Assembly (NCBI GenBank): GCA_017623115.1
Contig: JAGAPT010000026.1
Coordinates: 1-64,000, forward strand
Direction: 5' to 3'
Source: Alistipes sp.
GTDB taxonomy: Bacteria > Bacteroidota > Bacteroidia > Bacteroidales > Rikenellaceae
DNA length: 64,000 nucleotides
Part shown: piece by piece, positions 1 to 64,000 of the stretch
Layout: every line of letters starts with the position of its first letter
Position numbering within the stretch: position 1 is the first letter of the stretch
Notes under the pieces: generated by a model
What the model saw: only the letters and a program-made list of their open reading frames with translations
Database searches by the model: none
Told to the model about the DNA's origin: nothing
Made by a program: the position numbers and the translations under genes

Positions 1-2
1 AC

Positions 3-491
3 ATCGACGCCAACGGCATCCTGAATGTCTCGGCCAAGGATAAGGGCACGGGCAAGGAGCAGAAGATTCGCATCGAGGCTTCGTCGGGTCTGACCGAGCA
101 GGAGATTCAGCGCATGCGTGACGAGGCCAAGGCCAACGAGGAGAAGGATAAGGCCGAGAAGGAGCGCATCGACAAGATCAATGCCGCCGACTCGAACATC
201 TTCGCTACCGAGAAGCAGCTCAAGGAGTATGGCGACAAGATTCCGGCCGAGAAGAAGTCGGCAATCGAGGCGTCGCTGGCCAAGTTGAAGGAGGCACACA
301 AGAATCAGGACATCGCAGCCATCGATACGGCTCTTGCCGAGCTCAACACGGCATGGCAGGCTGCCTCGCAGGACATCTACGCCCAGCAGCAGGCCCAGCA
401 GGCTCAAGGTCAGCCGAATGGCGGCCAGCAGGCTAATGGCGGCGAGCAGAAGCAGCAGGCCGAAGATGTCGAGTTCGAGGAGGTGAAGTAA
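3..491 (+). CDS. dnaK: Chaperone DnaK (Hsp70), C-terminal part
   Basis: This is the 3' end of an Hsp70 gene that begins before the window; about 162 codons are present. The first residues ([20 protein letters not shown]) belong to the end of the substrate-binding beta domain. A charged helical lid rich in Lys and Glu follows, then a Gln/Gly/Asn-rich flexible tail and an acidic end (EDVEFEEVK) resembling the EEVD-like tails of bacterial DnaK. DnaK is an ATP-driven cytosolic chaperone that works with DnaJ and GrpE. A strong intrinsic terminator follows 25 bp after the stop codon, so it ends its transcription unit. Identification is secure although the ATPase domain is outside the window. Confidence 0.95.
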
Positions 492-516
492 TTCACATAC
501 GCATACAACTCGCGCT

Positions 517-549
517 AACGAGGATGCCATCAGGCATCCTCGTTTTTAT
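517..549 (+). terminator. Intrinsic terminator after dnaK
   Basis: A perfect 12 bp stem (517-528 with 533-544) has a four-base loop and is followed by a T run. Confidence 0.9.
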
Positions 550-573
550 GCTATAAAGGGGAAGCACCTTGCA

Positions 574-607
574 CAAAAAAAGTGGTTGCCCCTTTCAGGA
601 CAACCAC
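574..607 (-). terminator. Intrinsic terminator of the secG operon
   Basis: GTGGTTG pairs with CAACCAC around a 12-base loop, and on the minus strand the stem runs into seven T residues. It lies just downstream of the secG stop codon and faces the dnaK terminator. Confidence 0.75.
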
Positions 608-632
608 AACTCACCGCGAATCAAAGAATCGC

Positions 633-989
633 TTACTCAGCCTCGGGAGCGGCCTCCTCCTGTGCAGCCGGAATCTCGGCCTGCGGGATAGCCGTCTCGT
701 TCTCAATCAGACGCTCCTGCAAAGCCTGAGCATCCTTCGAAAGAGCACTGCTACCCTCTACGTTGCCACCCTCCATGGCTACCGTAGCCACGAGACTCAA
801 CACCAGGATAGCCACAGCCATCGTCCACGTAAACTTCTCGAGGAAGTTAGTCGTCTCACGCACGCCCATAACCTGGTTCGATGCGCCAAAGTTGGCGGCC
901 ATGCCGCTCTTGGGGCTCTGTACCAGCACAGCGAGAATCACCAACACGCTGGCAATCAGAATCAGAACAATACAAATGGTGTATAACAT
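633..989 (-). CDS. secG: Preprotein translocase subunit SecG
   Basis: The 118-residue protein has two hydrophobic helices (about residues 3-24 and 54-74) joined by a loop containing VQSPKSGM and a Gly/Ala/Asn-rich segment, the usual SecG layout. SecG is the small accessory subunit of SecYEG in the inner membrane. The C-terminal tail after the second helix is long, acidic and rich in Glu, Ala and Pro, which is common in Bacteroidetes SecG. It is the last gene of a leftward operon, 12 bp after the TPR-like gene, and a terminator follows it. Confidence 0.93.
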   Translation of the reverse strand: MLYTICIVLILIASVLVILAVLVQSPKSGMAANFGASNQVMGVRETTNFLEKFTWTMAVAILVLSLVATVAMEGGNVEGSSALSKDAQALQERLIENETAIPQAEIPAAQEEAAPEAE

Positions 990-1001
990 CTTCTTTTATT
1001 T

Positions 1002-1490
1002 TTAATTATTGTTTTCTATATGGTCAATTAACTCGGCAAAGTAAACACTTTTTTCGGGATTTAGCAAACTTAATTTGCGATAAATTGCTTTTGCCTCCTC
1101 TCGAAGTCCCTGAGCAAGGTAGATTTCGGCTAATTCTTCACTCACCAGCTCCTCCTCATCACTCAACGAGGCCTCGATCTGCACCTCCTCATCCACCTCG
1201 CCCTCATCGGCTACGATGCGCAACTCCTCCTCACGCAGGAAGCGGTTGATGATATCCTCGGTCGTGATGTGCATCAAGCGGTCGACATCGGCCCCCTCCT
1301 GCAAGAGCGATGACTCCATGCGCCACGGAGCGGTCAATTCGACGACAGCACTCGTCGCCTCGCCACGCCGCAGCTGTTCAATCCGCAATGGGCGAAACCA
1401 TGGATAGCGCGCAGCCAACTTCGTCAGCTCCTCATCCGAGCAGCAGCGCAGACGCTCAACCGATGCAAAAAGTCCCTTCAACTCCCCCAT
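1002..1490 (-). CDS. Conserved Bacteroidales TPR-like protein
   Basis: The protein has about 162 residues if it starts at the ATG at 1490 (MGELKGLF). The longer open frame would run into lptE, so the shorter start is preferred: it leaves a 4 bp gap after the lptE stop. The N-terminal half contains RYPWFRPLRIEQLRR and the middle is very acidic (runs of Glu and Asp). The C-terminal half (EELAEIYLAQGLREEAKAIY) looks like a single tetratricopeptide-type helical pair. There is no signal peptide, so it is probably cytosolic. It sits between lptE and secG, an order I recall from other Bacteroidales. Its biochemical role is unknown to me. Confidence 0.75.
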   Translation of the reverse strand: MGELKGLFASVERLRCCSDEELTKLAARYPWFRPLRIEQLRRGEATSAVVELTAPWRMESSLLQEGADVDRLMHITTEDIINRFLREEELRIVADEGEVDEEVQIEASLSDEEELVSEELAEIYLAQGLREEAKAIYRKLSLLNPEKSVYFAELIDHIENNN

Positions 1491-1494
1491 CACA

Positions 1495-2004
1495 CTACCA
1501 GTTCGAGGCCGAAGCCATGAAGATATCGGTAACAAGCTTATCGACAATCTCGGGAATCAGCGTACCCTCCACCTCGGTAAGCAGCTGCGTAGAGTCATAA
1601 TCCTCATAGGCCGAGAAGCTCTTCGTGAAGGACATCGTCTCGTCGATGGCATTCGTAAAGCGGACATTCACGGTAATGGTCAGGCGGTTCAGCAGCGCGT
1701 AATCGTCGCTCGACACCGAAGCCGTCACCGACGTATAGTTCGTAATCTCACCCTCGAAGGCAAAATCACCACCCTCCTCAACCTGCTGCAGGCGGGTACG
1801 ACGCGAAAAAATATCGACCAAAGCGTCTGTTAAGGTAGCCGAAAGAATCGGCGACACCATCGTCGCATTATTCGGGAAATAGGCCACCGAGAAGGTCTTG
1901 GCATCGGGCGGAATTGACGCACCCGACAACGAATATTTGATAGCCACACCGCAACCGGTCAGCAACATCAGTGCGGCAACACCTGCAATCAGTTTTTTCA
2001 ACAT
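1495..2004 (-). CDS. lptE: LptE-family lipopolysaccharide assembly lipoprotein
   Basis: A short lipoprotein of about 169 residues. The signal peptide ends in a clear lipobox (LLTGC), followed by GVAIKYSLSGASIPPDAKTFSVAYFPN, matching the start of Bacteroidetes LptE-like proteins. LptE plugs and stabilises the outer membrane LptD barrel that inserts lipopolysaccharide. The ATG at 2004 is preferred over the in-frame TTG two codons earlier. The gene is in an operon: the sigma-54 activator ends 28 bp upstream and the TPR-like gene begins 4 bp downstream. A second Lpt component, lptC, is elsewhere in the window at 16.9-17.6 kb. Confidence 0.85.
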   Translation of the reverse strand: MLKKLIAGVAALMLLTGCGVAIKYSLSGASIPPDAKTFSVAYFPNNATMVSPILSATLTDALVDIFSRRTRLQQVEEGGDFAFEGEITNYTSVTASVSSDDYALLNRLTITVNVRFTNAIDETMSFTKSFSAYEDYDSTQLLTEVEGTLIPEIVDKLVTDIFMASASNW

Positions 2005-2032
2005 CGACAAGGAGTTTTTGTGTAGTTATGGT

Positions 2033-3235
2033 TTATTCCTCGATTCCGAGTTCTTTAATCTTGCGATACAACGTGCGCTCCGACATGAAGAGTTCGGCTG
2101 CCGCCTCACGACGCCGGCCATTATTCCGACGCAGAGCACGAATAATCTGCTCACGCTGCACATCCGCCTTCGTGCGCTCGCGCGGCTCATCCTCGACCTC
2201 CTCACTCTCGGCATAGACCGCCTCCGGCTCATAGCCGCGTGTCATAGTCGCGGTCGGCAGCAACGCCTTCACGTCGTGCGGAGTATCCATCGGAGCCGAA
2301 GCACCGGCTCGGTGCATCAACTCGGCCACCATCCGCTTCAAATCGCCGATCTCGGCCCGCATATCGAAAAGCAACTTATAGAGCAACTCGCGCTCGTTCG
2401 TGTAGTCCTGCTCCATATGCATCGAGCCGGCGGCCATCGGCGTAGCATGGCCCATATCGGGGAGATAGCGACGCAGAATGTCGGGGGTAATCACCCGCAC
2501 CTGCTCGATGGCTGAAATCTGCTCCGCCACGTTCTTCAGTTGGCGGATATTTCCACGCCAATAGTAATTCTTCAGCAGTTCGCGTGCGGCATCGTCGAGC
2601 GTCACACTCGGCATCCGATATTGCACCGCCACATCGGCTGCAAACTTGCGAAACAGCAACGGAATATCGTTCTTACGCTCTCGCAGCGCCGGCACTACAA
2701 TAGGCACCGTCGCCAGACGATAGTAGAGGTCCTCACGGAATCGACCCTGCAAAATGGCCTCTTGCAGTTGCACATTGGTAGCCGCCACGACACGCACATT
2801 GGTCTTCTGCACCTTCGACGAACCGACACGAATAAACTCGCCCGACTGCAATACACGCAACAGACGTGCTTGCGTCGAATGGGGCAACTCGGCCACCTCA
2901 TCGAGGAAAATCGTGCCGCCATCGGCCTCCTCGAAGTACCCTTTACGCGCCTCAACAGCACCGGTGAAGGCACCCTTCTCGTGTCCGAAGAGTTCCGAGT
3001 CGATTGTTCCCTCGGGAATGGCTGCGCAGTTTACGGCAATATATTTATTGTGCTTACGAGCCGAATAGGCATGGATGACCTGGGGGAAATACTCCTTACC
3101 CACACCACTCTCTCCGGTCACCAGCACCGTCAAATCGGTCGGAGCCACACGCAACGCCACCTCCAGAGCGCGGTCAAGCAGCTCCGATGTGCCGATAATG
3201 CCAAAGCGTTGTTTGATGGTTGTTATCTCGGTCAT
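2033..3235 (-). CDS. Sigma-54-dependent transcriptional activator without a receiver domain
   Basis: The 400-residue protein starts directly with an AAA+ domain. Walker A is GESGVGKE (residues 41-48), the sigma-54 contact loop GAFTGA is intact (88-93), Walker B is GGTIFLDEVAEL (106-117), and a Fis-type helix-turn-helix fills the last 35 residues. It should remodel the RNA polymerase-sigma-54 closed complex using ATP. No N-terminal sensory or receiver domain exists, so activity must be set by expression or by a partner protein. It sits between the HU-fold protein and lptE in an envelope-biogenesis operon, which suggests a link to cell envelope state. This arrangement is conserved in Bacteroidales as far as I recall; the trigger is not known to me. 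Confidence 0.9.
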   Translation of the reverse strand: MTEITTIKQRFGIIGTSELLDRALEVALRVAPTDLTVLVTGESGVGKEYFPQVIHAYSARKHNKYIAVNCAAIPEGTIDSELFGHEKGAFTGAVEARKGYFEEADGGTIFLDEVAELPHSTQARLLRVLQSGEFIRVGSSKVQKTNVRVVAATNVQLQEAILQGRFREDLYYRLATVPIVVPALRERKNDIPLLFRKFAADVAVQYRMPSVTLDDAARELLKNYYWRGNIRQLKNVAEQISAIEQVRVITPDILRRYLPDMGHATPMAAGSMHMEQDYTNERELLYKLLFDMRAEIGDLKRMVAELMHRAGASAPMDTPHDVKALLPTATMTRGYEPEAVYAESEEVEDEPRERTKADVQREQIIRALRRNNGRRREAAAELFMSERTLYRKIKELGIEE

Positions 3236-3247
3236 GTAGCAAAAAGA

Positions 3248-4021
3248 CTAATTCATAGATGTCGTTTCCGTGGCCAGGCCTGCATCCACCGGCTCGGCAA
3301 CCTCCACCTGCAGCGGTTCAGCAGTCTGCGCCTCGCGCCACTCGTGATAGAAACCAAAGGCGATGGCTCCCAGTGCCAACAAAACAGCAATCAAGGCAAA
3401 GAGCACAAAGCGATCCATGCCACCACGACGCTGTGGCTTGCTTACATAGGTAAAGGCATCGGTATTCTTGGGAGGCTTACCATACTTCAGCCCCTTGACA
3501 TGAGCGGCCGGATTCATCTTGGCCGAGACCGAAAGATGCGGTTCGGCATACTCCTCCTTGGCTATCGTGTCAGGTGCAGACTCCTCCACAACCGGCCCCG
3601 GCTCCGCTGTCGGCTCCGGGATTGATTGCTCCGAAGATAGCGATCGCGCACCCTCCTTCGCCTCTTCTGCAGTTGCCGTTTCTACCCTGGCCGGGGCTTC
3701 AGCAATAGCCGTTGGCGCATAGACAAAGGCGATCGTTCCATTCGCACCGGCCTGGAACCAGCCCAACTTATCCATATAGAACCGCTGCTCCTCCTTTACG
3801 GCATGGCGCACCTCGAAGACAAAGCGGTCAATCTCTCCCGCCACGGACAACTCATTCATCCCCTCGGCCAGCAGCAATCCACGCAACACTCCGTCATCCC
3901 GACGGATGAGCTCCGAGAAGAGCACCTCACGCCCGGGCTCCTTCACCAGGAAGGCCCCTAACTGCGGAATAACGAGTCGCTTATGCGATGCTATAAAGCG
4001 GGATAGATGATGTATCAACAC
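3248..4021 (-). CDS. HU-fold (CCDC81-like) membrane protein
   Basis: The 257-residue product begins with an HU-like DNA-binding-protein fold (residues 1 to about 75: LSRFIASHKRLVIPQLGAF, then LAEGMNELSVAGEIDRFV) of the kind found in Bacteroidetes HU-CCDC81 proteins. A low-complexity Glu/Ala/Pro linker follows, then one transmembrane helix near residues 205-225 (RFVLFALIAVLLALGAIAFG). The short C-terminal tail lacks the SPOR domain seen in some relatives. The start codon is GTG at 4021, 31 bp downstream of a good promoter element. It is the first gene of the operon leading to secG. The topology suggests an inner membrane protein with a cytosolic HU-like head; function unknown. Confidence 0.7.
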   Translation of the reverse strand: MLIHHLSRFIASHKRLVIPQLGAFLVKEPGREVLFSELIRRDDGVLRGLLLAEGMNELSVAGEIDRFVFEVRHAVKEEQRFYMDKLGWFQAGANGTIAFVYAPTAIAEAPARVETATAEEAKEGARSLSSEQSIPEPTAEPGPVVEESAPDTIAKEEYAEPHLSVSAKMNPAAHVKGLKYGKPPKNTDAFTYVSKPQRRGGMDRFVLFALIAVLLALGAIAFGFYHEWREAQTAEPLQVEVAEPVDAGLATETTSMN

Positions 4022-4051
4022 GACGGTTCGTTTTTCATGGTTTTACGGCTT

Positions 4052-4082
4052 CAAAATTACCCTTTTTCAGCCAAAAAACCAA
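4052..4082 (-). promoter_or_regulatory. Promoter of the HU-fold/sigma-54/lptE/secG operon
   Basis: On the minus strand TTG at 4080-4082 is 20 bp upstream of TAATTTTG (4052-4059), matching the Bacteroidetes -33/-7 consensus. It diverges from the decarboxylase promoter. Confidence 0.7.
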
Positions 4083-4120
4083 AATTAACACCTCTAAATT
4101 CAAAATATTAAGGGGGATAG

Positions 4121-4151
4121 TTGCGAATATCGAAAATATTCACCTACTTTG
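4121..4151 (+). promoter_or_regulatory. Promoter of the PLP-dependent decarboxylase gene
   Basis: TTG at 4121-4123 and TACTTTG at 4145-4151 are 21 bp apart. Transcription would start near 4158, leaving a leader of about 100 bp before the ATG at 4256. This argues against any earlier start codon. Confidence 0.6.
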
Positions 4152-4255
4152 CATCACGAAATAAAAACAAATCCAATCGAGTTACTTTGCCCGATTTTTA
4201 TCAATGTAACCGAGTTGGATTGGAAACAGAACGAGAAACTTTCGAAATCCGAGCC

Positions 4256-5650
4256 ATGAAAGACAAGTACATCGACCTGATTGAGCAGACCTTTGACTTC
4301 CCCCAAGACGAGTTCTCGGTGCAGGATGGCGAGCTGCAATTCTACGACATTCCCCTGATGGAACTCATCAAGCAGTACGGCACGCCGTTGAAGGTAACCT
4401 ACCTGCCGAAAATCTCCCAACAGATCAATCGCGCCAAGCGTATGTTCAACGTCGCCATGGCAAAAGTCGACTATCGAGGCTCGTATAACTATTGTTATTG
4501 CACCAAGTCGAGCCACTTCTCGTTCGTGCTGGAGGAGGCGATGAAGAACGACATCCACCTCGAGACCTCGTCGGCCTATGATATTCATATCATCAAGGCG
4601 CTCTACGACGGTGGCATCATCGACAAGGATCGCTACATCATCTCGAACGGTTTCAAACGTCCGCAGTATGTCGAGGGTATTGCCGAACTGCTCCACGAGG
4701 GCTTCGAGAATGTCATTCCGGTGATTGACAACAAGGAGGAGATTGACCTGTTTGACGACGCCGTCACGAAAAAGTGCAAGGTCGGCATCCGTATCGCCTG
4801 CGAGGAGGAGCCTAAATTCGACTTCTACACCTCGCGCCTCGGTATCCGCTACAACGACATCGTCGACTTCTACAAAGCGAAAATCAAGCCCAACAAGAAG
4901 TTCCAGCTCAAGATGTTGCACTTCTTCATCAATACGGGTATCCGCGACTCGGCCTACTACTGGAACGAGTTGTCGAAGTGTATGAACGTCTACTGCGAGT
5001 TGAAACAAATCTGCCCCGAGCTCGACAGCCTCAACATCGGTGGCGGTTTCCCCGTGAAGAACTCGCTCGACTTCCACTACGACTACGAGTACCTGACCGA
5101 GGAGATTGTGGCGCAAATCAAGAGCATCTGCCAACGCAACGATATCGAAGAGCCCAACATCTTCACCGAGTTCGGCTCGTTCACCGTGGGCGAAAGTGGT
5201 GCAGCACTCTACTCGATTGTCAACCAGAAGCAGCAGAACGACCGCGAGAACTGGTACATGATCGACTCATCGTTCATCACCACCCTGCCCGACACCTGGG
5301 GCATCAACCAGCGTTTCATCATGCTCCCGATCAACAATTGGGACAAGGAGTATCAGCGCGTCTTCCTCGGTGGTCTGACCTGCGACTCGGAGGATTTCTA
5401 CAACGCCGAGGTGCACACCAACGCCATCTTCCTGCCGAAACTCGAGCAGGGGAACACCCAGTATATCGGATTCTTCCACACGGGCGCCTACCAGGAGTCG
5501 TTGGGTGGTTTCGGCGGCATTCAGCACTGCCTGATTCCCGCCCCGAAGCACGTCATCATCGACCGCGACAAGTCGGATAACGAATACTACACCCGCCTGT
5601 TCGCCAAGGAGCAGTCCTACCGCTCGATGCTGCGCATCTTAGGCTACTAA
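4256..5650 (+). CDS. Fold-type III PLP-dependent arginine decarboxylase-like enzyme
   Basis: The 464-residue protein has the alanine-racemase/ornithine-decarboxylase fold. Lys84 in CTKSSHFS is the likely PLP Schiff-base residue, the GGGFPVK loop near residue 261 would bind the cofactor phosphate, and CDSEDF near residue 376 matches the Cys-x-Ser-x-Asp substrate motif of the family. Such enzymes decarboxylate arginine, ornithine, diaminopimelate or related amino acids. Bacteroidales homologues are usually annotated arginine decarboxylase, an entry to polyamine synthesis, but substrate choice cannot be read from the motifs. It is shorter than the ~630-residue SpeA type. The start at MKDKYIDL is chosen because the frame upstream overlaps the promoter. 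A strong terminator follows. Confidence 0.75.
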   Translation: MKDKYIDLIEQTFDFPQDEFSVQDGELQFYDIPLMELIKQYGTPLKVTYLPKISQQINRAKRMFNVAMAKVDYRGSYNYCYCTKSSHFSFVLEEAMKNDIHLETSSAYDIHIIKALYDGGIIDKDRYIISNGFKRPQYVEGIAELLHEGFENVIPVIDNKEEIDLFDDAVTKKCKVGIRIACEEEPKFDFYTSRLGIRYNDIVDFYKAKIKPNKKFQLKMLHFFINTGIRDSAYYWNELSKCMNVYCELKQICPELDSLNIGGGFPVKNSLDFHYDYEYLTEEIVAQIKSICQRNDIEEPNIFTEFGSFTVGESGAALYSIVNQKQQNDRENWYMIDSSFITTLPDTWGINQRFIMLPINNWDKEYQRVFLGGLTCDSEDFYNAEVHTNAIFLPKLEQGNTQYIGFFHTGAYQESLGGFGGIQHCLIPAPKHVIIDRDKSDNEYYTRLFAKEQSYRSMLRILGY

Positions 5651-5675
5651 ACGAAGAGAAGAGCAAGACAAGGGG

Positions 5676-5714
5676 GGGGGTGTCGCAACATCGTGTTGCG
5701 ACACCCCCTTTTTC
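5676..5714 (+). terminator. Strong intrinsic terminator after the decarboxylase gene
   Basis: A perfect 15 bp stem (5676-5690 with 5694-5708) closes a three-base loop and runs into a T tract. Its 5' arm is part of a run of nine G residues. Confidence 0.9.
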
Positions 5715-5799
5715 GTGCTCATGCGTTCCTGCTAACCCGCAAAGGAACGATGGCAACACGGCGCAAAAAGTGCGTGTGGGAGGTGGCAGCGAATACAAC

Positions 5800-5830
5800 A
5801 AAAAAAGCGACCCACTTTCGTAGGTCGCTT
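5800..5830 (-). terminator. Intrinsic terminator of tRNA-Arg
   Basis: AGCGACC pairs with GGTCGCT and on the minus strand runs into a T tract immediately after the tRNA 3' end. Confidence 0.8.
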
Positions 5831-5833
5831 TAG

Positions 5834-5907
5834 TGACACCGACAGGACTCAAACCTGTAACCTTCTGATCCGTAGTCAGATGCTCTATTCAATTAAGCTA
5901 CGGTGCC
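5834..5907 (-). tRNA. tRNA-Arg (anticodon ACG)
   Basis: The minus strand folds as a full cloverleaf. The acceptor GGCACCG pairs with CGGTGTC, the anticodon stem is TCTGA/TCAGA with loop CTACGGA (anticodon ACG, read as ICG), and the T arm is ACAGG/CCTGT. The discriminator base is A, and CCA is not encoded. It decodes CGU, CGC and CGA codons. It has its own consensus promoter and terminator. Confidence 0.96.
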
Positions 5908-5919
5908 GAATTGCGAATG

Positions 5920-5950
5920 CAAATGTAGGGCGAAAAACCGAATTATGCAA
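5920..5950 (-). promoter_or_regulatory. Promoter of tRNA-Arg
   Basis: On the minus strand TTG (5948-5950) is exactly 20 bp upstream of TACATTTG (5920-5927), 12 bp before the mature tRNA 5' end. Confidence 0.8.
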
Positions 5951-6021
5951 ATAATTTCATAAGAAAATTAAAAATATTTTTTGCCGGCAACCGCCGAAAA
6001 ACCGCTATCACGCTCATTTAC

Positions 6022-7167
6022 TTAACAATAAGTCTCAACATCCTCCTCCGTAATTTGCTCCCCCGAAAGAATCATCAAACGCTCGACCGCATTGCGCAGT
6101 TCACGAATATTGCCACTCCAGGGGCGCGACTGCAGTGCCACCAATGCCGCCGAGGTTACCTCCTTCGGCGTCATGCGGTACTCCGCAGCCAGCTGGCCGA
6201 TAAAATGGGCCGTCAACTCCGGAATATCGACTGCTCGTTCACGCAACGAGGGGACTCGAATCACAATCACACCGATACGATGATAGAGGTCCTCGCGGAA
6301 ATTCCCCTTCCGAATCTCCTCCTTCAAATCCTTATTCGTCGCCGCAATCACCCGCACATTCACATCGATATCCCGATCGCCACCCACACGGCTCACCTTC
6401 CGCTCCTGCAAAGCACGCAGCACCTTGGCCTGGGCGGCCGGCGACATATCGCCAATCTCATCCATAAAGAGCGTGCCCCCATCTGCCAACTCGAACTTTC
6501 CCTTGCGCTGCTTGATAGCCGAGGTAAACGCCCCTCGTTCATGACCAAAGAGTTCACTCTCAATCAACTCGGAGGGAATCGCAGCGCAGTTCACCTCGAC
6601 AAACGGAGCAGCCGCACGCGGGCTCAACGCATGCAGGTGGCGAGCCACCAACTCTTTGCCCGTACCATTCTCGCCCGTTATCAGCACCCGAGCCTCACAG
6701 GGCGCCACCTTGGCAATCAGGTTACGCACCCGCACGATTTCGGCCGACGAACCAATGATCGCCTCCGTAGGGCCACATGCCGCCCCCGCACGGCGTGTCT
6801 TGCGCGTCGAGGGGCGCACCATCGGAATAGCCGGCGACTCCTCCCCATGTGCCACAGCCCGATGTATCGACTGCAACAAGCGGTTCATATCAATCGGCTT
6901 GGTGAGAAAATCTTCTGCACCATCCCGCACCGCAGCAATAGCCGCATCGAGACTTCCCTCGGCCGAGAGTATTATATAAGGTACAGCTGCATCCTCCAAA
7001 CACACCGCTCGGTCGGTCAGCAACACATCAAACGACTTCCGATGACACAGGGCACGCACCACCGTTTCGCTATCAGCCGTCTCGGTCGAGAAGCCCTCGT
7101 ATTCGAGCCGTTCGCGCAAGGTGTTTCGCATACTTTTTGAAGCATCGAGAATTAAAACTTTCGTCAT
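6022..7167 (-). CDS. NtrC-like response regulator lacking the DNA-binding domain
   Basis: The 381-residue protein has an N-terminal receiver (phospho-acceptor Asp52, conserved Lys90) and an AAA+ module with Walker A GENGTGKE (165-172) and Walker B GGTLFMDEIGDM. Three features are unusual. The receiver acidic pair is DA (Asp8-Ala9) instead of DD/DE. The sigma-54 contact loop reads GAFTSA (212-217) instead of GAFTGA. The protein stops right after the AAA+ lid with EEDVETYC, so the Fis-type helix-turn-helix is missing. The downstream DNA is AT-rich noncoding sequence, so a simple frameshift does not explain the ending. It may act from solution, through a partner, or without sigma-54. No histidine kinase is adjacent. 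It shares a divergent promoter region with the DUF4290 gene. Confidence 0.88.
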   Translation of the reverse strand: MTKVLILDASKSMRNTLRERLEYEGFSTETADSETVVRALCHRKSFDVLLTDRAVCLEDAAVPYIILSAEGSLDAAIAAVRDGAEDFLTKPIDMNRLLQSIHRAVAHGEESPAIPMVRPSTRKTRRAGAACGPTEAIIGSSAEIVRVRNLIAKVAPCEARVLITGENGTGKELVARHLHALSPRAAAPFVEVNCAAIPSELIESELFGHERGAFTSAIKQRKGKFELADGGTLFMDEIGDMSPAAQAKVLRALQERKVSRVGGDRDIDVNVRVIAATNKDLKEEIRKGNFREDLYHRIGVIVIRVPSLRERAVDIPELTAHFIGQLAAEYRMTPKEVTSAALVALQSRPWSGNIRELRNAVERLMILSGEQITEEDVETYC

Positions 7168-7170
7168 GGC

Positions 7171-7200
7171 TTGTTTTTCTTGAAATTTTACCTATTTTTG
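7171..7200 (+). promoter_or_regulatory. Promoter of the DUF4290 gene
   Basis: TTG at 7171-7173 is 19 bp upstream of TATTTTTG (7193-7200). The leader to the ATG at 7349 is about 140 bp. I see nothing further in it. Confidence 0.65.
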
Positions 7201-7203
7201 TCC

Positions 7204-7235
7204 CAAAATTAAGCGATTCATCCGTCGAAACCCAA
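7204..7235 (-). promoter_or_regulatory. Promoter of the NtrC-like regulator
   Basis: On the minus strand TTG (7233-7235) is 21 bp upstream of TAATTTTG (7204-7211). Its -7 element lies only 3 bp from the divergent -7 element of the DUF4290 gene, so the two promoters may interfere. Confidence 0.6.
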
Positions 7236-7348
7236 TCGCACATCAGCCGGCTCGATGCAGCCGCAAGGGTTCCGAGGAGCCTATTGAAAGGCCCTTTTTC
7301 GACTGTATTACGCACGAAAAACGGCATTCAAGCAACAATGCACAAACA

Positions 7349-8026
7349 ATGAAAAAGAATTACAACTACACACGTCGCCGCCTCTTCCTGCCCGAATATG
7401 GGCGACACATTCACGAGATGATCGACTCGTTGATGCTCATCGAAGATCGCTACGAACGCAACCGCCAGGCACGCGCCGTCATCGCTGTCATGGGAAACCT
7501 CAATCCCCTGCTGCGCGACACGGCAGACTTTACGCATAAGTTGTGGGATCATCTCTTCATCATGTCTGATTTTCAGTTAGATGTCGACTCACCCTACCCC
7601 CGCCCCACCCGCGAGGATTTGACCATCAAACCCCGACAACTCGGCTATAACCAACACCGTATCCGCCACAAGCACTATGGCCGATATGTCGAGTGTTTTG
7701 TCCAGGCGTTGCGCGACCAGAAGAACCCCCATGCCGTAGCTGCCACCATCGACAATTTGGCTCGCTATATGCGTACCAAGAGCTACGAATACAATCAAGA
7801 ACACCCGAATAATGAGGTGATCGTAAAAGACCTCAAACAGATGTCCGATGGGACCATTGAAATCAACGAAGAGGCCCTCAATAACCTCCGAAGTGACTAC
7901 AAACAACACTTTTCGGCACGTCAGGGCAAACAGCAGCGCAACCATCCGCAACAGAAGAATCGCAACCAACAACATCACGCCAATTTTCGGAAAAACGGCA
8001 CCCCGCATCGCAATTCACAGAAATAA
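7349..8026 (+). CDS. DUF4290 domain protein
   Basis: The 225-residue protein matches the Bacteroidetes DUF4290 family, with LPEYGRHIHEMIDSL near the start and MGNLNPLLRDTADFTHKLWD in the middle. The C-terminal 40 residues are a basic, Gln/Asn/His-rich tail with no predicted fold. There is no signal peptide or membrane helix, so it is probably cytosolic. In other Bacteroidales I recall this gene beside murA; here a lipoprotein gene follows 56 bp downstream with its own promoter. Its function is not established. Confidence 0.8.
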   Translation: MKKNYNYTRRRLFLPEYGRHIHEMIDSLMLIEDRYERNRQARAVIAVMGNLNPLLRDTADFTHKLWDHLFIMSDFQLDVDSPYPRPTREDLTIKPRQLGYNQHRIRHKHYGRYVECFVQALRDQKNPHAVAATIDNLARYMRTKSYEYNQEHPNNEVIVKDLKQMSDGTIEINEEALNNLRSDYKQHFSARQGKQQRNHPQQKNRNQQHHANFRKNGTPHRNSQK

Positions 8027-8051
8027 ATGCGCTGATTTCAAAAAAAAGGGT

Positions 8052-8059
8052 TATCTTTG
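8052..8059 (+). promoter_or_regulatory. Probable -7 element of the TlpA-like/lpxH/thyA/folA operon
   Basis: TATCTTTG is a perfect Bacteroidetes -7 match located 23 bp before the ATG at 8083. No clear TTG lies 19-21 bp upstream, so the promoter is incomplete by this criterion. Confidence 0.5.
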
Positions 8060-8082
8060 TTATTTGAATTAGTAAAAAAAGC

Positions 8083-9225
8083 ATGAATAAACTACCCATC
8101 TTCCTGACAGCCATTGCGGCAACACTCTTTTGCAGTTGCCAATCGACCCATGTAAAAATCGAAGGTCGCTTTGTCGGCAACGACACCAAGACTGTCTATT
8201 TGGAGCAAACCACCTCGAACGTGCAGCAAATCATCGATTCGACGACCCTCGACAACGAGGGCAACTATCGCCTGACGCTGGAAAAGGGACCCAAGAACCC
8301 CTCGCTCTACAATTTGGTGTATAACGGCGAGCGCATTCCGCTCTTCATCACAGCCGGCGACCAGCTGCATGTAGATGGTGCAGGAAGTGTTATCAGCACC
8401 TACACGGTTGAGGGCTCCGAGGAGTCGGAGTTGTTGCGCACCTTCTACCAGCCTTTCATTGCCGGGGCCCAGCAATTGGAGAAAATAGCCCTGCAATCGG
8501 CTGACCAAACACTCTCGGAGGAGGCTCGCAAGGCACTCATCGAGGAGTACACCACACTCTATTACCGCATCCGTCGTGCACAGCTCGAGTTCCTCATCTC
8601 GCAGAAGGGCTCGTTGGCTGCCGTATATGCCATCTACCAGCGTCTGCCGGGTGACCGCTACCTCTTCGATGGCGAGAGCGACGTAGTCTACTACCGCGAG
8701 GTGGCAGAGGCATTAGCCGAGACCTATCCCGACTCGCCCTACCTCACATTGTTGCAGGGCGACATCGACCGCATGGATGCCGGGGCTCGTCTGGCAGCAC
8801 AGATTGCCGAGGCGACCTTCCCTGATCTGGAATTGCCGGATATGTATGGCAAAAAGATTCGCCTTTCGTCGCTCAAAGGCAAGGTGATTTTGCTCGAGTT
8901 CTGGTCGGCCGAATTGGGCAACAGCAACGCTCTCAACGCCGAGCTCAAAGAGTTGTATGCCCGTTACAGCAAAGCCAATACGCCACTCGAAATCTACCAG
9001 GTAGCCATCGACACCTCGAAACCGCTGTGGATTAACACCATCCAAGGTCAAGCCTTGCCCTGGATTTCGGTTAGCGACCTGCGTGGCCGTGCCTCGATTG
9101 CCCTGGGCACCTACAACGTGCAGACCCTGCCGACCAACTTCCTCATCAACAAAGAGGGCACCATCGTCAGCCGCAACCTGCGTGGCGAGGAGTTGGAGCG
9201 CAAACTCGCTGAACTGACTCGTTAA
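8083..9225 (+). CDS. DUF4369/thioredoxin-fold lipoprotein without redox cysteines
   Basis: A 380-residue lipoprotein (signal ending FCSC) with an N-terminal DUF4369-type beta domain (about residues 25-120), a helical middle and a C-terminal TlpA/AhpC-like thioredoxin fold (about 245-375, with LPDMYGKKIRLSSLKGKVILLEFW and LPTNFLINKEG). The segment that normally carries WCxxC reads FWSAELGNSN (273-282), so both redox cysteines are absent. It probably binds a partner or ligand in the periplasm rather than reducing disulfides. Its stop codon overlaps the lpxH start by one base, so the two are translationally coupled. Confidence 0.8.
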   Translation: MNKLPIFLTAIAATLFCSCQSTHVKIEGRFVGNDTKTVYLEQTTSNVQQIIDSTTLDNEGNYRLTLEKGPKNPSLYNLVYNGERIPLFITAGDQLHVDGAGSVISTYTVEGSEESELLRTFYQPFIAGAQQLEKIALQSADQTLSEEARKALIEEYTTLYYRIRRAQLEFLISQKGSLAAVYAIYQRLPGDRYLFDGESDVVYYREVAEALAETYPDSPYLTLLQGDIDRMDAGARLAAQIAEATFPDLELPDMYGKKIRLSSLKGKVILLEFWSAELGNSNALNAELKELYARYSKANTPLEIYQVAIDTSKPLWINTIQGQALPWISVSDLRGRASIALGTYNVQTLPTNFLINKEGTIVSRNLRGEELERKLAELTR

Positions 9226-9959
9226 TGCACTACTTCGCCTCGGATATCCACCTGGGCGCAGGCTCTCCGAGCGAAGCCCGGGCGACCGAACAAGCCTTCG
9301 TCGCCTGGCTCAATCATGTAGCAACCGACGCCAAAAGCATTACCTTGGCCGGCGATATTTTCGACTTCTGGTTCGAATATCATCGTGTTGTGCCCAAGGG
9401 TTTTGTCCGCACCTTGGGCAAATTGGCCGAGTTGACCGACCGAGGTATCACCATTCGTTTCTTCACGGGAAACCACGACATGTGGATTACCGACTATCTG
9501 CATACCGAATGCGGGGTAGAGATTCACACGAAACCTTGTGTCTTGGAACTCAATGGGAAACGAATCTTTGTGGCACACGGCGATAACATGAACATCGACG
9601 GACAGTGGGTTCTGCAGGCGATGAATCGAGCCTTCCGCTCACGGACGCTTCGTAAGCTCTTTTCGTGGCTTGTACACCCCGACCAAGCGGTGCGCTTTGG
9701 CCGCTGGTGGAGCAACTCATCCCGCAAAAAACACCTTGCAGCCGACTTCGACGAGCGGGTGACCGAGCCACTGATTGCCTATGCCCGTACCCACCACACC
9801 GAACTTGCAGCCGACCACTACCTCTTTGGACACATGCACTTTCCGCGCGATTATCACGAGGAGGGGTTGCATGTCGTGCTGCTCGGCACCTGGGAGAGTG
9901 GACACGCATCCTATGCCACACTCGACGAGCGCGGAAATCTGACTTTAACGCATCAATAA
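9225..9959 (+). CDS. lpxH: UDP-2,3-diacylglucosamine diphosphatase LpxH
   Basis: This 244-residue calcineurin-like metallophosphoesterase carries the metal-binding motifs SDIHLG, GDIFDFWFEY, GNHDMW and the final GHMHFPRDYH. These are characteristic of LpxH, which hydrolyses UDP-2,3-diacylglucosamine to lipid X and UMP in lipid A synthesis on the cytosolic face of the inner membrane. The start ATG overlaps the upstream stop (TAATG). thyA begins 4 bp after its stop codon, giving a tight operon. Confidence 0.9.
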   Translation: MHYFASDIHLGAGSPSEARATEQAFVAWLNHVATDAKSITLAGDIFDFWFEYHRVVPKGFVRTLGKLAELTDRGITIRFFTGNHDMWITDYLHTECGVEIHTKPCVLELNGKRIFVAHGDNMNIDGQWVLQAMNRAFRSRTLRKLFSWLVHPDQAVRFGRWWSNSSRKKHLAADFDERVTEPLIAYARTHHTELAADHYLFGHMHFPRDYHEEGLHVVLLGTWESGHASYATLDERGNLTLTHQ

Positions 9960-9962
9960 GCC

Positions 9963-10856
9963 ATGAAACAATATCTCGACCTATTGCAACGCATCTGCAC
10001 CGAGGGTGTTGTGCGCGGCGATCGCACCGGCACCGGTACAAAAAGCGTATTTGGACATCAGATGCGTTTTGACCTTGCAGAAGGATTCCCCCTGCTGACC
10101 ACCAAGAAGGTCTTTCTAAAGGGGGTCATCCACGAATTATTGTGGTTCCTCTCGGGAGATACCAACATCCGTTATTTGGTAGAGCATGGGGTACACATCT
10201 GGGATAACGATGCTTTTCGCTACTACAACGAGCTGTGCGTGAAGCATGGCATCCTGCCGGTGGATCGAGAGACATTCCTCGCCTCGGCCGGTATCGAATC
10301 ACCTATCGAGGGGTATCGTTTCGGCGATTTGAACCACGTCTATGGCTACCAATGGCGTTCATGGCCCAAGAGCGATGGAGGCATCATCGACCAAATCAGT
10401 GCGGCGGTCAACCTGATTCGCAATAATCCCGAATCCCGTCGCATCCTCGTCTCGGCCTGGAATGTTGCCGAGGTGGAGGAGATGGCTCTGCCCCCTTGCC
10501 ACGTCTTGTTTCAATTCTATGTGGCCAACGGCCGTCTCTCCTGCCAACTCTATCAACGCAGTGCCGACACCTTCCTCGGCGTTCCGTTCAACATCGCATC
10601 GTATGCCCTGCTGACCCAGATGATGGCGCAGGTGTGCGACCTGCAGCCCGGCGAGTTTGTCCATACGTTGGGCGACACGCACCTCTATCTGAATCATATG
10701 GAGCAGGTCGAGGAGCAACTTTCGCGTGAGCCCCGCCCGCTGCCGACCATGCGCCTGAATCCGGAGCGTCGTTCGCTGTTCGACTTCCGCTACGAAGACT
10801 TCACATTGGAGGGCTACGACCCCCACCCCGCCATCAAGGCTCCCATGTCGTTCTAA
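9963..10856 (+). CDS. thyA: Thymidylate synthase ThyA
   Basis: The 297-residue protein contains the folate-dependent thymidylate synthase signatures: RGDRTGTGT near residue 18, the dUMP-binding RRILVSAWN, and the catalytic Cys179 in [10 protein letters not shown]. It converts dUMP and methylene-tetrahydrofolate to dTMP and dihydrofolate. It is about 30 residues longer than the 264-residue E. coli enzyme; the extra sequence is around residues 85-120, an insertion found in many long ThyA proteins. folA follows 13 bp downstream, so the dihydrofolate product is recycled by the next gene product. Confidence 0.97.
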
Positions 10857-10869
10857 AGGCCATATCACT

Positions 10870-11349
10870 ATGCTCTCCATCATTGTAGCCGTGGCACAAA
10901 ACGGCACTATTGGCGATAAAAACACCCTGCTGTGGCACATCAAGGAGGATATGCAGTTCTTCCGCCGCACCACCCAGGGGCATCCCGTCATCATGGGGCG
11001 TAAGACCTATGAATCGCTCGGACGTCCCCTGCCGAATCGCACGAATGTGGTGATCTCGCGCCAAGCCCTGCAAATCGAGGGATGCACCGTCGTACACTCG
11101 CTTGAGGAGGCCATTGCCCTCTTTTCGCCCGATGAGGAGCTCTTCATCATCGGCGGAGGACAAATTTACGCTGAGGCTCTTCCGTTAGCCGATCGCCTCT
11201 ACCTGACCGTGGTGGAGCAGGACTATGCGGGCGACACCGTATTCCCGACCTGGAATCGTGAGGAGTGGACCTTGGTAGCCTGCGAGCGTCTGGAACGGGG
11301 AGAACACTACCCACACCCCTTCCGTTTCGAACGCTACGAGCGTCGTTAA
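10870..11349 (+). CDS. folA: Dihydrofolate reductase
   Basis: The 159-residue enzyme has the DHFR core: IVAVAQNGTIGDKNTLLWH at the start, acidic Asp27 in the substrate pocket (KEDMQFFRR), the NADPH-binding MGRKTYESLGRPLPNR and IIGGGQIYAEAL. It reduces dihydrofolate to tetrahydrofolate with NADPH and is the target of trimethoprim. It is the last gene of the rightward operon. I see no convincing terminator hairpin between its stop and tRNA-fMet. Confidence 0.97.
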   Translation: MLSIIVAVAQNGTIGDKNTLLWHIKEDMQFFRRTTQGHPVIMGRKTYESLGRPLPNRTNVVISRQALQIEGCTVVHSLEEAIALFSPDEELFIIGGGQIYAEALPLADRLYLTVVEQDYAGDTVFPTWNREEWTLVACERLERGEHYPHPFRFERYERR

Positions 11350-11456
11350 CGCCATCAAAAGAGCCGCCTCTCCCACCCAAAGGTTTTTTTCTTGAAATTT
11401 ATTTCACTGACCCTCAACCTTTAGCGACGTTGCAGGGCATTCAAGCCATTTTTTTC

Positions 11457-11487
11457 TTGGTGGTTTCCGTTTTTTGTATTATCTTTG
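11457..11487 (+). promoter_or_regulatory. Promoter of initiator tRNA
   Basis: TTG at 11457-11459 is exactly 20 bp upstream of TATCTTTG (11480-11487). Confidence 0.85.
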
Positions 11488-11533
11488 CACTTGCAAACGC
11501 GAAGGATCGCGCACTGCGCATTCAACGATACAT

Positions 11534-11606
11534 CGCGGGGTAGAGCAGTTGGTAGCTCGTCGGGCTCATAACCCGGAGGCCGGAGGTTCGAGTCCTCCCC
11601 CCGCTA
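11534..11606 (+). tRNA. Initiator tRNA-fMet (anticodon CAT)
   Basis: The cloverleaf has anticodon loop CTCATAA. Two initiator hallmarks are present: the first acceptor base pair is mismatched (C1 opposite T72), and three consecutive G-C pairs close the anticodon stem (GGG/CCC). CCA is not encoded. Confidence 0.95.
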
Positions 11607-11608
11607 CT

Positions 11609-11648
11609 AAAAGAAAAAGGAGAGGTTTAGTCCTCTCCTTTTTCTTTT
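11609..11648 (+). terminator. Intrinsic terminator of tRNA-fMet
   Basis: A near-perfect 17 bp stem of AAAAGAAAAAGGAGAGG and its complement closes a six-base loop and ends in a T-rich arm. Confidence 0.85.
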
Positions 11649-11661
11649 AGGGAAGTGAAAG

Positions 11662-11711
11662 AATTTAGGGAATTTAGGGACGGCTCACGCAATCCTTAAA
11701 TTCCCTAATTT
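11662..11711. other. Imperfect inverted repeat, possible terminator
   Basis: Two 19-base arms (11662-11680 and 11693-11711) match at 17 of 19 positions when one is reversed. It lies downstream of the DUF6624 lipoprotein gene on the minus strand. It lacks a long T run, so terminator function is uncertain. Confidence 0.4.
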
Positions 11712-11731
11712 GGGTTGATCTGCTGCGCTCC

Positions 11732-12400
11732 CTACTCGGTCATTGGCACCTGATTTTCACGGAACGCGTTAAGCTCCTCGACGGTAAGCGCAGGGTCGTA
11801 TTGTGCCGTGATGCCGACCGCCTCGGTAAGTTGGCGAAGGTAATCCGAGAGGGGAGAGAGACCCACCGTAACACGGAGCGAATCGAGCCGTTCGGGGGCT
11901 TCAACCGGCCAGAGATAGAGTTGCGTACGCTCCGCCTTGCCAAACTGAACGCTCTGACTGCCGTAGCGTTGCGGACGGTTGTTCTTCATCGACACACGGT
12001 CATGGAGCACCGCCCACTCGCTCCTCGCGACAATCCCCGCTGCGGCCATCTCCTCGATGAGTGGAAGGTAACGCTCCTGCACCTCCAACTCGGCATGGTC
12101 GATGACGATCCAGATCGTCTTGTAAGAGGCCTCCGAGAGGCCACGCGGCAAGCCCTCCTGCAAAAGGGAGTCCACCACGGCCATATTCTCTGCATCAAGC
12201 CGCTCCACCCGATCCACCACCACAAGCAGCGAATCGATCAACTCCATTCTACCCTCGACCGTAACAGCCTTTGTCAGCTCCTGCAACTGCAAGCGTGGTT
12301 GTTGGTCGCGCGCCCACACCTCGGCCAAGAGTCGATCGGTTGACGAGGCCGAGCCACACGCCACCAATAGGAGTGTCATCAACAATAAAATCGGTCGCAT
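11732..12400 (-). CDS. DUF6624-type lipoprotein
   Basis: The product of about 222 residues starts with MRPILLLMTLLLVACG, a signal peptide with a lipobox. The mature part is mainly helical and contains DRVSMKNNRPQRYGSQ, a segment I associate with DUF6624 proteins. ATG at 12400 is preferred over earlier in-frame codons because a TATCTTTG -7 element at 12419-12426 would place the transcript start near 12412. It stands alone between tRNA-fMet and a divergent permease gene. No function is known to me. Confidence 0.7.
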   Translation of the reverse strand: MRPILLLMTLLLVACGSASSTDRLLAEVWARDQQPRLQLQELTKAVTVEGRMELIDSLLVVVDRVERLDAENMAVVDSLLQEGLPRGLSEASYKTIWIVIDHAELEVQERYLPLIEEMAAAGIVARSEWAVLHDRVSMKNNRPQRYGSQSVQFGKAERTQLYLWPVEAPERLDSLRVTVGLSPLSDYLRQLTEAVGITAQYDPALTVEELNAFRENQVPMTE

Positions 12401-12418
12401 AGCAACGCTCATTTTCGA

Positions 12419-12426
12419 CAAAGATA
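12419..12426 (-). promoter_or_regulatory. Probable -7 element of the DUF6624 gene
   Basis: TATCTTTG on the minus strand is a perfect match, but no well-spaced TTG is seen upstream. The resulting leader would be only about 12 bases. Confidence 0.45.
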
Positions 12427-12501
12427 GCGATTTTCCGCCAAACGCCGCCCCGTTTCGGTACATTTTTTGCCGTAGGGCGGGCGGTTCAACCTCTTGGTGT
12501 T

Positions 12502-13410
12502 ATGGCTCCCTCGAAAACTCTTGCGGCGCACCTCGCACTGCTCCTCTGCAACATCATCTGGGCGTGCGACTACCCCTTCTACAGCCTTGTGCTTGGAAAG
12601 TATGTCTCGCCCTTGGCGCTGGTCTCCGCCTCGCTCCTCGTGGCGGCCCTCTGGTCACTTGTGCCCCTTTTGTGGGAGAAACCCGAGCCAATCGAGCGCT
12701 CGGACCGCCTAAAAATCCTCGGCGCAGCCCTTCTGATCGGCCTTGCACGCAAACTCTGCATGATGTACGGCCTCGCGGAGACCTCCCCCATCGACGGCTC
12801 GCTCATCAGCACCACCACACCCCTCATGGTCTTGCTCCTCTCGGTCGTGGTCGGGTTGGAACGCTTAACGCAGCGCAAGACACTCGGTCTGCTCCTCGGC
12901 CTCGCGGGCACCGTGGCCGTAATCCTCTCGAGCGGCAATAGCGGACACGAGCAGGCGAGTGCCACGGGTAACCTGTTGATCTTCACCTCGGCCTGCGTCT
13001 CGGCCGCCTACATGGTATGGTTCAAGCAACTCGTGGCGAAATACCGCATCACCACCCTCCTGCGCTGGATCTACTGCCTCTCGGCCCTCGTCATGCTCCC
13101 CTTCGGGGCGCACGATATTTTCGCCATTGACTTCCGCGCGATGCACACCCCGATTCTGCTTGCCACGCTCTTCGTGCTGATCGTGCCGACCTACCTGCCG
13201 AACCTCCTGCTGAACTACTCGCTCAGGTTCGTCGCCCCGACCATTACGAGCGGCTACTCCTACCTGCAACCCGTCGTGGCCATCGGGCTCTCGGTCCTCA
13301 TGGGGCTTGACCGTCTCCACGCCGACACGATTCTTTTCGCCATGGTGATCTTCTGCGGTGTATGGCTTGTCATCGGCTCTTACCAACAACAAAAAGAGGC
13401 TGCTCAGTGA
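12502..13410 (+). CDS. EamA-family (DMT) permease
   Basis: The 302-residue protein contains ten hydrophobic segments arranged as two EamA repeats (roughly residues 8-140 and 155-295). The start NIIWACDYPFYSLVLG and the TTPLMVLLLSVVVGLER segment are typical of the drug/metabolite transporter superfamily. It is an inner membrane exporter or exchanger; the substrate cannot be predicted. It is monocistronic, and its stop codon lies inside the bidirectional terminator shared with ppiD. Confidence 0.88.
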   Translation: MAPSKTLAAHLALLLCNIIWACDYPFYSLVLGKYVSPLALVSASLLVAALWSLVPLLWEKPEPIERSDRLKILGAALLIGLARKLCMMYGLAETSPIDGSLISTTTPLMVLLLSVVVGLERLTQRKTLGLLLGLAGTVAVILSSGNSGHEQASATGNLLIFTSACVSAAYMVWFKQLVAKYRITTLLRWIYCLSALVMLPFGAHDIFAIDFRAMHTPILLATLFVLIVPTYLPNLLLNYSLRFVAPTITSGYSYLQPVVAIGLSVLMGLDRLHADTILFAMVIFCGVWLVIGSYQQQKEAAQ

Positions 13411-13422
13411 GCAGCCTCTTTT
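13391..13422. terminator. Bidirectional terminator between the EamA gene and ppiD
   Basis: A 15 bp perfect inverted repeat (13392-13406 and 13408-13422) has T-rich ends on both strands. It overlaps the EamA stop codon and lies 20 bp from the ppiD stop, serving convergent genes. Confidence 0.8.
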
Positions 13423-13441
13423 AGGTTGTATCCTATTCGGT

Positions 13442-15472
13442 TTAGAAGTACTGACCACGCAGGTCCTCAATCTCGGCCATCTGCTGTACAGCCTGCAAAG
13501 CATACTGCGTCGTCATGCTCTCCTGAACGGCCTGTGCACGCACCTGCTCAGCCTCCGGGGTCTGCGTAGCGGCATCCTGAACATCCGTCACCTGGAAGAC
13601 ATAGACACCCGACATACCCTTCACGGGAGCCGAAACAGCATCCTTCTCGGCCGTGGCGATAGCACCAATCAGACGCGGCTCAAGACCCGGGCCGGCCATG
13701 TAGTAAGCACCATAGGTTACATCCGAGAAGTCGGCAACCTCCGAGCCAAAGCCCTCGGCAATCTCCTCCAACGTCGAACCGCTCATCTGCGATACGATGT
13801 ACTCGTATTTCTTATCGCGGAGCAACTGCTGACGAATCGACGCAGCCACGTTCTGAATATCGTTATACTCCTCGTTGTCAATCTCGGTCAGCGTAGCAAT
13901 CACGTAGTCATCACCCACCGTGAAGATCTCCGATACATCACCCACCTTGGCACCATAAGCCCAGCGAGCAACCTCACGCGAATCCTCCAAACCACGAATC
14001 GTGCGCTCACCCTGCATGAGGGTTGCCACACGCGGCGTAACAGCAGCCGTCGAGGCAGCCTCATTGAAGGCCTCAAGCGAGCCCTTACCGGCATTTACCG
14101 TGAAGGTACCTGCCTGATTGTGAGCCTCACGACGCGTTGCGCTCGAAGCCTCAACCGGATAGGTAATCGAAGCAACCTGAACATGCTTCGACGGGCGGTC
14201 AGCGCGATATACCTGCATCAGCTGGATAGCATCGCCCGAAGCAATCTTCACGATGTCGCCCTTCTTGGCACCGGCCAGCACATCAACGAACTCACCCGTG
14301 AAGGCCGAGAACGGCATCACGCCTACCTCGCCACCATTCGCAGCCGTCTGGGCTACCGAGTACTGCGAAGCAACCTCAGCAAAGTCGGCACCACCCTTCA
14401 ATACCGTCAGCAGGCTGTCAGCCAACTCGGTCTCGGTGTAAGGCAACACGATGTGGCGAATACCCATCGAGTCGGGAACCATCTTCGTATTCAAGGCACG
14501 AGCCATCGTCCACTCGTTGTTCTTCAACACCGGACCATAGGTCTTGCCAGCCATCAATGCAGCAGCCTCCTCCGAGGTCAGCTGAGCAGCCGACACGTAG
14601 TTCTGGGCAATCGTACCAAAGCGGTTACCACGCGTATAGGCCTTCAAATCCTCGGCAATGGCGAACTCCTCGCCTACCATGCGGACATCCTTCTCGAGCG
14701 TCTCCAGGTCAGCATCCGTCGGGCTTACCTCGAAAACTACATACGACAATTTGCGCGAAGGCAACTGCTTGTAGTTCGCCTTGTGCTCCTTGTAGTACTG
14801 CTTAATCTCGCTCGACGAAACCGTGAAGAGCGAATCGGGCACCTGGTTGTAACGCTTTATAGTCCACTTACCGGCAAAGGTCTCGTTGGCAGCTTTCACA
14901 CCCTGAGCAACCTCCAAGGCGTTGACATACGTACCACCCTTCACCAAACCGTGGTACTTCTGCAGCGTGCTCTCCAGACGCAGTTGCTCGAGCAACTGGT
15001 TCCATGCTACACGTGCCTGCGGATCAGCATCGGCCTGTGCCAGGAACTGGCTGACAGCAGCAACATTATAGACACCCGTTGCGGGGTCGGTAAATGCGTT
15101 ATAGAGCGTCTGCGAGAACTGCTCACCGCTCAGCATGGCCAAACGCTCAGCCTCGGTGAACTGCAAGCCCATCTCGGCAAAAGCCGGCTCGATGACATGC
15201 GCAGCAATCAACGACTGCCACGTAGCATTGGCCAACATAGCAGCCTGCTGCTCGTCACTCTCCGTAACGCCCGACTGAGCCTTAATCTGCTCATACTGGT
15301 TGTAATACTCCGAATAGTTAATCTTTTCGCCGTTCATCACGCCCACCTTGGGGTCGTTACCGGCGAAGCCCATCTCCGTCTTCAACGAGAGAATAAATGC
15401 CAAAAGTGCGATGCCAATCACAATCGAAAGGATGACACCGAACTTGGTGCGAAGGGTGTTTAAACTTGCCAT
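13442..15472 (-). CDS. ppiD: PpiD-like periplasmic peptidyl-prolyl isomerase
   Basis: The 676-residue protein has one N-terminal membrane anchor (FGVILSIVIGIALLAFILSL) and a SurA/PpiD N-terminal chaperone region starting VGVMNGEKINYSEYYNQY. A parvulin-type rotamase domain lies near residues 340-450 (IRHIVLPYT, GGADFAEVASQYS, GGEVGVMP), and a second less clear parvulin-like part follows. It should assist folding of secreted and outer membrane proteins at the periplasmic side of the inner membrane. A TATCTTTG promoter element precedes it, so it can be expressed independently of the CNNM gene upstream. Confidence 0.9.
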   Translation of the reverse strand: MASLNTLRTKFGVILSIVIGIALLAFILSLKTEMGFAGNDPKVGVMNGEKINYSEYYNQYEQIKAQSGVTESDEQQAAMLANATWQSLIAAHVIEPAFAEMGLQFTEAERLAMLSGEQFSQTLYNAFTDPATGVYNVAAVSQFLAQADADPQARVAWNQLLEQLRLESTLQKYHGLVKGGTYVNALEVAQGVKAANETFAGKWTIKRYNQVPDSLFTVSSSEIKQYYKEHKANYKQLPSRKLSYVVFEVSPTDADLETLEKDVRMVGEEFAIAEDLKAYTRGNRFGTIAQNYVSAAQLTSEEAAALMAGKTYGPVLKNNEWTMARALNTKMVPDSMGIRHIVLPYTETELADSLLTVLKGGADFAEVASQYSVAQTAANGGEVGVMPFSAFTGEFVDVLAGAKKGDIVKIASGDAIQLMQVYRADRPSKHVQVASITYPVEASSATRREAHNQAGTFTVNAGKGSLEAFNEAASTAAVTPRVATLMQGERTIRGLEDSREVARWAYGAKVGDVSEIFTVGDDYVIATLTEIDNEEYNDIQNVAASIRQQLLRDKKYEYIVSQMSGSTLEEIAEGFGSEVADFSDVTYGAYYMAGPGLEPRLIGAIATAEKDAVSAPVKGMSGVYVFQVTDVQDAATQTPEAEQVRAQAVQESMTTQYALQAVQQMAEIEDLRGQYF

Positions 15473-15509
15473 ATAAATTGAATTAATTATTTTGTTGCTT
15501 TTTAGCCTC

Positions 15510-15542
15510 CAAAGATAGTAATTTTATCCGAATCGAAGACAA
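15510..15542 (-). promoter_or_regulatory. Probable ppiD promoter
   Basis: On the minus strand TTG (15540-15542) is 22 bp upstream of TATCTTTG (15510-15517). The element spans the short gap after the CNNM gene stop codon. Confidence 0.6.
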
Positions 15543-15543
15543 A

Positions 15544-16806
15544 TTAACGTATTTTTTTCACTCTTGCCAGCTCAATGCGCGATCGCGTGGTCCGCAAAAT
15601 GCGAATTTGCAGTTCACCAATCACCAAAATCTCGCCTGCCGAGGGTATTCCATCGTAGTGAGCGATAATCAGACCGGCCAGCGTGTCGTACTCTTTTTGC
15701 TCCTCCAGATTCAGATTATACTTCTCGTTTAGGTATTTCACCTCCAAGCGACACGAGAAGACATATTCATCCTCTCCCACTTGCTTCTCGATCTCCTCGG
15801 CCTCGTCGTGCTCATCCTCAATCTCGCCGAAAATCTGCTCCAGCACATCTTCCAACGAGATAATACCCGCCGTACCACCAAACTCATCGATGACCACCGC
15901 GATATTCGACCCATGCTTCGTGAAGTTCTGCAATACGGCCTGCAAGGGCATCGTTTCAGGCAGATAGTTGACCTCCATCAGCACCTCCTCGATGCGCTTG
16001 GGGTTCGTAAAGAGGCTCTTCGAATTGACATAGCCGATGATGTTGTCGATATTCTGCCGATAGACAAACAGACGTGAATATTTCGATTCGACAAAACGCT
16101 CGGTGAGTTGCTCAATCGATGTTTCCTCCACATCGACTGCCTCGACATCCACGCGCGGAACCATGCAGTCGCGCACGCGCAAATCGGCAAAGTCCAGGGC
16201 ATTTTGGAACAACTTCAACTCATTTTCCGTCTCGGACACTGCCTCATTGTTACTGTCAAGCAGAGCCGCCAAATCATCATGGTTGAAGGGTTTCAACGTG
16301 GGCTCTACCTCTGCCTTATGCCCCAAAAGACGCAAGATACTCTGCGAAAGGAGGGTTGTAAAACGTGCTAACGGATAGAGCAATACATAAAAAAGGTAGA
16401 TGAGCGGAGCAAAGGTGCGATAGTAGAAGTTGGGATTGTTTTTGCAAATCGACTTCGGCAGGAACTCACCTACAAAAATAATCAAGATGGTCGACACCGC
16501 AGTCTCTACGGCCACCGAACCTTGTGAGGCCAATGCCTCCCACCCGCACAGGTGAAAAATACCGCGCAGGAGCACCGACATGCACAACGAATAGACCACC
16601 AATGCAATATTATTCCCCACCAAAATCGTGGTGATATATTGCCCCGGATGGCGAGCAAATACCTTGGCAATGGAGTCGAAGAGGCGATTTTGCTTCCGAT
16701 CCAATTCCAATTTCAGCCGATTCTTGCTCGTGAAGGCAATCTCCATTCCTGAAAAGAAGGCGGAGAGTGTCAACGTCAGAAATATCAACAGAATAGTAGT
16801 CAGCAT
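15544..16806 (-). CDS. CNNM/CorC-type hemolysin-family membrane protein
   Basis: The 420-residue protein has an N-terminal DUF21/CNNM domain with about four hydrophobic helices (FLTLTLSAFFSGMEIAFTS at the start). Two CBS domains follow around residues 205-330 (RDCMVPRVDVEAV; GGTAGIISLEDVLEQIFGEI), then a CorC/HlyC C-terminal domain. Members are implicated in magnesium or cobalt efflux and in gliding-motility-related functions in Bacteroidetes (GldE-like); the exact role here is uncertain. It lies 46 bp after lptC in the leftward series and is probably cotranscribed. Confidence 0.85.
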   Translation of the reverse strand: MLTTILLIFLTLTLSAFFSGMEIAFTSKNRLKLELDRKQNRLFDSIAKVFARHPGQYITTILVGNNIALVVYSLCMSVLLRGIFHLCGWEALASQGSVAVETAVSTILIIFVGEFLPKSICKNNPNFYYRTFAPLIYLFYVLLYPLARFTTLLSQSILRLLGHKAEVEPTLKPFNHDDLAALLDSNNEAVSETENELKLFQNALDFADLRVRDCMVPRVDVEAVDVEETSIEQLTERFVESKYSRLFVYRQNIDNIIGYVNSKSLFTNPKRIEEVLMEVNYLPETMPLQAVLQNFTKHGSNIAVVIDEFGGTAGIISLEDVLEQIFGEIEDEHDEAEEIEKQVGEDEYVFSCRLEVKYLNEKYNLNLEEQKEYDTLAGLIIAHYDGIPSAGEILVIGELQIRILRTTRSRIELARVKKIR

Positions 16807-16852
16807 CTTACCTCAATTTACCTTCTTGATTCAGTTGCAAAGGTTCCATGAC

Positions 16853-17590
16853 CTACCTCTCTCGTTCGATATGCTCTTTGCGCTCCATTCGCTCTCGGCG
16901 ACGCTCTGAAGGCCGTAACGCCGGTTGCACAGCCGGTTGTTTTTCTGCCACCGGCGGCACAGCCACAGCGGGCGTAGTCGTATCAGGCGCGGTCGCTACA
17001 GCGGTCGTATCACTGCCCTCACTTGGAGCAACATTAACCTCCATGCGGCTCTTCTGGTAGTAGAAACGCCAATCTTTGAAGTCTTCATCCGACTCGAATC
17101 GCTCGCCGACAAAGACATTGTTCCCCTTCACCAACTTCGTATCTACATTCGAGTAGATCTTCTTCGTGCGGGCATTCCAGAAGAGTTGTTGCGTATAGAC
17201 CTCCGTGCCGTCGTACTTATGTACCTCGACATCACCTTTGGCCTCCCACAGTTCCCGCTTTTCGTAGTAGATGGCATAGTTGGCCGTCAACACAGCATCG
17301 ACCGTCGCCAGCGAATCATCCTGATAGGTGGTAATCTTGATCCCTCGACGAAATTCGCGATAGGGCTCACTTCCAAGCGTATATCCCTCGACCAACGGGG
17401 TCTCGAAGAAATAGGAGCGCAGGCCGTTTTGCGACATGACAATCGAAAGATGCTCACTATATTCGGTCATCATGGCCGCCTCTGCCGCGGCATCTCGTTT
17501 CGCAGTCTGCTCATCACACGAGAATAGCAAGATAGCACTCCCCGCAACGAGGAGTGCTACCCGCACATATCGCATGATACCAAGCATCAT
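16853..17590 (-). CDS. lptC: LPS export protein LptC
   Basis: The 245-residue protein begins with a signal peptide ending LLFSC, so it is a lipoprotein or membrane-anchored, and continues with the LptC/OstA beta-jellyroll (EPYREFRRGIKITTYQDDSLATVDAVLTANYA, then WEAKGDVEVHKYDGTEVYT). LptC links the LptBFG transporter to the LptA bridge in lipopolysaccharide export. The C-terminal 60 residues after the fold are Pro/Ala/Arg-rich and charged, an extension of unknown purpose. It is followed by the CNNM gene and preceded by the TPR gene (24 bp). Confidence 0.85.
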   Translation of the reverse strand: MMLGIMRYVRVALLVAGSAILLFSCDEQTAKRDAAAEAAMMTEYSEHLSIVMSQNGLRSYFFETPLVEGYTLGSEPYREFRRGIKITTYQDDSLATVDAVLTANYAIYYEKRELWEAKGDVEVHKYDGTEVYTQQLFWNARTKKIYSNVDTKLVKGNNVFVGERFESDEDFKDWRFYYQKSRMEVNVAPSEGSDTTAVATAPDTTTPAVAVPPVAEKQPAVQPALRPSERRRERMERKEHIERER

Positions 17591-17614
17591 CTTCTACGCG
17601 CTGAATCTCAATGA

Positions 17615-18946
17615 TTAGCGAGGACGTACCGTCGTCGTGATACCGGCAGCCAGACCGCAGTCTACGCGGTACGAATTACCGGCCTGCAGGTCGCGCATGA
17701 AGCACTCCTCCTGGCTCGGGAAGCGGCTGCGGAAAGCGGCTTGCGCCTGCTTTGCCGTATCGAGGTACTCGGGATTGTTCTGCAGCAAATCAACAGCCTT
17801 GCTCATCGTATCATAAGCCACCCAGCAAGCAGCCTGACGAGCAAACTGCTCACCGCAGTTCGAAGCCGAAATACCATAGCACTGTGCCAACACAAAGACG
17901 GGGACACCATCCTCGGGATTGAGCTCAATAGCCTCCTTGGCAGCCTTGGCGGCAGCCGAGATGTTGTTGGCAACGAGCTCAACAACCGAAATCTGCGTCA
18001 GCAGCTTCTGACGCTCCTCGGGGTTCTCCTCCGTAGCCAGCGAAGCATTCAGATACTTCGAAGCCTTATCATAGTCACCCTTATTCTTGAACGACTGTGC
18101 CAGGTAGATAGCCATCTGGGCCGTAGGCTGTACGGCATACGACTTCTCGGCAACCTCGAAGTAGAAGTCGCTCTGGCAGTTGGCGCGGGTCATCAGCGTA
18201 ACGGCCTGATTCAGCACCTCTGCATCCTCGGGAGCAGCAGCCAACTTCGCACGGAACAATTTCTCCAAGTTCTCGCAATCAGCAGCACCACTGCGACCAA
18301 AAGCAGCGTCAAACTGCTCCTTGAAGGTCGGATGAGCCTCCAGGAAGGGGGTCAAGCGGTCATACTCGGCGATAATCTCCTCCGGCATCACCTCATCCGT
18401 ATTCTGGTAGTCGTCGCAAAGGTTCGAGAAAAACACCACGATGGTCTCGGGGTTCGTCTGTGCGCCACCGGCCTCGATCGCCTCACGGAAGGCCTGACGA
18501 ATAGCCGCACGGTTGTTGGCCATGAAGTTCAGCACGTCACGTGCCTTCACATCCAAAATATAAGCCTTACCCTCCTTGGCACTATCACCAAAGTGGAGTA
18601 CGCGAGCGTCGTAGACAGCCAACAGCGAGTCGACCATCGTCTTCTTCTCGGCAACCGACTTTGCACGGTTGATTTTGTTACGATAGATAATCGCACCATA
18701 CTTGTAGATGTTCACCGACACCTTCGGACGGTCGGCGAGCAGGAGCTGGAAGTAGTGTGCTGCCAGGTTGTAATCCTTGTTCTGCACAGCCTCCTTGAGG
18801 AAGTTGCTGCGAAGAATGTTCTGCTCGCGCTGCTCGGGCGTATCGCCATAACGGGCATAACGCGGATCGCTGAAATCTTGCTGTGCCATCGTCGCCATAG
18901 CCATGAGCGAGAAGGCTGCCGTAAACAAAATCTTTAAGCTTTTCAT
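17615..18946 (-). CDS. Exported tetratricopeptide repeat protein
   Basis: The 443-residue protein has a clear signal peptide (MKSLKILFTAAFSLMAMATMAQQ). Helical repeats run throughout, with TPR-like pairs near residues 270-360 (MAIYLAQSFKNKGDYDKASKYL; AAKAAKEAIELNPEDGVPVFVLAQCYG). Several cysteines occur in the mature chain. It is likely periplasmic or outer-membrane associated and may mediate protein interactions. It lies between the outer membrane protein gene and lptC, which suggests an envelope role, but no specific function can be given. Confidence 0.8.
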   Translation of the reverse strand: MKSLKILFTAAFSLMAMATMAQQDFSDPRYARYGDTPEQREQNILRSNFLKEAVQNKDYNLAAHYFQLLLADRPKVSVNIYKYGAIIYRNKINRAKSVAEKKTMVDSLLAVYDARVLHFGDSAKEGKAYILDVKARDVLNFMANNRAAIRQAFREAIEAGGAQTNPETIVVFFSNLCDDYQNTDEVMPEEIIAEYDRLTPFLEAHPTFKEQFDAAFGRSGAADCENLEKLFRAKLAAAPEDAEVLNQAVTLMTRANCQSDFYFEVAEKSYAVQPTAQMAIYLAQSFKNKGDYDKASKYLNASLATEENPEERQKLLTQISVVELVANNISAAAKAAKEAIELNPEDGVPVFVLAQCYGISASNCGEQFARQAACWVAYDTMSKAVDLLQNNPEYLDTAKQAQAAFRSRFPSQEECFMRDLQAGNSYRVDCGLAAGITTTVRPR

Positions 18947-18987
18947 GGAGAGTAATTGTTTTATAATTTGTTTTTATATAGTTTGCA

Positions 18988-20367
18988 TTAATCGTATTTC
19001 GGACGGAGGAACCAATATTCGTGGTTCTCGGCACCGGCAAAGAGTTTGAACCCTACACCAAATTTCACATATTTCTGGCGCACCAAACCAATCTCCTTGG
19101 CGACGTTGAATCCGCGATCGCCATACTCAACAGCGAAATCGACCGATGAGATTCCGAGGAACTTGATGGGAATACCAAAACCGGCCGTCACGGCATACTC
19201 CTGAAGTTTGTGGTCATCGAAGGTCTGATTATGACTGCCATAGCGAACACCCAGGCGATAGGACCAACGACGCCAGAAGCGACGCGTATCATAACGAGCC
19301 GGCACGAACTCCATACCCGCCTTAATCGTATGGGTATCGGTATAGGCAACGACCATGTGGCTCTGCTCCACACCGCTTACACCTGTATTCTCGCTACCCT
19401 TGTTGGCCGTCCACTCCTGGTACGTATAGTCCAAGCCAATCGCCCACTTGGCCGTCTGATAGAAGGCTCCGATGGTCAATTGACGCGGCAAGGTTATCGA
19501 GAGGTGATTATCATCGGCCGCAACCGCTGTACCATAGAGGTCGCCACCCGTCACAACACTCGTAACATCAGGATTCAAATCGCCACCAATATCGTAGGTT
19601 GCACCAAACGTCAGCACGCGCTTTTGGGTCAGCAGCGCATTCCACTGCACACCGAATTGTGCTTTGATGTTCGAGATGGCATACTCCGAGTTACCACTCA
19701 CCGAGCCATACGAGCCGTTACCGGTAATCGACACAGGAGTCATCACAAACGCACGGTCGATATCGCCCCAGTAATACTGCATGGCAACACCTATCGAGAG
19801 ATTTTTGACCACCTCATAGCCGATACCGACTTTGACCTCGGTCACGTCACCCTCGCCTTGATAGCTGTAATTCACACGACCCACATGACCCCAGACCGGA
19901 TCCGAGGCATCGTACACGTGATCGTACATCATGCGATAACCCACCGAGCTATACGGTGTTACGCTGAAACCCAAGCCCAGATTCTTGGCCAGCGGCATCA
20001 GGAAGGCGAACTCGCGGATGTTGAAACTATTGTAGGCCGACTTCTTTTCGGCACCCTCAACGGTCTGATAGTTGTAGTAGTTTTGTCCCTCGAGCGCCAC
20101 ATCCAGCAGGAAACTCTTGCGCGTTACGAGGCTGAATCCTGCCGGATTCAGCAGGTTAATCATACCCGTTTGACGGGCTGCAACACCGACACCACCCATC
20201 GAACGCATGGTCAGCGTTCCGGGGGTGTTGATTTCGCCGATGCCATACATCGTATAGGGCGAGAAGGCATTGATACTGCTTGTCTGGGCCGAAGCTGTTA
20301 CCGAGAGGGCGACGACAGCCACCACGACGGCAAACAATCTCTTCAAACTATTTTTTTGCTGTTGCAT
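18988..20367 (-). CDS. Outer membrane beta-barrel protein
   Basis: The 459-residue protein starts with a signal peptide (LFAVVVAVVALSVTASAQ). A Gly-rich segment follows (MRSMGGVGVAARQTGMINLLNPAG) that resembles the N-terminal plug of FadL-like or Bacteroidetes OMP families. Amphipathic strands with aromatic ends then continue to the C-terminus, as in a monomeric barrel. It probably sits in the outer membrane; the substrate is unknown. Its start codon overlaps the end of coaX by 20 bp, so translation is probably coupled. Confidence 0.75.
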   Translation of the reverse strand: MQQQKNSLKRLFAVVVAVVALSVTASAQTSSINAFSPYTMYGIGEINTPGTLTMRSMGGVGVAARQTGMINLLNPAGFSLVTRKSFLLDVALEGQNYYNYQTVEGAEKKSAYNSFNIREFAFLMPLAKNLGLGFSVTPYSSVGYRMMYDHVYDASDPVWGHVGRVNYSYQGEGDVTEVKVGIGYEVVKNLSIGVAMQYYWGDIDRAFVMTPVSITGNGSYGSVSGNSEYAISNIKAQFGVQWNALLTQKRVLTFGATYDIGGDLNPDVTSVVTGGDLYGTAVAADDNHLSITLPRQLTIGAFYQTAKWAIGLDYTYQEWTANKGSENTGVSGVEQSHMVVAYTDTHTIKAGMEFVPARYDTRRFWRRWSYRLGVRYGSHNQTFDDHKLQEYAVTAGFGIPIKFLGISSVDFAVEYGDRGFNVAKEIGLVRQKYVKFGVGFKLFAGAENHEYWFLRPKYD

Positions 20368-21088
20368 TGTACTCTAAAATTCGGTTCAAACCGTAAAACA
20401 CCAAATTAGGTTCTGCAAATATCGTATTTTTAATTCGTTTCGCAAAGTATTTCGCCTCTCCACCGGTAAAAATTACGCACAAATCGCCATTTTTTTCCTG
20501 CAAACGCGTCATATACCCCTCCAATTCGAACTGCACGGAGTTCATGACCCCCTGCTCAATGGCCTCACGAGTCGAGCAACCGAAGAGCTGTTCGGAGGCT
20601 TCCTCCGAGGCCTCACACAACGGCAAAGTAGCCGTATACTCCTGTAGTGCTCTGAAACGATTCGACACCCCCAACGAGATGGAGCCCCCATGGAACACCC
20701 CCTCCTTGGATACAAAATCCAGTGTCAGTGCCGTACCAAAGTCAACCACCAGACAATCCCGTCCGGGATAGCGTGCCACCGCTCCAACGGCCGCTGCTAC
20801 TCGGTCACGTCCCAGCGTATCGGGCGTTGCATACGCAATCGCTATCGGCACAGGGGTTTGGGGCGTAAACCATATCACCTCCGCAACACACTCTTCGAGC
20901 AGTGCCAGCACTTCATCGACCGCACCGCGGGTCGAGGAGCAGATGGCTCGTTGCAGGTTGTACTGCGCCACCAACGTCGTCAGTTGCGAGGCGGTCAACT
21001 CGCCCACTTCGCTTGTTACGACACCTCCATCTTTATCGGCCACAGCCCATTTGATGCGTGTATTGCCTATATCTACGAGTAGATTCAT
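20348..21088 (-). CDS. coaX: Type III pantothenate kinase CoaX
   Basis: The 246-residue enzyme has the ASKHA kinase motifs of CoaX: MNLLVDIGNTRIKWAV at the N-terminus, DTLGRDRVAAAVGA and LVVDFGTALTLDFV in the centre, and IFTGGEAKYFAK near the end. It phosphorylates pantothenate in the first step of coenzyme A synthesis and usually requires a monovalent cation. The ATG at 21088 is chosen because it overlaps the mfd stop codon as ATGA, the usual coupling arrangement; the longer frame would extend well into mfd. Confidence 0.92.
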   Translation of the reverse strand: MNLLVDIGNTRIKWAVADKDGGVVTSEVGELTASQLTTLVAQYNLQRAICSSTRGAVDEVLALLEECVAEVIWFTPQTPVPIAIAYATPDTLGRDRVAAAVGAVARYPGRDCLVVDFGTALTLDFVSKEGVFHGGSISLGVSNRFRALQEYTATLPLCEASEEASEQLFGCSTREAIEQGVMNSVQFELEGYMTRLQEKNGDLCVIFTGGEAKYFAKRIKNTIFAEPNLVFYGLNRILEYNATAKK

Positions 21089-24000
21089 CCGAGTGATTGC
21101 AGGGTTTTCCACGCCTCTTCGACGTTCTTCACTTGTCGAACGGTCATTCCAAGGCGATTATTGTGTTGTTTCAGCACAAAGCGGTCGGGGTGCTGCGTGA
21201 TATACATCAGCAGATTGCGGAACACCTCGCTCTGGTAGTAGGGGGAATTTTGCTCGCCCACGAAGTGGACAATCATCAATCCGTTCTTCACCTTCACACG
21301 CTCCATACCAAGACGAATGGCCTCCCAACGCAGGCGCACGACGTGCATCAGTTCGCGTGCAGCCTGCGGCAACTCGCCAAAGCGGTCTTTCAGGCGTTGC
21401 TCAAAGCCCTGTAGCGACTCCTCATCCTTCAAACCATCGAGCTCACGATAGAGTTTCAGACGCTCGGCCTGTTGCGAAACATAGGTGTCGGGGAGTCCCG
21501 CTTCGAGTTCGATGTCGATGTGCGAGTCGTCGATGAAGTGCATGGCATCGACCACCTCCTGCTCCTTGTCACTCATACCCGGCATGAGCAAGCCCTCCTG
21601 GCGCAACTCGGCAATCGCCTCGTTCAAAATTTTCTGGTAGGTCTCGAAACCAATATCGGTAATGAAACCGCTCTGTTCAGCACCCAGGAGGTTGCCGGCA
21701 CCACGAATATCGAGGTCCTGCATCGCAATATTGAAGCCCGAGCCGAGATCCGAGAACTCCTCGATGGCACGCAGGCGACGACGAGCATCCGAGGTCAGCA
21801 GTTCATCGGACGGAGAGAGCAGATAGCAGAAGGCCTTCTTATCGGAGCGACCCACACGACCACGCAACTGATGCAGGTCGCTCAGGCCAAAGTTTTGCGC
21901 ATTGTTAATGATAATGGTATTGGCATTCGGAATATCGATACCATTTTCGACAATCGTCGTCGAGAGCAGCACCTCAAACTCCCCATAGATGAAATCCATG
22001 ATGAGTTTCTCGAGTTGCTCGGCCGGCATCTTACCATGGCCCACGCCCACTCGGGCCTTCGGGCAAAGCCGTGTAATCATCCCCTGCATGGTCAGCAAAT
22101 CCTCGACACGGTTGTGAACAAAGTAAACCTGACCGCCTCGTGCCAACTCCTGCTCGATGGCATCGCGGATAATCTCCTCCGAGAAGGCATGCGACTCGGT
22201 GAGAATCGGTTGTCGGTTGGGCGGGGGCGTCGAGATAACCGAGAGGTCGCGTGAACCCATGAGCGAGAATTGCAACGTGCGCGGAATCGGTGTTGCCGTC
22301 AAGGTCAGCGTATCGACCGAGATGCTCAGTTCGGTCAGTTTTTCCTTCGCTGCTACACCGAATTTTTGCTCTTCGTCAATAATCAGCAACCCCAAATCGC
22401 GGAAACGAATCTGCTTGCCGAGCATCTTATGTGTACCTATCAGGATATCGATTTTTCCCGAGGCCAACTCCTCGCAAATCTGGCGCACCTCTTTGGTGGT
22501 CTTCGTGCGATTGAGGTACTCGATGGTCACCGGGAAGCCACGCAAACGCTCCGAGAAGGAGCGGTAGTGCTGCAACGCCAGAATCGTCGTCGGCACCAGC
22601 ACCGCCACCTGCTTACCATCGCACGCAGCCTTAAAAGCGGCACGAATCGCCACCTCGGTCTTACCGAAGCCCACATCGCCACACACCAAACGATCCATCG
22701 GCTCCGAGGACTCCATATCCTTCTTCACCGCCATCACGGCTGCCTGCTGATCGGGCGTATCCTCGTATTGGAACGAGGCCTCCAACTCATGTTGCAGATA
22801 GCTGTCGGGTGTAAAGGCGAATCCCTTCGAGGCCTTACGACGGGCATAGAGGGCGATGAGCTGACGCGAAATATCCTTGACGGCCTTCTTCGTGGCTGTC
22901 TTGAGTTTCTGCCAAGCTCCCGTACCGAGTTTATAGATTTTCGGTGGCTCGCCATCGCCCGATTTATAGCGCGAGATGCGGTGCAACGAGTGCACATTGA
23001 CAAACAAGACATCCCCATCCTTATAGACCAGCTTGATGGCCTCGTGCGCCTTGCCGTTTTCGACCATCTTGACCAAGCCGTCAAAGCGGCCGACGCCATG
23101 GTCGATGTGCACCACATAATCACCCGGCCGCAACTGATTCAGTTCAGCCACGGTCATCTGCTCGTCCCGCTTAATCTCACCGTTGATGCGGTAGCGTTGG
23201 TAGCGGTCAAAAATCTGGTGGTCGGTATAGAGACACAACTTCAGGTCGTGGTCGACAAAACCTTCACGCAAAGTGATGGACAACGCTTTGACCGTCGCCT
23301 GTCCACGGCCTATCTGGTGGAAGATATTCTCCAGACGCTCGACCTGCACCTTATTTTCCGAGAGGATGAAGGTACGATAATCGCGTTGTGCATTGCGAAT
23401 CATATCATCGGCCAGCAGTTCGAAATTCTTGTTGAACTTCGGCTGGGGTTGGGTCGAGAAGCGGATAGAGGTGTTTGCCGAACGCTCGGGAAGGTTGTTG
23501 CGCAGGACCACCAATCGGCTCCCCTCTATATCGGCCAAAAGAGCGTTTCGGGAGGTTAGCAGGCCATCTATCTCGGAAGGCTCCTCCATATCGGCAAGGG
23601 TCTTGCGACGCACCTCATTAACCCGCCGCAACACCGCATCGGCATCATAGCACCACGTCATCATCTCCCGACCGGCAAAATGGAGCAGCGATACTCGGTC
23701 TACGGCTCCCGCACGGTCGCTCATATCCGGGATAATCTCCACCACCTCGAGCCGATCGGCCGACAGCTGGCTCGAAATCTCGAAGCGACGAATCGACTCC
23801 ACCTCATCGCCAAAGAAATCGAGGCGGTAGGGCTTGCTCTCCACATAGGAGAAGATATCGACAATACCGCCACGAATCGAATATTGGCCGGGCTCATAGA
23901 CGAAATCTACCCGCGTGAAGGCCGCCTCCTGCAAGGCATCCTCCAGCACCTCAATCGAAATCGCATCTCCGACACGCACCATGATGGTCCCTTGGGCGAT

Positions 24001-24420
24001 GGCGGTGGCATCGGCCACCCGTTCGGCCAGGGCCTCGGGGTAAGTACAGATGACCAGATACCCCTTACCCGTGAAGTTGCGAATCGCCGAAAGCGTCGCC
24101 GTGCGCTGCACAACGCCCTGCGCATCCTCGCCTCCGTAGGCTACCGAACGCTTATACGAAGAGGGGAAGAAGCAGACCCGCTCCTCGTCGAGCAGGTGAT
24201 AGAAATCATTCAGCAGATAGGCTGCGGCATCGCGATCATCGGCTACAAAGAGGTGAATACCCCCCAGCCGCTCGATGGCCGCAGAGGCATAGCACGAAAG
24301 AGCACCACCCACCAACTCTTCGAGATGGAGGGTGACACCCTGTTGTTTCGCCTCCCGACATAGTTGCCGAAGCGGTTTCGACTCCGCCAAAAAGGCGGCT
24401 AATTGTTCTCGTGCAGTCAC
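21085..24420 (-). CDS. mfd: Transcription-repair coupling factor Mfd
   Basis: The 1111-residue protein has a UvrB-like N-terminal region and a CarD/RNA-polymerase interaction domain around residues 435-510 (LRPGDYVVHIDHGVGRFDGL). SF2 helicase motifs follow: Walker A GDVGFGKTEVAIRAAFKA, DEEQKFGV, TATPIPRTL, and the RecG-like TRG motif (GRVGRSDKKAFCYLL). A TRCF domain ends the protein. Mfd displaces stalled RNA polymerase and recruits UvrA. The start codon is GTG at 24420. The gene lies 61 bp after RNase G in the same leftward direction and overlaps coaX by four bases. Confidence 0.97.
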   Translation of the reverse strand: MTAREQLAAFLAESKPLRQLCREAKQQGVTLHLEELVGGALSCYASAAIERLGGIHLFVADDRDAAAYLLNDFYHLLDEERVCFFPSSYKRSVAYGGEDAQGVVQRTATLSAIRNFTGKGYLVICTYPEALAERVADATAIAQGTIMVRVGDAISIEVLEDALQEAAFTRVDFVYEPGQYSIRGGIVDIFSYVESKPYRLDFFGDEVESIRRFEISSQLSADRLEVVEIIPDMSDRAGAVDRVSLLHFAGREMMTWCYDADAVLRRVNEVRRKTLADMEEPSEIDGLLTSRNALLADIEGSRLVVLRNNLPERSANTSIRFSTQPQPKFNKNFELLADDMIRNAQRDYRTFILSENKVQVERLENIFHQIGRGQATVKALSITLREGFVDHDLKLCLYTDHQIFDRYQRYRINGEIKRDEQMTVAELNQLRPGDYVVHIDHGVGRFDGLVKMVENGKAHEAIKLVYKDGDVLFVNVHSLHRISRYKSGDGEPPKIYKLGTGAWQKLKTATKKAVKDISRQLIALYARRKASKGFAFTPDSYLQHELEASFQYEDTPDQQAAVMAVKKDMESSEPMDRLVCGDVGFGKTEVAIRAAFKAACDGKQVAVLVPTTILALQHYRSFSERLRGFPVTIEYLNRTKTTKEVRQICEELASGKIDILIGTHKMLGKQIRFRDLGLLIIDEEQKFGVAAKEKLTELSISVDTLTLTATPIPRTLQFSLMGSRDLSVISTPPPNRQPILTESHAFSEEIIRDAIEQELARGGQVYFVHNRVEDLLTMQGMITRLCPKARVGVGHGKMPAEQLEKLIMDFIYGEFEVLLSTTIVENGIDIPNANTIIINNAQNFGLSDLHQLRGRVGRSDKKAFCYLLSPSDELLTSDARRRLRAIEEFSDLGSGFNIAMQDLDIRGAGNLLGAEQSGFITDIGFETYQKILNEAIAELRQEGLLMPGMSDKEQEVVDAMHFIDDSHIDIELEAGLPDTYVSQQAERLKLYRELDGLKDEESLQGFEQRLKDRFGELPQAARELMHVVRLRWEAIRLGMERVKVKNGLMIVHFVGEQNSPYYQSEVFRNLLMYITQHPDRFVLKQHNNRLGMTVRQVKNVEEAWKTLQSLG

Positions 24421-24453
24421 AGCTTGCTCTTTAACCCTGCTGCGCAGGCTTGA

Positions 24454-24480
24454 CTTTGCTCTTTGCTCTTTGCTCTTTCC
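24454..24480. repeat. Short tandem repeat between rng and mfd
   Basis: Three to four copies of the seven-base unit TTTGCTC lie in the 61 bp gap. This is a small low-complexity stretch, possibly prone to slippage, with no coding consequence. Confidence 0.6.
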
Positions 24481-24481
24481 T

Positions 24482-26035
24482 CTACTTAATCAGGTCGTTA
24501 TCCTTCTTGTCGTGATAATGCACCTCTATGATGCCCGTACTCTGGTCCTCAACAACCTTGATGCGGGTCTTATATTTCCACTCCCAGCGACGACGCAGCG
24601 AGAAGAAACCACGTGTAAGGAACGAGGCGACATAGGGGCTGACCACCAACTTGATATACTTATGACCGCGATCAAGGGTCAAAAGTGAAATCTGGTTCTC
24701 GATTTTCTTGTCGAGCAGCACCGTCGGCTCTACCTTGCCCGTACCATGGCAGGTCGGGCAGACATCCGTCACGTCCTCGATGGCCAACGGGCGTACACGC
24801 TGGCGGGTAATCTGCATCAGACCGAATTTCGACAACGGGAGAATCGTATGTTTCGCCTTGTCGGTAGCCATCAGGCGGGTCATCTCCTCATAAAGAGCCT
24901 GCTTGTTGGCCGATTTGTGCAGGTCGATGAAGTCGACAATCACAATACCGCCCATATCACGCAGACGCAGCTGACGGGCAATCTCCTTCGCAGCAGCCAG
25001 ATTGACATCCATGGCGGTCTGCTCCTGGTTGTCCTCGGCCTTGGTGCGGTTACCCGAGTTCACGTCGATGACATTCATCGCCTCCGTGCGCTCGATAATC
25101 AGGTACGCACCTCGTTTGAGCGATACATACTTCGCAAAGAGCGATTTGATCTGCTTCGAGATGTCGAAATTATCGAAGATGGGCACCGACCCCTTGTAGT
25201 GCTTGACAATCTTCTCCATCGCGGGGTCAATCTCATGCACATACCCCTTAATCTCCTTGTAGAGCGCCTCATCATTAACGGCAATCTGCGAGAAGGTACC
25301 ATTGAGCGAATCACGAATAATCGTGTTGGCACGGCTCATCTCGCTCATCAGCTGTCCGGGAGCCGTCGGAGCCTTCTTGCGAATCGTACCACAGGTCTTG
25401 AACCAGCGATCGAGTTGCTGACGAATATCGTGTTCGATCTCCTCATCTTTGGCCTCTACGGCTGCCGTGCGAATAATCACACCGAAATTCTTCGGCAACA
25501 CCGATGCAGCAATACGCTTCAGGCGACGTTTCTCCTCCGAGGAGCGAATCTTTTGCGAGAGGAAGACCTTCTGCGAGAAGGGCACCAGCACCACATTGCG
25601 GCCGGCCAGCGACACCTCGGCTGTTAGGCGGGGGCCCTTGGTTGAAATGGCCTCCTTGGCAATCTGCACCATCACCAAATCGCCAACCTGCACCTGGCCG
25701 TCTATCTTTCCGCCCTTCTCGAGCGGCGCCTCGAGCTTCATTGTATCGACCTTCAGTCCGCGTTTCCCGGGCTGAAACGAGTTGACCAATTTTTTGAGTG
25801 AAGCGAAGTGTGTTCCGAGGTCCGAATAGTGAATGAAGGCATCCTTCTCATGGCCGATATTGATAAAGGCCGCATTCAGACCCGGCATAATTTTACGCAC
25901 CCGTCCCAGATAGATGTCGCCCACGGCAAAACCGGTTTGACACTGCTCCTTATTGAGTTCGACCAGCACCTTGTCTTCACACAAGGCGATGCTAATCTCG
26001 GCCGGAGTTACGTTGATAATCAGTTCTCTGTTCAT
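24482..26035 (-). CDS. rng: Ribonuclease E/G family endoribonuclease
   Basis: The 517-residue protein has the RNase E/G core. An N-terminal S1 domain is interrupted as usual (DIYLGRVRKIMPGLNAAFINIGHEKDAFIHYSD), with the 5'-sensor region after it. The DNase I-like catalytic site contains IDVNSGNRT and GGIVIVDFIDL, whose aspartates bind magnesium. A Zn-link (CPTCHGTGKV) follows. It cleaves single-stranded RNA in rRNA maturation and mRNA decay; its length fits RNase G rather than RNase E, with no long scaffold tail. A structured ~410 bp region precedes it. Confidence 0.93.
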   Translation of the reverse strand: MNRELIINVTPAEISIALCEDKVLVELNKEQCQTGFAVGDIYLGRVRKIMPGLNAAFINIGHEKDAFIHYSDLGTHFASLKKLVNSFQPGKRGLKVDTMKLEAPLEKGGKIDGQVQVGDLVMVQIAKEAISTKGPRLTAEVSLAGRNVVLVPFSQKVFLSQKIRSSEEKRRLKRIAASVLPKNFGVIIRTAAVEAKDEEIEHDIRQQLDRWFKTCGTIRKKAPTAPGQLMSEMSRANTIIRDSLNGTFSQIAVNDEALYKEIKGYVHEIDPAMEKIVKHYKGSVPIFDNFDISKQIKSLFAKYVSLKRGAYLIIERTEAMNVIDVNSGNRTKAEDNQEQTAMDVNLAAAKEIARQLRLRDMGGIVIVDFIDLHKSANKQALYEEMTRLMATDKAKHTILPLSKFGLMQITRQRVRPLAIEDVTDVCPTCHGTGKVEPTVLLDKKIENQISLLTLDRGHKYIKLVVSPYVASFLTRGFFSLRRRWEWKYKTRIKVVEDQSTGIIEVHYHDKKDNDLIK

Positions 26036-26076
26036 ATTTCAGTTGTGCTCTTTCTTCGAGCAAGGTTATATTGGAT

Positions 26077-26301
26077 TCGGTCGCTCATGCCTCTTACATC
26101 GTGTAGGGAAACCGCCAAAACAAAACATCGCAGTTCACCACCCCTCCTTAGGTCTCTCCTGCATAGAGAAGGATGGGCACCTTATGCAACCTTTGCGGGA
26201 TAAGATAATTCCCCTCGTGGGGTTGAGGGCAAAATCCGCAATGGCTCTTATCGCCTTATCAGGGCTTTCACAGAACGAAACCGAATGTGGTTAGCGACCG
26301 A
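26077..26301. ncRNA. Candidate structured RNA or rng leader
   Basis: In the noncoding stretch between rng and the 29-residue gene, TCGGTCGCT (26077-26085) and AGCGACCGA (26293-26301) form a perfect 9 bp closing stem around about 207 bases. Inside are a CCCC-ACGA-GGGG hairpin (minus strand) and two further complementary pairs: GATAAGA with TCTTATC, and TTGCGG with CCGCAA. As written these two would cross, as in a pseudoknot. It does not match tmRNA or RNase P by eye. On the minus strand it would be the 5' leader of rng, ending 41 bp before the ATG. Strand and function are unproven. Confidence 0.4.
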
Positions 26302-26391
26302 TTTTATTTCAGGGAGTGTCGGTCAAACTCTCAATCTAACGCGATATACGGCACACGATGAACACGCACCAATGTGCCGAATAATTAAATA

Positions 26392-26424
26392 GGTAAAGGT
26401 AAAGGGCACCCCTTTACCTTTACC
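26392..26424. other. Perfect 15 bp inverted repeat
   Basis: Arms 26392-26406 and 26410-26424 (GGTAAAGGTAAAGGG and its complement) flank a three-base loop. It lies just downstream of the 29-residue gene on the minus strand and could be a terminator or processing hairpin before the rng leader. Only a weak T-rich tail (ATTTAATTATT) follows. Confidence 0.6.
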
Positions 26425-26447
26425 GTAGTCCTTCAGCAGGCACCACC

Positions 26448-26537
26448 CTACTTCTTCTTGTGACGATTCTTGCGAAGACGCTTCTTACGCTTGTGGGTCG
26501 CCATCTTATGGCGCTTATGCTTCTTTCCGTTTGGCAT
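26448..26537 (-). CDS. 29-residue AURKAIP1/COX24-like (mS38-type) basic protein
   Basis: The tiny gene encodes MPNGKKHKRHKMATHKRKKR followed by LRKNRHKKK. Most residues are Lys, Arg or His. This matches the short Bacteroidetes proteins annotated as AURKAIP1/COX24 domain proteins, related to the C-terminus of mitochondrial ribosomal protein mS38, so it is probably a ribosome-associated protein binding rRNA. It lies between HU (28 bp upstream) and the rng leader, an order I recall from other Bacteroidales. Its small size makes it easy for gene finders to miss. Confidence 0.8.
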   Translation of the reverse strand: MPNGKKHKRHKMATHKRKKRLRKNRHKKK

Positions 26538-26565
26538 AGTGGTAAATTATTAAAAGGGTTACAAA

Positions 26566-26838
26566 TTATTTCACCTTCGTGGCAAAGCTCTTGGCGGGCT
26601 TGAATGCCGGAATATTGTGCTCGGGAATCGTAATGGTCGTATTCTTCGAGATGTTACGAGCTACCTTCTGTGCACGCTTCTTGATGATGAAGCTACCGAA
26701 ACCGCGGAGATACACATTGTTACCGCTCTCGAGCGAACCCTTTACCGAATCCATAAAGGCCTCAACGATGGCCATAACCTGCACCTTCTCAACACCGGTG
26801 TTTTTAGCGATTTCGCTAACGATATCTGCCTTTGTCAT
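26566..26838 (-). CDS. HU-family DNA-binding protein
   Basis: The 90-residue protein is a standard HU/IHF histone-like protein, with the N-terminal helical dimer part (MTKADIVSEIAKNTGVEKVQ) and the signature GSFIIKKRAQKVARNISKNT leading into the DNA-minor-groove arm with the intercalating proline in IPAFKPAKS. It bends and compacts DNA. It has its own consensus promoter. The small mS38-like gene follows 28 bp downstream and probably shares its transcript. Confidence 0.95.
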   Translation of the reverse strand: MTKADIVSEIAKNTGVEKVQVMAIVEAFMDSVKGSLESGNNVYLRGFGSFIIKKRAQKVARNISKNTTITIPEHNIPAFKPAKSFATKVK

Positions 26839-26886
26839 ATCTTTATATTGTTTTAATTAATTAAGTATTTGTCACTTTTGAGTTTG

Positions 26887-26917
26887 CAAATATACACTTT
26901 ATTTGATTCTTTGCCAA
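26887..26917 (-). promoter_or_regulatory. Promoter of the HU gene
   Basis: On the minus strand TTG (26915-26917) is exactly 20 bp upstream of TATATTTG (26887-26894), with the HU start codon about 50 bp downstream. Confidence 0.8.
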
Positions 26918-27018
26918 CGAAAACAACTTTTTTTTTCGTTTTCCCATCTTCCAGCCTCCATCGACTGCAAAATCCGGACTAAAAAGCGACAAACAGCTGA
27001 AAAATAAGTCGCTATCGG

Positions 27019-27414
27019 TTACCGCATCGCGGAGGCAATTCCATCGGCAATCTGATCAAGTGCCTGCTGGAGTTTCGAGCCAATCAGCATCTTCATCATC
27101 ATATTCAACTCGGCATGCAGCACCAACCGAAGGCGCGTATCATGCTCCGAGACCGTATGCAACTGTACCCAGAACGCAAAATCCATCGGAACACCATCGC
27201 CCGTGATTTTCACATGTTTCGGAGCCACACGTTCGGCCATGCGCAACTTCACACCAAAGCCCTTGGCCTTAAACGAACAGGTATCCTCCGTAGCCTGCCA
27301 ATCCTCCACACGGCCGGCAAGTGCCGGTGTGAGATGATCGAAGCGACTGATGACTTGATAAATCTGCTCACTCGGACGCAAAATCTGCACCTGTTTCGAG
27401 ATATATTCCTGCAT
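27019..27414 (-). CDS. SRPBCC-fold protein
   Basis: The 131-residue protein has the START/polyketide-cyclase-like layout. It opens with VQILRPSEQIYQVISRFDHL, continues with a beta-sheet grip containing GFGVKLRMAERVAPKHVKI, and ends with a long C-terminal helix (MMMKMLIGSKLQQALDQIADG). It has no signal peptide. The fold binds hydrophobic ligands or proteins, but no substrate can be inferred. It follows tsaE by 41 bp in the same direction, so the two may be cotranscribed with porX. Confidence 0.75.
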   Translation of the reverse strand: MQEYISKQVQILRPSEQIYQVISRFDHLTPALAGRVEDWQATEDTCSFKAKGFGVKLRMAERVAPKHVKITGDGVPMDFAFWVQLHTVSEHDTRLRLVLHAELNMMMKMLIGSKLQQALDQIADGIASAMR

Positions 27415-27455
27415 AGTAAGTTTGGATTATCTATTATTAATATAGGTATCGGCAA

Positions 27456-27872
27456 TTAGTGGATTTCGAAACTACGGGCCGTAGGACTATCGACCGTGAT
27501 ATGCACCTCGACCACCTCCTCGGGCAATAAGGCCTCTATCTTCTCGGGCCACTCGACAAAGCATAAATCACCCGAATAGAAATACTCTTCGTAGCCCAAA
27601 TCGTAGGCCTCGCGCACATCGTCGATGCGGTAGAAATCGAAATGGAACAACCGCTCACCACCGGCACCCTCGTACTGATTGACCAGCGCAAAGGTAGGAC
27701 TCGTCACCTGGTCCTCAACGCCCATCGCCTCGGCAACGGCACGTATCAGGGTCGTCTTTCCGGCCCCCATCTCGCCTCGCAGTGCAACGACCGTTCGGCC
27801 GTCGAGCGATTCGAGCAGTGCCTCTGCCACTTCACGGAGTCCCTCCTCCGAGTCGATACTGATTCTCTTCAT
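27456..27872 (-). CDS. tsaE: tRNA threonylcarbamoyladenosine biosynthesis ATPase TsaE
   Basis: The protein of about 138 residues has a P-loop GEMGAGKTT (33-41), then SPTFALVNQYEG and HFDFYRIDD, and ends with CFVEWPEK, all signatures of TsaE (YjeE). It powers the TsaB-TsaD complex that makes the universal t6A modification at tRNA position 37. ATG at 27872 is preferred because the longer frame would overlap the end of porX; the gap is then 10 bp. Confidence 0.93.
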   Translation of the reverse strand: MKRISIDSEEGLREVAEALLESLDGRTVVALRGEMGAGKTTLIRAVAEAMGVEDQVTSPTFALVNQYEGAGGERLFHFDFYRIDDVREAYDLGYEEYFYSGDLCFVEWPEKIEALLPEEVVEVHITVDSPTARSFEIH

Positions 27873-27882
27873 CTTCTGTTCG

Positions 27883-29433
27883 TTATCGTTTGGGTTTGAG
27901 CACCAGGAACGGCACAATCATCTCCTCCATCGAGATGCCGCCATGCTGGAACGTATTGCGATAGTAGCGCACATAGCGATTCGCATCGTTGTTATAGACC
28001 AGAAAATCGCTGTTGTAGGCAAAAATATAGCTTGACGAGAGGTTGCCCGAGGGCAATTGGATATCCTCAGGACGCTGCACCTCATAGACCTCACGCGCAT
28101 TATAGAGTAGATTGCGACCCGTCTTATAACGCAGGTTAGCCGATGTTTCGCGGTCTCCCGTCACGCGCACCGGATTGTCCACGCGAATCGTACCATGATC
28201 CGAGGTGATGATGACCGTATGGCGTTTCTCGGCCAGTAGTTTCAGAATCGTATAGAGATCCGAATGCTCGAACCACGAACGGGTCAACGAGCGGAACGCC
28301 GCCTCGTTTTCAGTCAGTTCACGCACCACATCCGTCTCGGTGCGGGCATGCGACAAAATATCGAGGAAATTGTAGACAATCACCGAAAAATCAGCCTCAT
28401 AGACCCGACGGATATTATCCACCAGGCGACGTCCCTGCTCGGGGCGAATCAGCTTATCGAAGGTCGTGCGCCACGTCTTTCCGTGCTGCGCCATCAGGCG
28501 GCGCAGGAACTCCTCCTCATATTGATTCTTACCGCCATCCTCATTGTCATTGAGCCACTTCTGCGGCATCAGACGGTCGATGGCCAGCGGCATCAACCCC
28601 GCAAAAATCGCATTGCGGGCATACTGGGTTGCCGTAGGCAGAATGGCACAATAGAACTCCTCCGAGGCCACATCGTAATAACCACGCAAGAGCGACGAGA
28701 TAGCTCGCCACTGATCATAGCGGAAATTATCAATGAGCAGCAGCGTTGTCTTCTCGTTTTCGTCGACAATCGGGAAAATCGACGAGCGCATCAGCGTATG
28801 CGACATCGTTGGGGTATCCTCCGCACGGCGATTAATCCAGTTGTAATAGTTGCGACGCACAAACTTCGAGAAGGCCTGATTGGCCTCGTTCTTTTGATAG
28901 GCCAGCACCTCCTTGATGCTCGGGTCGGTCGAACCCTCCAGTTCAATCTCCCACGCCGTCAATCGACGATAGAGTGAGCACCAATCGGTAAAGGTATCGG
29001 CCATCTGCAACGAAGCGGACAGACGCCCGAACTCCGAGCGATAATCAGCCGTCGTCTGCTCGGTAACGAGTTGCTGCTGATGGACATTCTTCTTAATCGA
29101 CAACAACACCTGATTCGGGTTGACCGGTTTAATCAGGTAGTCGGCAATCTTCGAGCCCACGGCCTTATCCATGATATTCTCCTCCTCACTCTTCGTCACC
29201 ATAATAACCGGTGTTGTCGGGCGTATCTCCTTGATTTTCGGCAAGGTCTCAAGCCCTGTCATACCGGGCATCATCTCGTCGAGAATAATCAGATCATAGG
29301 CCTCCTCCGACGCCATATCAATGGCATCGTAACCATTATTGCAGGTATCCACCTCGTAGCCTTTCTGCGCCAAAAAGAGCACATGCGGCTTCAAGAGTTC
29401 AACCTCATCATCGACCCACAGAATTTTTACCAT
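27883..29433 (-). CDS. porX: PorX-like response regulator with PglZ domain
   Basis: The product of about 516 residues combines an N-terminal CheY-like receiver (Asp52 in LILDEMMPG, Lys102 in IKPVNP) with a helical linker and a C-terminal PglZ/alkaline-phosphatase-like domain (LLLIDNFRYDQW; LPTATQYARNAIF; TSDHGTI). In Porphyromonas and Flavobacterium, PorX works with kinase PorY and a sigma factor to control the type IX secretion system, and its PglZ domain is a Zn-dependent phosphodiesterase. No PorY-like kinase is adjacent. The start must lie at 29433 or 29442 because an earlier codon would fall inside the promoter. Confidence 0.88.
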   Translation of the reverse strand: MVKILWVDDEVELLKPHVLFLAQKGYEVDTCNNGYDAIDMASEEAYDLIILDEMMPGMTGLETLPKIKEIRPTTPVIMVTKSEEENIMDKAVGSKIADYLIKPVNPNQVLLSIKKNVHQQQLVTEQTTADYRSEFGRLSASLQMADTFTDWCSLYRRLTAWEIELEGSTDPSIKEVLAYQKNEANQAFSKFVRRNYYNWINRRAEDTPTMSHTLMRSSIFPIVDENEKTTLLLIDNFRYDQWRAISSLLRGYYDVASEEFYCAILPTATQYARNAIFAGLMPLAIDRLMPQKWLNDNEDGGKNQYEEEFLRRLMAQHGKTWRTTFDKLIRPEQGRRLVDNIRRVYEADFSVIVYNFLDILSHARTETDVVRELTENEAAFRSLTRSWFEHSDLYTILKLLAEKRHTVIITSDHGTIRVDNPVRVTGDRETSANLRYKTGRNLLYNAREVYEVQRPEDIQLPSGNLSSSYIFAYNSDFLVYNNDANRYVRYYRNTFQHGGISMEEMIVPFLVLKPKR

Positions 29434-29451
29434 AGCAGCCATTTTACACGA

Positions 29452-29482
29452 CAAAAGTAATTTATTTTTCCATCAAACGCAA
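29452..29482 (-). promoter_or_regulatory. Promoter of porX
   Basis: On the minus strand TTG (29480-29482) is 20 bp upstream of TACTTTTG (29452-29459). It gives a very short leader before the ATG. Confidence 0.7.
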
Positions 29483-29538
29483 AAAGCGGGCTTTTTATTG
29501 AGTACACCCCGCTTTCGCCCCTCCTTTGCACCAAAATA

Positions 29539-29574
29539 GAAACAGACAAGAGTGCAAGGGCTCCTGTCTGTTTC
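29539..29574 (-). terminator. Probable terminator of the recombinase gene
   Basis: A perfect 10 bp stem (29539-29548 with 29565-29574) begins 3 bp after the recombinase stop. On the minus strand it continues into TATTTT. Confidence 0.65.
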
Positions 29575-29576
29575 GC

Positions 29577-30800
29577 TTACGCCTGCCAACGCTGGCAAAT
29601 CGAATCCAACCGTTTCGACAGGCGATTCATCTCATCGTTCAGATGGTCATGAGTGACCGTAGCATAAATCTGCGTAGTGCGTATATTGCGATGTCCCAAC
29701 AATTTGGAGATGGTCTCAATAGGCATTCCCTGCGATAGCGTTAAGGTCGTCGCAAAGGTGTGGCGGGCTGCATGAAAGGTGATGTGTTTCGGAATACCGG
29801 CCATCCGCATCAGCTGCGTCAAGCAACGATTGCACCAACTATTGCTCGGCAGTGGGAAAATCGCTTCCCCAAACTCTTTGGGGCGATATTTCGACAAGAT
29901 AGCCTTCGGCAGGTCGAAGAGGCGTACCTGCACCTGCGAGCCGGTCTTGTGCCGCGTTGTCTCGATCCAACTCACACGACCGACCTGATGGATATGATGC
30001 AACCGCAACAGCTTCAAATCAATAAACGACAAACCCGTGAAACAACTAAACAGGAAGCTGTCACGGATTAATTGGAGAGTCGGAGGAAGCGCAGAGAGCG
30101 CAATGAGGCGATTTAATTCCTGCGTAGAGAGAAAACTGCGCGTTACAAATTCACTATGCAGGCGATAATCGGCAAAGAGATCGGAGGAGAGCACCCCTTT
30201 CTTACGCGCCAACGAAAGTACATGTTTCAATGCCGTCAAATAGACCCACACCGTATTTTTTCGTCGTCCCAACTCACGTAGCAGATAACCATGGAAGGCG
30301 ACCAGAAAATCGCGGTTCAGCTCCTCCAATCGCAGATCCGCACGTCCATAATAGTCGGGAATAAAGCGTTGCAGATGCACCTCGACACTGCGATATTTGT
30401 AGTAGGTCGAGCGACTGCGATCGACCTCTACTTGTCGCAGCACTGCCTCGTTGTGCCGTGCGAAGAAGTTCAGCAACGAATCCTGCATCGTATCGGTTGC
30501 AAAGAAGCGATTGCGCACCATCAAGGGCGTCACATACGGTGATTGCCCCAACACCTCGTCATAGCATCGCTCGATGCGGGTACGCATGGCATCGAGTTCC
30601 CGATTCACGCGCACCATCTCGGCCGAGCGACCGATGGCCCGATTTTGTGCCACATCCCACGCCATGGGTGGTACCGAGAGGTGGGTCGCAAATTGCGAGC
30701 GCATGCCGTTGATTGTGATTCGTCCCATGATGGGAGCCTTTCCATTACGCAGCAACGCACTGCGTTTGATGTAGAATAACACCTTAAACGTATGTCTCAT
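29577..30800 (-). CDS. IntDOT-like tyrosine recombinase lacking Arg I
   Basis: The 407-residue protein has an N-terminal arm-binding region, a SAM-like core-binding domain (about 105-205) and a C-terminal catalytic domain. Lys285, His343, Arg346, His370 and the nucleophile Tyr379 (TTQIYATVTHD) are present. The position of the first catalytic arginine is Ser258 (CFTGLSFIDL), as is known for IntDOT of CTnDOT and its Bacteroides relatives. These enzymes integrate elements or invert DNA segments. No transfer, relaxase or transposon genes surround it. Its nearest candidate substrate is the inverted repeat between two divergent susC genes about 6 kb away. Confidence 0.88.
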   Translation of the reverse strand: MRHTFKVLFYIKRSALLRNGKAPIMGRITINGMRSQFATHLSVPPMAWDVAQNRAIGRSAEMVRVNRELDAMRTRIERCYDEVLGQSPYVTPLMVRNRFFATDTMQDSLLNFFARHNEAVLRQVEVDRSRSTYYKYRSVEVHLQRFIPDYYGRADLRLEELNRDFLVAFHGYLLRELGRRKNTVWVYLTALKHVLSLARKKGVLSSDLFADYRLHSEFVTRSFLSTQELNRLIALSALPPTLQLIRDSFLFSCFTGLSFIDLKLLRLHHIHQVGRVSWIETTRHKTGSQVQVRLFDLPKAILSKYRPKEFGEAIFPLPSNSWCNRCLTQLMRMAGIPKHITFHAARHTFATTLTLSQGMPIETISKLLGHRNIRTTQIYATVTHDHLNDEMNRLSKRLDSICQRWQA

Positions 30801-30914
30801 AAGTGGATTGATTTTAGTTCGGCCACAACATTGTGTCCCTGCCTAAAATACGAACCACGACCAGAAAAAGCAACCTCGAACAGACGAACCCGTCAACGGA
30901 AAACGACAAACAGG

Positions 30915-30950
30915 CAAAAAAAAGGTCGCTCCATGACAGGAGCGACCTTT
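30915..30950 (-). terminator. Terminator of the left susCD operon
   Basis: A perfect 12 bp stem (30921-30932 with 30939-30950) is followed by eight T residues on the minus strand. Confidence 0.9.
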
Positions 30951-30973
30951 GGTTAAAGTATCGTGATACCAAT

Positions 30974-31822
30974 TTACTCAGCCCACTGAGTTACCTCCAT
31001 GTAGTTCATGAACTGACCCCATTGTGCCTGCATGCCATAACCTACGGCATAGCCCAAGGTTGCGAACATGAACATGTTATCTTGGTAGAGGCCTTTAGGA
31101 GCAGCACACATGTAAATCGAAGTACCCGACATCGGACCGGCATAGTAAGCCGGCAAGGTCTGACCATTATAGGTAACCGACGACTCGCTGATCATCTGAA
31201 TAGCAGAACCGCCATCCCAGGTGAAATTCACATTGTGACCAGCTGCATAGTAGTTCGGCAAACGATATTGGCCCAAAATCTCCGACTTCTCAAGCGTCTG
31301 AGAATACCAATCCGCACCAAACCAGTCGCTACACATATAACCGGTACCAACAACTTTCCAGTCGGACTTCTGAACCGATACTGCATAGATGGCAGCACCA
31401 TTCTCGTTTTTCGAGTAGTAATCAGCATAGCCCTCGCCAATGGTCAATTGGATGTTATACTCCTTAAAGAACTCCATTTTGTCGGTCAAGCCAATTACAT
31501 ACTCTGCCATTGCCTCACCGGCCTCAAACGAAACCGTAGCGGGGAATACAAAGCAGTCTGCCATTGCGCACTCTACCTTCACGGGGACCTCAACAGCCTC
31601 ATCCGTCGTCTCACGAGCTACTACAACCGAGAACTCCGTATCAGTAGGCACAAAGACCTCCGAAATAGCGTTGCCATTCGGGAAATAGACGTTCTGGCAG
31701 AAGTGAGTTGCATCATTCTCTCCGCAGATAGGGCACTTATCAGGCGTTATCTCATCGTCGTTACAAGCCACAAATGCGGCTGCAGCGAAGAGCATAAACA
31801 ATATCTTTTTCATACTTTTCAT
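30974..31822 (-). CDS. SusCD-associated surface lipoprotein with Calx-beta-like domain
   Basis: The product (about 282 residues; an ATG at 31813 is also possible) has a lipoprotein signal (AAAAFVAC) and then an acidic Asp/Glu patch, as in surface-exposed Bacteroidetes lipoproteins. A CPICG...C motif close to the N-terminus resembles a metal-binding knuckle, which is unusual in an exported protein. Residues about 55-145 look like a Calx-beta/DUF4843 beta-sandwich (VSFEAGEAMAEYVIGL). The C-terminal half is rich in aromatic residues, which suits ligand binding. As third gene after susC and susD it is probably the accessory substrate-binding protein; the ligand is unknown. Confidence 0.75.
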   Translation of the reverse strand: MKSMKKILFMLFAAAAFVACNDDEITPDKCPICGENDATHFCQNVYFPNGNAISEVFVPTDTEFSVVVARETTDEAVEVPVKVECAMADCFVFPATVSFEAGEAMAEYVIGLTDKMEFFKEYNIQLTIGEGYADYYSKNENGAAIYAVSVQKSDWKVVGTGYMCSDWFGADWYSQTLEKSEILGQYRLPNYYAAGHNVNFTWDGGSAIQMISESSVTYNGQTLPAYYAGPMSGTSIYMCAAPKGLYQDNMFMFATLGYAVGYGMQAQWGQFMNYMEVTQWAE

Positions 31823-31851
31823 ACTTTTGAAAGGTTATACACTACACCCGA

Positions 31852-33507
31852 TTAGTCGGTTACACCATCCAACAGGTTCGGATTCTGATCGGGAACCGGC
31901 GTCGTACCACCTGTGTTGTTCTCCTCCTCCGAGATACCCTCGTTGGAGTTGATCTCCGAGCGCGGAATCACCACCAGGAAGGCCTCATCACCGGCAGGGA
32001 TATTGAAGCGATAAGCATCGGGCCAGTTCGACTGATCCTTACGCGAACCATGGAAACGCACCAACGGCTTGTTGAAACGCATCATGTCCGTGAAGAAGAA
32101 GCCCTCACCCCAGAGTTCGATACGACGCTGCAGCCAAATCTCGTTGCGGAAGGCATCCTCATCCGTTGCCGTGCATTTGTACTCGGGATTACGATAGGCC
32201 TTCACGAAGTCCTCCAGGAGCTTGGCACCGGCCGATACATTACCGCCCAGACCCGTAGCCTCGGCCTGAATCAGCAACATCTCCTCGACGCGCATCAACG
32301 GCCAGTCACCCGAGCAGTCCGTATTACCCACTTTATCATCCGTAGGACCAAACTTCACATTCGTGTAGGGATAGAAGGGTTCCTTAACCTCCGGAATCTT
32401 AGCCTCTGCAACCGAAACACCCGGTGCTCCCGGCCACTCGAGACCCTCAATCAGCGGCGACTCAAGGTTCTCGTCAACCCACCAGCCTTTACGCACATCC
32501 GATGCCGGAATTTTGTTGTACAACTCGGTATTGCAACGTGCATAGCATGCGACACCCGAAGCATAACCGTTACCGCTCAACGAACCCAACCAACTCTGCC
32601 AAGTAGCAACCTCATACTCAGGAACAAGGTCGCTCAAATTTACGATGGAACCCCAAATCCAAGCGTGGTGCGTACCATCCCAGAAGGTCGGCTTACCCAA
32701 TTCGGCAATGGTATAAGGCGTGTAACCGGCCATTGCCTCGGCAGCATCTGAAGCAGCCTCCTCGTAGTTCTGCATCACCAGGTTGACACGAGCACGCAGA
32801 CCATAAGCCACCTGCTGGTCAATCGTTGCTTTGTTGGTGCGCGTAAAGCCCTCCAACAAGGTAACAGCCTCGTTCAGATCACCCAGAATCTGCTCATAAG
32901 CAGCTGTCAGCGTAGCACGCGGATTCACAGCAGCCTGGTCGGCCGTCATGTCATCCGTTACAATCGGAATCGAGGGTTTGTCCTCATTGCCAACGTAGGT
33001 GTGCTGGAAACGCTGTACCAAGCTGAAGATAACAAATGCACGTGCACCCAGTGCCTGACCACGATAGGCCTTCAGCGTCTCATTATCCGTCTCAGCCGGA
33101 ATAGCAGCCAACACGTCATTTGCAGCCTTCAATAAATCATAGTGGAAGGTCCACTCTACATAAGGAACGATGTAGTTCGGGTCACGGTCCGTATAATCAC
33201 AAGCTACCGAGAACCAGTTGAAATCGTTGTTGGCGCAAACCATATCTGCGCCATTGTAATCACGGGCAATACATACCGAGGGATAACCAAAGTCATTGTG
33301 ATAGCCACTATTTCCCAAACAAAACTGGCGGAAAATCGTAGCCGACAAGTTAGCTACATCGGCAGCGATGCGCTCGGGGTTCATGTCAATAACCTCCTGC
33401 TTCTGTTGCTCGGTAACGGTAGCACCCTCGGGAGCAGTATCCAACTCACACGAGGCGAGCATCGATACACCGGCCAGAAGCATCCATATTTTATTGTTCA
33501 ATTTCAT
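31852..33507 (-). CDS. SusD/RagB-family nutrient-binding lipoprotein (left operon)
   Basis: The 551-residue protein has a lipobox (LASC) followed by ELDTAPEG and the helical TPR-like scaffold of SusD proteins. Hallmarks are the early AYRGQALGARAFVIFSLVQRF segment and the C-terminal RIELWGEGFFFTDMMRFNKP. SusD proteins form a lid on the SusC barrel and capture a nutrient. The stretch 330-400 contains Trp/Gly-rich loops likely to contact ligand. It lies 19 bp after susC in the operon. The substrate is unknown; no glycoside hydrolase is linked, so the ligand may be a peptide or glycan processed elsewhere. Confidence 0.92.
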   Translation of the reverse strand: MKLNNKIWMLLAGVSMLASCELDTAPEGATVTEQQKQEVIDMNPERIAADVANLSATIFRQFCLGNSGYHNDFGYPSVCIARDYNGADMVCANNDFNWFSVACDYTDRDPNYIVPYVEWTFHYDLLKAANDVLAAIPAETDNETLKAYRGQALGARAFVIFSLVQRFQHTYVGNEDKPSIPIVTDDMTADQAAVNPRATLTAAYEQILGDLNEAVTLLEGFTRTNKATIDQQVAYGLRARVNLVMQNYEEAASDAAEAMAGYTPYTIAELGKPTFWDGTHHAWIWGSIVNLSDLVPEYEVATWQSWLGSLSGNGYASGVACYARCNTELYNKIPASDVRKGWWVDENLESPLIEGLEWPGAPGVSVAEAKIPEVKEPFYPYTNVKFGPTDDKVGNTDCSGDWPLMRVEEMLLIQAEATGLGGNVSAGAKLLEDFVKAYRNPEYKCTATDEDAFRNEIWLQRRIELWGEGFFFTDMMRFNKPLVRFHGSRKDQSNWPDAYRFNIPAGDEAFLVVIPRSEINSNEGISEEENNTGGTTPVPDQNPNLLDGVTD

Positions 33508-33526
33508 ATTCGTACGCGGTTTTAGA

Positions 33527-36500
33527 TTAGAACGTAATGTTTACACCACCCGAGATGGTACGCATAGCCGAGTAGTTATAGCCACCAATGTCGCCCACAC
33601 CACCAAAGCTCTGACGCGGGTCGAGACCCTTACGCTTCGAGAAGAGGGCTACGTTGTCGGCAGCCAGATAGATGCGGATCGAGCCCATGTGAATCTTGCT
33701 CATCCACTTCTTCGGCAACGTGTAACCAACCGTAATGTTGTTGATGCTCAAGTAATCCGACGAGGTCAACTCGCGGCTCGAACGGTGCTCATACGATACA
33801 TCCGAAGCGTTCAGACGCGGAACATCCGTGTTGGTGTTGTTCGGAGTCCAAGCATTCAGAATATCCTTGTGCCAGTTCACGCCAATCGTGTCACCATAGT
33901 GCATCAAATCGAGGTACGAACGGTCGTAGATCTTACCACCCAGCTGATAGGTGAACTGTGCCGATACGTCGAAGCCATAGAACTGGAAGGTCGTACCAAA
34001 ACCACCATACAGGTCGGGCAACGTGGTACCCAGGTTTGCATTTTGGGCAGCAGTATAGTCATCGGTCGTCGAGTAGTCTCCCTTATCGGGATCCTTGTAG
34101 AAGAGGGCCTTACCGGTCTCCTTGTCTACACCTGCATAAATCGGCAAATAAGCATCATACAACGAACCACCAATCTTGACAATACGGGTCGAATACTTCA
34201 AACCCTCGGCCGGAACATCGCTCGAGAGCTCCAAAATCTCATTCTTGAGGTGCGTAGCGTTAAGGTTGATGCTCCACGAGAAGTTCTTCTTACGAATAAC
34301 TTCACCTGACAACTCTACCTCAATACCCGAGTTGCGCAGGGCACCTACGTTCATCGGAATCGACGTATAACCTACCGAAATCGGAGTCGGCTTGTTGTAG
34401 AGCAGGTCGGTCGTCTTCTTGTTGAAGTACTCAACATTACCCGACAGACGGCCCTTCCAGAGGCTGAACTCGATACCGGCATTGAAGTTGTGCGAGGTCT
34501 CCCACGTAATTTCGGGGTTACCCTTATAAGCCAAGGTCAACGCAAAATCGCCATCAACCGAACCTACCGAATACTGGTCCATGTAGGCGTAATCGTTGGG
34601 CAGGTTATCGTTACCCTGCACACCATACGAAGCCTTCACCTTCAACTCATCCAACCAGTTGGCGGTCTTCTCCATGAAGTTCTCGCGGCTCAGCAGCCAA
34701 GCGCCACCGACCGACCAGAAGTTACCCCAACGATGATCGGGATGGAAACGCGACGAAGCATCGCGACGATACGAAGCCGAGAAGAAGTAGCGATCGAGGT
34801 AGTCATACTGCGCACGGAAGAAGAAACCCTGCGTCTTGTAGTAATTTGTCGACGAACTAACGGACGGGATCTCATAGATAGCGTTGTTCAACTCACCAAC
34901 CGTCGGGTTGTACAGTGTCTTGTTGAAACCCGACAGAGCCTGCCAGGTCACCTTGTAGTGCTCGAAACCGGCCAACAGGTCGATGTTGTGATCCTCGGCA
35001 ATCGTCGTGTTGTAGGTAGCCATGTACTGCTGGTTGATACCAATCGTACGATCATGCGACACCTCAACAGCACCTTGATCCGATACATAACCGCCATAGA
35101 AGGGGTTGTAGAGGTACGAACCGCGGGCATTGGTTACATCGGCACTGATATTGGCCTTCACCTTCAAGCCCTCGTAGAGATCGGCCTCGGCATACCACTG
35201 GCCGGCAAAAGCATCGGTAAACGAGCTATACTTGTTGAGTTTGAGCGTCATCAAGGGGTTCGAACCACCACCGAAGTCACGCGACTGGTTCGTGTTCGTA
35301 CCCGAGTCATACATGATGTCACCGCGCTCGTCGTACATATGGTTACCATCGATATCGCGCACATACATCGGGTAAACCGGAGCAATCATGTTGGCTACAT
35401 AGAAGACGTTACCACCCGTACCCCACGTATTCTGACCACTCGGGCTGCGCAGCTCATAGTTCGTGTAGCTCATCGAGCCACCCACCTTCAGCCACTTCTT
35501 GGCCTGATAGTCAGCCTTCAAGCGAGCCGAGTAACGGGTGAAGCCCGAACCGTCGATCAGACCCGAGTCATCGAGATAACCGGCCGAGAGGTAGTAGTTC
35601 AAACGCTCCGTTGCACCGGCAACCGATACGTTGTACTCCTGACGGAGGTTACCCTCACCGAAGATCTCCTCGTTCCAGTCATCCGGCGTGTAATAGAACT
35701 CGCCATCCGAGTAACCAAGCTTCGCATTCGGATTCAGCTTACCATTCGTACCAATGATGTGCTCGTTGGCAGGAACCGTATAGATCTGATAACCAACACC
35801 ACCATTGTCGGTCGACAACAACGCCTCGTTCGCCTGCACGTGTGCGCTGGCTGCCGAGTTACCTGCCTGAATATAGCTGTTGTAGAGGGCTTTGTAACCC
35901 AACTCATAGTATTGGGCGGGATCCTCGATCACATCATACTTCGGAATACCGCGCGAGCTCGAACCCCACTTGGCATCGAAGGTTACGACAGCGTCACGCG
36001 ACTTACCGCGCTTGGTCGTGATGATGATGACACCATTGGCACCACGAGCACCGTAGATAGCCGAAGCAGCAGCATCCTTCAACACCGAAACCGACTCGAT
36101 ATCAGCCGTGTTGATGGAGTTCAGCGTACCCGAGAAGGGAACACCATCCACGATGTAGAGGGGATCCGAATAGGCGGCCATCGAACCGAAACCACGAATC
36201 TTGATGGTCGACGAAGCACCCGGCTGACCATTGCTCGAAGTCACCTGAACACCGGCTACCTGACCCGTCAGAGCGTTGCTGACGTTCGTCACCTGGCGCT
36301 TTGCGATGTTCTCCGACTTCACCACCGAAGCAGAACCGGTAAAGGCCTCTTTCTTGGCCGTACCGTATGCTACGACGATAACGTCATCAATGGCCTGGGT
36401 ATCCTCATGAAGCGTCACCTTGAGCGAGGATTTGCCTGCCACAGCAATCTTTGCGGGCTGGAAGCCGATAAACGAGATTGTAAGCGTGGCATTTGCCGGA

Positions 36501-36691
36501 GCGGAGATAGCGAACTGGCCTTCCGAACCGGTCGTTGTACCCTGACTCGTTCCGTCTACCATTACAGTCGCACCGGCAATCGCATTACCGTTGGCGTCCG
36601 AAACGGTACCGGTTACCTGCTTATTTTGTGCAATAGCCATGGCGGCTACACCCAAAACAGCAATTAACGATAGTACAAGTTTTCTTACCAT
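33527..36691 (-). CDS. SusC/RagA TonB-dependent transporter (left operon)
   Basis: The 1054-residue protein has a signal peptide (LVLSLIAVLGVAAMAIAQ) and a carboxypeptidase-regulatory-like domain (about 22-100: GTVSDANGNAIAGATVMVDG). The TonB-dependent plug follows (IKIRGFGSMAAYSDPLYIVDGV; VLKDAAASAIYGARGANGVI), then a large barrel ending ISGGVNITF. It imports an unknown nutrient with its SusD partner. Its first ~54 codons are almost identical in DNA to those of the divergent susC at 37240, while the rest is clearly divergent. Only a weak promoter match points toward this gene in the present orientation. No STN domain for anti-sigma signalling is present. Confidence 0.95.
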   Translation of the reverse strand: MVRKLVLSLIAVLGVAAMAIAQNKQVTGTVSDANGNAIAGATVMVDGTSQGTTTGSEGQFAISAPANATLTISFIGFQPAKIAVAGKSSLKVTLHEDTQAIDDVIVVAYGTAKKEAFTGSASVVKSENIAKRQVTNVSNALTGQVAGVQVTSSNGQPGASSTIKIRGFGSMAAYSDPLYIVDGVPFSGTLNSINTADIESVSVLKDAAASAIYGARGANGVIIITTKRGKSRDAVVTFDAKWGSSSRGIPKYDVIEDPAQYYELGYKALYNSYIQAGNSAASAHVQANEALLSTDNGGVGYQIYTVPANEHIIGTNGKLNPNAKLGYSDGEFYYTPDDWNEEIFGEGNLRQEYNVSVAGATERLNYYLSAGYLDDSGLIDGSGFTRYSARLKADYQAKKWLKVGGSMSYTNYELRSPSGQNTWGTGGNVFYVANMIAPVYPMYVRDIDGNHMYDERGDIMYDSGTNTNQSRDFGGGSNPLMTLKLNKYSSFTDAFAGQWYAEADLYEGLKVKANISADVTNARGSYLYNPFYGGYVSDQGAVEVSHDRTIGINQQYMATYNTTIAEDHNIDLLAGFEHYKVTWQALSGFNKTLYNPTVGELNNAIYEIPSVSSSTNYYKTQGFFFRAQYDYLDRYFFSASYRRDASSRFHPDHRWGNFWSVGGAWLLSRENFMEKTANWLDELKVKASYGVQGNDNLPNDYAYMDQYSVGSVDGDFALTLAYKGNPEITWETSHNFNAGIEFSLWKGRLSGNVEYFNKKTTDLLYNKPTPISVGYTSIPMNVGALRNSGIEVELSGEVIRKKNFSWSINLNATHLKNEILELSSDVPAEGLKYSTRIVKIGGSLYDAYLPIYAGVDKETGKALFYKDPDKGDYSTTDDYTAAQNANLGTTLPDLYGGFGTTFQFYGFDVSAQFTYQLGGKIYDRSYLDLMHYGDTIGVNWHKDILNAWTPNNTNTDVPRLNASDVSYEHRSSRELTSSDYLSINNITVGYTLPKKWMSKIHMGSIRIYLAADNVALFSKRKGLDPRQSFGGVGDIGGYNYSAMRTISGGVNITF

Positions 36692-36728
36692 AAGCGTTAA
36701 TTTTTAAGAGTGTTTTATAAATAAAAAG
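36530..36728 (-). repeat. Left arm of the susC inverted repeat
   Basis: This 199-base segment is the inverted copy of 37204-37401. Reading in the direction of transcription it covers 37 bases of leader and about the first 162 coding bases of the left susC. The two arms differ by one T insertion in the leader and two substitutions, about 98.5 percent identity. Similarity drops abruptly at both ends. Confidence 0.95.
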
Positions 36729-36734
36729 CCAACC

Positions 36735-36764
36735 CAAACGCATCCTAATGCATAGGACGGCCAA
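36735..36764 (-). promoter_or_regulatory. Weak promoter candidate facing the left susC
   Basis: On the minus strand TTG (36762-36764) lies 19 bp upstream of TGCGTTTG (36735-36742), one mismatch from TAnnTTTG at the important second position. Confidence 0.35.
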
Positions 36765-37028
36765 CGAATTTCAATCCCCGCCCTTGGTCGTTATTAACAA
36801 ACTGAAATATGCATTTTGGTAGCACTTTATCCTGAAAAAGTCACTAAATCATAACCTTAATATCTCGTGGAATGGATTGCAATGCAAATAGATACGGCAA
36901 AATATTGTGTGCAAAAAGGTGTAGTTTTTGGCGTTATGGAATGCTTTTTTTGCTATATATTATATAATAGGTATGGTGCTTTTTGGGCCCGTTAATCTAT
37001 CAATTCCCTATTCAAGTGCTTGATTTCA

Positions 37029-37050
37029 GCCTAAAAATGTTCATTTAGGC
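37029..37050. other. Hairpin inside the susC spacer
   Basis: GCCTAAA (37029-37035) and TTTAGGC (37044-37050) form a perfect 7 bp palindrome with an 8-base loop. It could be an operator or a binding site for a dimeric regulator. Confidence 0.4.
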
Positions 37051-37163
37051 ATTAATGCTCGGTTACAGATTGTAAGGTCGAGTGGTGGATAATCAAAAAA
37101 ATGCCACTAAACACCCCTCTTTAATGGCAATCTGTTGCATTTTGAAATTTTTTTATGAATTAA

Positions 37164-37195
37164 TTTGTTATTTATTTTTCAATGGTTTATCTTTG
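37164..37195 (+). promoter_or_regulatory. Consensus promoter facing the right susC
   Basis: TTTG (37164-37167) is exactly 20 bp upstream of TATCTTTG (37188-37195). It ends 8 bp before the right arm, so it lies inside the potentially invertible spacer. Confidence 0.8.
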
Positions 37196-37203
37196 TCGGT
37201 GAA

Positions 37204-37401
37204 CTTTTTATTTATAAAACACTCTAAAAATTAACGCTTATGGTAAGAAAACTTGTACTATCGTTAATTGCTGTTTTGGGTGTAGCCGCCATGGCTATTG
37301 CACAAAACAAGCAGGTAACCGGTACCGTTTCGGACGCCAACGGTAATGCGATTGCCGGTGCGACTGTAATGGTAGACGGAACGAGTCAGGGTACGACGAC
37401 C
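37204..37401 (+). repeat. Right arm of the susC inverted repeat
   Basis: This 198-base segment contains 36 bases of leader and the first 162 coding bases of the right susC. It is about 98.5 percent identical to the reversed left arm at 36530-36728. Identity ends sharply at GACGACC, after which the two genes diverge. Confidence 0.95.
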
Positions 37402-40338
37402 AACTCGAATGGTCAGTTTGCCGTTTCAGTACCTAACAATGCTGTGTTGACGGTATCGTTCATCGGTTATGCTCCGATGAAGGTAGCTGTTGCCGGCAAA
37501 ACTCACCTCGATGTTACGCTGAACGAGGATGCGCAAAACATCGAGAATGTGCTTATCGTAGCCTATGGTACGGCCAAGAAAGAGTCGTATACGGGTTCTG
37601 TTAGCACCGTATCGGGTGAGGCTCTGAAGAAAATGCAGGTATCGAATGTTTCGAAGGCCCTCGAGGGTATGGTACCGGGTATGCAGGTAGCCTCGTCATC
37701 GGGTCAGCCGGGTTCATCGGCAGAAATTTCGATTCGCGGTATCGGTTCGATTAACGCAGGTAGCTCGCCGCTCTACATCGTGGATGGCGCTCCTTATGAT
37801 GGCAGCATTGCCGCTATCAACCCTGCCGATATCGAGTCTATCTCGGTTTCAAAAGATGCCGTTTCAACCGCTCTTTATGGTTCGCGCGCCGCTAATGGTC
37901 TGATTATCATCACAACCAAACAGGGTAGCGCACAGCGCAATCAGGTAACCTTCGATGCTCGCATCGGTGTCAACTCGCGTGGTATCTCGAACTACGATGT
38001 CATGGAGAGCCCTGATGAGTATATGAAGACCTATTTCCAATACCTGGTAAATACAGAGGGTAGTGGTCAGGCTGCTTCGGATATCATGTTGGCTCGCTTG
38101 GGTTACAACCCCTATGTGGGGAACAATGGCGTCTTGATGACTCCCGATGGCGAGTTGGTTTCAACCGACCGTCGCTACTACGATGTATGGGAAGACGAGG
38201 TATTTGAGAGTGGTATGCGCCAGGAGTACAATGTCTCGATTTCGGGTGGCAACCAGAAGATGAAGCACTACATGTCGCTGGGTTACCTGAACGATGAGGG
38301 TATTCTGCCGAAGTCGGACTACAATCGTTATTCGGCTCGTGCCAACGCCACCTACAAGGTGAATGAGTATATCGACCTGTTTGGTAATTTGGCCTACTCG
38401 CATGGTGAGCAGAATGCACAGAACATTGCAAGCCTCAGCAACTACTCGAACTCGTTTATGTTCGTACAGCAGATTGCTCCGATCTATCCGGTATACGCAT
38501 ATGATGCTGCCGGCCAGCTGATTCTCGATGAGAATGGCAACCGTCAGTTCGACTTTGGTGATGGTACATTCGGTGAGTCGCGTACGTGGGGTAAGAGCCA
38601 GAACCCGGCTGCAACCGATGAGGCCAACCTCAATCAGACGTTGACCGATCAGGTAAGTGCCCGTGCCGGTATCAACATCAGCCCGATTGAGGGCCTGAAG
38701 TTGTCGGCTAACGTATCCTACGATATGGTTAACCAGGCTGCTGCCACCTTCATGACCCCGTCGTTCGGTGATGCCTTTACCTACAATGGTACCGGTGACC
38801 GTGCACACCAGCGCAATTTCAGTTTGACGAGCAACCAATTGATTACCTATGCCAAGACGCTTGGCAACCACTCGTTCAGCGTGATGGCCGGTCACGAGTC
38901 GTATAAGTGGAAGAACCGCTACTTCTCGGGTACGAAGCGTAATTACTACGACCCGGAGAACCCCGAGTTCAACAATGCTATCTCGATGCAGGATTTGACC
39001 TCGTATTCGAACGAGGAGACCATTGAGTCGTTCTTTGGTTCGGTACACTATGAGTATGGTAATCGCTACTACCTCGATGCAAACATCCGTACGGATGGTT
39101 CGTCGCGTTTCCACAAGGACAACCGTTGGGGTACGTTCTGGTCAGTAGGTGCCAACTGGCGTCTGTCGCAGGAGGCCTTCTTGAAGGATGTTGACTGGAT
39201 CACGAACTTGGCGTTGAAGGCTTCGTATGGTACGACGGGTAACAACTCAATCAACAACTACTACGCTTATAAAGATCAGTATACGGTTAGTCCCGATGGT
39301 GACAATTTCGCTGTTAAGCAGACCTACTGGGGTAACAAAGATCTGACGTGGGAGCAGACGACCAACCTGAACATCGGCCTCAGCGCATCGTTGTTCGATG
39401 CCCGCTTGAAGTTCGATGCCGAATGGTACACGAAACGCACCGAGGATATGCTCTACGACATGCCTTATCCCCCCTCGTCGGGTATTGTAAGCGTACCGAT
39501 GAATATCATGACGATGAAGAACACCGGTATGGAGTTCACACTTTCGGGTAAGCCCATTCAGACGAAGGATATGTCGCTGGAGATTGTGCTGACCGGTTCG
39601 TTCTATGAGAATGAGGTTACCGACCTGCCGGAGGCAAAGCGTGAGGATGGTATTACGCACAATTCTTACTACTGCATCAAGGATGGTGGTCGCGTATGGG
39701 ACTTCTACTACTTGCAGTCGGCCGGCGTTGATCCTGAGACAGGTAATCGCCTCTACTGGCATCGCGAGACTGATGCCGATGGCAACGAGACTCTGACGAA
39801 AGTCATTTACGATGAGTTGAATACCACGAAAGACAAGTTCTATCTTGGTACGGCAAAACCCGACTTCTTGGGTGGTGTTACGGTAAACTTCACATGGAAG
39901 AACCTCGACTTCTCGGTTGCCGGTAGCTATCAGTTGGGTGGCAAGGTATATGATGGTATGTACCAGTCGTTGATGCACATGGGCGGTACGGCCGGTGCAA
40001 ACTGGCACCGCGATATCGCCAATGCTTGGACGCCCGAAAACCCCAACACGAATGTTCCGAAGCTGAATGGTCACATCGGTCAGAACCAATGTATCGACCC
40101 CTTCCTTATCGATGGCAGCTATTTCAACATCCGTAATATCACGCTCGGTTACACCTTGCCGCAGCGTTGGGTGAAGACGCTCCGCATGTCGTCGGTACGT
40201 CTCTATGTAACGGCTGATAACGTAGCCCTCTTCTCGAAGCGTAAGGGTCTTGACCCGCGTCAATATATCCAGGGTGAGGCAGCTGCTAACTATTCGGTAC
40301 TGCGCACCGTTTCGGGTGGTGTTTCGATTAACTTCTAA
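37240..40338 (+). CDS. SusC/RagA TonB-dependent transporter (right operon)
   Basis: The 1032-residue protein shares the signal peptide and the first ~50 residues with the left SusC. Its own plug follows (ISIRGIGSINAGSSPLYIVDGAPY; SVSKDAVSTALYGSRAANGLI), and a barrel ends VSGGVSINF. The regulatory-like domain spans about residues 22-100. It is a TonB-dependent outer membrane importer paired with the SusD protein 14 bp downstream. A consensus promoter lies immediately upstream, so in the sequenced orientation this operon should be the expressed one. The substrate is unknown. Confidence 0.95.
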   Translation: MVRKLVLSLIAVLGVAAMAIAQNKQVTGTVSDANGNAIAGATVMVDGTSQGTTTNSNGQFAVSVPNNAVLTVSFIGYAPMKVAVAGKTHLDVTLNEDAQNIENVLIVAYGTAKKESYTGSVSTVSGEALKKMQVSNVSKALEGMVPGMQVASSSGQPGSSAEISIRGIGSINAGSSPLYIVDGAPYDGSIAAINPADIESISVSKDAVSTALYGSRAANGLIIITTKQGSAQRNQVTFDARIGVNSRGISNYDVMESPDEYMKTYFQYLVNTEGSGQAASDIMLARLGYNPYVGNNGVLMTPDGELVSTDRRYYDVWEDEVFESGMRQEYNVSISGGNQKMKHYMSLGYLNDEGILPKSDYNRYSARANATYKVNEYIDLFGNLAYSHGEQNAQNIASLSNYSNSFMFVQQIAPIYPVYAYDAAGQLILDENGNRQFDFGDGTFGESRTWGKSQNPAATDEANLNQTLTDQVSARAGINISPIEGLKLSANVSYDMVNQAAATFMTPSFGDAFTYNGTGDRAHQRNFSLTSNQLITYAKTLGNHSFSVMAGHESYKWKNRYFSGTKRNYYDPENPEFNNAISMQDLTSYSNEETIESFFGSVHYEYGNRYYLDANIRTDGSSRFHKDNRWGTFWSVGANWRLSQEAFLKDVDWITNLALKASYGTTGNNSINNYYAYKDQYTVSPDGDNFAVKQTYWGNKDLTWEQTTNLNIGLSASLFDARLKFDAEWYTKRTEDMLYDMPYPPSSGIVSVPMNIMTMKNTGMEFTLSGKPIQTKDMSLEIVLTGSFYENEVTDLPEAKREDGITHNSYYCIKDGGRVWDFYYLQSAGVDPETGNRLYWHRETDADGNETLTKVIYDELNTTKDKFYLGTAKPDFLGGVTVNFTWKNLDFSVAGSYQLGGKVYDGMYQSLMHMGGTAGANWHRDIANAWTPENPNTNVPKLNGHIGQNQCIDPFLIDGSYFNIRNITLGYTLPQRWVKTLRMSSVRLYVTADNVALFSKRKGLDPRQYIQGEAAANYSVLRTVSGGVSINF

Positions 40339-40352
40339 AACATTGAACAGTT

Positions 40353-41864
40353 ATGAAAATGAACAATATCAAATCTCTGCTTCTGCTGGGTGTTGCCGTA
40401 TTGTCGGCCGCCTGCTCGAGCGATTTCCTCGAGACCGAGCCCACAAGCCGTGTTTCGGGTGATCGTCAGAATGAGTTGATGCTTGAAGACCCTGCACGCA
40501 TCTCGTCAATTATCGGCGGTTGCTATCAGACACTCTATTATGGTGGTACGTTCCGCATTGGTCAAGGACTCGACAACAACGGATTGACCTCCTATAAGAT
40601 TCTGGGCGACATTTTGGGCGATGACATGATGGACATGTTGAGTTCTGGTGTTTACTCAAACGACCAAGCCTTGATTTACCACCGTGCAGGCTACGCTCGT
40701 CCGACGGCTATGTGGAGCCAGTTCTACAACATTATCTCCACGATTAACCCTGTAATCGCTATTTTGAAAACGGCCGAGGGTACGGATAATGAGATTGACT
40801 CGATGCTTGGTCAGGCTTATGCCTTGCGCGCCTATGCGTATTACTGGTTGATCAACTTCTTCCAGCATCCTTACTCGGTAGACCCCGACGCTCCGGGTGT
40901 TTTGATCTACCTCGACGATGCCACTAAGAATGTCTTGAAGCGAGCACCGGTAAAGGATGTGTATGCCGTAATCGACGCAGACTTTGCTGAGGCTTGCCGC
41001 CTGCTGGCCGGCAAGAAGGTACCCAATACCGCCATTGGCGAGCACATGGCTGCCGGTATGTATGCCAACGCTTTGATGTTCCTGGGCCGTTATGAGGAGG
41101 CTGCTGCAAAGGCAGAGCATGCTACGAAGGGCTTCAAGCTGGGTGGCGCAGCCGATCTGTTGTCGGGTTTCAACTCACTCTCGATGTGCGAGGCCATGTT
41201 TGGTTTTGCTGTAACGGAGGAGTGGAATCTGGTATATGGCACGTTCATGTCAATGATGAACCCTTACGTCGATGGTTATGCCGTACCGGGTTATTTCCCG
41301 ATTGTAGCCTCAAGTGATTTGGTAGACAACATCAACCCGAATGATATTCGTAAGAATTGGTTTGGATACAAGGAGAGCCTGAATATCTATGGTTTCGACT
41401 TCTCAATTGTTGAGCAATTGGGGTGCATGGACTATGTGCCCAATAAGTTCCTCTGCCCCGGAAACTTCATGGCAGACGTAATTTACACGCACGTTGCCGA
41501 GTTCTACTTTGTCGCTGCTGAGGCTTATTACCTGAATCAGGATGAGGCAAACGCACGTCGCATGCTGAATGCTGTGATGTCGACCCGTATCTCGGGTTAC
41601 AACTGCACTCTTTCGGGTCAGGCTCTCTACGACGAGATCTGCTTCCAGAAGCGCGTTGAGATGTGGGGTGAGGGTGTTCGTATCTTCGACGGAAAGCGTC
41701 GTGACGAGACCTTCGATCGCACGAAGTCGAAGTACTATCCTGCCAAGTTAGCAGCTTACAACGCCTTGACCTATAAGGCTCGTGACCAGCGTAACACCTA
41801 TCAGATTCCGACCCGTGAGATGGACAACAACGAGAATCTGACGCCGGAGGATCAGAATCCTTAA
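40353..41864 (+). CDS. SusD/RagB-family nutrient-binding lipoprotein (right operon)
   Basis: The 503-residue protein has a lipobox (LSAAC) followed by SSDFLETEP and the SusD scaffold (LGQAYALRAYAYYWLINFFQHPY, then KRVEMWGEGVRIFDGKRRD near the C-terminus). It caps the SusC barrel at the cell surface. This is a two-gene operon with no third lipoprotein, unlike the left operon. A terminator lies 60 bp after the stop. Sequence outside the family motifs is clearly different from the left SusD, so the two operons probably import different substrates. Confidence 0.92.
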   Translation: MKMNNIKSLLLLGVAVLSAACSSDFLETEPTSRVSGDRQNELMLEDPARISSIIGGCYQTLYYGGTFRIGQGLDNNGLTSYKILGDILGDDMMDMLSSGVYSNDQALIYHRAGYARPTAMWSQFYNIISTINPVIAILKTAEGTDNEIDSMLGQAYALRAYAYYWLINFFQHPYSVDPDAPGVLIYLDDATKNVLKRAPVKDVYAVIDADFAEACRLLAGKKVPNTAIGEHMAAGMYANALMFLGRYEEAAAKAEHATKGFKLGGAADLLSGFNSLSMCEAMFGFAVTEEWNLVYGTFMSMMNPYVDGYAVPGYFPIVASSDLVDNINPNDIRKNWFGYKESLNIYGFDFSIVEQLGCMDYVPNKFLCPGNFMADVIYTHVAEFYFVAAEAYYLNQDEANARRMLNAVMSTRISGYNCTLSGQALYDEICFQKRVEMWGEGVRIFDGKRRDETFDRTKSKYYPAKLAAYNALTYKARDQRNTYQIPTREMDNNENLTPEDQNP

Positions 41865-41924
41865 TGCACAACTATTAGCAATACGTTTGGAGGCGGTTGC
41901 TAATGAAAACAACCTTTTTGCGAG

Positions 41925-41955
41925 AGGTCGCCCCATGGTGGGCGACCTTTTTTTG
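41925..41955 (+). terminator. Terminator of the right susCD operon
   Basis: AGGTCGCCC (41925-41933) pairs with GGGCGACCT (41940-41948) and seven T residues follow. Confidence 0.9.
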
Positions 41956-41973
41956 ACTTTTTTTGTCGGAAAT

Positions 41974-42004
41974 TTTGCAGATATAAAAATTATGTCTATC
42001 TTTG
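41974..42004 (+). promoter_or_regulatory. Promoter of tRNA-Phe
   Basis: TTTG at 41974-41977 is 19 bp upstream of TATCTTTG (41997-42004), 16 bp before the mature tRNA. Confidence 0.8.
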
Positions 42005-42020
42005 CATCACCAAAAACGAT

Positions 42021-42093
<73 letters not shown>

Positions 42094-42096
42094 CGA

Positions 42097-42126
42097 AGCG
42101 ACCTGCTTTCGCAGGTCGCTTTTTTT
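42097..42126 (+). terminator. Terminator of tRNA-Phe
   Basis: A perfect 10 bp stem (42097-42106 with 42111-42120) closes a TTTC loop and is followed by six T residues. Confidence 0.9.
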
Positions 42127-42209
42127 ATGCATATCTGCGCTCACCATCGCACGCAAACACCTCTCATGCATCCACATTTCCATCCCTGACGCCAATAATG
42201 CCGGATTAC

Positions 42210-42241
42210 GAAAAAAGCCTGCCGATGGTTATCGGCAGGCT
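42210..42241 (-). terminator. Terminator of the starch-utilisation operon
   Basis: A perfect 11 bp stem (42216-42226 with 42231-42241) is followed by six T residues on the minus strand, 23 bp after the last GH13 stop codon. Confidence 0.9.
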
Positions 42242-42264
42242 CTACAAAACACAGCAAACAAGCG

Positions 42265-44154
42265 TTATTTGCGCTTAAATTCAACAATCAGTGCCTCGCG
42301 CGGGCCTACGGTCGTCGCATCAGAAAGCGTCACGGATTCGCCCGTCAGCACGTTGCGACCATTGGCAAGCGTCGAGCTAATTTCGGCATAATTCGACCAT
42401 GGAATCTGCCGTTTGCCACGTGAATTATTCACATAGACAAAGACTGCATCCGTCGTATCGTAGCGGAAATAGGCATAGGTATTATCGCGGCTGCCGAAGT
42501 GGAGCGTGCGGCCGTGGTGAATCACCGGCTTGGTTTTACGCCAATTAAAGAGGTGCTTCACGTGGCGGTAGACCTCTGCGGCATCGCCCGTAAGTTGTTC
42601 CGGATCGAAATAATCGACCTGATCCTCCGGCCAGCCACCCGGCGAATCGGTGCGCAGGCCACCATGCCCCTGGCTCATATCCACCGAGCGCATCATCCAC
42701 TCGTCGCCCGTAAAGAACTGCGGGATACCACGCATCGTAGCCAGCAGCGTCATGGCAATCTTCACACGCCCCACATGACCACGCAGCACATCGGCCACGC
42801 GATCAATATCGTGGTTGCCGACAAAGGTCATCATGCGCGACAAATCGTGGTAGACGAAATCATCCGAGAGGGCATTGTAGACCCGAATCATACCCTCGCC
42901 CCAACGTAGCGAGTCGGTCGGCAAAGCCATGCAGACAGCGTCACGCAGCGGGAAATCCATAATCGAGGGCAGATGACTGTTGAAGCCGTCTTTATTCGGG
43001 TTGCCCCCCTGCCAATAGGCCAGTTGCGGCACATCGGCCGTCCAGCACTCGCCCACGATATTGAGGTTCGGGTACTCGGCCAACACCGAGCGGCACCACT
43101 CGCTCATCGGCACCTTCTCGTTATAAGGGTAGGTATCGACACGCAGACCGTCCAAATCGGCATACTCAATCCACCACACCGCCCACTGCTTGAAGTAGTG
43201 GAGCAGGAAGGGGTTATCGAGGTTCATATCGGGCATCGAGGTATCGAACCAGGCACTCTCCTGCATCATCAGGTCATACTGCGATGCATTGGGGTCCATG
43301 TTCGTCGAGAAGAGGTTGTTCGTGCGGGTGAAGCTGTCGAACTGATGCACCCAATCTGCGAAGGGCAGGTCCTGCATCCACCAGTGGCTGATACCACAGT
43401 GGTTGGTCACAATATCCATGATGATTTTCAACCCACGTTTATGCGCCTCGGCGACATACTCCCGATAGAGTTCGTTCGTACCCATGCGCGGGTCGATGCG
43501 GTAATAGTCGCCACACGCATAGCCATGATAGGAGAATGCCGGCTCGTTATCGAGCAGCAGCGGAGTCGACCAGATGGCCGTCATACCGAGATCGGCAATG
43601 TGGTCGAGGTGGTCGATGATGCCCTGCAGGTCGCCACCGTGACGACCATGAAGATTCGTGCGATCGGCCTTCTCGAGTGTATCCTCCGTATCATCCGTCT
43701 CGGGCGAGCCATTGGCAAAGCGGTCAGGCATCAAAAGGTAGATGGCATCGGCCGTCGTGAAGCTGAGGCGTTCGCGCGAACCGGCACGACGAGCCGCCAA
43801 CTCATAGGGCACTTTGAACTCCTCCTCGCCTCGTGTAAAGACCAGGTAACGGGTACCGGGCACAGCATCGGCCGCAATCTCGACATCTGCAAAGAGGTAA
43901 TTCGGGCTTTCGGCACGGTGCACCTTCGTGAGGCGGACTCCCTCACCTTCGATGCGCACATCATACTCGGAAAGGGACTCGCCATGCAACAAGAGTTGCA
44001 GGGGTGTCTGCATCCCCACCCACCACGAAAGTGGTTCAACGTGGCTCACACGCCCCTCGGCATCGGCCACCGAGGCGGGGTCAAACGAGGTTGTCTGTTG
44101 ACACGAAGTTGCTATCATAAGCACCGCAGGAATCAATAATTGGTAAATCTTCAT
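42265..44154 (-). CDS. GH13 lipoprotein with cyclomaltodextrinase-type N-terminal domain
   Basis: The protein of about 629 residues has a lipobox (IATSC, Cys18), an N-terminal beta-sandwich as in cyclomaltodextrinases and neopullulanases (about 30-120), a GH13 barrel and a C-terminal beta domain. Catalytic residues are Asp340 (LRVDTY), Glu369 (VGECW) and Asp449 (GNHDID). This resembles SusA of Bacteroides, which splits malto-oligosaccharides in the periplasm. ATG at 44154 is chosen because the signal peptide starts there. It is the last gene of the operon. Confidence 0.88.
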   Translation of the reverse strand: MKIYQLLIPAVLMIATSCQQTTSFDPASVADAEGRVSHVEPLSWWVGMQTPLQLLLHGESLSEYDVRIEGEGVRLTKVHRAESPNYLFADVEIAADAVPGTRYLVFTRGEEEFKVPYELAARRAGSRERLSFTTADAIYLLMPDRFANGSPETDDTEDTLEKADRTNLHGRHGGDLQGIIDHLDHIADLGMTAIWSTPLLLDNEPAFSYHGYACGDYYRIDPRMGTNELYREYVAEAHKRGLKIIMDIVTNHCGISHWWMQDLPFADWVHQFDSFTRTNNLFSTNMDPNASQYDLMMQESAWFDTSMPDMNLDNPFLLHYFKQWAVWWIEYADLDGLRVDTYPYNEKVPMSEWCRSVLAEYPNLNIVGECWTADVPQLAYWQGGNPNKDGFNSHLPSIMDFPLRDAVCMALPTDSLRWGEGMIRVYNALSDDFVYHDLSRMMTFVGNHDIDRVADVLRGHVGRVKIAMTLLATMRGIPQFFTGDEWMMRSVDMSQGHGGLRTDSPGGWPEDQVDYFDPEQLTGDAAEVYRHVKHLFNWRKTKPVIHHGRTLHFGSRDNTYAYFRYDTTDAVFVYVNNSRGKRQIPWSNYAEISSTLANGRNVLTGESVTLSDATTVGPREALIVEFKRK

Positions 44155-44235
44155 TGGGTAAAGGTATCTCTTTTTTTTCGAAAAAAGGCGCAAAGAGGGG
44201 CTAAAGACCCTACCCTGCGCCTCGAACGCTCTACG

Positions 44236-45579
44236 CTATTTCACATAGACAGCATAGCCCCATGCCGGCAGCACAACGGCCGTCTCGACCGTAGCAGGTG
44301 CACCATACATATCGGTATAGGCTCCGGCTACCTCCGCAGGCAGGTTTAGTTGCTGCTCCTCGGCCGAGAGGTTGAAGAGGCACAACACCTTATTGCCCTC
44401 AACCTCGCGCGTAAAGGCAAAGACCTCCTCGGGGACACCACCGACATAGACCAGCTCGCCACCCTTCTCACCGGCCCACAAAGCGGGATTGTTGTGACGC
44501 AGGGCATTCAACGTGCGGTAGAAATCGGTGTATTCGTTGGCCTCCCATTTCTCCACAGGATCCTTCTCGAAGAACTCGAAGCGGTGGTCGTAGCCAATCT
44601 CCTGACCCGTATAGATCAGCGGCTGTCCCTGCGGCAAGACGTAGGTCAGCGTAGCAAACATTTTCGCAGCATCACCCAGACGCTCGAACTCCGTACCGGC
44701 CCACGAGTTCTCATCGTGGTTCGACGTAAACATCAGCTGGATAGCCTCACGCGGATAGCGCGTCGTAAAGTCCGTGACCCACTCCTTCAGAGCAGCCGGC
44801 TCACGCTTACCCTGGGCAATATCGTTCATCACATCCTTCAACGGCCATGCATAGCAGGCATCAAAGCCATCGGCATGGAAGTTCGGGCCCTCGCCCTCGG
44901 CCAGGAAGTAGAGGTCGGGGTTGATGGCACGCAACTCGGCCCAGGCAGCCTGCCAATAGGCATCGGGAATCTCCCCTGCCACATCGCAACGGAAGCCGTC
45001 GACACCCTTCTCGACCCAGAATTTCAGCACCTCCTTCATCTCGGCATGCACCTCGGGGGTCTCATAATTCAGCTTGGCAATGTCCCACCAATCGTACTGC
45101 ACGACGGGTACACCCAGCGAATCGCGCACATACCAATTAGCGGGTTTCTCATCTACCCATGCAGCATCGGGCGAGGTGTGGTTGGCCACATAGTCCAGAA
45201 TCACACGGAAGCCCAACTCATGCGCCTTGGCCAAGAATCGCTCGAAATCGGCCATCGTACCAAACTCGGGATTGATGGCACGGTAGTCGCGAATGGCATA
45301 GTAGGAGCCGAGCGTACCCTTGCGACCCTTCTCGCCAATGGGATGAATCGGCATCAGCCAAATGATGTCGACACCCAACTCTTTGAGGAACGGCAGACGC
45401 TCCTCGGCCGCAGCAAAGGTTCCCTCGGGGGTCTGCTGGCGCATATTCATCTCATAGACAACCGAGTTATAGACCCAGTCGCGGTGTGCTGCCTCCACCT
45501 TCGGGCTCTGGCAGCAACTGCTCAACACAAGGCTGAGTGCAACACCTACAAGCGTTGCAAAGATTGAAATTCGTTTCAT
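44236..45579 (-). CDS. Compact GH13 alpha-amylase-family lipoprotein
   Basis: The 447-residue protein has a lipoprotein signal (LSSCC) and a single GH13 barrel with catalytic Asp199 (GFRCDVAG), Glu228 (FLAEGE) and Asp289 (SNHDEN), plus a short C-terminal beta domain. No carbohydrate-binding module or N-terminal accessory domain is present. It probably acts on short malto-oligosaccharides. It lies 7 bp after the 699-residue GH13 gene, so translation is tightly linked, and 81 bp before the last gene. Confidence 0.88.
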   Translation of the reverse strand: MKRISIFATLVGVALSLVLSSCCQSPKVEAAHRDWVYNSVVYEMNMRQQTPEGTFAAAEERLPFLKELGVDIIWLMPIHPIGEKGRKGTLGSYYAIRDYRAINPEFGTMADFERFLAKAHELGFRVILDYVANHTSPDAAWVDEKPANWYVRDSLGVPVVQYDWWDIAKLNYETPEVHAEMKEVLKFWVEKGVDGFRCDVAGEIPDAYWQAAWAELRAINPDLYFLAEGEGPNFHADGFDACYAWPLKDVMNDIAQGKREPAALKEWVTDFTTRYPREAIQLMFTSNHDENSWAGTEFERLGDAAKMFATLTYVLPQGQPLIYTGQEIGYDHRFEFFEKDPVEKWEANEYTDFYRTLNALRHNNPALWAGEKGGELVYVGGVPEEVFAFTREVEGNKVLCLFNLSAEEQQLNLPAEVAGAYTDMYGAPATVETAVVLPAWGYAVYVK

Positions 45580-45586
45580 CGATTGA

Positions 45587-47686
45587 TTATTTTTGCGTTA
45601 AAATCTCAAATTCACATGCCGGCAACGTCAACTTGACACGGTTACCCTGCCGGGTAAAGGGGTGGCCGAAATGGGCCTCCAACTCGACCTTATCCTCCAA
45701 CATGGCGGGAATCGTCACCTCCACGGTACGCTCCTCGTAACCCGTATTGAGGCCGACAAGCACCCATTCACCCATATAAGCACGCAGGTAAACCCAGCAA
45801 TCCGGCGCCAGCGACAAGGTCTGCATATCGCCATAGAGGAGCGGCATCGACGCTCGACGCAGGTGAATCAGGCGGGAGGTCAGATCAAACTGTGCCTGCT
45901 CGGCCTTGTTATACCCCTCAAAGCGCATCATGCGACGGTTATCGGGGTCGTTGCCACCCGGCTCGCCATACTCATCGCCCTGATAGATGCAGGGAACACC
46001 CGGGATGGTCATGTTCAACGCATTAATCAGTGCCAACTTCTTATAGCCCACCGGATCACCAACACCCACCTCGCGCAGCCAGCCGGCTGCCTTGTGGTCT
46101 TCGTCGGGATCGAGTGTACCACCGGCCAACGAAATCAGACGACCCTTATCGTGGTTGCCCGTGATGTTACCCATCGTGTGGTGGGCACCATAGGCTGCGA
46201 GCGACTCCTCGACTACTGCCGCCAGCCGCTCGACCGAATGGTCGCGTGTCAGCACATCAAGCGCCGTATGGTAGACGTTGAAGTCGAATTGAGCGTTAAT
46301 CATACCGCTCCGCACATAGGAGCCAATCAACGCCGGGTCGCCATATGTCTCACCAATTTGCCACAATTCACGATCCGTCACACGCTCACGCAGTTTACGG
46401 GTCAGCATGCGCCAATAATCGAGCGGAATGTGTTTGCAGGCATCGTGACGGAAACCATCAAAATCATACTCGGTCATCCAGAAGGTTGCCGAATCGGTCA
46501 TCGGCTCGGCTACCTCGGGGCGTTCCAGGTCGAGCGACGGAATATGCTCGTCAAACCACGTCGTCAGACGATGCTCATCCCACAAACCGATATTCTTACG
46601 GCCATCGGGCAACATGAGCGGAATCACCCAATCGGGATGCGCCTGCAAGACGGGCGAGTTGATGTGCAGGTGGTTGGCCACATAGTCCAAAACCACATTC
46701 ATCTCATGGTCGTGTGCCGTTGCAAGCATCTCCTTCAGCTCCTCCGATGTACCAAAGCGGTCATCCACCTCGGTCGTGTAGATAGGCCAATAGCCGTGGT
46801 AACCCGAGAACTTTGTGCGCGGATTGAGGTTCAAGCCCCACGCATCGCGCGGATTCTGCGTAATGGGCGAAATCCAAATGGTCGAAATGCCCAGACGCTC
46901 GAAGAACCCATCCTCGATTTTTGCCGTGATACCCTTCAAATCACCACCCTGATAATCGGCCTGAGGTAACACCTCGGGCGAATTGAGCGGTTGATTGTTG
47001 CTCGCATCGGCATCGTAGAAGCGGTCAATCATGAGCGAATAGAGCACCTGTGCCTGCTGGTCACGACGGGTCAGGTCATCGGTCGAACGAACCACCTTAC
47101 CTCGGCGCAACGGAATCAGCACATCGTTGAAGAGTCCTGCGTCGGTAGCGGCATAGACCCGCAGGAACGAACGCTCCTTCGATGTAGCATCCTTCGGCAA
47201 CACAATCTTGATGTGGTCGCCCTCCGGCAGGATAAATCGCTCGGGCAGACGACAGTTTTGCCACAAGGCTACCAATTTCGTAGGCTGCACGGAGGCTTTG
47301 AGGAAGATGGTCGAGCCATTCGAGCCGGTTGTAAAGAGCCGTGCCTCGCCATCGCGCTTACCATCCAGCATCACCAGATCAAGGCTTCGGCCCTCCGTCC
47401 ACGCTGTGAGCGTTGCCAGATGCTCGCCCCGGGTCTCGACATCAAATTCATTCCATGCTCCCGCCACCGGTGCTACACGTACAGCAGCACCCTCCTCAAC
47501 AGTCAGCGAGTCGGCACCCTGCCACGTAGGCAGATAATCGGTCAAGAAGCAGCGTTGCGCTCCCTCGCCCAATCGCAGCGGCAGAATCGGAGCACCATCG
47601 CCCTCGGGGGCTTGTTGGGTAAAGCAGTCAGCCTGACAGCCTGTTAACAGCAGTGCGAGGCTCAACGCATAAATAAGTTGTTTCAT
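45587..47686 (-). CDS. Large GH13 lipoprotein with N-terminal beta domains
   Basis: The 699-residue protein has a lipobox (LLTGC) and about 200 residues of N-terminal beta-rich sequence before the GH13 barrel (VLYSLMIDRFYDAD). Catalytic Asp415 (GFRHDACK), Glu446 (IGETYG) and Asp513 (GNHDKG) are present, and a GDEYGEPGGNDPDNRR segment follows. The N-terminal part may be a starch-binding or oligomerisation domain. A hairpin separates it from the susG-like gene, 129 bp upstream. The specificity (alpha-amylase, pullulanase or transferase) cannot be settled by eye. Confidence 0.87.
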   Translation of the reverse strand: MKQLIYALSLALLLTGCQADCFTQQAPEGDGAPILPLRLGEGAQRCFLTDYLPTWQGADSLTVEEGAAVRVAPVAGAWNEFDVETRGEHLATLTAWTEGRSLDLVMLDGKRDGEARLFTTGSNGSTIFLKASVQPTKLVALWQNCRLPERFILPEGDHIKIVLPKDATSKERSFLRVYAATDAGLFNDVLIPLRRGKVVRSTDDLTRRDQQAQVLYSLMIDRFYDADASNNQPLNSPEVLPQADYQGGDLKGITAKIEDGFFERLGISTIWISPITQNPRDAWGLNLNPRTKFSGYHGYWPIYTTEVDDRFGTSEELKEMLATAHDHEMNVVLDYVANHLHINSPVLQAHPDWVIPLMLPDGRKNIGLWDEHRLTTWFDEHIPSLDLERPEVAEPMTDSATFWMTEYDFDGFRHDACKHIPLDYWRMLTRKLRERVTDRELWQIGETYGDPALIGSYVRSGMINAQFDFNVYHTALDVLTRDHSVERLAAVVEESLAAYGAHHTMGNITGNHDKGRLISLAGGTLDPDEDHKAAGWLREVGVGDPVGYKKLALINALNMTIPGVPCIYQGDEYGEPGGNDPDNRRMMRFEGYNKAEQAQFDLTSRLIHLRRASMPLLYGDMQTLSLAPDCWVYLRAYMGEWVLVGLNTGYEERTVEVTIPAMLEDKVELEAHFGHPFTRQGNRVKLTLPACEFEILTQK

Positions 47687-47752
47687 GGTCTAATATAGGT
47701 CATTTACAGACAGGAGCAGCACCATACCACTCCCCTATGTTTGGAACCACAC

Positions 47753-47786
47753 GACGGGGAGGGCGTATCCATGCGCCTTCCCCGTC
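47753..47786 (-). other. Intercistronic hairpin between the susG-like and GH13 genes
   Basis: Arms 47753-47765 and 47774-47786 form a 13-position GC-rich stem with one G-U pair. No T run follows, so it is more likely an mRNA-stability or processing element than a full terminator. Confidence 0.5.
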
Positions 47787-47815
47787 TGCGGTTATCTCCT
47801 CATCTGTGCAACGAA

Positions 47816-50155
47816 TTACTGCACCTTGAAGATGACGGTCGAGTAGGCCGGCATGCTGAGCATATCGCCCTCGAGCAATACATTGCCCATCACAGCCACC
47901 GCCTTGTCAATCGTCTCGTAGAGTTTCACCTCAATCGGACGCGAGCCGATGTTGTGCATCACCAAGAGCTTCGTGCCATCAGCCTCACGATACCAGGCAG
48001 CCAGCGAGTGCGGTTTATCGCTCTCGTCATAGCACTTCGTGAGCGAACCCTTCTCGGTCAGAGCCGAGTAGACGTTACGCAACTGGCCAAACTTACGATA
48101 GGCGTTGAGCACCGAGTTCTCATCGGCCAACTGCTCCTCGACGCTACGCTCGTTGGCAAAGACAGGCGAGAGTGCACCCGTATACTTCGCATACTCGGTG
48201 CGGGTCCACTTCATCGGCTGACGTACATTCACGTCATCGCTCTCCTTATTACCCGAGTAGGCCAACTCCTCACCGTAGTAGATGACCGGACGACCGGGCA
48301 GCGTCAACTGCATCACACCGGCCATGCGGGCATAGTCGCGGTTGCCCTCCAGCTCGTTCATGATACGATTCTCGTCGTGGTTCTTGAGTTTCGTAGCATC
48401 GATGAACTTCGGGTTGGCAGCATGCAACTTGTTCTGCAACTCGATGACATCCTTCGCCACGTAGTGTCCCTGGCGATTCTTCAACGCATAGATCAGTTTG
48501 CCGCTGAAATCGAAGTTGAAGCACGAGGGGAGGCAGTTGGCATAGCTGGCCACCATATCCGTACCATCGAAAACCTCGGCTACCATGTAGACATCCTCAC
48601 CATTCGAGTGGGGCAACGTCTTGTAGTGTGCGTTGATATCGGCATAGAACTTCGACCAGAACTCCTGATTCTCCGGACCACCATCCTGACGATAGATGTG
48701 CTTGGCAGCATCCAGACGCAGACCATCGACACCCATCGAGAGCCAATCCTTCATGGCCTGCACGATGTGCTTATAAGGAGTCGTATCCTGGCAGGTAGCC
48801 ACCGGACCGTAGTTCAGTTCAGGCATCCATGCCGAGAAGAGACGTGCATAGACCTTCAACGACTTCATGTAGTCGAACTGGATGTTACCACCATGGTCGC
48901 CCAAGGGATACACCTGACCCTCGGCAATGTAGTCACCCGTCTTCGAGCCATACTTCACGCCATTGGCATCCCAATTCTTATCGTCATTCGTCGTGCGAAT
49001 CAGGAAACCCCACGGCGACTTGAAGTCCATGGTCAACTCATAGATACCATCACCCTTGTCATACATGCGGTAGTACTTACCCGGATCCTCGCAGTAGAGG
49101 AACATGTTGACCGTCTCATCCGTGTTGGCCTCCTGTGCCTCGGCTTCGGTCGGCACGACCGTTACAGTCTTGGCCGTCCAATCCACCGTGAAGGTGTAGC
49201 GATGCGTCGTCGTCTCGGGCAGTTTCCAGCCATCAACATCCTTCCACGCATCCGACTCATACCCCTTCGAATCGGCCACCTGGGTCAGCATCGGGAACTT
49301 ACCCTGGGCAATATCGAGTGCCGGGTTGTCCGACAACATGTAGTAGTACCAGCTATCCGAGTACTCGCCCTCGCCGGCCTGCACCTTCTTGTACGACTCG
49401 AGTGCCTCGGTGTACCACGGGTGCCCCTTACCGGTGTGGTTTACAGCGATGTCGATATAAATCTTGATACCGCGCTGGTGTGCGGCCTCCAGGAGCTGCT
49501 TGAAGTCATCCTTCGTACCAAATTTCGGGTGTACATCCGTATAATCGGTAATGTCGTAACCGTGGTACGAGTCTGCCGGGTGAATCGGCGAGAGCCAGAT
49601 GGCACCGGCACCCAACTCCTTGATGTAGTCGAGTTTCGAGATGATACCCTGGAAGTCGCCATAGTTATCGCCGTTGCTGTCGGCAAACGAGTAGACCAAA
49701 ATCTGGTAAATCATCTCGCTGCGGTTTACCCCATCCCACACGACATCCGTCTTCACGAGGTTCGGGTCGTCGATGGCGGCCGACTGTGTTACCGAGATGA
49801 TAATCGGCTGCTGACCTTCGCACGCGAGCGTCAGCTCGGCTGTACGCTCCTTGGCCTTGGGGTTCGGCTCGGCCATGATGTGCAATTCGGTCGTGCCGTT
49901 CGCACCGCTTGAGAGCGATGCGTAGCACCAATCGGCCGATGACGACACATGCCACGAACCGGGAGCCGTAATGATGATGGGCTGCGAACCGCCCTCGTTG
50001 GTGAAGGTGTAGCTAAGGCTCGATGCCGAGAGTTCCTCCTGCGAAGGGTCCTGCAGCTGGCCATCAATCACCTCATTCTCCGAACAGCCATATGCCAGGA
50101 GCAGTACAGCCGCGAGAAGCATCGAATGACGCAAATATGCTAAAAACTTTTTCAT
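47816..50155 (-). CDS. susG: SusG-like surface alpha-amylase with BACON domain
   Basis: The 779-residue lipoprotein (lipobox AYGC) starts with a BACON-type domain (about 45-125, ending IIISVTQSA). A GH13 barrel follows with catalytic Asp482 (GLRLDAAKH), Glu527 (MVAEVFD) and Asp594 (KNHDENR). A long insertion in the barrel (about 300-425, containing HRYTFTVDWTAKTVTVVP and YYRMYDKGDGIYELTMDFKS) resembles the CBM58 insertion of Bacteroides SusG. It cleaves starch at the cell surface for uptake by SusC/D. The extra BACON domain is not part of B. thetaiotaomicron SusG as I recall. It lies 70 bp after the giant binding protein gene. Confidence 0.9.
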   Translation of the reverse strand: MKKFLAYLRHSMLLAAVLLLAYGCSENEVIDGQLQDPSQEELSASSLSYTFTNEGGSQPIIITAPGSWHVSSSADWCYASLSSGANGTTELHIMAEPNPKAKERTAELTLACEGQQPIIISVTQSAAIDDPNLVKTDVVWDGVNRSEMIYQILVYSFADSNGDNYGDFQGIISKLDYIKELGAGAIWLSPIHPADSYHGYDITDYTDVHPKFGTKDDFKQLLEAAHQRGIKIYIDIAVNHTGKGHPWYTEALESYKKVQAGEGEYSDSWYYYMLSDNPALDIAQGKFPMLTQVADSKGYESDAWKDVDGWKLPETTTHRYTFTVDWTAKTVTVVPTEAEAQEANTDETVNMFLYCEDPGKYYRMYDKGDGIYELTMDFKSPWGFLIRTTNDDKNWDANGVKYGSKTGDYIAEGQVYPLGDHGGNIQFDYMKSLKVYARLFSAWMPELNYGPVATCQDTTPYKHIVQAMKDWLSMGVDGLRLDAAKHIYRQDGGPENQEFWSKFYADINAHYKTLPHSNGEDVYMVAEVFDGTDMVASYANCLPSCFNFDFSGKLIYALKNRQGHYVAKDVIELQNKLHAANPKFIDATKLKNHDENRIMNELEGNRDYARMAGVMQLTLPGRPVIYYGEELAYSGNKESDDVNVRQPMKWTRTEYAKYTGALSPVFANERSVEEQLADENSVLNAYRKFGQLRNVYSALTEKGSLTKCYDESDKPHSLAAWYREADGTKLLVMHNIGSRPIEVKLYETIDKAVAVMGNVLLEGDMLSMPAYSTVIFKVQ

Positions 50156-50225
50156 TGTTTTTCGTTATTTTAATCGTTCTCGGCACCCCTGCGCGTTTGG
50201 CACGCAGGGGTACCGCAAACGGATA

Positions 50226-53200
50226 TTAGATGTTCGGGGTTGTTCCGGTGGTTACAACTGTAAGTTTCAGTGTTGTCGGATCGAGATAGAAGTCATAGCT
50301 ACCCTCGGCAATGGATACATTGCTACCACCATTCAATTGAAGCATTACCTCACCATTCGACAAATTGCCTCCGCACCAAGTGCCATTCTTAACCACTTTG
50401 AATTCGCCACCGGCACCGAAAGTAATGTTTTTCAACTCCAAAAGACCGCTGGCGCCCTCTGCAAATTGGCTGTTGACATCCGCAGCGTTCCACCCATTGT
50501 GCGTACCGGCCAGAATATATGTATCGGTAGTCTCTGGAACTGACGGTGCTGCCGAACCGGCTGTAACCACAGTCAGTTTCATCGTCGTCGTATCGAGGTA
50601 GAAGTCGTAAGTACCCTCGGCGATGGCAACATTATTTCCACTGCCAAGCATCACTTCGCCATTCGACAATACGCCGCCATACCAAGAGCCATTCTTAACC
50701 ACTTTGAATTCGCCACCGGCACCAAAGGTGATGTTTTTCAACTCCATCAAGCCATTAGCACCCTCGGTAAATTGGCTGTTGGCATCCGCTCCGTTCCACC
50801 CATTGTGCGTACCGGCCAGATAATAGACATCCTCTACCGGTGCCGGATCACCTACCTTCGTCACATAGAGTTTGAGGGCTGCGATGTCGAGCTCCATGTC
50901 GTAGATACCGGTTGCGATCGCGATGTTACCGCCTGCGGTATTCAACGCTACCTCACCGTTATTGAGCGTACCTCCATAATTGGCGTTGTCCCAACTGTAA
51001 TCCGTAACCACCTTAAACTCTCCGTCGGTCGAGAAGGTCATGTCCTTCAACACCAACTTGCCGTTTTCGTTTTGGAAGGTGTAGGTCTGATCACCCGCAG
51101 CCCAACCATTCATCGATCCGGCAAGGCTGTATTTCGTGTCGGCAGGCAGAGCCGAACCGGCCGTAAGGATATACAGCACCTTCGTCGTCGGGTTGAAGTA
51201 GAAGTCATAGGTACCAGCTGCGGCAATCTTCATATTATCACCTCCAACAACCAAAGTCGTCGCCGTACCGATAGGTATTACCTCGCCTTTACCGAATTTC
51301 TCAGCCCAAGCATGGTTCGAGCGAATCAAGAACTCGAAGTTGTCGGAACCGACCACTACATTCGTAGCTGTGTAGTAACCATTGTCAGCCTTCGTGAGAT
51401 CTGTATCGCCCCAATCCGTAGCATTGTTGAAAGCACCATAGAGGCTATACACCGTCTCTGTCGGCTCCACATCAGCAACCTTCGTCACATAGAGTTTCAA
51501 GGCATCGAGATCGAGAAGCATATCATAAACTCCTGCCTCGATCGTGATGTTTACCATTTGATCCAGTTGCAGATTGACCACACCGTTCTCCAAGGCGCCA
51601 CCATAGTCGGCATTGTCCCAACTATAATTCTCCACCACCTTAAAGTCGCTTGTAGTTGCAAAAGTAACACCCTTCAACTCCAACTTGCCCTCGCTGTTTT
51701 TCTGGAAAGTATAGGTATCATCGGTCACATTCCATTCGTTCATCGAGCCAACAAGCGTATAGACATCGCCAGCAGCCTCCTCGATGTAGAATTCGAGCGT
51801 CGTGGGGTTGAAATATACATCGTAGATACCCGTTGTTGCCCATTTGAAATTGCCATCGTAAGCAACCAGCGTGTAATGCTCGCCGACTGCAATCGAGGCA
51901 CCGGCCAAGCCCCAATCCTGTGCCCATGCATCTTTGGTACGCACCTTGGCCTCGTTATCGGCCGTAGCCTCGAAATTCTTCAAAACGAGCCAGCCCTCCT
52001 TATTGACAGCCTCGACAAACTGCGGGTCGGGTGTACCTTCGGGCTGATCGGGTCCCCAACCGTTGTGTTGGCCAACCAAACCATAGAGCACCTCTACGGG
52101 CTCCACAGGTACCGTCGGATCGGCCGAACCTGCTGCTACCACGTAGAGTGTAGCAGTCGCCGGATTGAAATAGAAGTCGTAGTTTCCGGCAGCGGCCGAG
52201 AGTGCGATATCTCCACCGTTCAGTTCGAGCGTAGCCGGCGTATTCAGTTCAACGGCTGCGCTGGCACCATACTTCTCATTCCATTCGTGATCGGCACGAA
52301 TCAAGAATTTGAACTCCTCGGTCGTAGCCATATTGAGCGCCTTATAGTAGCCACGCTCATGCTTCGTAAAGTCGAAGTCAATCCAGTCGACGCTGCCATT
52401 GAATGCACCATAGAGCGAGTACACCTTCTCCTTACCTGCCTCGATGTAGAATTCGAGGGTTGCAGGGTTGAAGTAGATGTCATAAACACCCGACTCGGCC
52501 CACTTGAAGTTATCCACATTGTATTCCAGCGTGTACTGCTCGCCTACGGCAATCTCAGCACCGGGCAAGCCCCAGTTCTCGGCCCAAGCATCGTTCTTAC
52601 GAATCTTGGCCTGCTTGCCGGCCGTAGCCGAGAAGCCCTTCAAGACGAGCCAGCCATCTTTATCGGCTGCCTTTACAAACTGCGGGTCGGCAGTCGCACC
52701 CCAACTGTTGTGCTCGCCGCACAGACCATAGTAAGCACCGGCCGGCGTAGCATAAAATTCGAGCGTCTCGGGGTTGAAGAATACATCGTAGGTACCTGCA
52801 GCCAAAGCGAACTTCTCACCATCGGCTTTCAGCGTATAGGTCTTATCGGCCTCGGCCGTCTGACCGGCTGCATCCATACCCCAGGTCGACATATCCGAGT
52901 CGTTCATGCGGATAATCATTTGCTGACCCTCCGTCACCACGAAGTCTTTCACAACATACCAGCCCTCCTGATCGGGATCGGCACCAAATTTCTTATCCTT
53001 GCCATCGGCACCCCACTGGTTGTAGTCGCCCGATACGCCATACTCGTTCACAACGGCCGTCTGCTCGAATTGCAGCGAGTAGTTGGCATTGGTCGAGAAA
53101 TCAATCGTCACGTTGTACTCACCGGCAGCCGAGACGATGTTCTCGCCCATCTGGTCCCAAGCCAGCGTGACGAGCGTCGTCGGATCGTGCTCCACACCAA

Positions 53201-54584
53201 TCTCCTGACCGAAGTTGTAACCCGGCTCAGCAACATCGTTACCATCATTCAACTCCTTGCAGGGCTTGTTCCAGTTGTTGTTCAAACGTACCTTGTACTG
53301 ACCCTCGCTCTTGCTGAACTTGGCCGACATCTCATAGCGGAGCGTATTTTCGTTGAAGGTAAACTGAGCCTCTTTGCCCCAGTCATCCTGAATACCATTA
53401 ATCAGCCCCTTCTCACCAATCAGACCTACCGACGTAACGGCAAAGGCATGAATATAGGCCTCACCGAGGTTCACATAGAAGATATAGGTACCATCCTGCG
53501 GTGCCAACTCATCGCCATCGACATTGGTCGATATGGTCCAATAGTACGGTGCACCGATATTCTCGGTCGTACCACCCACATAGATCTTCTTCGGCTCGGG
53601 ATCGTTCACCGTGCGCGGGTTGATGTAGTAGAACTCGGCCTTACCACCGTAAATCGTTACCACACCGTGATAAATACCCTCGTTGGCATCGCCCTTCAAT
53701 ACAGGAGCCTTATCGAGCGTATTCATACCATCGTGACCGCTGAAATCGCCAATCACATAGAGGAAGTCGGGATAAGCCGGCGTGTAGGTCGTTACCTTCA
53801 GTTTCACGGGCTCCGACTCCAACCACTCACTTTCGTAATCGACCGTTGCAGCAGCCATCGCCGTTACGAGGAACGACAACTCATACTGCTTATCCTTCTC
53901 GTAACCCTTCTTGAGCAACACCGTATTCAGTTTCGGCCACGTCGTGCGGAACTCCGTTTTCTCCAAGCCATCGGCCAGGATTTCACGGAAGCCGTCACCG
54001 AGCTCCAACTCAACGCGGTAGGTTACGGTCTGAGCATGCTCGAAGATAGCAGGCTCCCAAGTCAGCAGCACCTGCTCCTCGGGAATCTTGTCGGTCAGGA
54101 CCAGACCCTCCTCCACCGAGATACCCTCGGCCACCGAAACTACGGCGGGCTTATAATCACCATAGACATACACCTTCACGGTCTGCGACTCCGACTTGAG
54201 AGCCTGCACACCATTGTCGGCCTCGACATAGATGCCGAGTTCGAAGTTCTCGTTGCCCTCCAAACCAAAGCCGTCGAGCAACATGCGACGCAGTGCCGGT
54301 TTCTCGGTCGTGAAGAAGGTTGCTTGCGTCGTTGCAAGCTGCAACTCTTGGCCGTTGAGCGAACCATAGAGGTGGTAGTTTACCGTACCCGAGAGGTTGC
54401 GGGCAGCCTTCCAGGTGAAGGTTACCGTCTCATCGAGCGTATTGGGGGTCATCAGAATGGCGGCATGCTCATCCATCACGGGAGCGACCGCATCTTTCGA
54501 AATCATGTCGGTCGGATCCGTCTCACAGGCAGTGAAGGCTACCATCGCCATCACCAAAGCCGTTATGTATCTGAAAATTTTCAT
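50226..54584 (-). CDS. Giant SusF-like multi-module starch-binding lipoprotein
   Basis: The protein has about 1452 residues and a lipobox (AFTAC, Cys20). Two N-terminal SusE-type beta-sandwich domains (about 31-140 and 144-268) precede about eleven starch-binding-like modules. By their repeated opening (Y-x-L-x-G-x-x-N-x-W) and closing (YDFYFNP-T-LEFY) motifs, these begin near residues 274, 385, 514, 617, 719, 832, 940, 1044, 1150, 1252 and 1354. SusF of B. thetaiotaomicron has three such modules and SusE two. The last two modules are nearly identical, showing recent duplication. It should form a long cell-surface arm that holds starch near SusG and SusC/D. It begins 79 bp after susE. Confidence 0.87.
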   Translation of the reverse strand: MKIFRYITALVMAMVAFTACETDPTDMISKDAVAPVMDEHAAILMTPNTLDETVTFTWKAARNLSGTVNYHLYGSLNGQELQLATTQATFFTTEKPALRRMLLDGFGLEGNENFELGIYVEADNGVQALKSESQTVKVYVYGDYKPAVVSVAEGISVEEGLVLTDKIPEEQVLLTWEPAIFEHAQTVTYRVELELGDGFREILADGLEKTEFRTTWPKLNTVLLKKGYEKDKQYELSFLVTAMAAATVDYESEWLESEPVKLKVTTYTPAYPDFLYVIGDFSGHDGMNTLDKAPVLKGDANEGIYHGVVTIYGGKAEFYYINPRTVNDPEPKKIYVGGTTENIGAPYYWTISTNVDGDELAPQDGTYIFYVNLGEAYIHAFAVTSVGLIGEKGLINGIQDDWGKEAQFTFNENTLRYEMSAKFSKSEGQYKVRLNNNWNKPCKELNDGNDVAEPGYNFGQEIGVEHDPTTLVTLAWDQMGENIVSAAGEYNVTIDFSTNANYSLQFEQTAVVNEYGVSGDYNQWGADGKDKKFGADPDQEGWYVVKDFVVTEGQQMIIRMNDSDMSTWGMDAAGQTAEADKTYTLKADGEKFALAAGTYDVFFNPETLEFYATPAGAYYGLCGEHNSWGATADPQFVKAADKDGWLVLKGFSATAGKQAKIRKNDAWAENWGLPGAEIAVGEQYTLEYNVDNFKWAESGVYDIYFNPATLEFYIEAGKEKVYSLYGAFNGSVDWIDFDFTKHERGYYKALNMATTEEFKFLIRADHEWNEKYGASAAVELNTPATLELNGGDIALSAAAGNYDFYFNPATATLYVVAAGSADPTVPVEPVEVLYGLVGQHNGWGPDQPEGTPDPQFVEAVNKEGWLVLKNFEATADNEAKVRTKDAWAQDWGLAGASIAVGEHYTLVAYDGNFKWATTGIYDVYFNPTTLEFYIEEAAGDVYTLVGSMNEWNVTDDTYTFQKNSEGKLELKGVTFATTSDFKVVENYSWDNADYGGALENGVVNLQLDQMVNITIEAGVYDMLLDLDALKLYVTKVADVEPTETVYSLYGAFNNATDWGDTDLTKADNGYYTATNVVVGSDNFEFLIRSNHAWAEKFGKGEVIPIGTATTLVVGGDNMKIAAAGTYDFYFNPTTKVLYILTAGSALPADTKYSLAGSMNGWAAGDQTYTFQNENGKLVLKDMTFSTDGEFKVVTDYSWDNANYGGTLNNGEVALNTAGGNIAIATGIYDMELDIAALKLYVTKVGDPAPVEDVYYLAGTHNGWNGADANSQFTEGANGLMELKNITFGAGGEFKVVKNGSWYGGVLSNGEVMLGSGNNVAIAEGTYDFYLDTTTMKLTVVTAGSAAPSVPETTDTYILAGTHNGWNAADVNSQFAEGASGLLELKNITFGAGGEFKVVKNGTWCGGNLSNGEVMLQLNGGSNVSIAEGSYDFYLDPTTLKLTVVTTGTTPNI
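50250..50831 (-). repeat. Recent tandem duplication of a binding module within the susF-like gene
   Basis: The segments 50559-50831 and 50250-50525 encode the last two modules. They share long stretches such as ELKNITFGAGGEFKVVKN in the protein and matching DNA. This is an in-frame coding repeat, not a CRISPR or mobile element. Confidence 0.85.
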
Positions 54585-54662
54585 ATCGTTCGATTTTTGC
54601 TGTATCGCGAGCCGACTGCCCATCGAGCCTTCGGCCCGCGATGTGTTTCCATCTGCTATCCT

Positions 54663-55787
54663 TTATTCGGCCAATTCAAAGGTTACCAACCACGGCGTGC
54701 GGTCGAGATAGACTTTGACATAGTAGTTGCCACCGGCCGGAATCTTGATGTTCTGTGCATCACCACCGGCCAAAGCGTGACCCGTGAAGGGGGTCAGCAC
54801 GGCACCCGAGCCATACTCATAGGCCGAGCCATCCACAGCCGTCGGGGCATCCGAGTTATCGACACCATACCAGCCGCCATTGACAAAGACCTTGAACTGC
54901 ATACCGGCCGGATAGGCCTCCTCGCTACGCCATACGTTACCCACGTTGTCGTAGGTCAGGTGTACCGGATCGTTCCAATTCGAAGCGGCCATCTCGCCCT
55001 TCAAAGCAACCTCCGAGATGGGCTCGGCAGCCAACGTCGACTTCTTGATATCCACCGTAATCTTGTAGATACCGGGCTTGGTCACCAGGTTGTCGTCACC
55101 ATCGCCCGAGAAGATGGCACTCTTCTGCGTGAAGGCCGAGAAACCCTTCTGACCACCATCCCATGCCTGGTTAGGCATCACCTTGAAGGCGGTCGTACCC
55201 GGAGCATAATCTGCCTCGGTGAGGTTGTAGATACCCTCATAGATATCCGTACCACCCTCGATCTCCCACATCAAGCAGGCCTGCGTAATGGTCCAACCCT
55301 GGAAGTTACCGCAAATGTGATAGTACTTGAGTGCGGCAGCAAAGGTCGTGACGTTGAAATTGACGATATTCGACTTGGGCGTTGCGATGGTCGAACCACC
55401 GGCATAAGCCACTACATAGGCACCCACCTCGGCCGTCGTCTCGGCAGGCACTTTCAGATTATTGACGACCAGACCATTCAACACGGTCTTCAGCATCGAC
55501 AGCGAAGGATAGTTCGAAGAGCCGGCCAGCACCTCCAAATCCCCCTTCACGAGGTAGAAATCGTAGCGTACAACGACGCTCTGACCAAAGTCAGCCTCCG
55601 AGCAGGTGAAGGTCACACTCTCGGTCTTCATGTTCTCGGCCGTAACAATTACGTCACCCTGTGCGTTGAGCGATACAGCCTTCAACTCCTCTTCGGGAGC
55701 CAAACGGTACTCGTCAACACCCGTCTCGCACGAAACCAGTGCCAGCGCGGCAGCCACGAACATCGATAAATATTGGATGTATTTCAT
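54663..55787 (-). CDS. susE: SusE-like starch-binding lipoprotein
   Basis: The 374-residue lipoprotein (lipobox LVSC) has an N-terminal SusE domain (about 30-150) and two starch-binding-like modules (about 158-258 starting YYHICGNFQGWTIT, and 262-374 with GEMAASNWNDPV and FKVFVNGGWYG). It is positioned as SusE, between susD and the giant SusF-like gene. Tryptophan-containing loops in both modules are likely glucan platforms. It is expected on the outer face of the outer membrane, complexed with SusC/D. Confidence 0.88.
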   Translation of the reverse strand: MKYIQYLSMFVAAALALVSCETGVDEYRLAPEEELKAVSLNAQGDVIVTAENMKTESVTFTCSEADFGQSVVVRYDFYLVKGDLEVLAGSSNYPSLSMLKTVLNGLVVNNLKVPAETTAEVGAYVVAYAGGSTIATPKSNIVNFNVTTFAAALKYYHICGNFQGWTITQACLMWEIEGGTDIYEGIYNLTEADYAPGTTAFKVMPNQAWDGGQKGFSAFTQKSAIFSGDGDDNLVTKPGIYKITVDIKKSTLAAEPISEVALKGEMAASNWNDPVHLTYDNVGNVWRSEEAYPAGMQFKVFVNGGWYGVDNSDAPTAVDGSAYEYGSGAVLTPFTGHALAGGDAQNIKIPAGGNYYVKVYLDRTPWLVTFELAE

Positions 55788-55828
55788 ATCAGTTCTCTGT
55801 TTTTATCATTCATACTGCAACACTGTGC

Positions 55829-57535
55829 TTACTGGCGGGGGTAACCCGGGTTCTGCTCCAGTTCACGGTTGTTCATCATATCCGACGAGATAATCGGATA
55901 GATCGAGCGATGGCTTTCGATAGCAGCAACACCACTCTTGATGCCGTTCTTATAAGGCCAGGGGTACTCGGCCGAGAGGAAGCGTCCGTAGCGGTTCAGG
56001 TCGACACGACGGTGGCCCTCCCACATCAACTCACGCACACGCTCCTTGAGAATCCAGTCCAGATCGACCGTGAAGGGAATCGTAGCATCCTCACCATTGG
56101 CACGCTTGTAGATGGTTTCGAGGTAGCCATAACCGGCATCGCCCGTTGTCAGCTCCCCGCCCTTCATGCGGGCATCAGCCTCGGCAGCAATCAGGTACAT
56201 CTCTGCCAGACGGAAAATCGGGAAGTCGGCCGACGAGAAGGCATAGCCCTTATCAGCCATGAGCGAGTAGTTGTTGCTATCGAGCGGCACCCACTTCAAG
56301 CAGGCCCAACCGGTCGTAATATCCGACGACTCGTTCTCGAACTCCTGCGTGAAACCATAGTTATAGAAGGCTGCACGATAGTCGCTGCGCTCCACATCGT
56401 AGCCCCAAGCGACCTCCGAGCCACCCCAGACAACACCCTGCAGATCGAAGTTCTCCATCACGAACTCGTCCGGCACATGGTAACCATTCCACTGACCATT
56501 GTAGATCGGATTCTCCAAGCCAAAGAGCAGGTGAATCTCCTTCGTGGCCATCGTTTCGTTCACCGATGCCTGCACCAGGTGGGTCGTACCACCATAACTC
56601 TGCGTCTTGGCCGAGTCGTACATGGCCGCTACGATAAACTCCTTCTGAGCACCATTGGTCGAGTTATCCTGCAGGAAGAGGTATTTATAATCGGGGCAAA
56701 GTTCATAACCGCCCTCGTTGATGACCTTCTCGGCAGCCTTCTTGGCATCCTCCCAACGTGCCGTACCGGTATACACCTCGGCATTGAGATACATACGGGC
56801 CAGGATTGCCCAGGCAGCACCCTTCGACAGACGCGGATAGGAAATCGGCGTTGCGGGCAGATACTCATCCTCGGTCAGCTCCAGCAGCTCCTTCTCAATC
56901 CAGTTGAAGAGCTCCTTGCGCCCCAGCTGCTTGGGCAGCGAGCCACTGAGCGTACCCTCGTAGGTAACCATCGGCGGATTGCCGAACAGGTCCATCAAAA
57001 TCTCATAGTGCAAAGCGCGCAGCAGACGCAGCTCCGAGCGATAGGCACGTACATCGTCGAGCACCGACTCGTGACCACGGCCCAAAACGGCACCATCGCT
57101 CGAGACGGCATCGCTGAGGAACTCGTTGCACATGGCCACGGCCTTCAAACCACGCAGGTATACTGCCATCACAGCGGCATTCGTACCGGTCCACTTGCCA
57201 TATTGCAGCGGCTTGACATAGTCATCGGTCCAAGCGTCGCAAATCTTGAACGAGTCGGCAGCCAATTCGTTCAGACCCATATATTGACGGATATACTCAC
57301 TCTGACCGGCATTGTCGACGGCGATATCCGAACTGCCCGGGTCGCCCTGCGACACAAACGAGAAGTAGGCGTATGCATAGTTGGCATACTGGGAGTAGCT
57401 CTCCGGTTGGGCAAAAGCCTGATCTACCGTCGAGACATTCTCCGAAAGGGGCTGCGTATCCAAATCCCCCAAGCACGAAGTAAACATCGCACCCGAGGCG
57501 AGCAGCGCCAAGCTGTATTTAAGAATCTGTTTCAT
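55829..57535 (-). CDS. susD: SusD-like starch-binding lipoprotein
   Basis: The 568-residue protein has a lipobox (FTSC) then LGDLDTQPLSENVSTVDQAF. The SusD scaffold follows (VRAYRSELRLLRALHYEILMDLFGNPP), with the C-terminal RVRELMWEGHRRVDLNRYGRF motif that families of SusD share. In this locus its ligand is almost certainly starch or malto-oligosaccharides, by context with SusE, SusF-like and SusG-like products. It is 18 bp downstream of susC and 41 bp upstream of susE. Confidence 0.93.
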   Translation of the reverse strand: MKQILKYSLALLASGAMFTSCLGDLDTQPLSENVSTVDQAFAQPESYSQYANYAYAYFSFVSQGDPGSSDIAVDNAGQSEYIRQYMGLNELAADSFKICDAWTDDYVKPLQYGKWTGTNAAVMAVYLRGLKAVAMCNEFLSDAVSSDGAVLGRGHESVLDDVRAYRSELRLLRALHYEILMDLFGNPPMVTYEGTLSGSLPKQLGRKELFNWIEKELLELTEDEYLPATPISYPRLSKGAAWAILARMYLNAEVYTGTARWEDAKKAAEKVINEGGYELCPDYKYLFLQDNSTNGAQKEFIVAAMYDSAKTQSYGGTTHLVQASVNETMATKEIHLLFGLENPIYNGQWNGYHVPDEFVMENFDLQGVVWGGSEVAWGYDVERSDYRAAFYNYGFTQEFENESSDITTGWACLKWVPLDSNNYSLMADKGYAFSSADFPIFRLAEMYLIAAEADARMKGGELTTGDAGYGYLETIYKRANGEDATIPFTVDLDWILKERVRELMWEGHRRVDLNRYGRFLSAEYPWPYKNGIKSGVAAIESHRSIYPIISSDMMNNRELEQNPGYPRQ

Positions 57536-57553
57536 AATTTTCGATGCGGTGTT

Positions 57554-60500
57554 TTAGAAGTTAATATTCAGGCGCAACGTGTAGAGACGCGGACGCGGGA
57601 TAATCTCGCTGTAGACACCATCTACATCGCTCACCTCGGGATCCAGACCCGAGTAATCCGAAATCACAAAGACATTCTGGCACGAAGCGGCAATGCGGAT
57701 ATTGAGCTTCGACTTACCCACCTCACGGAACGTGTAACCAAGGTTGATGTCATCGACACGGAAGAACGATGCATCCTCGATGAAGAAGTCCGAGTAGGCC
57801 TGGTTCGAGTCATTCTGACCCGTGAAGCCCGTGCGGAAGTGATACTCGTTGAAGTTACGCAAGTGGTCGTAGGCCAACGAACCCATGTAGGTGGTCGAGT
57901 TGTCTACTGCCATCTTGTTGATCGCCTCGTTGCCAATCGAGCCGTGCGCGTTGATACCGAAGTCCCAATTCTTATAGGTCAGCTGCGTGCTGATACCGTA
58001 GTAGAAGTCGGGCGTTGCGCTGCAACCGGTGATGTAGCGGTCATTCTCCGAAATCGTACCATCGCCATCACGGTCAATATAGGTGTTCTGCAGGGCCTTG
58101 CCATTGGCATCGTAAGCCTGCTGATAGAGGTAGAAGGTGTAGGGCTGATAACCCTTGTAGTGGATGGCCGAGCCACCACCGGTACCCGACATCGTCTCAC
58201 CGACCTTCACATAGTTACCATTCAGGTCACCAATCTCGGTCTGCTGCCACGTACCATTCAGGTTCACCGACCAGTTCCAATCCTCGGTCTGGATGGGCAC
58301 GAGGTTCAACGAGAGCTCGACACCCTGGTTCATCATTTCACCGATGTTCTGCTTCAGGCGGTTCGTGAAGTTCATACCCGTCGGGATGTCCACGTCGCTC
58401 AACAGGTCGGTCGTCTGACGGTAGTAGTAGTCGAGGCTACCATTGATGCGACCCGACAAGAAACCGAAGTCGATACCGGCATTGTAGGTCGTCGTGGTCT
58501 CCCACTTGATGTTCGAGTTATAAGCATTCGGAGCCATCGTACCGATGATACCGTCGATATACTGAATCTTATCGCTGTTGTTATAGTTGTAGGTCGGGAT
58601 ATAGGGATAGTAATCCGAGCCGATATCCTGCTGACCGGTCTGACCCCAGCCCAAACGCAGTTTCAAGGCGGTCAGCGTCTGCGAATCCTTCAGGAAGTTC
58701 TCCTGGGCGATGTTCCATGCAAAGGCAGCCGAGGGGAAGAAGCCCCAGCGGTTATCCTTCGAGAAGCGCGACGTAGCATCCTCACGCATCGTGAAGGTGA
58801 AGAGGTACTTCGAGTTAATCGAGTAGTTCAAACGGCCGAAGAACGACACGAGGAAGTACTCCTTATGCGTGTGCGGACGACGCGACTCAACCGAAGCACT
58901 CGACGGGTGGTAGGTACCACGGTCGTTGTTCAGATAGGTCAGGCTGCGATTCTTTACATAGTTGTGCTGCCACGAATAACCGGCCATCACATCCACACGG
59001 TGAATACCGAACTCCTTGTTGTAGTTGGCGTAGAACTCCAACAGGGTGTTGGCATTGTAATCGCGCCAGTTCGAATAGGCATCCTCGGCACCCGCCTTAA
59101 TGCTGTTGAACGAGCCGAGCGTATTGTAGTTCGTACCGCTGGTCTCCGAGACGTCGTAACCGAGATTCAGGTTCAGGCGCAAATCCTCCAGCCCGTGAAT
59201 CTTATAGTCGAGCTGCATGTTACCAATCGAACGCCACGTCGAGGTGTACTGTACCCAGTCGTTCAAGGACGAGAGCGGGTTGACGTTCGAGTTCACGTTG
59301 GGCGAGAACGAGCCATCGGCAGCAAAGGTACCATGGTTGTAGTAGCCATTGGCCGTGTTGTAGTTCACCGTACCATCAGCGTTGAGGAAATGCACCGGTT
59401 TGGTGGGGTCATACGAAAGGGCATCACCCACTGCATTGTTCGTAGCATTCTGCTTGTTGTAAACCGCTTTGAGGTTGATGTTCACGGTCAGATGCTCGTC
59501 GAAGAATTTCGGAGCGAGGTTTACACCCACATTCACGCGCGAGTTGTCACCACCCTTCACCGTACCTTGGTCGTAGTTGAAACCGGCCGTCAGTCGATAG
59601 GGGAACAGACCACCCTCCGTGTTGCCATAGAGCGAGATGTTGTGGTCGGTCGTGAAGGCCGTGCGATAGATCATATCCTGCCACTCCGAGTTGTAGATGG
59701 TGCCGTTGTAGCCCAACAGCGACTGAATCTTATCACCCTCGGCCGGATAGAGTTGCGTATACTGATTGGTCATGTAATCGGCATACTCCGGACCCGACAT
59801 CACGTCAATCTTACCGGCATTGGTCTTCACCGTGTAGCTCGAATTGTAGCTCACCTGCAAACCCTTACCGCGACCCTTCTTCGTCGTGATGATAATCACA
59901 CCATTCGAAGCACGCGAACCATAGATAGCCGTTGCCGAAGCATCCTTCAAGACGGTCATCGACTCGATGTCGTTCGGGTTAACCGAAGCCAACGGGTTAC
60001 CCATACCCGAACCACCTTCACCCGTCACAGGCACACCGTCGATCACGATCAACGGGTCGTTCGAGGCGTTGAGCGAGGCGTTACCACGAATACGAATCGT
60101 AGCACCCGTACCCGGCTCACCCGAAGCGGGTGTCACGAGCAGACCCGGCACCTTACCCATCATCAGCTGATCGGGCGAGGTCACGGCACCACGGTTGATG
60201 TCCTCGGCCTTGATGGCCACCACCGAACCGGTCATGTCGTTCTTCTTCACGCCACCATAACCGATGACAACCACCTCATCGAGGGTCATCAGATCCTCCT
60301 GAAGCGTTACGTTCTGCAAAGCGGCCGACGAAGCAACCAGCTCCACGGTCTGATAACCGATGTAGCTGATGGTAACGACAGCATTACCACTCTGCACATT
60401 CAGCACATACTTACCGTCGATGTCGGTAGTCGTACCGTTGGTGGTTCCGGCCTCGATAATCGTTGCACCGATTACCGGCAGGCCCGTAGCGTCCACCACG

Positions 60501-60601
60501 ACGCCTTCCACCTTATACGCGCCTTGTTGAGCGAGTGCAAGGGGGGGGGTTACGATGCCCAACAGCATCAAACCCAGGCACATTACGAGAAACTTTCTCA
60601 T
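57554..60601 (-). CDS. susC: SusC-like TonB-dependent starch transporter
   Basis: The 1015-residue protein has a signal peptide, a regulatory-like domain (about 27-108: VEGVVVDATGLPVIGATIIEAG), the plug (IRIRGNASLNASNDPLIVIDGVPV; VLKDASATAIYGSRASNGVI) and a barrel ending LRLNINF. With SusD it imports malto-oligosaccharides across the outer membrane. Its N-terminus is unrelated in DNA to the other two susC genes in the window. The signal-peptide codons contain nine consecutive C residues (60541-60549), a possible slippage site. It lies 82 bp after the MFS gene, with no separate promoter seen. Confidence 0.94.
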   Translation of the reverse strand: MRKFLVMCLGLMLLGIVTPPLALAQQGAYKVEGVVVDATGLPVIGATIIEAGTTNGTTTDIDGKYVLNVQSGNAVVTISYIGYQTVELVASSAALQNVTLQEDLMTLDEVVVIGYGGVKKNDMTGSVVAIKAEDINRGAVTSPDQLMMGKVPGLLVTPASGEPGTGATIRIRGNASLNASNDPLIVIDGVPVTGEGGSGMGNPLASVNPNDIESMTVLKDASATAIYGSRASNGVIIITTKKGRGKGLQVSYNSSYTVKTNAGKIDVMSGPEYADYMTNQYTQLYPAEGDKIQSLLGYNGTIYNSEWQDMIYRTAFTTDHNISLYGNTEGGLFPYRLTAGFNYDQGTVKGGDNSRVNVGVNLAPKFFDEHLTVNINLKAVYNKQNATNNAVGDALSYDPTKPVHFLNADGTVNYNTANGYYNHGTFAADGSFSPNVNSNVNPLSSLNDWVQYTSTWRSIGNMQLDYKIHGLEDLRLNLNLGYDVSETSGTNYNTLGSFNSIKAGAEDAYSNWRDYNANTLLEFYANYNKEFGIHRVDVMAGYSWQHNYVKNRSLTYLNNDRGTYHPSSASVESRRPHTHKEYFLVSFFGRLNYSINSKYLFTFTMREDATSRFSKDNRWGFFPSAAFAWNIAQENFLKDSQTLTALKLRLGWGQTGQQDIGSDYYPYIPTYNYNNSDKIQYIDGIIGTMAPNAYNSNIKWETTTTYNAGIDFGFLSGRINGSLDYYYRQTTDLLSDVDIPTGMNFTNRLKQNIGEMMNQGVELSLNLVPIQTEDWNWSVNLNGTWQQTEIGDLNGNYVKVGETMSGTGGGSAIHYKGYQPYTFYLYQQAYDANGKALQNTYIDRDGDGTISENDRYITGCSATPDFYYGISTQLTYKNWDFGINAHGSIGNEAINKMAVDNSTTYMGSLAYDHLRNFNEYHFRTGFTGQNDSNQAYSDFFIEDASFFRVDDINLGYTFREVGKSKLNIRIAASCQNVFVISDYSGLDPEVSDVDGVYSEIIPRPRLYTLRLNINF
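60541..60549 (-). repeat. Nine-base homopolymer in the susC signal-peptide coding region
   Basis: The minus strand reads ACCCCCCCCCCTT at the codons for Thr-Pro-Pro-Leu, giving nine C residues after the A. A one-base slip would shift the frame within the first 25 codons and abolish SusC. Confidence 0.85.
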
Positions 60602-60683
60602 AGCACTTAGTGTTAATAATTTAATTTAGGTTTTTGTTGTTATATTGCGTTACTTATCGATGGGAAAAGTCATTTCGCAACGG

Positions 60684-61988
60684 CTACTTGCGGGTCTGGA
60701 TACCGAATACGGCCACAGCACCCAGCAGCAGCGAGACACCGGCTACGACCAACATCATCGCCTGCGTACCACCTACGAGCGAGAGAATCACACCTCCGAG
60801 CAGGGCTGCAACAATCTGGGGCAGGCAAATCGTGCCGTTAAACAGGCCCAGATAGGCACCCATCGAACCACCCGAGAGCGAGTTGGTCAGCAGGGCAAAG
60901 GGCATGGCCAACATGGCGGCCCATGCGCAACCAATCAAGAGGTAGGAGATAAATAAGAGGTATTGATCCGCAATAAAAAAGGTCGAGATGAAGCCCACGC
61001 CACCAATCACCAGACTGGTCGCATAGGCCACCTTCTCGTTGCGGAACAGTGGGAGCACCATCGCCCACAACACCGAGCCCACGGCCTGCACAGCAAAGAG
61101 GACACCAACCCAGTCACCGGCGGCCTGATAGGCTGCCGAAGCCGTGTCGGTCGTCTGCCAGATGGTTTCGGCGATGGCACCATTCGTATAGGTCCACATA
61201 TAGAGGAATGCCACCCACGAGAAGAATTGCACCAAGCCAATCTGCCAGAAGGCCTTCGGGGCATGCATGAGCAGTGTCCAAAGGCTCTTCTTCTCCTCCT
61301 CGGCCTCCTCCTTCTCACTCAGGTTGTGGAAGGCGGCATACTCCGCAGGGTTCATCTCGCGCACCGTAGCACCCGTATAGAGGACACACAGAATCAAGAT
61401 GGCGGCACCCATGTAGAACGAATAGATAACCGAGTCGGGAATCACACCCTCGGGAGCGACATTCGAGATACCAATCCAAGTAAAGATATAGGGGAAGAGG
61501 TAGCCCACGAGCGAGCCGGCATTGCACAGCATCGACTGAATCGAGTAGGCTTTGGCCTTTTGGCGTTCGTTCACCATATCGCCCACCATCATCTTGAAGG
61601 GCTGCATGGCCATGTTAATCGACGTATCGAGCAACATGAGCATCACCAGACCGAAGGCCATGGCCATCTTCACGGTCAGACCCAGCGAGCCGGCATTGGG
61701 CAGGAAGGCCATCACGGCTACGGCCACCAAGGCTCCGAGATAGAGGTAGGGCTTACGACGTCCCCAGCGACACCAGGTCTTATCGCTCCAGGTGCCGACC
61801 AGCGGCTGAACGATCATACCCATCAACGGGGGAAGAATCCAAAAGAAGCTCAAATCGTGGGGGTCCGCACCCAACGTAGCAAAGATGCGGCTGATGTTGG
61901 CACTTTGCAGTGCGTAAGCAATCTGGACACCGAAGAACCCGAAACTCAGGTTCCACAGTTGCCAGAACGACAAATCAGGTTTTCTCAT
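60684..61988 (-). CDS. MFS (SLC45/GPH-like) malto-oligosaccharide transporter
   Basis: The 434-residue protein has about twelve hydrophobic helices and MFS motifs (QPLVGTWSDKTWCRWGRRKPYL, loop 2-3). It resembles Bacteroidetes sugar transporters of the SLC45/GPH type found beside starch and maltose genes. It would carry maltose or short malto-oligosaccharides across the inner membrane. The first gene of the operon, it starts about 38 bp downstream of a consensus promoter. Its presence suggests that intact oligosaccharides, not only glucose, enter the cytoplasm. Confidence 0.87.
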   Translation of the reverse strand: MRKPDLSFWQLWNLSFGFFGVQIAYALQSANISRIFATLGADPHDLSFFWILPPLMGMIVQPLVGTWSDKTWCRWGRRKPYLYLGALVAVAVMAFLPNAGSLGLTVKMAMAFGLVMLMLLDTSINMAMQPFKMMVGDMVNERQKAKAYSIQSMLCNAGSLVGYLFPYIFTWIGISNVAPEGVIPDSVIYSFYMGAAILILCVLYTGATVREMNPAEYAAFHNLSEKEEAEEEKKSLWTLLMHAPKAFWQIGLVQFFSWVAFLYMWTYTNGAIAETIWQTTDTASAAYQAAGDWVGVLFAVQAVGSVLWAMVLPLFRNEKVAYATSLVIGGVGFISTFFIADQYLLFISYLLIGCAWAAMLAMPFALLTNSLSGGSMGAYLGLFNGTICLPQIVAALLGGVILSLVGGTQAMMLVVAGVSLLLGAVAVFGIQTRK

Positions 61989-62025
61989 CGTATGTTCAAT
62001 TAGTTCGTTTTCGGTTTTTGGTACA

Positions 62026-62056
62026 CAAAAATAAAAATAGGTAAAGAAAAAGCCAA
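62026..62056 (-). promoter_or_regulatory. Promoter of the starch-utilisation operon
   Basis: On the minus strand TTG (62054-62056) is exactly 20 bp upstream of TATTTTTG (62026-62033). It is the only consensus promoter I see for the nine-gene run that ends near 42.2 kb. Confidence 0.8.
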
Positions 62057-62156
62057 CCCTCTTCCGACGAACGGCACATGCAACAGGACGAATGGCATTA
62101 TGTAACGGACGAAAGAGGCTGAAGCGGCTCCGTTTCGGTCAAGAAGCGAAAAAAGA

Positions 62157-62188
62157 TTTGCAAAAATCGAAAAAACAGCCTAACTTCG
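62157..62188 (+). promoter_or_regulatory. Promoter of the LytS-type kinase gene
   Basis: TTTG (62157-62160) is 20 bp upstream of TAACTTCG (62181-62188), one mismatch from the consensus. About 100 bp separate it from the divergent starch promoter, room for a shared regulator site. Confidence 0.6.
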
Positions 62189-62215
62189 TTTAATTGAAAC
62201 CAGCAACTGACACTG

Positions 62216-63592
62216 ATGAAACACACCACAACCATCTCGACACCGGCCGTCATTCACCTCTTTGCGTTGGCCCACGCAGCCATCGCTGTCGTGAGTCGTA
62301 TGGTCAACTACGTGGATGATGTACCGCTGACGGTGCTGACCGTTTCCCTCATTGTCATCATTGCCATCCGCCACCACCTGCAAGCCGAGATGATTGCCAT
62401 CTTGGCGCTGGTAGGCACCTTTGCCGGCTATTTGCTGGGTAGTTATGGCGCGACGGTGGTCGGCTTGCTCGTGCATAACCCGACAGCGGCCTCGGCCGTC
62501 ACTACGGCCCTCTTTACCGAGCTGCTCGGTTGGTCAATCTATGCCTTTGCACGCTATCGCGGCTCGGCGCAGGAGCTGCCGACCCAATGGACCCCTCCCC
62601 TCTCGCAGATTCTGGCCGTTGCCTCCCTGATTCTGCTGTTCCGTATCTCCTATACGCTGATTTTCAACTCCGAATACTATCTGCAAACGGGCGTATACAC
62701 CGAGTTCCAACAACTGCTCGGCAATAAATTCGCCCTGCTCGTATTGCTCTGCGGAAATGTCTTTTTTGTCAGCGTGCGACCACGCAAAACGAACCATCCC
62801 GAGTGGCGACACCTCTCGACGATGCTGCTCATCGTGCTCTTCTCGCTCGTCGTATCGCTACTCGTCTATTTCGACTTTCCGAAAGGCAACTCGCTCTCCT
62901 TTGCGTTATTGCCCCTGTTGAGGCTCTATGCCGTCATCCTGCTCTCCGACATCATCCTATTCGCCCTCTGCAAACTCATCGCCTACCTCTTTATTTCGAA
63001 AGCCGAGTTGCGCACCGAGCGAGGCAAGAAACATCTGGCACAGTTTCAGTATAACAAACTGAAGATGCAGATTAACCCCCATTTCCTCTTCAATTCGCTC
63101 AACATCCTCGACTTCCTGGTACAGGAGCAGCAAACCGAGCGTGCTTCGGCCTTCATTCGCAAGTTGGCCGAATGTTATCGCTACATGCTCAAAAATGAGG
63201 ATGAGCAACTCGTCACCCTGAGTGAGGAGATGGAGTTTGCCCACAAATATACCGAGTTGCTGCAAGAGCGATTCACCAGCGGATTCTCAGTCCATTACGA
63301 CATTCCGACCGAGGCTCTGAATCGTCATGTCATCCCCTGCTGCCTGCAGCTGCTGATTGAAAATGCCACGAAGCACAACGTCGTCAGCCCCGAGCGTCCG
63401 CTGACGGTTGTCATCCGCGTCGAGGGCGAGCAGCTGCTTATCTCGAACAATCTCCAACCACGTCTCAGCACCCACGCCTCAACAGGCATGGGGCTCAAAA
63501 ACATCCGTCGCCAATACGAGGATCTCTCGGAGCGCACCATCCATATCGACCAAACCGAAACCCATTATACCGTACAACTTCCCCTGCTATGA
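62216..63592 (+). CDS. LytS/YehU-type sensor histidine kinase
   Basis: The 458-residue protein has about seven hydrophobic helices in residues 1-265, then a His-kinase domain of the LytS class. The phospho-accepting His289 lies in MQINPHFLFNSLN, and an ATP-binding part follows (LLIENATKHNVV; TGMGLKNIRRQYEDL). The sensory part is membrane-embedded, with no periplasmic ligand domain like that of hybrid two-component systems. Its stop overlaps the start of the next gene (ATGA), so kinase and regulator are coupled. It diverges from the starch operon, which makes it a candidate regulator of that operon. Confidence 0.9.
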   Translation: MKHTTTISTPAVIHLFALAHAAIAVVSRMVNYVDDVPLTVLTVSLIVIIAIRHHLQAEMIAILALVGTFAGYLLGSYGATVVGLLVHNPTAASAVTTALFTELLGWSIYAFARYRGSAQELPTQWTPPLSQILAVASLILLFRISYTLIFNSEYYLQTGVYTEFQQLLGNKFALLVLLCGNVFFVSVRPRKTNHPEWRHLSTMLLIVLFSLVVSLLVYFDFPKGNSLSFALLPLLRLYAVILLSDIILFALCKLIAYLFISKAELRTERGKKHLAQFQYNKLKMQINPHFLFNSLNILDFLVQEQQTERASAFIRKLAECYRYMLKNEDEQLVTLSEEMEFAHKYTELLQERFTSGFSVHYDIPTEALNRHVIPCCLQLLIENATKHNVVSPERPLTVVIRVEGEQLLISNNLQPRLSTHASTGMGLKNIRRQYEDLSERTIHIDQTETHYTVQLPLL

Positions 63593-64000
63593 ACCAATAC
63601 AACGTACTGATTATCGAAGACGAGATTCCGGCACAAGCCAACCTGCGCCGTGCCATCGAGAAGCAGTTTCCGGACCTGACGGTGGTTGCCATTCGCAGCT
63701 CGGTCCAAGGGGCTGTCGAATGGCTCGGCACACCCGACAACCACGCCGACATCATCTTCATGGATGTCGAGTTGGAGGATGGCATGTGTTTCGACATCTT
63801 TGCGCAAGTCGAGGTCAAAGGCAAGGTAATCATTACCACCGCTTACGACAACTATGCTGTCAAAGCGTTCCGCATCAACAGCATCGACTATCTGCTCAAA
63901 CCCATCAACCCCGAGCAGCTTGCTGCGGCCATCGAGCGTTGTCGGCTGGCACTGCAAACTACGCCCCAATCCACCTTCGACATCGAGGAGTTACGCCGTG
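63589..64000 (+). CDS. LytTR-type response regulator (cut by window end)
   Basis: The first 137 codons are present. They encode a receiver with acidic IIEDEI near the start, phospho-acceptor Asp59 (IIFMDVELEDG) and Lys104 (LLKPINPEQ). The sequence pattern, including AYDNYAVKAFRINSIDYLLKPI, is that of AlgR/LytR-type regulators, whose DNA-binding LytTR domain would lie beyond the window. The ATG overlaps the stop of the kinase gene. It probably controls the divergent starch operon or its own operon. Confidence 0.88.
   Translation, partial: MNQYNVLIIEDEIPAQANLRRAIEKQFPDLTVVAIRSSVQGAVEWLGTPDNHADIIFMDVELEDGMCFDIFAQVEVKGKVIITTAYDNYAVKAFRINSIDYLLKPINPEQLAAAIERCRLALQTTPQSTFDIEELRR

Follow-up and report, generated by a model that had tools for sequence, protein, structure and literature searches.

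Phase-variable SusC/SusD shufflons are established in principle in Bacteroides fragilis (PMC5729914, PMC4747536), a precedent that the initial annotation of the locus studied here had invoked and that the published accounts bear out. In the intergenic ragA/susC shufflons of Region EE, the inverted repeats overlap the susC start and inversion selects the SusC/D pair that is transcribed (PMC5729914); the invertase Tsr0667 of this species targets three SusC/SusD clusters (PMC4747536). SusCD orthologues are named in a review as targets of inversion (PMC12632263), and metagenomes from inflammatory bowel disease are reported to differ from control ones in inversions near SusC/D (PMC10939037).

Here we analyze a 64-kb stretch of DNA from Alistipes sp., referred to as the window, that holds two divergent susC-susD operons. 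Judging from sequence, these operons very probably form a phase-variation toggle, in which a linked tyrosine recombinase (TR) flips a promoter-bearing spacer and so chooses the left or the right operon. Like Region EE, the window has inverted repeats that run across the susC start codon. However, in Region EE large segments invert and bring alternative genes to an invertible promoter, whereas in the window the operons are fixed and flipping would be confined to a promoter segment of 475 bp; the large-segment movement of gene pairs has no counterpart here, where the genome holds two arms only, flanking the 475-bp segment. Unlike in the description of Region EE, a recombinase gene lies at the locus itself. 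The phase-variable gene shufflons of Bacteroides thetaiotaomicron, which diversify expressed nutrient receptors under a single transcription factor (PMC12548429), resemble the toggle proposed for the window in the phase-variable choice of nutrient receptors. In the invertible promoters of B. fragilis (flipped by Mpi for capsules, and by Tsr19/BF2766, a tyrosine recombinase whose gene lies close to one of its two target promoters; PMC4747536), a promoter between inverted repeats flips, as proposed for the window. These promoters switch capsule, exopolysaccharide and other outer-membrane clusters ON or OFF, whereas in the window a second importer operon would be served, which makes the choice either/or. 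We regard two fixed operons with a moving promoter as a variant of the phase-variable SusC/D systems of Bacteroides. In a literature search with most subscription journals outside its scope, none of the paper titles listed concerns a SusC toggle in Alistipes or a two-operon toggle of this kind.

Results

The genes of the locus are listed below. The TR gene, absent from the initial annotation, sits downstream of the left susC-susD-orf operon.

27883..29454, minus strand: porX, T9SS response regulator, the conserved flank that marks the locus (NF052313, 788 bits; 89-92% identity in seven relatives)
29577..30800, minus strand: tyrosine recombinase, candidate invertase (Arm-DNA-bind_5, Phage_int_SAM_5, Phage_integrase)
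30921..30950, minus strand: terminator-like hairpin between the left operon and the recombinase gene (12-bp stem, 7 G-C pairs, T run)
30974..31822, minus strand: third gene of the left operon, without Pfam or NCBIfam match at E 0.001
31852..33507, minus strand: left SusD-family lipoprotein (PF07980, PF14322)
33527..36691, minus strand: left SusC/RagA-family porin, 1054 aa (TIGR04056, 821 bits; Plug, CarbopepD_reg_2)
37240..40338, plus strand: right SusC/RagA-family porin, 1032 aa, faced by the promoter in the assembly (TIGR04056, 826 bits)
40353..41864, plus strand: right SusD-family lipoprotein (PF14322, PF07980)

Between and across the two susC starts lie the elements of the predicted switch; G183 is a relative discussed below.

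36530..36728, minus strand: left inverted arm (leader, signal peptide and codons 1-54 of the left susC), 196/199 against the right arm
36707..36728, minus strand: left candidate crossover core, 22-bp AT-rich leader element, identical to the right core; counterpart within the 23-bp breakpoints of G183
36729..37203, no strand: predicted invertible spacer, 475 bp; best matches to spacers or upstream sequence of relatives are inverted
36735..36768, minus strand: weak promoter-like match toward the left susC, TTCG..TGCGTTTG, 8/10 by graded score
37063..37076, plus strand: dyad TTACAGATTGTAAG, possible regulator site ~90-100 bp upstream of the promoter, from a motif scan
37164..37195, plus strand: consensus Bacteroidales promoter TTTG-N20-TATCTTTG toward the right susC, score 10/10
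37204..37225, plus strand: right candidate crossover core, 22 bp, identical to the left core; counterpart within the 23-bp breakpoints of G183
37204..37401, plus strand: right inverted arm (leader, signal peptide and codons 1-54 of the right susC), 196/199 against the left arm

The arms had been described as 199 and 198 bp long with three differences, which recomputation reproduced exactly to the base: one single-base indel and two substitutions separate them. Also in agreement with the initial annotation, the arms cover the leader, the signal peptide and the first 54 codons (160 of 162 nt identical across those codons). In both susC genes they reach from -36/-37 to +162, and the inverted repeats thus overlap the start codon. 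The abrupt end of identity is likewise apparent: counted from the ATG in bins of 54 nt, the two genes share 54, 53 and 53 positions, and after codon 54 the bins fall to 28-36 of 54. The full-length left and right SusC proteins are 46% identical. When used as a query against the 2.19-Mb draft genome, the arm yields two matches, both at this locus. The arms are probably longer than the actual crossover site.

Between the arms, the spacer at 36729-37203 has the 475 bp previously given, and the single consensus promoter aimed right at 37164-37195 is present in full, as a perfect TTTG-N20-TANNTTTG. A promoter thus lies between inverted repeats, the arrangement of an inverton. The match aimed left had been called weak, and the best one at the corresponding place, TTCG-N22-TGCGTTTG at 36768-36735, indeed reaches only 8/10.

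Under the proposed mechanism, the TR would recombine the inverted ~22-bp cores just downstream of the promoter, and recombination of the cores would flip the 475-bp spacer. With a single regulated promoter in the spacer, the flip would direct transcription to either the left or the right susC-susD operon; the assembly would represent the state in which the right operon is ON. We infer that the linked TR does the flipping, that flipping happens within a population, that the window is cut at the cores, and that the left operon is silent, or nearly so, in the present state.

To place the window among its relatives, we used a TR profile search, in which 96 of 180 genomes of the genus match at E <= 1e-70, and inspected 43 TR loci, namely the best 42 among the matches listed and one weaker match of the window's genome. 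At 21 of the 43, two susC genes diverge and both of their 5' ends are present. The count leaves out G034, in which both 5' ends are absent; G020, G024, G027, G108, G008, G013, G162, G189, G176 and G201, where the contig ends or the 5' end of just a single susC is visible; and 11 loci without such a susC beside the TR (L043 and L045, both of the window's genome, L183, L192-L195, L199 and L201-L203), although L183, L192 and L203 have a susC-like ORF 3-7 kb from the TR. Also excluded were the third susC of G007 and of G198, the duplicate records L062-L065, L070 and L112, and L136, which has a -7 box on one side only.

The promoters of these pairs are one-sided. An exact -7 box at the expected place occurs on one side only in 18 of the 21 pairs and on neither side in G167, G203 and G180. 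A graded score, which rates the -33 and -7 boxes beside the core out of 10 within a scoring window picked after part of the data had been viewed, is higher on one side in 21/21 pairs. At a threshold of 8/10, exactly one side qualifies in 20/21, the window being the only pair with both (right 10, left 8); at 9/10, exactly one side again qualifies in 20/21, and neither in G180. When the genes were shuffled 20,000 times and scored against the 8/10 threshold, the number of pairs with exactly one such side averaged 10.7, with a maximum of 18 of 21. Control susC-like 5' ends whose retrieved flanks contain no TR (at most ~1.5 kb on either side; for L056, L058 and L059 also 20 kb) have the full promoter in 10 of 15 cases, comprising 10/11 controls that share the M[VIS][RK]K type of N-terminus and 0/4 of other types.

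These figures bear on the possibility that the duplicated 5' ends are static, having arisen by gene conversion or common ancestry, with no flipping and a promoter of its own for each operon. The 8/10 match retained on the left side would fit such an arrangement, as would the extension of identity 162 nt into the coding region, beyond the needs of inversion. However, each TR-linked pair has a single strong promoter, as opposed to the full promoter in 10/11 susC genes with the same N-terminus and no TR in the retrieved flanks, and promoter orientation varies among relatives (see below), so that we consider static 5' ends extremely improbable. With regard to the ON/OFF exclusivity claimed for the toggle, strictness does not follow, because the window alone among the 21 pairs scores 8/10 on the other side, and exclusivity may accordingly be leaky.

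The dyad upstream of the promoter is the sole match at <=1 mismatch within the 64-kb window. With a TTACAAATTGTAAG-like pattern, which was derived from these same sequences and picked after part of the data had been viewed, and with <=3 mismatches allowed, the dyad is found on the promoter side in 15 of the 21 TR-linked pairs and on the other side in 0/21; its distance from the core, on the upstream side, is ~140 bp in most of the 15. At the same stringency it precedes 9 of 11 susC genes whose retrieved flanks hold no recombinase; there a wider range was searched and the distances are more variable than in the pairs. Of 2000 shuffles of a window stretch, 66 give a match at <=3 mismatches and none at <=1. 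The element (TTACANATTGTAAG) may be a predicted regulator site that travels with the flipping segment, in which case both operons would answer to one common signal.

Orientation was compared among relatives, a check that the initial annotation had proposed in the form of a search for inverted spacers. Four genomes (G179, G177, G067 and G183) have one common susC_A/susC_B pair, and the promoter faces susC_A in the first three and susC_B in G183. Aligned to G179, G183 is colinear to 8910, inverted over 8888-10643 and colinear again from 10621, an inverted stretch of 1.76 kb whose breakpoints are 23-bp overlaps in the leader repeat. The best repeat common to both sides in these four genomes is 21-23 bp long, which implies that long arms are unnecessary for inversion. 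The recombinase of G183 (L181) has one internal stop codon, and the orientation in this genome may be frozen.

The shortness of this repeat also weighs on the notion that the spacer flips through RecA-type homologous recombination of the 199-bp arms, with no site-specific recombinase involved. Long and nearly identical arms are what such a process would use, and those of G170 (L171) are identical at 350/350 positions. Nevertheless, in the four relatives only 21-23 bp are repeated, the G183 inversion falls exactly there, and a TR family resides at these loci; RecA-type flipping is therefore highly unlikely in our estimate. Another reservation concerns G183 itself, the opposite orientation of which could be a misassembly at the 23-bp repeat: the genome is a draft of ~80 contigs, and a short repeat may be crossed wrongly by an assembler. 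Wrong crossing of this kind would be expected chiefly if both orientations are present among the reads. We consider misassembly improbable to a degree that leaves it little weight, and the comparison of the window with G198, G020, G024 and G027 is independent of G183.

In this second comparison, the spacers of the window and G198 match with a score of 34 in inverted and 17 in direct orientation (maximum of 20 in 200 shuffles of the inverted G198 spacer), the match spanning the 84 bp beside the promoter, 37120-37203, and not covering the relative orientation of the other half. Against the 464 bp upstream of the leaders of G020, G024 and G027, the window spacer scores 38, 51 and 53 inverted and 15, 15 and 16 direct. 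Consistently, the promoter faces away from the TR-side susC in the window and toward it in G198, G020, G024 and G027. The relatives thus provided both the G183 inversion and a promoter half-spacer that is inverted in the window relative to four of them. Both orientations are seen between related species at homologous loci. A search for a second core (exact, or 58-59 bases with <=14 substitutions and no indels, so that a short or shifted copy could escape) found none across ~40 kb in G020 and none before the contig ends in G024 and G027.

Taken together, the linked TR, the one-sided promoters, the G183 inversion with its 23-bp breakpoints and the half-spacer inverted relative to four relatives back the probable invertible switch of the initial annotation. 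Crossover probably takes place in the AT-rich leader core of ~22 bp at the arm edge, represented in the window by the identical stretch CTTTTTATTTATAAAACACTCT (22 bp). Local alignments made without reference to any motif start at the T-rich leader stretch, or <=8 bases before it, in all 21 pairs. Since the predicted cores are located upstream of the start codons, inversion would leave both coding sequences intact, as had been anticipated. The homology past the core, to codon 54 in the window and codon 105 in G170, would stem from homogenisation or duplication and be unneeded for flipping. Near-identical arms accompany paired SusC proteins that are 37-46% identical: G170, with its identical arms, has SusC proteins of only 37% identity, an indication of strong homogenisation of the 5' ends.

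Two other readings of the 5' sequences were discarded. A TTAACG...CGTTAA element around the start codon of close relatives was considered as the recombination site; the G183 repeat instead is located 18-41 bp before the susC_A start. The leader core was also considered as a diagnostic signature, and similar T-rich stretches turned up in the leaders of several susC genes with no TR in the retrieved flanks.

The TR is assigned by linkage, and its role as the invertase is accordingly a candidate one. In seven aligned TRs, K285, H343, R346, H370 and Y379 are invariant; we take these to be the catalytic positions. All seven read TGLS at the place of an arginine in Xer-type enzymes, a difference that invites comparison with IntDOT. 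The order porX-TR-susD-susC recurs in eight genomes (the window, G198, G108, G020, G024, G027, G034 and G008; in G008 just the end of susC is visible). In a tree of 41 rows, the eight TRs of this layout fall on one side of a branch with support 100/99, inside a SusC-linked group of 30, and the TR of G198 is the nearest to that of the window. In 19 of the 21 pairs the TR gene is flanked by the two divergent susC genes and falls within the arm-bounded segment; in the window and G198 it lies outside.

It has to be considered that the spacer is flipped by a different, unlinked TR, the linked gene serving another site or none. The window's genome has 7 Phage_integrase matches, and B. fragilis invertases that act on distant sites are known (PMC4747536). 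We consider this unlikely, given that the linked TR belongs to the group found at these susC loci and that the TR sits between both susC genes, in the segment that the arms enclose, in 19 of the 21 pairs. The five TR ORFs of B. fragilis Q1F2 placed in the tree, with none of them assigned to Tsr0667, fall outside the SusC-linked group in the tree. Across 14 TR regions of B. fragilis Q1F2, a Parabacteroides and a Phocaeicola, susC-like ORFs were present in 2, both from Phocaeicola; separately, the B. fragilis locus L127 has a susC-like piece ~8 kb from a TR.

A model in which the TR is co-expressed as the last gene of the left operon, and hence only in the left-ON state, was set aside in view of the hairpin at 30921-30950 and of the gap of 156-207 bp between the TR and the upstream ORF, which recurs in the eight porX-layout loci; we do not rely on it. 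In a hairpin scan over 8 kb, 10 such sites compare with 7.3 in shuffles, a number near chance, and the site at 30921-30950 is the richest in G-C pairs.

Discussion

The toggle proposed here concerns SusCD complexes, the main nutrient importers of gut Bacteroidota, which are surface-exposed. With an either/or switch in many species of the genus, a clonal population could hold two importer phenotypes ready, and the switch may be relevant to the response to diet, to phage susceptibility and to immune recognition. The comparative set yields predictions of the crossover core, the recombinase, the operon that is ON and a conserved element that would move with the promoter.

The porX-layout loci admit a wider reading as well, doubtful at present, in which the porX locus would act as an exchange site served by the recombinase: susCD operons would be swapped over evolution by docking at the leader cores, and a fixed cassette, consisting of the regulated promoter with its TTACAAATTGTAAG element and the recombinase, would stay. 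If true, this would couple one inducing signal to a changing repertoire of importers. The reading derives from the disparity between the flanking and the surface proteins of the seven relatives, and from the third susC with a matching leader in G198 and G007. Identity to the window's proteins is 89-92% for PorX and 87-91% for RNaseE/G where the latter is visible, as opposed to 26-31% for the TR-side SusD and 35-53% for SusC, each measured against the better-matching of the window's two copies. A faster divergence of surface proteins would produce the same identity figures.

The third susC of G198 (L220:6740-6930) has a leader and start identical to the ON arm of that genome. The G198 locus resembles a three-arm shufflon, and a shufflon-like form may exist near the type of the window. 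In G034 (L176:15050-15600), two divergent susC bodies are joined head to head and lack the spacer as well as both of their 5' ends; we interpret this join as the result of either a deletion at the arms or a collapse of the assembly there.

Adjoining the right operon of the window, on the opposite strand, 42265-61988 is a starch-utilisation-like locus with three GH13 enzymes, a SusG-like amylase, SusE/F-like proteins, a further susCD pair and an MFS transporter. Elsewhere in the window's own genome, another TR-like ORF lies directly upstream of a different susC (L048:8481-12960, G000:C39), possibly a second phase-variable importer.
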